The position numbers and the translations under genes were made by a program. A stretch of 19,448 nt of DNA from Xanthomonas cassavae CFBP 4642 (lineage in GTDB: Bacteria; Pseudomonadota; Gammaproteobacteria; Xanthomonadales; Xanthomonadaceae): contig NZ_CM002139.1 in the NCBI RefSeq assembly GCF_000454545.1, forward strand, positions 2,422,421 to 2,441,868. The letters are read 5' to 3'. Shown one piece after another: positions 1 to 19,448 of the stretch. Positions within the stretch are counted from its first letter, which is position 1. Every line of letters starts with the position of its first letter. The notes under the pieces were generated by a model, which ran no database searches, was not told where the DNA came from, and saw only the letters and a program-made list of their open reading frames with translations.

Positions 1-92
1 TCACGCCACCTCGTTGGCTTCAGGTGACAGCAGCATCCACCCAGCGCGGCGCAGATCCTGCGACAGGCGGCTGATGGTCAGGGCTAATCAGG
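1..92 (-). mobile_element. Partial IS1595-family insertion sequence (one terminus)
   Basis: These 92 bases are identical to positions 2207-2298, the transposase-start end of the complete copy at 1227-2298. The block ends in the same terminal inverted repeat (gggctaatcagg), so it is a second copy of that element in the same orientation, cut by the window edge. The first window base matches the A of the transposase ATG. The outer 8 bases, 93-100 (atgcattt), would be one half of its target duplication; the partner lies outside the window. Confidence 0.93.
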
Positions 93-101
93 ATGCATTT
101 T

Positions 102-559
102 TCATATCACACAGCCTTCCGATATCTCAATGGTGGCTTGGTAGTCGGTATACTTTGAGTGAACTCCTCCAAATCCTTTATGTGCTGTCAGCGCCACGCC
201 CAAATCTTCAACAAATTGCGGTGCTTCTGACTTGAGATGGACTGGGAGGCCTTTCCCGCCATTGATCCAAATTAACATCCAACGAGACCAGCCCGCTCCT
301 TTTATTTTTCCTCCACTTTCAAGCATATCAAGTCGCAACGTCAGTAATTCACCACGCCAATAAAATGTCCACTGTGTTTGATTGCGGATTTCAGGTTCAC
401 TCCCCCGCCATGCGCCACGTTTCGCAAATAGATTTCACGATCACGATCAACGACCCAGTCTCTGGAATTGGTTGCTCCAATCCGAAATTTGCGATCAATC
501 GACAAAATGTCGTATCTAGCAACATCATCTGGGGAAATGAACTCGCTTACGAATGCCAT
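102..559 (-). pseudogene. Frameshifted paralogue of the adjacent unknown-function gene
   Basis: I do not recognise the family. Reading left from an ATG at 559 gives MAFVSEFISPDDVARYD..., parallel to the start of the neighbouring gene (MPFVNEFIPEPDVVKYN...). The frame runs through a shared RDW-(V/T)-(V/I)-DRDR-(E/N)-(I/V)-YLRNVA-(H/N)-GGG stretch and then meets a stop near 341. The similarity continues in another frame (SEPEIRNQTQWTFYWRGELL, then LRLDMLE, WINGGKGLP, TDYQATIEISEGCVI) to a stop at 102-104. One extra base in the C5 run at 402-406 (G5 on the coding strand) would restore a single ORF of about 150 residues. The start overlaps the last 13 bases of the upstream paralogue, a sign of translational coupling. 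The gene ends 10 bp before an IS. A sequencing error in the homopolymer cannot be excluded. Confidence 0.7.
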
Positions 560-1044
560 GGTGACACCCCTATCTTATAACTGATTTGTATTTTTGAAAA
601 ATTATCATCGACTTCAAGAACGATGTGGTAATCCGTGTTCCTTGAATGGACGCCAAAATCCTTATATGCGAGCAAGGCTTCTTTAAGGTCAGCTAAGAAT
701 TGTTCCTTGTCAGCTTTGAGATGCTCAGGCAGTCCATCTCCCCCATTGATCCACATCAGTCTCCAATGGGACCAGCCGGACTGACCTCGCGCGCCCCCGC
801 CGTCGACCAAATCCAATCTAAGCGTCAGGAGCTCGCCATGCCAATAGAAGGAGAACTTTGTCTGGTTTCTGACTTCAATCTCGGTGCCGCCACCATTTGC
901 GACATTGCGCAAATACACGTTGCGATCACGATCAATTGTCCAGTCTCTTGCATTAGTACCACCGATCACGAAATCTCTGTCGATCGCTTCCAGGTTGTAT
1001 TTAACAACATCCGGCTCAGGAATAAATTCATTCACGAATGGCAT
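547..1044 (-). CDS. Hypothetical protein, intact tandem paralogue (165 aa)
   Basis: This is an intact 165-residue ORF with no signal peptide and no membrane segment, so probably cytoplasmic. It is rich in charged and aromatic residues: N-terminal FVNEFIPEPDVVKY, central RDWTIDRDRNVYLRNVANGG, then FYWHGELLTLRLDL, WSHWRLMWINGGDGLPEHL, and FGVHSRNTDYHIVLEV near the C-terminus. The last ~20 residues (FSKIQISYKIGVSPWHS) have no counterpart in the downstream paralogue and run over its start codon. The ATG at 1044 follows a modest GGGA ribosome-binding site. It lies at the 3' end of the former zeta-toxin-like operon, now cut off from it by the IS at 1227-2298. Small tandem paralogues beside a toxin-like gene suggest an immunity or antitoxin role, but nothing in the sequence proves it. 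Confidence 0.75.
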   Translation of the reverse strand: MPFVNEFIPEPDVVKYNLEAIDRDFVIGGTNARDWTIDRDRNVYLRNVANGGGTEIEVRNQTKFSFYWHGELLTLRLDLVDGGGARGQSGWSHWRLMWINGGDGLPEHLKADKEQFLADLKEALLAYKDFGVHSRNTDYHIVLEVDDNFSKIQISYKIGVSPWHS

Positions 1045-1093
1045 TTTAATTTCCCGGAAATGGCTTGGAGCTTTTCGTCAAGAGTTAATTTCA

Positions 1094-1213
1094 TCAGCTT
1101 GGAAGGGTGGAAGACAGCTTCTTGATTTTAGCTTTCGGCAGGAAGTATTTTAGTAAAGCAAGTCTTCGTAAGAATGATCCTTTCACAGAGCGCCGGGCTT
1201 GGGACGCCTTCAT
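1094..1213 (-). CDS. Possible small basic protein (39 aa), coupled ORF
   Basis: A 39-residue ORF beginning MKASQARRSVKGSF and ending KKLSSTLPS, rich in Lys and Arg. Its support is its arrangement. Joining the two sides of the IS at one copy of the target repeat gives an upstream frame ending ...GFDKKVSL whose TGA overlaps this ATG as ATGA. The stop of this ORF in turn overlaps the ATG of a 20-codon ORF (MKLTLDEKLQAISGKLKCHS) as TGATG, and that one runs over the start of the gene at 1044. Such chained overlaps fit translational coupling. I recognise no family. The IS now sits 5 bp upstream and has removed any natural ribosome-binding site, so present-day expression is doubtful. Confidence 0.3.
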   Translation of the reverse strand: MKASQARRSVKGSFLRRLALLKYFLPKAKIKKLSSTLPS

Positions 1214-1218
1214 AGAGA

Positions 1219-1226
1219 AACTTTTT
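1219..1226. repeat. Left target-site duplication of the IS at 1227-2298
   Basis: The 8 bases aacttttt directly precede the IS terminus and are repeated at 2299-2306. Eight-base duplications are usual for the IS1595 family. Confidence 0.92.
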
Positions 1227-2298
1227 CCTGATTAGCCCCGACTCTCAGCCATGAAAATTGCTCGCTGCACGTAAAACCGGCTCTGGGCATGGTGTGGATT
1301 GCATCATGGCCGTGGCAAGTCGTGGCAGCATCTCGCGCAAGCGGAATCGACGATTAAAACGATAGGCCGCTTCTCCCAGGTAACGCCTTGCGTATTTGCC
1401 TTGCGCGATGGCGTGATACACGCCACTGATGGCGCGTTTGAGATTGCCCAGCACCACGTTGAGCCAACGTGCACCGGCCGTTTCGGTCGCGGCACGACCA
1501 CCGCCAGTGTCCAGCGTGGTGTGCGCGTGGCCGGCGTCTTCTAGCCGGCGGAAGCAGGCCAGCCCATCGGTGTAGACCTCGCATTCGGGCGCCAAGCGAC
1601 GGGCAATCCAGTCCTGCAGCGAGGTGTTGTCGAAGCTGCGCACCGGCTCGATCACCACAAAGCGCGGCGCGGTGAAGGTGGCATCGGTCTGCACCGCAAT
1701 CAGGAACGCTTGTTTGTTCTCCGATCCGCGTCCGGCCTTGCCACCGTTACGCTCGCCGCCGAGATAGGCATCGTCGATCTGCACGAAACCCGCCAGTTTC
1801 CGCATGGATTCGCGCTCGGCCATAACCTGCATGATCTTGTGTTTCATCCGCCAGGCCGTCTTGTAGTTGACGCCCAGATGCCGCATCAACTCCAGCGCGG
1901 CCATGTTGGTTTTGGTCGAGGTCAGCAGGTGCAACGCCAGCATCCAGGTGCGCAGCGGCAGCTTGGTGCCTTCGAACATCGTGCCTGCAATCAGGCTGGT
2001 CTGATGCCGGCACGCGCTGCATTGGTAGTAGATCGCAGCACCCCGCTTGAAACGCGAGCGCACGCGTCCGGCACAAACAGGGCAACGAAAGCCTTGCGGC
2101 CAGCGCCACTTGTAAAGCGCGCGATAGCACTTGGCTTCGGTGCCGTAGGACGCGAAGAACTCAGGCATCGACAATCCCGCTTGGAACTGCACGGCATTGA
2201 TACTCATCACGCCACCTCGTTGGCTTCAGGTGACAGCAGCATCCACCCAGCGCGGCGCAGATCCTGCGACAGGCGGCTGATGGTCAGGGCTAATCAGG
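1227..2298 (-). mobile_element. Complete IS1595-family insertion sequence (ISXo2/ISXo5-like), copy A
   Basis: A 1072-bp element with terminal inverted repeats beginning cctgattagccc; about 21 of the outer 24 bases match between ends. It is bounded by a perfect 8-bp duplication (aacttttt, 1219-1226 and 2299-2306) and carries one transposase gene on the minus strand. It landed in a minus-strand operon, in the tail region downstream of the zeta-toxin-like gene. The identical terminus at 1-92 shows a second copy in direct orientation about 1.1 kb away, so recombination between the two could remove the paralogous genes between them. The family assignment rests on the transposase domain and the 8-bp duplication; the exact ISfinder name is from memory and uncertain. 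Confidence 0.93.
1245..2207 (-). CDS. IS1595-family (ISXO2-like domain) transposase, copy A
   Basis: A 320-residue transposase, counted from the ATG at 2207; a GTG at 2210 one codon earlier is less likely. The N-terminal zinc ribbon has paired cysteines in FRCPVCAGR and YYQCSACRHQT (about residues 40-70), as in the zf-IS1595 domain. The catalytic ISXO2-like domain follows: FVQIDDAYLGG supplies the first acidic residues, VYTDGLACFRRL the second, and the third position appears to be within RWLNVVLGNLKRAIS, where Asn seems to stand for Glu, as reported for part of this family. The protein is full length with no frameshift, so the element may be mobile. It resembles the transposase at 3662-4624 along its whole length but clearly differs, so the two elements are separate family members and not recent copies of each other. 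Confidence 0.95.
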   Translation of the reverse strand: MSINAVQFQAGLSMPEFFASYGTEAKCYRALYKWRWPQGFRCPVCAGRVRSRFKRGAAIYYQCSACRHQTSLIAGTMFEGTKLPLRTWMLALHLLTSTKTNMAALELMRHLGVNYKTAWRMKHKIMQVMAERESMRKLAGFVQIDDAYLGGERNGGKAGRGSENKQAFLIAVQTDATFTAPRFVVIEPVRSFDNTSLQDWIARRLAPECEVYTDGLACFRRLEDAGHAHTTLDTGGGRAATETAGARWLNVVLGNLKRAISGVYHAIAQGKYARRYLGEAAYRFNRRFRLREMLPRLATAMMQSTPCPEPVLRAASNFHG

Positions 2299-2306
2299 AA
2301 CTTTTT
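2299..2306. repeat. Right target-site duplication of the IS at 1227-2298
   Basis: aacttttt, identical to 1219-1226. Removing the IS and one repeat restores the original minus-strand reading ...FDKKVSL followed by TGA. Confidence 0.92.
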
Positions 2307-2732
2307 TGTCAAAACCCATCGCTTTCAGCTCCTGCGGCAACATCGATGCGTGGCGCTTCTATGTCTAAGAGTACGACACATCGCTTTCCGATAGGCAGCC
2401 TCATAGGTTGCCGCAATTGCAGCCGGGCCACGGGCGATGTTAGCGTCCACCACCTGAGTTGCCTGCTGGTCCAGTGCAGCATTGCGCTTAGGACTTGCTG
2501 GATCCACCGTCCAGATAGGCCGATCGTTCCGATCGACTTCGTCGGCGATCATCCGTGACCACTGACCACTGACCACTGACCACTTGCCGGATCATGCCGC
2601 CAATCCCGAGCGTAAAGATGCGCCGCATCTGCCTCACTGGATGGCTGCACAATAGGTATTACTGGGTTGCACCTTGCCCAGCGCCTGCCTGGTCTCTTCG
2701 CCACTGGCGTGAAGTTCAGCTCGCGTGCCTTT
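2307..2732 (-). pseudogene. Decayed coding remnant downstream of the zeta-like gene
   Basis: There is no intact gene in these ~425 bases, but short protein-like stretches follow one another in shifting frames on the minus strand. Just past the zeta stop come LPEKARELNFTPVA, then in another frame HASGEETRQALGKVQPSN. Further on come RNDRPIWTVDPASPKRNAAL and ARGPAAIAATYEAAYRKAM, and finally MLPQELKAMGFDKKV, which reaches the IS insertion point. The first fragments look like a C-terminal extension of the zeta-like protein broken by at least two indels; the later ones could be that protein or another lost gene. A heptamer repeat lies inside (2556-2583). I infer decay; the original product is unknown. 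Confidence 0.5.
2556..2583. repeat. Heptamer tandem repeat (tgaccac) x4
   Basis: Four perfect consecutive copies of the 7-mer tgaccac. Two other sites in the window (11369-11389, 18914-18943) also carry period-7 repeats with different units. Here the repeat lies within decayed coding sequence, so unit gain or loss would shift frame. Confidence 0.9.
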
Positions 2733-3563
2733 TCAGGCAGTGCGAACATGCACGGCAGGGGTGGAGTTGGGGAGATCACGCACATGTGCCGGCAGATCGC
2801 GGTGCCAATCGGCCTGTTGTTGCCAGCTCTCGCGCAGCGTCTGGGTGACTGTTGGATCCTTGAACCACGCATTGCGCGCCTCTTCCAGCACCTGCCCTGG
2901 CGGGCGTGTATCGGTGCGGCTGTCGTAGAGCTCCACACCCTGACGATTGAAGATGCGGATGGGCGCGGAGGTCTGCGCGTGCACGATGTCCAGGCTTGGT
3001 GGCAATTTGGCGTAGATCGCATCTCGGGCCCCTTCGGGAACATAGCGGCCGTGGCCGCGTTGATCCAGTGAGGTTGAAAAACGCTCATCGACACCATGCT
3101 CGCTTACCAGCTTGTGCGCCGCCACCGCGCGCACCTCGACCGTGTAACCGCGCGATTGCAGGTCCTTGATGAGTTCCGAGCTCCACTGGCCATTGCTGAG
3201 CGTGGTGTCGAAGATCAGGTTCTTCTTGCCTTCCACCGTGGCCTGCAACAGCTCGTCGGCCCACTGGCTGGCATCGGGGTGGGTGTAGCCGGACCAGGTG
3301 TAGGGGTGAGCGTTGCGCAGATCTGACACTTGGGGGTGGAATTTTCGCAATTCGTCTGGATCAACCGGCACAACATTGCCCTGAAGCTCAAGCGCTGCCA
3401 ACCTTGCAAGCCCACCTTTACCTGCGCCTGGTTGCCCAGCCAAAATAATAGCTTTAGGTTCACGTTGAGCCGTTGCATCATTTAAGCCGCTTCCAGGGAT
3501 AATTTTTTCAGAAAAAATTTGAGTGTGTAACTCACTGTCAATCTTGCCTGGATCAGCGCTCAT
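2733..3563 (-). CDS. Zeta-toxin-family kinase
   Basis: A 276-residue zeta-toxin-like P-loop kinase. Members of this family phosphorylate UDP-N-acetylglucosamine and so poison cell-wall synthesis, or act as related kinases. Visible motifs: Walker A GQPGAGK at about 43-49 after a hydrophobic strand (AIILA), VDPDELRKFHP at 67-77 with the expected catalytic Asp, FDTTLSN at 119-125, and GRYVPEGARD near 172-181, the Arg-containing nucleotide-contact region. Length fits classic zeta proteins (about 250-290 aa), but coding-like sequence continues after the stop, so the C-terminus may be truncated. The start is supported by reconstruction: without the IS at 3571-4642, this ATG follows the upstream TAA by 15 nt with a GAGGA site. 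With the IS present, its end supplies AGGA 6 nt before the ATG. No XVIPCD-type secretion tail is evident. Confidence 0.85.
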   Translation of the reverse strand: MSADPGKIDSELHTQIFSEKIIPGSGLNDATAQREPKAIILAGQPGAGKGGLARLAALELQGNVVPVDPDELRKFHPQVSDLRNAHPYTWSGYTHPDASQWADELLQATVEGKKNLIFDTTLSNGQWSSELIKDLQSRGYTVEVRAVAAHKLVSEHGVDERFSTSLDQRGHGRYVPEGARDAIYAKLPPSLDIVHAQTSAPIRIFNRQGVELYDSRTDTRPPGQVLEEARNAWFKDPTVTQTLRESWQQQADWHRDLPAHVRDLPNSTPAVHVRTA

Positions 3564-3570
3564 TAGTTTT
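3563..3570. repeat. Left target-site duplication of the IS at 3571-4642
   Basis: ttagtttt, repeated at 4643-4650. Its first base is also the A of the zeta-like gene's ATG (minus strand). Confidence 0.93.
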
Positions 3571-3573
3571 CCT
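3570..3573 (-). promoter_or_regulatory. Ribosome-binding site rebuilt by the IS end
   Basis: On the minus strand the junction reads caggaaaactaATG. The last IS bases (cagg) plus the first base of the target repeat form AGGA, 6 nt before the zeta-like start. The ancestral site, still visible beyond the other IS end at about 4650-4656, was GAGGA at 7 nt. The insertion therefore swapped one plausible ribosome-binding site for another. Confidence 0.5.
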
Positions 3574-4642
3574 GATTAGCCCCATCGCTCAGCCGGCAGT
3601 TGCAGGATTTGCGACGAGTCGGTTGGACAATGGTCCCACGTGAATACAACGCAGGTGGGAGATGGGCATCAACATCGTGCAGTTTCAGCCAGGCTTGTCG
3701 CTGAGCGAGTTCATGGATCGCTACGGAACCGAAGCCAAGTGCTACCGGGCGTTGTATCGGTGGCGCTGGCCGAAGGGATTTCGCTGCCCGCAGTGCGACG
3801 GCCGCGCGCGCTCGCGCTTTCGACGCGATGATCAGGTGTACTACCAGTGCCGGGCGTGCCGGCATCAAACCACCTTGCGTGCCGGCACGCTGTTGCAATC
3901 CAGCAAGCTGTCTTTGCGCCTGTGGATGCAGGCGATGTACCTGCTGACATCCAGCAAGACCAACCTGGCAGCCCTGGAGTTGAAGCGGCATCTTGGAGTG
4001 ACCTACAAGGCGGCCTGGCGCATGAAGCACAAGATCATGCAGGCGATGACCGAGCGCGAAGAGCCACGAAAACTCAAGGGGTTTGTGCAGATCGACGACG
4101 CCTACCTTGGCGGCGAACGCAGCGGAGGCAAGCGCGGACGAGGCTCGGAGAACAAACAGCCGTTCGTGATCGCGGTGCAAGTGGACCAGAACAATGAACA
4201 TCCTAGCTTTGCGGTGATCGAGCCGGTGAAGGCCTTCGACAACGCCTCGCTGAAGGACTGGATCGCGCGCCGTCTGGAACCGGAGTGTGAAGTCTATAGC
4301 GACGGCCTGGCGTGCTTTCGCCGTCTGGAGGAGGCCGGGCATGCCCACACCACCCTCGATACCGGCGGCGGTCGTGCTGCAACCGACGTCCAGGGAGCGC
4401 GTTGGTTGAATGTGGTGCTGGGCAATATCAAACGCGCCATCAGCGGGACCTACCATGCGGTGGGCCAGGCCAAGTATGCAAGGCGCTACCTGGCCGAGGC
4501 GGCCTATCGCTTCAACCGCCGATTCGATCTGAAACAGATGCTGCCGCGGCTGGCGACGGCGCTGCTGCGCTGCACACCTTGCCCAGAACGCGTTTTGCGT
4601 ATGGCAAGCAACTTCCATGGCTGAGGGATGGGGCTAATCAGG
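3571..4642 (+). mobile_element. Complete IS1595-family insertion sequence, copy B
   Basis: A 1072-bp element, the same length as copy A, with inverted repeats matching at 23 of the outer 24 bases (cctgattagccccatc...). It is flanked by a perfect 8-bp duplication (ttagtttt). Its transposase gene is on the plus strand, opposite to copy A and to the host operon. It inserted exactly in the 15-nt gap between the stop of the gene at 4658 and the start of the zeta-like gene, separating two formerly co-transcribed genes. It differs visibly from copy A in both DNA and protein, so it arrived separately. Confidence 0.94.
3662..4624 (+). CDS. IS1595-family (ISXO2-like domain) transposase, copy B
   Basis: A 320-residue intact transposase starting at an ATG behind a GGGAG-like site. 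It has the same layout as copy A: zinc-ribbon cysteines in FRCPQCDGR and YYQCRACRHQT, then FVQIDDAYLGG, VYSDGLACFRRL and RWLNVVLGNIKRAIS as catalytic blocks, ending MASNFHG like copy A's AASNFHG. The two are clearly homologous over their full length, with many substitutions (for example AAIYYQC against DQVYYQC, and LALHLLTSTKTNMAA against QAMYLLTSSKTNLAA). No frameshift or truncation is seen. Confidence 0.95.
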   Translation: MGINIVQFQPGLSLSEFMDRYGTEAKCYRALYRWRWPKGFRCPQCDGRARSRFRRDDQVYYQCRACRHQTTLRAGTLLQSSKLSLRLWMQAMYLLTSSKTNLAALELKRHLGVTYKAAWRMKHKIMQAMTEREEPRKLKGFVQIDDAYLGGERSGGKRGRGSENKQPFVIAVQVDQNNEHPSFAVIEPVKAFDNASLKDWIARRLEPECEVYSDGLACFRRLEEAGHAHTTLDTGGGRAATDVQGARWLNVVLGNIKRAISGTYHAVGQAKYARRYLAEAAYRFNRRFDLKQMLPRLATALLRCTPCPERVLRMASNFHG

Positions 4643-4650
4643 TTAGTTTT
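4643..4650. repeat. Right target-site duplication of the IS at 3571-4642
   Basis: ttagtttt, identical to 3563-3570. The minus-strand sequence just beyond it (aactgagga) holds the original ribosome-binding site of the zeta-like gene. Confidence 0.93.
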
Positions 4651-4657
4651 TCCTCAG

Positions 4658-5233
4658 TTAATTGAAGTAAGATCCAAAATCATCATCGGAAATCCATTTA
4701 TATTTTGAGCTGGCCTTAAGTATTAAAATATCTTTCTGCTCGGCACTTTTTATTCTTTCAGCATCGCCACTAGAAACTGCGTGCTCAAGCTCCTCGCGGG
4801 CTTCGGAGATGAATGAGTCAAGCTCATCTTCCAACATCCATATTGCCCACTCAAACGGAGGAGTTACCTTTGAAGGTCGCTGTACGGCAAAATTTAGCTG
4901 CTGCTGAAGCCGCTCTATGAGCTCAGGATAGTCTTTCAGTAGCTCACGCAATTTCTGCGGCACAGGAGGTGCAGGCAAGCCGTTTTCAATCGAGGGAGGC
5001 GTGGGCTTCGACATGGCAGGGTCTTTCCTCTCAGCAATGGGCGCGCGCAGCGCAGTGTGCGCATCGTCATCCAGTGTAGGCGCCTGTTGCACCGGCTGCA
5101 TCCACGGCGCGCGCTCAAGGGCGCGCTTGACCTGCACCAGCAGCCCATTGCGGGGCAGAGGGCCGAGCACACACTGCGCGCGTTCGTTGATCAGTTGCAC
5201 ATCGCGCGGCGACTGTGCCGCGTGCGTCTCCAA
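4658..5233 (-). CDS. Hypothetical protein upstream of the zeta-like gene, 5'-truncated second copy; antitoxin candidate
   Basis: The open frame extends upstream to about 5296 but contains no ATG before 5014. A TTG at 5233 gives 191 residues. The internal ATG at 5014, with an AGAGGA site 11 nt upstream, gives 118 residues (MSKPTPPSIENGLP...) and may be the start actually used. The N-terminal part (SPRDVQLINERAQCVLGPLP) matches the broken copy at 5270-5642, so coding homology extends above 5014 and the true 5' end was lost at the duplication junction. The C-terminal half is acidic and predicted helical (LRELLKDYPELIERLQQQL, LEDELDSFISEAREELEHAV). In the ancestral operon it ended 15 nt before the zeta-like start, where zeta antitoxins usually sit. 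I see no helix-turn-helix and recognise no family, so the antitoxin role is inference. Confidence 0.6.
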   Translation of the reverse strand: METHAAQSPRDVQLINERAQCVLGPLPRNGLLVQVKRALERAPWMQPVQQAPTLDDDAHTALRAPIAERKDPAMSKPTPPSIENGLPAPPVPQKLRELLKDYPELIERLQQQLNFAVQRPSKVTPPFEWAIWMLEDELDSFISEAREELEHAVSSGDAERIKSAEQKDILILKASSKYKWISDDDFGSYFN

Positions 5234-5269
5234 GATATAACGCGCAAGAGCGGCGTAGCGTGATTCGGC

Positions 5270-5642
5270 AAGCGCTGAATCAACTCGGGATAGTCTTTCA
5301 GTAGCTCACGCAATGTCTGCGGAACGGCGGGCGATGATGCATTGTCATCGACCGGTGTGGGGGCGGCTTTGACACGGTAGTGCCCTGCCTTCAGGAAATA
5401 GCTGGCTGAGGTGCATCATGCATCTCTGCGTCTTGAGCCGTTGGTTGGTGCGCTGCCGCGACCCAGGGCGCAGGCTTCGGTTTGCGTTTGGCCTGTACCG
5501 GCAGTCCCTTGCGGGGAAGTGCCCCAAGCTCACGCATCACCCGGTCATTGATGATCTGCAGGTCGCGCAGCAGCTGTGCTGTGTGCGCCGCGGGCACGAG
5601 CGGTGCCAGGGCGCTGTAACGAGAGTCTGTCTTCTTGCTCAT
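5270..5642 (-). pseudogene. Broken first copy of the duplicated upstream gene
   Basis: It starts well: ATG at 5642 with AAGGA 7 nt upstream (the ATG at 5648 is too close to it). It encodes MSKKTDSRYSALAPLV... to DAPQPAIS, then a stop at 5391. The frame continues after the stop with VSKPPP, matching MSKP in the second copy. It then shifts at a C5 run (5359-5363, G on the plus strand) into TPVDDNASSPAVPQTLRE followed by LLKDYPELIQRL, matching the second copy's PAPPVPQKLRELLKDYPELI. Directly after QRL the sequence jumps into the N-terminal region of the second copy (AESRYAALAR). So this copy has an in-frame stop, a -1 slip and a lost C-terminal half. An 83-residue fragment could still be made. 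Function unknown. Confidence 0.6.
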
Positions 5643-5959
5643 ATGCATGTCCTTTTGCAGATGTGTTCTGGGATCAACGGATTTTATGCAAATGGTAGCG
5701 CATCGGTATGCCTGCAGCGGCCTGTTCGGCTGAGCGATGATCGCCCACCAATGCCGACAGCGCCTGCGTCTTCCAAAGTGCTTACCGACTCCTTCAAGTG
5801 CATCTGCCCAGGCGCCTCTCCGCGCCTGGGGATGAGATCAGCATACGGCGCCCCAACCGGTTGCAGATAGCCGGGTGCACTGCGATATAGAGACGCTGTC
5901 CGCAACTACGATTCGTCCTCCATAACGGCCGTCCGGAAACGATGCGATGCAGTCCGCTG
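5643..5959. other. Gap between virD4 and the duplicated gene: no intact gene
   Basis: I find no convincing gene in these 317 bases. The minus strand holds a short protein-like tail (ALSALVGDHRSAEQAAAGIP, then MRYHLHKIR and a stop near 5670) that opens only after an in-frame stop, so it may be the remnant of a lost gene's end. A perfect stem-loop lies at 5807-5830. An AT-rich tttgcataaaat stretch sits about 40 nt before the ATG at 5642 and could be part of a promoter, but no paired -35 element is clear. Confidence 0.4.
5807..5830. other. Perfect 9-bp stem-loop
   Basis: cccaggcgc and gcgcctggg flank a 6-nt loop. No T-run follows on either strand, so it is not a standard intrinsic terminator. 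It lies between the virD4 end and the next gene and may still slow transcription or protect the mRNA 3' end. Confidence 0.5.
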
Positions 5960-7705
5960 TTAGTGTCCGGCCTTGGTTTTCGCCCGATCCACCGCCAGCG
6001 CCTGCACTGCGACAGGGTCCATGATGCGCTTCTTCAGAACCGAGTCCTTGAAGAACCAATTCTTCTCGCAGCGGATCGGCTTGCTCCCTTCGAAGAACAG
6101 CAGTTCGTCATTGCCGGGAAGTTCCTTGATTTCCTGCGGGAGCATCAGCGCGCGGCGTTCTTCGGTGTAGTTGTACGACACGTTGCTTCCGCCGCCCCCC
6201 TTGCTGGTGGAACGATGCCGCTTGCGGATCGTCGTATACCCCAGCATGTCGCTATAGGCATTGGCATCTTCCTGTTCGCGAGGGGTGAACACGATGCTGG
6301 CGGCATGGTTGGTGATGAAGTTCTGCGCATCGTCGGCACCATAGGTGGCACGCAACTGCGACTGGCTCTGGATGATGCACAGATCGCGCACGCCGTAACT
6401 GGCGGAAATGGAGATGCGCTTTGACCACACATCGACCCGACCCATCGCGGTGAATTCGTCCATCAGCATCAGCATCTGATACTTCAGCTTGGGATCCTCG
6501 TTCAGCTGCTTGTCGAGGTTATTACCGATGACCGAGCTGAAAAAGATATTCAGCAGCTTGCTGCTTTCATCCAGCTTCTGGGTGGGGATGATGACGTAGA
6601 CCGTGGTAAGCCGCTTGCGGATGGCGGTGACGTCGATGTCCGTGGCATTGGTGGCGGCCGCCAGGATCGGGCTCAGGAACTGCTGCAACGGGGCCTGCAT
6701 GGTGGCCATGACCGAAGAGAAGGTCTGTTCGGCCAATCCGACCAGCGCACTGAAGGTGGAGCGCGTCTGTGGGCTGACGTAGGTGAAGTTCTTGTGCGTC
6801 AGAATTTTTTTCAGTACGTCGGCAGTGGTTTCACCATCGTGACCACCGGTGGAGAAGCGCAGGATGCGTTCGAAGCTGGGGAACAGCACGCTGGTATTGT
6901 GGTCTTCAACGCCAGGAAAACCGCTGCTTCTCATGTCGTGCCAGTTCTCGAACATATACGAGGCGAATGCGGTGAAAGCCGTACGCGCCTGGGTGACCCA
7001 GAAGCCGTCTTTGCCGGGCTCGTCCGGATACAGGATGGCCGCCATGGTCTGGATGGATGCGATGCGCTCGCGCGGATCCTCCGGGACCAGGGTGAGGGGG
7101 TTGAAGCGGTGGGTCTTTCCATCGGTGGCGTAGGGCGCCCAGACATAGATTTTCTGGCCCTGCGAGGCGCGGTATCCGCTGGTCGCCTTGAACAGCTCCC
7201 CCTTGAGGTCCAGCACCACCATGGATTGCTGGTAGGTCAGCAAGACCGGGATCGCAATGGAGGTGGTCTTGCCGGAGCGCGTTGGTGCAACCACGATCAC
7301 GTGCAGCGCGCCGTTGATGTAGATGTAACGGCCATTGAGTTTGCCGACCAGAATGCTTTCCGGCTTCTTCTCCAGCATGCCGGCTTTCTTGAGGTCGACA
7401 ACGGTGGCAAAGCTCGCCTCGCCGTGCAGGGATTGCTGTCTTTTTCTCAACAGGGGAATCAGCAGCAGCAACCAGACGATCAACGGCAGGCCAAAGCCAA
7501 TAACGCCGCTGATCTTGATGCGCGTGACATACGGTTGGACTTGCGGAAGGTTCAGCGCCTTCCAGTATTCCAGGTAGGTGGTCGCCTTCAATGGCACCTG
7601 CAACTTCAGCAACATCAGCGTCATGTAACCGGCCAGGTACAACCCGGCGACCATTGCAAGGACCAACAGGATCGCTGCAATGCCCACCTTTCCCTTACTA
7701 CTCAT
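5960..7705 (-). CDS. virD4: VirD4-type type IV secretion coupling ATPase
   Basis: A 581-residue VirD4/TraG-family coupling protein, which recruits substrates to a type IV secretion channel at the inner membrane. Two N-terminal membrane segments lie at about 7-33 and 66-86, followed by the family motif HGEASFA (94-100). Walker A is APTRSGKTT at about 140-148 and Walker B is LMLMDEF with Asp/Glu near 416. Conserved RDLCIIQSQSQL and FITNHAASIVF follow. A Gly-rich loop (SKGGGGSN) near 500 is unusual but lies in a variable part. ATG at 7705 has a GGAG-containing site. No virB channel genes are in the window, so it is either an orphan or works with a system encoded elsewhere. In Xanthomonas, VirD4 delivers antibacterial toxins, which makes the nearby zeta-like gene noteworthy, but that link is inference. 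Confidence 0.92.
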   Translation of the reverse strand: MSSKGKVGIAAILLVLAMVAGLYLAGYMTLMLLKLQVPLKATTYLEYWKALNLPQVQPYVTRIKISGVIGFGLPLIVWLLLLIPLLRKRQQSLHGEASFATVVDLKKAGMLEKKPESILVGKLNGRYIYINGALHVIVVAPTRSGKTTSIAIPVLLTYQQSMVVLDLKGELFKATSGYRASQGQKIYVWAPYATDGKTHRFNPLTLVPEDPRERIASIQTMAAILYPDEPGKDGFWVTQARTAFTAFASYMFENWHDMRSSGFPGVEDHNTSVLFPSFERILRFSTGGHDGETTADVLKKILTHKNFTYVSPQTRSTFSALVGLAEQTFSSVMATMQAPLQQFLSPILAAATNATDIDVTAIRKRLTTVYVIIPTQKLDESSKLLNIFFSSVIGNNLDKQLNEDPKLKYQMLMLMDEFTAMGRVDVWSKRISISASYGVRDLCIIQSQSQLRATYGADDAQNFITNHAASIVFTPREQEDANAYSDMLGYTTIRKRHRSTSKGGGGSNVSYNYTEERRALMLPQEIKELPGNDELLFFEGSKPIRCEKNWFFKDSVLKKRIMDPVAVQALAVDRAKTKAGH

Positions 7706-7830
7706 GCTTCCATCTCCGTGTGTGATTTGCCCCCGCGCCCGCGTACGGGCAGCGATGGGGAGGCGGTCTTTTCCAGGCCCCGCTCATCATAGATGAGAGC
7801 GGCGCGAACTGGCGTCGCCACGGCGTCAAC

Positions 7831-7857
7831 CTGTCGCCCCATGAAAGCGGGCGACAG
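7831..7857. other. Stem-loop upstream of virD4
   Basis: Nine-base perfect arms (ctgtcgccc and gggcgacag) around a 9-nt loop, in the leader or promoter region of virD4. It could be an operator-like dyad or an mRNA hairpin; the sequence alone does not decide. Confidence 0.4.
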
Positions 7858-7878
7858 GACGGAGTGTCGAAGTGGTCC

Positions 7879-7901
7879 TGGCCGGTCCCGGGCACCGGCC
7901 A
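7879..7901. other. GC-rich stem-loop downstream of flhA
   Basis: tggccggt and accggcca pair over 8 bp around a 7-nt loop, about 200 nt after the flhA stop. It lacks a T-run and could mark the 3' boundary of the flagellar transcript, but this is weak. Confidence 0.3.
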
Positions 7902-8098
7902 TGCGTGCTCCTGGCTGCACAGCAGTCTTGTTAGCCGCTCCGGTTCCCATGTCCAGCCGGCATGGAAACCAATCGGGGCCACAGTGCCGTCAGTTCATGC
8001 AGGCAGACGCCAGGATGCTCCCGGGCCCTGGTGCGCGCTCGTCGCCGATGCCGGGGATCGCGTGCAACGGAGGGACGGCCGATGCCGGTCCTGCGCCC

Positions 8099-10192
8099 CT
8101 AGCTGATGGTGCCGACCAGCTTCAGGCGCTTGTCTTCCGGCACTTCGCTGTAGGCCAGCACCGACAGGCTGGGCACGCTGTGGCGGACCAGGCGAGCCAA
8201 CGCGGCGCGCACCTGGCCGGGCACCAGCACCACGGCCGGCTCGTTGCGGGCTTCCTGCTTGCCGACGCAATCGGCCAGGCTCTGGTGCAGGCGTTCGGCC
8301 AGGCCGGGTTCCAGCGCCACGCCGTTGCCGTGGGTGGATTCCTGCAGCACGCGCTCCAGCTGCGGGGCCAGGGTGAACACCGGCAGCTCGGCCGACATGC
8401 CGGCGATCTCCTGCACGATGAAGCGGCCCAGCGAGGTGCGCACCGCGGCAGTGAGGGCGGCCGGGTCCTGGCTGTGCGGGGCATGCTCGACCAGGGCTTC
8501 GACGATCTTGCGCAGCTGGCGCACCGGAATGCGCTCGATCAGCAGGTTCTGCAGGACCCGCACCACCACCGACAGCGGCAATGCCTTGGGGGTGAGGTCT
8601 TCGACCATCTTCGGCGCGGTCTTGCCCAGCGTGGCCAGCAGCTGCTGCACTTCCTCGTGGCCGAGCAGTTCGGGGGCGTGTTCGCGGATCAGGTGCGACA
8701 GGTGGGTGGCGACCACGGTGGCCGGGTCGACCACGGTGTAGCCCATCGATTCGGCATAGGCGCGCTGATGCGGCTGGATCCAGGTGGCGTCCAGGCCGAA
8801 CGCCGGGTCCTTGCCGGGAATGCCGTCCAGCTGGCCGAGCGCACCGCCCGGGTCCAGCGCCAGCTCGCGGTCGGGATGGATCTCGGCGGTGGCGACCGGC
8901 ACGCCGTGCACCAGCAGGCGGTAGGCATTGGCCGACAGCTCCAGGTTGTCGCGAATATGCACCGGTGGCACCAGGAAGCCGATGTCCTGGGTGAGCTTGC
9001 GGCGCACGCCCTTGATGCGCGCCATCAGTTCGCCGCCCTGGTGCTTGTCCACCAGCGGGATCAGTCGATAGCCCACTTCCAGGCCCAGCGGGTCGATCGG
9101 GCGCAGTTCGTCCCAGCTCAATTCGGCGCTGGCCTGGGCGGTGGCGGCGGTGGCAGCGGCCTGCGGATCGGCAGCGGCATCGCCGGCGGCCGGCGCGGCC
9201 AGGCTGCGCTTGTACATTTTCCAGGCGATCACGCCCAGGATCAGGCCCAGCGTCAAAAACGCGACGTTGGGCATGCCCGGCACCAGGCCGACCAGGCCCA
9301 GGATGGAGGCGGCCACGGCCAGGGCGCGATGCTGGCCGAACACCTGGCCGATCATCGCCCCGCGCATGTCCTGCGCACGCGAGGCGCGGGTCACCAGCAG
9401 CGCGACCGAGGACGACACCAGCAAGGCCGGCAGCTGCGCCACCAGGCCGTCGCCGATCGACAGCAAGGTGTAGGTGGATGCGGCATCCACGAACGACATG
9501 CCGTGCTGGAGCATGCCCACCGCCATGCCGCCGATGAGGTTGATGAACAGGATCAGGATGGCGGCGATGGCGTCGCCGCGGATGAACTTGTTGGCACCGT
9601 CCATTGCACCGTAGAAGTCGGCTTCCTCGCGCACTTCCTCGCGGCGGGCCTTGGCCTCCTCGCGCGTCAGCAAACCGGCGTTGAGGTCGGCGTCGATGGC
9701 CATCTGCTTGCCGGGCATGGCGTCCAGGATGAAGCGCGCGGTCACTTCCGACACGCGCCCGGCCCCCTTGGTGATGACCACGAAGTTGATGATGGTCAGG
9801 ATCGCGAACACCACGATGCCCACGGCGTAGTTGCCGCCGATCACGAACTGGCCGAAGGCCTCGATCACCTTGCCGGCCGCGGCGTGGCCATCCTGGCCGT
9901 TGATCAGGATCACGCGGCTGGAGGCGACGTTCAGCGCCAGCCGCAGCATCGTGGTCATCAACAGCACGATCGGGAAGATGGTGAATTCCAGCGGGCGCTG
10001 CACGTACACCACCGCCAGCAGCACCATCAGCGAGATGGCGATGTTGAAGGTGAACAGCGCATCCAGCACCGGCGCGGCCAGCGGGACCATCAGCATGGCC
10101 AGCATGGCCATCAGCGCCAGCGGGGCGCCCAGGCCGTTGCGCAGCAACTCCATCACGCGGCGGGCGTTCATCGGGGCGGGTTGGGCGCTCAT
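8099..10192 (-). CDS. flhA: Flagellar biosynthesis protein FlhA
   Basis: A 697-residue FlhA, the export-gate subunit that forms the nonameric cytoplasmic ring of the flagellar type III apparatus and uses the proton motive force. The N-terminal half has about eight membrane segments (the first at about 20-60). The conserved FHIPEP-family cytoplasmic loop runs about 145-205, with RFILDAMPGKQMAIDADLN and the REEVREEADFYGAMDGA stretch. FLHA_C-type soluble sequence follows from about 350. The length is normal for the family. Its ATG overlaps the flhB stop by 4 bp (ATGA), so the two are translated from one mRNA. The usual next gene, flhF, is missing; the island with virD4 begins about 390 bp further on. 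Confidence 0.97.
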   Translation of the reverse strand: MSAQPAPMNARRVMELLRNGLGAPLALMAMLAMLMVPLAAPVLDALFTFNIAISLMVLLAVVYVQRPLEFTIFPIVLLMTTMLRLALNVASSRVILINGQDGHAAAGKVIEAFGQFVIGGNYAVGIVVFAILTIINFVVITKGAGRVSEVTARFILDAMPGKQMAIDADLNAGLLTREEAKARREEVREEADFYGAMDGANKFIRGDAIAAILILFINLIGGMAVGMLQHGMSFVDAASTYTLLSIGDGLVAQLPALLVSSSVALLVTRASRAQDMRGAMIGQVFGQHRALAVAASILGLVGLVPGMPNVAFLTLGLILGVIAWKMYKRSLAAPAAGDAAADPQAAATAATAQASAELSWDELRPIDPLGLEVGYRLIPLVDKHQGGELMARIKGVRRKLTQDIGFLVPPVHIRDNLELSANAYRLLVHGVPVATAEIHPDRELALDPGGALGQLDGIPGKDPAFGLDATWIQPHQRAYAESMGYTVVDPATVVATHLSHLIREHAPELLGHEEVQQLLATLGKTAPKMVEDLTPKALPLSVVVRVLQNLLIERIPVRQLRKIVEALVEHAPHSQDPAALTAAVRTSLGRFIVQEIAGMSAELPVFTLAPQLERVLQESTHGNGVALEPGLAERLHQSLADCVGKQEARNEPAVVLVPGQVRAALARLVRHSVPSLSVLAYSEVPEDKRLKLVGTIS

Positions 10193-11319
10193 GCGCTGGC
10201 TCCCTTGCCGAACTCATCCACGTCCAGCGACGGCAATTCCGGCATCGGGCCGCCGTTCCACCCGCGCAGCTGGTAGACGTAGGAGAGCACCTGGGCCACG
10301 ACCGAATAGAGTCTCACGGGAATTTCCTTGCCGATTTGCGCTTCCCTATACAAGGCGCGTGCCAAAGGCGGTGCGGTGACGATGGCCACCCGGTGCTGTT
10401 CGCCCGCTTCGCGGATGCGGAAGGCCATTTCGTCCACGCCCTTGGCCACCACGATCGGGGCACGCATCTTGCCGCCTTCGTACTTGAGCGCCACCGCGTA
10501 GTGGGTCGGATTCATCAGCACCACGTCGGCCTTGGGTACCGCTTCCATCATCTGGCGCTGCGACATCTGCATCTGCATCTGGCGGATGCGGCCCTTCACT
10601 TCCGGGCTGCCCTCGCTTTCCTTCATCTCGCGCTTGATCTCTTCGCGCGTCATCTTCAGCTTCCGCATCCAGTTCCACTTCTGGTACGGCGCGTCGATGG
10701 CGGCCAGCAGCACCAGCGCGCCGGCGGTGTAGAACAGCAGGCTCCTGGTGAAGTCCAGGCCGTTGCCGACCGCCTGTTCCAGCGGCTGGTTCACCAACGC
10801 GCGCAGGCCGTGCAGGCCCTTGGAGATGCATAGCCAGGCGGCCAGCCCCACGAACAGCAGGCGTAGCACCGATTTGACCAGCTCGGCCAGACTATTGCTG
10901 CCCCACATGCGCTTGACCCCGTTCATCGGGTTGAGCTTGTTGAGGTCGGGCATCAGCGCCTTGCCGGAGAAATGCATGCCGCTCATCAGCAGTGGCCCGG
11001 CCAGCCCAGCCAGCAGGCAGATGCCGATCAGCGGCACCATCACCCACAGCAGCTGCAGCAACAGGTCGCCGAAATGGCCGAACAGCGCCATCGGGTTCTC
11101 GCGCATCTTCGGGTCCGGGCTGAGCGCGGTCTTCATCCAGACCGCCGCGCCATCGCCAATGCCGCCGGCCAGGGCCATCAGGCCGAACACGCCGGCGCCG
11201 AACACCGCCGCAGTGGACAATTCCCGCGATTGCGGGATGTTGCCCTGCTCGCGGGCTTCGCGCAGGCGTTTTTCGGTGGGAAGCTCTGTACGCTCGCCGC
11301 CGTCTTCGGACTCGGACAT
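10189..11319 (-). CDS. flhB: Flagellar export switch protein FlhB
   Basis: A 376-residue FlhB, the export-gate protein that switches substrate specificity from rod/hook to filament subunits. The N-terminus has the usual charged start (SGGERTE-like: DGGERTELPTEKRLREAREQ), then four membrane segments between about 35 and 210. The soluble domain carries the autocleavage motif NPTH at 270-273, cut between Asn and Pro in this family, followed by YAVALKY. Length is normal. The start ATG at 11319 has no strong ribosome-binding site. A sigma-54-like promoter lies about 33 nt upstream, so flhBA probably starts its own transcript and does not only rely on read-through from the GGDEF gene before it. Confidence 0.97.
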   Translation of the reverse strand: MSESEDGGERTELPTEKRLREAREQGNIPQSRELSTAAVFGAGVFGLMALAGGIGDGAAVWMKTALSPDPKMRENPMALFGHFGDLLLQLLWVMVPLIGICLLAGLAGPLLMSGMHFSGKALMPDLNKLNPMNGVKRMWGSNSLAELVKSVLRLLFVGLAAWLCISKGLHGLRALVNQPLEQAVGNGLDFTRSLLFYTAGALVLLAAIDAPYQKWNWMRKLKMTREEIKREMKESEGSPEVKGRIRQMQMQMSQRQMMEAVPKADVVLMNPTHYAVALKYEGGKMRAPIVVAKGVDEMAFRIREAGEQHRVAIVTAPPLARALYREAQIGKEIPVRLYSVVAQVLSYVYQLRGWNGGPMPELPSLDVDEFGKGASA

Positions 11320-11351
11320 GGAGATGCCGGTAGGGGATCAGCCTGGGCTGA

Positions 11352-11367
11352 TGCAAGTGGCATTCCA
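11352..11367 (-). promoter_or_regulatory. Sigma-54-like promoter of flhB
   Basis: On the minus strand TGGAATGCCACTTGCA matches the -24/-12 consensus TGGCACG-N4-TTGCW at 10 of 12 defined positions, with exact GG-N10-GC spacing. The expected start lies about 22 nt before the flhB ATG. The element shares CCACTTGCATCA with the one in front of fliQ. Sigma-54/FleQ control of early flagellar genes is known in Xanthomonas. Confidence 0.65.
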
Positions 11368-11368
11368 G

Positions 11369-11389
11369 AATTGGGAATTGGGAATTGGG
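11369..11389. repeat. Heptamer tandem repeat (aattggg) x3
   Basis: Three perfect 7-bp units followed by a partial unit (aatc). It adjoins the -24 side of the flhB sigma-54-like element, so copy number could alter the spacing to upstream activator sites. Confidence 0.9.
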
Positions 11390-11574
11390 AATCGTAAGAG
11401 CGGTTGGCTGCGCGCTGGTTGGGCGCGCGGAGTGGATTGCCGCTACTGCGATCTAGCTGGCCAGGCGGCTTGGGCCGTTGCGTTGGGCGAGGGCCAGGGT
11501 GATGAAGTGCTCGGACCCGGCAGCTAGCGACCCGCCGCGCGTGTTCTTGAGGTCGTCTACCGCAACGCCGTGGA

Positions 11575-14496
11575 TCAGGCCACGGAAACTTCAGGTTCTT
11601 CCGGCTCGATGCGGTTGCGGCCGTGGCGCTTGGCCCGGTACAGCGCCTCGTCCGCGCGTGCCAGCAGCGTGGCGGCGGTGTCGCCGACGCGGAACCACGA
11701 CACCCCGATCGAGCAGGTCACCTGCAGCGGACGCGCGGCGCCGACGTCGTAGGGCGGCAGGCTGATCGCTTCGTGGATGGCGCGCAGCCGGTGCTGGCTT
11801 TGCCGGTGCATGCCGGGCAGCAGCAACAGCAGCTCCTCGCCCCCGTAGCGGCCCACCTTGTCCGAGTCGCGCAGGCAGGCGGTGAGCCGTGCGCCGACCT
11901 TGGCCAGCACTGCGTCGCCAACCAGGTGGCCGTGCTCGTCGTTGACCTGCTTGAAGTGGTCCAGGTCGATCAGCACCACCGCCAGCGGATGTTCGGCGTG
12001 CGCGCAGGTCTGCAGTTCCTCGGCCATCGCCTCGAGGACGCCGGAGCGGTTGAGCAGGCCGGTCAGCGCGTCGTGGCTGGCCTTCAGGGCCAGCGCCGCG
12101 CGTGCGCTTTCCAGGTCGCGTTTCTCCCGCTCCAGCTGATAGGTGCGTTCGGCCACCAGCTCGGCCAGCATGCGTTCGCGGGCGACCAGATGGCGGTGGC
12201 GCCAGCTCCACAGCCCGATCAGCAGGCCGCCGCCGATCAGCAGGTACAGCGCAATCGCCGGCGGGCTGCGCCACCACAACGGCGCCACCGCAAACGCCAG
12301 GTCCACCACCGGCGAGGCGGTGCGCCGGTAGCGGTCCAGCACCTGGACCTGCAGGCGGAAGTGTCCGGCCGGCAGCGGCGGCTGGTCGATCGACAGGTCA
12401 TCGCTCTGGATCCATTCGTCGTGCAGGCCGAGCAGGCGATAGCGCACGGTCAGCCTGCTCGGATCGTCGTAGACCTCCATCGTCGCCAGTTCGATATGCA
12501 ATGGCTTGTCGCTCCAGCGCAGCAGTTGCCCGCTGCGGATCGGTTCGCCGCCGCGGCTGACGCTGTCGATCCGCACGCTGGGCTGGCGCTGGTCGAACAG
12601 GCGCGCGGGGTCGTGCAGATGGCTGACCCCGCGCGCGGTGCCGATCCACACCGAGCCGTCCGGGTCTTCGGCAAATGCCGCTTCGGACACGTCGTCCCAG
12701 AGCAGGCCCTGCGACTGCGACAGATGCGCCCAGTGTTCGCCGTTATAGACCTCCACGCCGCGGGCGTGGCCAACCCAGATCCGGCCAACGCTGTCGCCGC
12801 GCAGCAGATACACCCCGACATCGCGCAATGCTTCGTCGCTGATCGCCTGCAGGTCCAGGCCATCGGCAAGCAACATGCCGTGCCACAGGCCGGGCCGATA
12901 GAACGCCAGCCACACTTCGCCGCTGTCGCTGATGTGGAATTTGCCGATCCACGGGTCGGCATCGCCGCCATTGACCTTCACCTGCACCTTGGACCAGCGC
13001 TCGCCCTGCAACCGGAACAGGCCATTGGCACTGGACACCCACAGCGTGCCGTCGGCGGTCTGCTGGATGTCGGTGTAGGCAACGGTGGGCATGTCCGCCA
13101 CCGGCTGCGGCGTGCCGCCTTCAAGCGGCCGCTCGATCACGAACAGGCCGCCAACGGTCAGGATCCAGAGCCGGCCCTGGCGATCGCTGTGCAGGCGCCG
13201 CGCGGTGCGGGGCAGCTTGGCTACTGCGGTGCTGCGGCCGTCAGGCCAGTTGCGGCGCAGGAACCCGGCGGAGTTGATCGCCCACAGGCTGCCATCGGCG
13301 CTGCGCGCCATGCCCACGATCTGGATGCCCGACTCCGGCAGGGCCGGCACGAAGCGTCCGCCGGGGGTGTCCTGGCGCCCGGCACCGTGTTCGTTGCCCA
13401 CCACCAGCGCATCGTGCGCATCGCGTGCGATCGACCAGGTTGGCGCAGCCGGCATGCCTTGCGAGGCGTCCCAGTTCTCGATCCATTCGTAGCCGGCCCA
13501 GCGCACCAGGCCTTCGCCATCCACGGTCATCCAGACATCGCCTTCCCGGTCCACCACGATCGCATCGCTGCTGCCCGGCGGCAGCCCGTTGTCTGCGCCG
13601 AAGCTGCGCCAGTGGCCGTTTTCCCAGCGCGCCAGGCCATCGTTGCGGCGGACCAGGACGCGTCCCTCGCGGTCCATCACCAGCGGTGCCTGTTGCCCGA
13701 CGGTGGTGCCATCGAGCAGTGGCAGCGGTCGCACGCTGAAGTGGCTGGCCCCGGCCGCGCGATAGAGCAGGGTGCCGGCGCCGCGCACCCACAGCGCACC
13801 GTCGTGATCGCGCAGCACGCTATACCAGCGATCCTCGGGAACGCCTTGCTCGGGGCCGTAGACCTGCACCTTGCGTTGCGCATCGATGGCGCACAGCTTG
13901 TGCGCACAGCCTGCCCACAGCGTGTCGCCGTCCACCGACAGGCTGAGCACCTTGGACAACTCCGGCACCTTGACCCGGGTTGCGGTATTCAGCAGCGGCT
14001 CGCTGTGCCAATGGCCGTTGGCGCGTTCGCTCAAGCGTTCCAGGGTGCCGCCGTTGGCCAATACCGTGCCCCAGGACGGGCTGGCCAGCAGCATGCCTTC
14101 CTGCAGGTGCTCGGCTTCATCGCGCGCCAGTTTGCGAAAACCATGCTCGTCGCCCACGAACAACGCCTGGAATCCAGCCACCCACAACCGCCCGTCGGGC
14201 GCTTCGCTCATCGCGGTGATCGGTTCGTTGCGCAGGCCGTCCAGCACCACCTGCTGGAACAGACGCCCGTTATAGCGATACAGCCCGCTTTCGGTGCACA
14301 CCCACAACGAGGTGTTGCGGGTCTGCAGCAGACAGGTGCCGGCCAGACCGAGCAGTCCCTGGTCGTGCGCATAGCGGCGGATGCTGGCGCTTTGCGCGCT
14401 TGCCAGCTCCGACAGCGACAGCAGCGCCACCAGCAGCACCGCAGCAAACGATGCACCCCGGCCCGACGCCCCCCATTGGCGCTGCACAAACCCCAC
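11575..14496 (-). CDS. Beta-propeller sensor diguanylate cyclase (GGDEF), paralogue 1
   Basis: A 973-residue protein predicted to make cyclic di-GMP in response to a periplasmic signal. A signal peptide (residues ~1-34, AVLLVALLSLSELASA) leads into about 650 residues of repeats with WxxxxxGL/LFR signatures (Reg_prop beta-propeller, for example LWVCTESGLYRY). A Y_Y_Y-like beta domain follows at about 650-735, one membrane helix at about 745-762, a coiled coil (RTYQLEREKRDLESARAA) and a GGDEF domain. The active-site loop is GGEEL at 885-889, with the RxxD inhibitory site RDSD at 876-879 correctly placed 5 residues before it. LIDLDHFKQVND is intact. The start is a GTG at 14496, giving a good signal peptide. 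It is a paralogue of the next gene upstream and sits between fliR and flhB. The ligand is unknown. Confidence 0.93.
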   Translation of the reverse strand: MGFVQRQWGASGRGASFAAVLLVALLSLSELASAQSASIRRYAHDQGLLGLAGTCLLQTRNTSLWVCTESGLYRYNGRLFQQVVLDGLRNEPITAMSEAPDGRLWVAGFQALFVGDEHGFRKLARDEAEHLQEGMLLASPSWGTVLANGGTLERLSERANGHWHSEPLLNTATRVKVPELSKVLSLSVDGDTLWAGCAHKLCAIDAQRKVQVYGPEQGVPEDRWYSVLRDHDGALWVRGAGTLLYRAAGASHFSVRPLPLLDGTTVGQQAPLVMDREGRVLVRRNDGLARWENGHWRSFGADNGLPPGSSDAIVVDREGDVWMTVDGEGLVRWAGYEWIENWDASQGMPAAPTWSIARDAHDALVVGNEHGAGRQDTPGGRFVPALPESGIQIVGMARSADGSLWAINSAGFLRRNWPDGRSTAVAKLPRTARRLHSDRQGRLWILTVGGLFVIERPLEGGTPQPVADMPTVAYTDIQQTADGTLWVSSANGLFRLQGERWSKVQVKVNGGDADPWIGKFHISDSGEVWLAFYRPGLWHGMLLADGLDLQAISDEALRDVGVYLLRGDSVGRIWVGHARGVEVYNGEHWAHLSQSQGLLWDDVSEAAFAEDPDGSVWIGTARGVSHLHDPARLFDQRQPSVRIDSVSRGGEPIRSGQLLRWSDKPLHIELATMEVYDDPSRLTVRYRLLGLHDEWIQSDDLSIDQPPLPAGHFRLQVQVLDRYRRTASPVVDLAFAVAPLWWRSPPAIALYLLIGGGLLIGLWSWRHRHLVARERMLAELVAERTYQLEREKRDLESARAALALKASHDALTGLLNRSGVLEAMAEELQTCAHAEHPLAVVLIDLDHFKQVNDEHGHLVGDAVLAKVGARLTACLRDSDKVGRYGGEELLLLLPGMHRQSQHRLRAIHEAISLPPYDVGAARPLQVTCSIGVSWFRVGDTAATLLARADEALYRAKRHGRNRIEPEEPEVSVA

Positions 14497-14598
14497 GAGC
14501 GTTGCTGTCTCCCACGCATCGGTGCGTGTGGTCCGCGCACCTCGCGCGGTGTCTCACGCTTGCCATTGGCGGCTCCATCGTAGGCCGCGCTATAGCGA

Positions 14599-14626
14599 CT
14601 AGCGGCTGTTCTCGCCGTTTACTTTA
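14599..14626 (-). promoter_or_regulatory. Weak sigma-28-like promoter for the GGDEF gene at 11575-14496
   Basis: The minus strand shows TAAAGTAA, a 12-nt spacer and GCCGCTAG, about 100 nt before the start. Each half matches 6 of 8 bases of the FliA consensus (TAAAGTTT-N11-GCCGATAA), but the spacer is one base long. It is weaker than the site in front of the upstream paralogue. Confidence 0.3.
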
Positions 14627-14745
14627 ATTGCATGCGGCAATCGATTGACGCGGTGAATCGGCGAGCGCAACCGCTGCGCGGATCCTGCGTAGACCGGTTG
14701 CGACCGCGATCAAACGACATGATTGATGCCCGTTGCAGCCTGTAC

Positions 14746-17709
14746 TCAACCGTCGCTGTCGGCGATCACCACCGCCGTCAGTTGGCCATCATCGTAATCG
14801 ATGCGGTTGCGGCCGCTGCGTTTGGCGCGGTACAGCGCCGCATCGGCGCGCGCCAGCAGTTGTTCGAGCGTTTCGCCGGGCTGGAACCACGCCACACCGA
14901 TCGAGCAGGTGACATGCAGCCAACCGCCATCGATGGGGTAGTCGCCGCAGATGCCGCGATGCAGGGCATCCAGCCGATGGGTGGCTTCGTGGGTCAGCCC
15001 GGGCAGCAGGGCCAGCAATTCTTCGCCGCCATAGCGGCCGATACGGTCCTCGCCACGCACCAGCGTATCCATGCGGCGGCCGACGCCGGCCAGCACCGCG
15101 TCGCCGGCCAGGTGGCCGTGCTGATCGTTGACCAGCTTGAAATGATCCAGGTCGATGAGCACCACCGCCAGCGGCCGGGCGGTCGCATCGGCGCGCTCCA
15201 GCATGTCGCGCAGGGCAGCAAGGATGCCTGCGCGGTTGAGCAGGCCGGTGAGTTCGTCGTGGGTGGCCTTGAGTGCCAGCGCGGCGCGGGCCGATTCCAG
15301 ATCGCGCTTGTCCTGCTCCAACTCTGCGGTACGCGTGGCCACCAGCTGTTCCAGCTCGCGCTTGCGACGCAGCAACTTGCGCGTGCGCCAGCGCAGCAAC
15401 AGCACCACGGCCGCGATGCCCAGCAGCACGTAGGCAACCAGTGCGGGGATGCCGCGCCACCACGGCGGAGCCAGCACGAAGCCGAACCGGGTCACCGGAC
15501 TGACGCTGCGCTGGCTTGCATCCACCGCCTGCACTTCCAGCGCGTAGCGGCCGGGTGGCAGCAGCGGGTAGGTGAGGTGGCTGAGCGAGGTCGTGGTCCA
15601 GCGCGCCTGATGGCCCTCCACGCGGTAGCGAAAGCTGATGCGGTCCGGGCCGCCCTCTGCGCCGGGGGTGCTGATATCCACGTCCAACGGCACCTGCGAC
15701 CACGGCACGCGCGCACCAGCGTTCAGGATCTGGTCGCCGCGGCGTGCCCGCAGCACTTCCACCCGCAGCGGTGGCGCAGCGAAGACGCGTAGTGGATCGA
15801 TCAGACGGCTAAGCCCGCGGCTGCTGCCGATCCAGACGCTGCCATCGGCATCTTCGAAGAAGGCATTGGCCGACACGTCGTCCCAGAGCAGGCCCTCGGA
15901 GCGGGTGACCCGCGACCAATGGCCGTTGTCGAGCAGGTCCAGGCCCTGGCTGCTGCCCAGCCACAGGCGGCCCTTGCTGTCGTGACGCAGGATGAAGGGC
16001 ATCACCCGCGAGACCAGCGGGTCGTCCACTGCGCTCAGCGCAACCGTGCCGTCGGCCTGTTCGCGACCATGCCAAAGCCCGGTATCGCGTAGCGACAGCC
16101 ACAGCTCGCCATCGGCAGCGAAATCGAGCAAGAAGAAGTCGTGGCTGGGCAGAGCGCCGTGTACCTGTACCTGCGCCCAGCGTCCGTCCTGCTGCCGGCG
16201 ATACAGTCCCTCGCGTGTGCTGGCCCATAGCCGGCCCTGGCGATCCAGATCGATGTCGCCCACGAAGGCGGCCGGCACTGACGTTTCGCGGCTGGCCCGC
16301 AGTGGCAGCTGTGGCGGAATCGCATACAGGCCGCGCGGCGTGCTCACCCACATCACGCCCGCTGGATCGAACAGCAACGTGTTGACCGGCAGGCCCAACT
16401 CCAGCATGTCCACGGTCTTGCCGCTGCTCGGATCGCGGCGCGCCAGGGCGCCGGAGGAGCGCGCCACCCAGGCCGCCCCATCGATCGGCGACAGCGCAAT
16501 CGAGATCGACTGCAGTAACGGCTCGCCACTGGCCAGCGTCCATGGCTGCACACGTCCACTGCGTGGGTCCAGCACGTTGGAGCCGGCATCACCGCCCACC
16601 AGCAGCGTTCCGTCGGGCAGGCGCTGCATGGCCCAGGTCGGCGCTTCGGCCAGGCCCTGGCTTTCGTCCCAGTGTTCGATGGTGCCGTAGCCCAACCAAC
16701 GCTGGACGCCAAGGCCGCGCGTGCCGATCCATAGCTGCCCGGTGCGCTGCATCATCAACGGACCCACCATCGGGCTGATCGACAACCCCTGGTCGTGCCC
16801 GAAATAGCGCCAGTGGTCGCCTTCCCAGCGCACCATGCCGCGATCAGAGCGGGTCAGCAGGCGGCCGTCGGCATCCTCGGACAGCGTGGTGGCGCCGGAA
16901 AGCGTATCGAAACGGGTGCTGGCCGGCGGCGGATGGTCGCGGAAGGTCTGTTCACCGGGTTCGCGCGACAGCACCAGGCCGCCGCCGCGTAGCCACAGGG
17001 CACCATGACGATCGCGGAAGATGGCGCGCCACTGGCATTCCGGCACGCCGTCGGTGTCGCTCAGCAGGGCGATCCGCCCATCGGCCTGGAGGTGACAGAT
17101 GCGCTTGCCGCAACCAATCCACAGCGTGTCGGCATCGGCCAGCACGGCCCTGCCGGCGGGCAGGGTGGTGCCGTCGTCCAGGCGCAATGGCAACGGCTGC
17201 ACTGCCCAGGCACCGGCAGCGACCGGCGCCACGCGCAGCAGCTGGTTCTCGCTGACCACCACCATGCCGTCCTGATAGGGGGCCAGCACATTGCCGCTGT
17301 CGGCACGGATCGGCGTGCCCTCGTGCAAAACCTGGCGGAAGCCGGTGCCGTCGCGGACGAACACGCCGTTGGCACTGGCAACCCAGAGCCGGCCTTGGGC
17401 ATCCAGCGCCAGTGCGCCGATATAGCGCGCATCCAGCCCGCTTTCCCTACCAATCGGGGTAAACCTTCCGCGCTCGAAACGATGCAGCGCTAGCTCGGTG
17501 CCGACCCACACCACGCCCTGGCGATCTTCGAGCAGGCTGTTGACGGTCATGCCCTGCAAGCCGTCGGCCTGCGCATAGTCGCGGAAGCTGTAGGTCTGTG
17601 CGCGCGCGGACAGCGGCATCAGCAGGCCGATCACGCATAGCGCCGCCAACCGCCACAGGAGGCTGTCGCGCAGGCTGCTTGGAGCGAACGACGCAGACAG
17701 GGTGGGCAT
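14746..17709 (-). CDS. Beta-propeller sensor diguanylate cyclase (GGDEF), paralogue 2
   Basis: A 987-residue paralogue with the same layout. The signal peptide is about 1-38, ending PLSARA before QTYSFRDYAQADGL. Propeller repeats run to about 660 (VVWVGTELALHRFERG, LWVASANGVFVRDG, VWIGSSRGLSRL). A Y_Y_Y-like domain, a membrane helix at about 745-765 (ALVAYVLLGIAAVVLLLRW) and a coiled coil follow. The GGDEF domain has GGEEL at 894-898 and inhibitory-site RGED at 885-888. The catalytic region LIDLDHFKLVND is intact, so an active, product-inhibited cyclase is likely. ATG at 17709 has a weak GGAA site. A sigma-28-like promoter lies about 56 nt upstream, in the 94-nt gap after fliR. A role coupling c-di-GMP to motility is inferred from location. 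Confidence 0.93.
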   Translation of the reverse strand: MPTLSASFAPSSLRDSLLWRLAALCVIGLLMPLSARAQTYSFRDYAQADGLQGMTVNSLLEDRQGVVWVGTELALHRFERGRFTPIGRESGLDARYIGALALDAQGRLWVASANGVFVRDGTGFRQVLHEGTPIRADSGNVLAPYQDGMVVVSENQLLRVAPVAAGAWAVQPLPLRLDDGTTLPAGRAVLADADTLWIGCGKRICHLQADGRIALLSDTDGVPECQWRAIFRDRHGALWLRGGGLVLSREPGEQTFRDHPPPASTRFDTLSGATTLSEDADGRLLTRSDRGMVRWEGDHWRYFGHDQGLSISPMVGPLMMQRTGQLWIGTRGLGVQRWLGYGTIEHWDESQGLAEAPTWAMQRLPDGTLLVGGDAGSNVLDPRSGRVQPWTLASGEPLLQSISIALSPIDGAAWVARSSGALARRDPSSGKTVDMLELGLPVNTLLFDPAGVMWVSTPRGLYAIPPQLPLRASRETSVPAAFVGDIDLDRQGRLWASTREGLYRRQQDGRWAQVQVHGALPSHDFFLLDFAADGELWLSLRDTGLWHGREQADGTVALSAVDDPLVSRVMPFILRHDSKGRLWLGSSQGLDLLDNGHWSRVTRSEGLLWDDVSANAFFEDADGSVWIGSSRGLSRLIDPLRVFAAPPLRVEVLRARRGDQILNAGARVPWSQVPLDVDISTPGAEGGPDRISFRYRVEGHQARWTTTSLSHLTYPLLPPGRYALEVQAVDASQRSVSPVTRFGFVLAPPWWRGIPALVAYVLLGIAAVVLLLRWRTRKLLRRKRELEQLVATRTAELEQDKRDLESARAALALKATHDELTGLLNRAGILAALRDMLERADATARPLAVVLIDLDHFKLVNDQHGHLAGDAVLAGVGRRMDTLVRGEDRIGRYGGEELLALLPGLTHEATHRLDALHRGICGDYPIDGGWLHVTCSIGVAWFQPGETLEQLLARADAALYRAKRSGRNRIDYDDGQLTAVVIADSDG

Positions 17710-17764
17710 CGGTTTCCGCGTAGAAGAAGTGAACGACGATCGAAGGGCTCAACCGGCTACAGCG

Positions 17765-17791
17765 TTGACGGCAAGCCACCCTGAAACTTGA
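17765..17791 (-). promoter_or_regulatory. Sigma-28 (FliA)-like promoter for the GGDEF gene at 14746-17709
   Basis: On the minus strand TCAAGTTT and GCCGTCAA are separated by exactly 11 nt. Against TAAAGTTT-N11-GCCGATAA they match 7 of 8 and 6 of 8 bases; TCAAGTTT is a common -35 form in pseudomonads. The predicted start lies about 50 nt before the ATG at 17709. It sits just after the fliR stop, between early flagellar genes, which suggests late-class timing for the cyclase. Confidence 0.55.
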
Positions 17792-17803
17792 GATTGCGGG
17801 GCG

Positions 17804-18595
17804 TCAGCCGGTCAGCTCTCTTGCAGCATCGAAGGCGGTATCGAACAGGCGCTGCACCGGCGGGGCGAACTCGCTGGCGAAGCTGGATAACAGGAACAGC
17901 CCCAGCAACACCGTCAGCGGCAGGCCCAACTGCATCGGGTTCAAGGCCGGCGCGGCCTTGGCCAGCGCACCGAAGGCCAGGTTCACCGCCAGCATCGCCA
18001 CCATCATCGGCAGGGCCAGGATCAGCCCGCCGCGCAGGATCTGCAGGAACAGCGTGGGCGCCACCTCGGCGAACGCGCTGGCATCGGGGATGGCGGTGCC
18101 GATCGGCAAGGCCTTGTAGCTGTCCACCAGCAAGGCGATGACTGCCAGGTGTCCATTGGCGGCGAAGAACAACAGGCCAAAACCGAGATAGAACCACTGT
18201 GCGATCACGCCCGAGGTCACTCCGCGCATCGGGTCGGACATCTGCGCAAACGACAGACCGGTGGACTGCGAGACCAGCTCGCCGGCCAGTGCGCCGGCTT
18301 CGAAGATCAGCTTGAGCATGAACCCCATGCTGGCACCGACCGCCAGTTCGCGCGCGATGCTGAGCACCGCGGTGGCGGTGAAGCCATCCCACTCCGGCAC
18401 CGGCGGCAGGATCGGCGCCAGCGCCATCGACAAGGTGCCCGCCAGCATCACCCGCACCCGCCCGGGCACCGCCCTGGTACCGATCAGCGGCATCGCGGTC
18501 AGCAACGCACCGGTGCGCAGCATCGTCCACATGATCGCCCCGACCATCGCGAACGCGCGCTGGCCGTCGATCACCATCTGGGTGGCAGCATCCAT
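17804..18595 (-). CDS. fliR: Flagellar biosynthesis protein FliR
   Basis: A 263-residue FliR, an integral membrane protein of the flagellar export gate that assembles with FliP and FliQ into the helical pore. It has several hydrophobic segments spread along its length and conserved stretches: RTGALLTAMPLIGTRAVPGR near 27-46, LKLIFEAGALAGELVSQSTG with FAQMSDPM near 95-125, and PMMVAMLAVNLAFGALAKAAP near the last third. Length is typical. It begins 13 nt after the fliQ stop, so the two form an operon. The next gene, a cyclase, has its own probable promoter. Confidence 0.96.
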   Translation of the reverse strand: MDAATQMVIDGQRAFAMVGAIMWTMLRTGALLTAMPLIGTRAVPGRVRVMLAGTLSMALAPILPPVPEWDGFTATAVLSIARELAVGASMGFMLKLIFEAGALAGELVSQSTGLSFAQMSDPMRGVTSGVIAQWFYLGFGLLFFAANGHLAVIALLVDSYKALPIGTAIPDASAFAEVAPTLFLQILRGGLILALPMMVAMLAVNLAFGALAKAAPALNPMQLGLPLTVLLGLFLLSSFASEFAPPVQRLFDTAFDAARELTG

Positions 18596-18608
18596 CCGGT
18601 CCGGCCCG

Positions 18609-18878
18609 CTAGCCGATCAGGTGCGGAATGCGCTGGAACAGCGCGATGGTGAACTCCACCAGATGCCCCAGCAGCATGCTGCCGGTCGCGAACAGGGTGG
18701 CCGTCAGTGCGACCGCCTTGGCGACGAAGGCGATGGTGGGTTCGTTCAACTGGGTCGCGGCCTGGACCACGCCGATCACCACACCCACCACCAGCACCGC
18801 CAGCAACATCGGTCCGGCAATCCACAGGACGGTGACCAGGCCACCACGCAATTCAGTCAGGGCGATTTCAGGGCTCAT
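18609..18878 (-). CDS. fliQ: Flagellar biosynthesis protein FliQ
   Basis: An 89-residue FliQ, a small two-helix subunit of the export pore. Membrane segments lie at about 16-38 (TVLWIAGPMLLAVLVVGVVI) and 50-72, with the conserved VQAATQLNEPTIAFVAKAVA between them. Length matches the family. No ribosome-binding site precedes the ATG at 18878, and the sigma-54-like element upstream predicts a transcript starting only a few bases before it, so it may be nearly leaderless. fliP, its usual upstream neighbour, is absent: that side holds only repeats and an IS end. Confidence 0.96.
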   Translation of the reverse strand: MSPEIALTELRGGLVTVLWIAGPMLLAVLVVGVVIGVVQAATQLNEPTIAFVAKAVALTATLFATGSMLLGHLVEFTIALFQRIPHLIG

Positions 18879-18890
18879 GGGCGGTGGTGA

Positions 18891-18906
18891 TGCAAGTGGG
18901 GTGCCA
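18891..18906 (-). promoter_or_regulatory. Sigma-54-like promoter of fliQ-fliR
   Basis: The minus strand reads TGGCACCCCACTTGCA, matching the -24/-12 consensus TGGCACG-N4-TTGCW at 11 of 12 defined positions with correct spacing. The -12 element ends 13 nt before the fliQ ATG, so transcription should start near 18880. Confidence 0.7.
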
Positions 18907-18913
18907 AAGGGGT

Positions 18914-18943
18914 GGGATTGGGGGGATTCGGGATTCGGGATTG
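18914..18943. repeat. Period-7 tandem repeat (gggattc/g)
   Basis: gggattc, gggattc and gggattg follow one another at 18923-18943, with a further gggattg at 18914-18920 two bases out of phase. Like the repeat near flhB, it lies directly upstream of a sigma-54-like element. Confidence 0.85.
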
Positions 18944-18986
18944 GAGGCTTGGCTGGCGGTTTGGTAGTTGGTTAGTTCGGTTTCAT

Positions 18987-19016
18987 CCTTGCCTTGCCTT
19001 GCCTTGCCTTGCCTTG
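18987..19016. repeat. Pentamer tandem repeat (ccttg) x6
   Basis: Six perfect consecutive copies of ccttg in non-coding sequence upstream of fliQ. Such a microsatellite may vary in copy number between strains. Confidence 0.93.
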
Positions 19017-19078
19017 CTGTTAGCGTGTCGCTGTCGCTCTGCTGTTGGTTTTTCGGGCCCCCATACCGCAGCGGCAAG

Positions 19079-19290
19079 CCGGGTAGATACAACCCGTAGG
19101 CATCGCGCAAGGATGCGCGATGTTTTTGTAAGGGACAGGGACGTCCCTTACAAAAATTTCTACCCGGATTGCGGACCTGGAGCGCGCAGCGCGGAAGGCG
19201 CGAGGACGGGGTGTGTTTCTTTGGTTACTTTCTTTGCACAAGCAAAGAAAGTGACTCGCCCCCCGAAGGGGGACGAAAGCTCTGCACTTG
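19079..19290. repeat. Extragenic multi-hairpin repeat, Xanthomonas type
   Basis: A dense set of inverted repeats without a gene. An outer pair ccgggtaga/tctacccgg (19079-19087, 19159-19167) encloses two hairpins: catcgcgca/tgcgcgatg (19101-19122) and a 14-bp arm pair tttttgtaagggac/gtcccttacaaaaa (19123-19156), so the RNA could fold as a three-way junction. Further right are actttctttgc/gcaaagaaagt (19227-19252, loop acaa) and ccccc-gaa-ggggg (19260-19272). I recall sequence like ctttggttactttctttgc as common between genes in Xanthomonas genomes; that is memory, not a search. Short ORFs through it are by-products of the repeat. Confidence 0.65.
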
Positions 19291-19342
19291 AATTTGCCTT
19301 GGCTCAACGCTTTTTAACTTTGCTTGTTAAGGGAACCTCTAA

Positions 19343-19448
19343 GGAAACTCTGAACAACTCCCCCTGATCCTGCGACAATCGCACAGAGGCACCAGGACGA
19401 TGACGATGCAACTGACCTTCGGCGACGCGGAGTACAACAGCAAGCGCA
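19343..19448 (+). mobile_element. Left end of an IS5-type insertion sequence (partial)
   Basis: The element is inferred from the transposase start at 19400. A likely left terminus is ggaaactctgaac at 19343, preceded by ctaa, which fits the 4-bp YTAR target duplication of IS5-group elements. An alternative terminus is gggaacctct at 19331, after ttaa. The right end is beyond the window, so neither can be confirmed here. Confidence 0.5.
19400..19448 (+). CDS. IS5-family transposase, N-terminal fragment
   Basis: ATG at 19400 (or 19406) opens MTMQLTFGDAEYNSKR, cut by the window edge. MQLTFGDAEY is a start I know from IS5-like transposases of Xanthomonas. Only 16 codons are visible, so the family is a recognition from memory. 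It is divergent from fliQ and occupies the side where fliP would be expected. Confidence 0.6.
   Translation, partial: MTMQLTFGDAEYNSKR

What the first reader, a model, noticed from the sequence alone, without database searches (positions are those of the whole stretch)
17765..17791. FliA-type promoter in front of a diguanylate cyclase inside the export-gate gene block
TCAAGTTT-N11-GCCGTCAA lies between fliR and the first of two GGDEF genes, while fliQ and flhB on either side carry sigma-54-like elements. If used, the cyclase would be made only after the hook checkpoint releases FliA, giving a timed rise in c-di-GMP from within the early gene block. This would be a built-in feedback from flagellum completion to the motility/sessile switch.
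Basis: partly seen in the sequence, partly recalled or inferred. Interest (0 to 1): 0.7.

Follow-up and report, generated by a model that had tools for sequence, protein, structure and literature searches.

The report
Late-flagellar promoters on c-di-GMP genes
In Xanthomonas and its relatives, genes that make or break the messenger c-di-GMP sit inside the flagellar export-gate genes and often carry their own late-flagellar (FliA-type) promoter, which suggests that finishing the flagellar hook adjusts the swim-or-settle signal.

Summary
The motif is real: TCAAGTTT-N11-GCCGTCAA, minus strand 17765-17791, 55 nt before the first GGDEF gene (G1). One genome could not show that it is more than chance; conservation does. 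The box is in 31 of 32 Xanthomonas genomes with G1 (window included), its two octamers almost invariant (1.97 and 1.84 bits) and its spacer free (0.47 bits). In 60 other genomes of the family, G1/G2-type cyclase genes next to fliR carry a FliA-type box in 19 of 20, against 0 of 15 where flhB follows fliR directly; 7 of the 20 and 6 of the 15 were tested with the criterion fixed beforehand. The second GGDEF gene has its own FliA-type box (14599-14626). A third gene found in 18 of 34 other Xanthomonas loci, deleted here, left its box at 11524-11550. The sigma-54 elements at fliQ and flhB are real and conserved. So the promoter call is well supported. "Only after the hook checkpoint" is not shown: no terminator was found between fliR and G1. 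"A rise in c-di-GMP" is not shown: about half of the relatives have a probable phosphodiesterase in the set. FliA-controlled c-di-GMP enzymes are known; this family-wide arrangement is a new variant.

The parts
17765..17791 (-). FliA-type promoter of GGDEF1: TCAAGTTT-N11-GCCGTCAA; predicted start near 17759, leader of about 50 nt
   Evidence: Sequence; conserved in 31 of 32 Xanthomonas, window included, with free spacer; start placed 6 nt after the -10 octamer by analogy with E. coli aer (PMC2859248, passages)
14746..17709 (-). GGDEF1 (987 aa): Reg_prop propeller, Y_Y_Y, hydrophobic segments near 15-35 and 751-776, GGDEF domain with GGEEL and an RxxD I-site
   Evidence: Pfam; GGEEL and I-site in 32 of 32 Xanthomonas copies; hydropathy
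14599..14626 (-). FliA-type promoter of GGDEF2: TAAAGTAA-N12-GCCGCTAG
   Evidence: in 35 of 35 Xanthomonas loci, with a criterion drawn from the same loci
11575..14496 (-). GGDEF2 (973 aa), paralogue of GGDEF1 with the same domains, GGEEL and I-site
   Evidence: Pfam; GGEEL in 34 of 35 and I-site in 33 of 35 Xanthomonas copies
11524..11550 (-). Left-over FliA-like box TCAAGAAC-N11-GTCGCTAG of a third c-di-GMP gene (MHYT-GGDEF-EAL) that 18 of 34 other Xanthomonas loci have in full length and this genome has lost
18891..18906 (-). Sigma-54 -24/-12 element before fliQ, TGGCACCCCACTTGCA
   Evidence: RpoN2 binds a 497-bp fliQ promoter fragment in X. campestris (PMC7280030, passages)
18609..18878 (-). 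fliQ
   Evidence: Pfam Bac_export_3
17804..18595 (-). fliR
   Evidence: Pfam Bac_export_1
11352..11367 (-). Sigma-54 -24/-12 element before flhB, TGGAATGCCACTTGCA
10189..11319 (-). flhB
   Evidence: Pfam Bac_export_2
8099..10192 (-). flhA
   Evidence: Pfam FHIPEP

Best explanation
The 17765-17791 box is a working FliA (sigma-28) promoter for GGDEF1, one of a set of FliA-type promoters that give each c-di-GMP gene in the fliR-flhB interval of Xanthomonas its own late-class start, while the early genes around them (fliQ, flhB) use sigma-54. Shown: the boxes, their conservation (for GGDEF1 against a free spacer), the sigma-54 elements, and FliA and FlgM genes without internal stops. Inferred: when the hook is finished and FlgM is exported, free FliA raises transcription of the membrane-bound, propeller-bearing cyclases (and, in about half of the relatives, of the EAL protein), on top of whatever reads through from the fliQ promoter. 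Newly flagellated cells would then carry a c-di-GMP module tuned by a periplasmic signal, a brake or set-point for motility rather than a plain one-way rise.
For: Exact box at the stated place. In 31 of 32 G1-bearing Xanthomonas genomes (24 distinct 27-mers, window included) the octamers carry 1.97 and 1.84 bits, the N11 spacer 0.47 and the 40 columns downstream 0.64. The three Xanthomonas genomes without G1 show no such box after fliR, only the box of GGDEF2. Elsewhere in the family, with G1/G2-type cyclase genes next to fliR, 13 of 13 (criterion set after looking at these loci) and 6 of 7 (criterion fixed beforehand) reach 14 of 16; where flhB follows fliR directly, 0 of 9 and 0 of 6. Counting every genome my rule classed as holding a c-di-GMP gene, 15 of 21 and 6 of 10; column-shuffled decoys average 0.04 (largest 2) and 0.06 (largest 3) genomes. 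All 19 positive cyclase-type loci outside Xanthomonas have the textbook GCCGATA in the -10. Boxes of the same type stand before fliC (recognised by its N-terminal pattern) and about 150 nt before the FlgM domain match of this genome, among 14 hits in 220 kb. FliA and FlgM are above cut-off. E. coli aer, a proven sigma-28 promoter, has the same T-to-C change in its -10 (TAAAGATA-n11-GCCGACAT; PMC2859248, passages).
Against: No transcript data. The Xanthomonas -10 (GCCGTCAA, C in 22 of 24 distinct sequences) departs from GCCGATAA at a position that is T in the fliC and flgM boxes of this genome; aer, with that change, falls from 223 to 53 units without CRP. One genome (L131) has a longer T run that sets the spacing to 15. 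MHYT-type first genes carry a box in only 2 of 11 family genomes, EAL-type ones in 3 of 5; a dCache-GGDEF gene straight after fliR (L186) and a G1-type gene in L204 have none. Looser matches are not enriched genome-wide. Read-through from sigma-54 is not excluded. Direction and size of any c-di-GMP change are unknown; a published alignment does not count GdpX2 and GdpX3, the likely orthologues, among proteins with a conserved GGDEF motif (PMC6637768, passages).
Confidence: 0.75

Rival explanations
1. The box is a real but minor FliA promoter: most G1 and G2 transcript comes by read-through from the sigma-54 fliQ promoter, so the cyclases are early or middle genes with only a late top-up.
For: No terminator-like site on the minus strand between fliR and G1; fliR and G1 are 94 nt apart. 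Precedent for sigma-54 read-through into a FliA unit: P. putida flgM-flgN-flgZ (PMC6093933, passages). In a table of a phoP study of X. citri, XAC1940, annotated as a signalling protein and lying next to XAC1941 fliR, has a negative value together with fliR, flhB and flhA (PMC6562643, one passage).
Against: Selection has kept both octamers over the genus, and comparable boxes in other genera and before the other c-di-GMP genes, which suggests that the late promoter matters.
Confidence: 0.35
2. The conserved element is the site of another factor or sigma class (ECF sigma, CRP/Clp-like, sigma-54 or a sigma-70 promoter).
For: The -10 of Xanthomonas (GTCAA) is not textbook FliA. 15 of 32 Xanthomonas sequences have a weak YGTGA-N6-TCAAG match overlapping the -35.
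Against: Fixed N11 spacing of two FliA octamers; GCCGATA at the same place in other genera; no sigma-70-like hit; between fliR and the next cyclase gene 22 of 35 loci, the window among them, have no GG-N10-GC at all and the other 13 score 5-9 of 12; the CRP-like match is absent from the window, L122 and L140.
Confidence: 0.08
3. Chance resemblance in an intergenic region.
For: In this genome alone, matches with up to two mismatches are no commoner than reversed controls.
Against: Conservation with a free spacer; co-occurrence with the genes, and decoys.
Confidence: 0.03

Closest known systems
E. coli pdeH (yhjH), FliA-dependent class 3 phosphodiesterase gene
   Same: A c-di-GMP enzyme made from a FliA promoter, linking hook completion to c-di-GMP (PMC5635695, passages)
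   Different: A phosphodiesterase, which lowers c-di-GMP; here the genes are cyclase-type and placed inside the sigma-54 export-gate block
P. putida bifA, and flgZ of the PP2258 pathway
   Same: Pseudomonad c-di-GMP components partly or dually controlled by FliA and sigma-54 (PMC5300878; PMC6093933; passages)
   Different: Different genes and loci; BifA is a phosphodiesterase and FlgZ a receptor; no fliR-flhB placement in the passages seen
A5904_0969 of Acidithiobacillus caldus, a cyclase/phosphodiesterase gene judged possibly RpoF(FliA)-dependent
   Same: A GGDEF-family gene that falls in a FliA-type sigma mutant (PMC6543871, passages)
   Different: Its promoter was not described in the passages seen; different domains (PAS/PAC, GAF)
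GdpX2, GdpX3 and GEdpX5 of X. oryzae (Reg_prop/Y_Y_Y-GGDEF and MHYT-GGDEF-EAL)
   Same: Same domain architectures; likely the orthologues of G1, G2 and the third gene, judged by domains only (PMC6637768, passages)
   Different: Catalogued in the passages seen without promoter or FliA analysis; the GEdpX5 homologue XOC_2335 is reported to enhance swimming (same review)
E. coli aer sigma-28 promoter
   Same: Functional FliA promoter with C at the same -10 position (PMC2859248, passages)
   Different: Belongs to the aer gene (an aerotaxis receptor, recalled) and is activated by CRP

Membership tests
FliA (sigma-28) promoter | -35 TAAAGTTT-like and -10 GCCGATAA-like octamers 11 (or 12) nt apart | tested here: met
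   TCAAGTTT-N11-GCCGTCAA: 7 of 8 and 6 of 8 to the E. coli consensus quoted in PMC2859248
FliA (sigma-28) promoter | Octamers and spacing conserved at orthologous loci | tested here: met
   31 of 32 Xanthomonas, window included; 19 of 20 family genomes with a G1/G2-type first gene
FliA (sigma-28) promoter | Genome encodes FliA and FlgM | tested here: met
   TIGR02479 at G000:C6:2415068-2415721 and PF04316 at 2493609-2493773, both above cut-off
FliA (sigma-28) promoter | Transcription by FliA holoenzyme, lost in a fliA mutant | not testable with these tools
   No expression data held
Active diguanylate cyclase | GGDEF domain with GG(D/E)EF active site | tested here: inconclusive
   GGDEF domain E=2.3e-39; motif is GGEEL in 32 of 32 G1. 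B. subtilis DgcP, described as c-di-GMP-synthesizing, also has GGEEL (PMC5422440, passages)
Active diguanylate cyclase | c-di-GMP synthesis | not testable with these tools
   No assay
Sigma-54 promoter (fliQ, flhB) | GG-N10-GC with TGGCAC-N5-TTGC context, conserved | tested here: met
   34 of 34 and 28 of 28 loci with the gene start in the fetched DNA, out of 35

The most novel reading that the evidence does not exclude
The fliR-flhB interval is a family-wide c-di-GMP slot: different enzymes (propeller cyclases, MHYT-GGDEF-EAL, an EAL-only protein) come and go there, while a FliA promoter directly after fliR is kept or regained in nearly all cyclase lineages examined and is lost when the genes go. 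Completion of the hook thereby sets c-di-GMP through sensors that read the periplasm.
Probability: 0.3. Interest if true: 0.7.

Novelty: new variant of a known kind. Interest (0 to 1): 0.52.

Why it matters
The FliA links to c-di-GMP met in the papers seen here are mostly phosphodiesterases that favour swimming (pdeH, bifA, PA4367). Here the genes most steadily placed under a FliA-type promoter are cyclase-type, inside the early gene block, in Xanthomonas and in related genera. If used, this is a built-in coupling from flagellum completion to the motile/sessile signal that can be tested with one promoter and one gene deletion, and it would give a reason why two little-studied cyclases sit among export-gate genes.

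Tried and rejected
Rejected: chance; sigma-70; a conserved CRP/Clp site as activator (mean best score 6.5 of 10 against 5.8 shuffled, YGTGA-type matches in 15 of 32 sequences, absent from the window, L122 and L140); an Rfam riboswitch in 10000-19448 (two hits, both below the families' gathering scores). Script error: the sigma-54 columns used a wrong offset and are replaced. The criteria for the boxes of GGDEF2 and the third gene were drawn from the same sequences, so those counts are descriptive; their spacers are partly conserved (1.24 and 1.11 bits) and discriminate less. The family criterion was written, so only one search is a test on loci not seen before. Rows set aside: the bits leave out L131 (spacing 15) and count identical 27-mers once; L125 is cut by the end of my region, so its third gene is unknown; the leader alignment used 29 of 31 distinct leaders. 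In the family survey I read 60 of the 135 non-Xanthomonas genomes with a fliR match; the 297 genomes searched were themselves drawn from a larger group.

Literature searches that could have shown a FliA-controlled cyclase or GGDEF gene in this locus; nothing in the listings or passages I saw described these promoters, which is not proof of absence.

Full report
What is there. On the minus strand of a Xanthomonas chromosome (genus inferred; nearest named relative among the contigs returned X. floridensis, 95% identical over GGDEF1, which may leave out very near records) the genes run fliQ, fliR, GGDEF1, GGDEF2, flhB, flhA.

More than chance? In one genome the case is weak: the exact form is unique in 5.27 Mb, but looser matches are as common as reversed controls. 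The answer comes from relatives. GGDEF1 is in 32 of 35 Xanthomonas genomes, window included, and 31 of the 32 have the box with N11. Among 24 distinct sequences the -35 octamer is invariant at 7 of 8 columns and the -10 at 5 of 8; means are 1.97 and 1.84 bits, the spacer has 0.47 and the 40 columns downstream 0.64. The one exception, L131, keeps both octamers but has a longer T run, so that they stand 15 apart. The three genomes without GGDEF1 show no such box after fliR, only that of GGDEF2.

Beyond the genus. fliR was found in 153 of 297 genomes drawn from the family, 18 of them Xanthomonas. I read 60 of the other 135, in two batches. Batch one (40 genomes; the criterion was set on it): 13 of 13 with a G1/G2-type cyclase as first gene after fliR reach 14 of 16 on a FliA pattern with N11 or N12, as do 2 of 8 with an MHYT-type gene; 0 of 9 with flhB directly after fliR do; 1 of 10 others does. 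Batch two (20 genomes, the criterion unchanged): 6 of 7 cyclase-type, 0 of 3 MHYT-type, 0 of 6 without an insert, 2 of 4 others. Shuffling the pattern's columns gave on average 0.04 of 21 (largest 2) and 0.06 of 10 (largest 3). The three positive 'others' (L189, L210, L211) have EAL-type genes; two more EAL-type loci (L187, L191) are negative (EAL domain confirmed by Pfam for L210 only). L186, with a dCache-GGDEF gene straight after fliR, is negative too. A locus without the insert, L206, shows a TCAAG with a -10 that no longer fits, perhaps a decayed box. Nine of the 11 MHYT-type genomes have no box, all nine from one genus (g29), so the promoter is not universal.

The rest of the set. GGDEF2 has its own box, TAAAG-N3-N12-GCCG(C/T)TA, in 35 of 35 Xanthomonas loci. 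In 18 of 34 other Xanthomonas loci an open frame of 693-724 aa follows GGDEF2; in L126 it is MHYT-GGDEF-EAL (the others were not scanned). A box TCAAGAA-N12-GTCGCTA (13 of 16 or better) stands before it in those 18, in L125 (cut by my region end) and in the window, where the gene itself is deleted (gap positions 1-56 and 64-279 match L122 positions 1-56 and 2122-2340). The 15 loci without that box lack the gene (8) or have a shortened frame (7); in part the same deletions may have removed both. Around the set, sigma-54 elements at fliQ and flhB are conserved. In X. campestris RpoN2 binds a fliQ promoter fragment (PMC7280030, passages).

How it most likely works. FliA and FlgM are encoded, and boxes of the same type precede fliC and, by about 150 nt, the FlgM domain match. 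By established knowledge of the flagellar hierarchy, FlgM export after hook completion frees FliA; the c-di-GMP genes would then be raised as late genes. This step is inferred. Two limits apply. First, no terminator-like site was found between fliR and GGDEF1, so a sigma-54 transcript may reach the cyclases early, as in the dual control of P. putida flgZ (PMC6093933, passages). Second, the sign of the effect is open: GGEEL departs from GG(D/E)EF, although B. subtilis DgcP with GGEEL is described as a synthase (PMC5422440, passages), and in about half of the relatives a probable phosphodiesterase belongs to the same set; a homologue of that protein in a rice pathogen is reported to enhance swimming (PMC6637768, passages). 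In the present genome that gene is gone, so here the set is cyclase-only.

The odd -10. Xanthomonas mostly has GCCGTCAA where the 19 positive cyclase loci of other genera have GCCGATA. The C at the sixth place also occurs in the proven E. coli aer promoter, GCCGACAT, which needs CRP for full activity (PMC2859248, passages). A weak, perhaps activator-assisted promoter is therefore possible; no conserved CRP-like site was found.

Known or new. FliA-controlled c-di-GMP enzymes and receptors are known (pdeH, bifA, flgZ; a possible case in A. caldus). I saw no description of FliA promoters on these cyclases in the searches listed; most subscription papers are not held. I rate it a new variant of a known kind.

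Noticed in passing
window 14497-14598 (minus strand): The leader of GGDEF2, after its FliA-type box, is about 100 nt long, strongly conserved in Xanthomonas (mean column identity 80% over 29 distinct leaders) and predicted to form hairpins; covariation is weak (3 of 23 pairs with a double change) and no Rfam family reaches its gathering score.
   Followed up: partly
window 11319-11574: A third c-di-GMP gene, present in full length in 18 of 34 other Xanthomonas loci between GGDEF2 and flhB, has been deleted here, leaving its FliA-like box and DNA from its far end.
   Followed up: yes
L131 (G001), fliR-GGDEF1 interval: A run of T in the FliA spacer sets the octamers 15 apart; such a run could vary in length between strains and switch the promoter.
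   Followed up: no
window 18878-18906: The sigma-54 element of fliQ is so close to the start codon that the predicted start of transcription lies about 2 nt before the ATG, an almost leaderless message; the distance is the same within a base in the other loci whose start was in the fetched DNA.
   Followed up: partly
window 1-8098; G000:C6:2418352-2430519: About 12 kb lies between the end of flhA and the FlhF domain match in this genome; the part inside the window holds two IS1595-type transposases, a zeta-toxin-like protein and a type IV coupling protein; the rest was not examined.
   Followed up: partly
fliR-flhB interval of L170-L175, L214, L215, L219: One genus (g29, probably Stenotrophomonas; name inferred, not from a call) keeps an MHYT-type gene in the slot without a FliA-type box, so its control must differ.
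   Followed up: no
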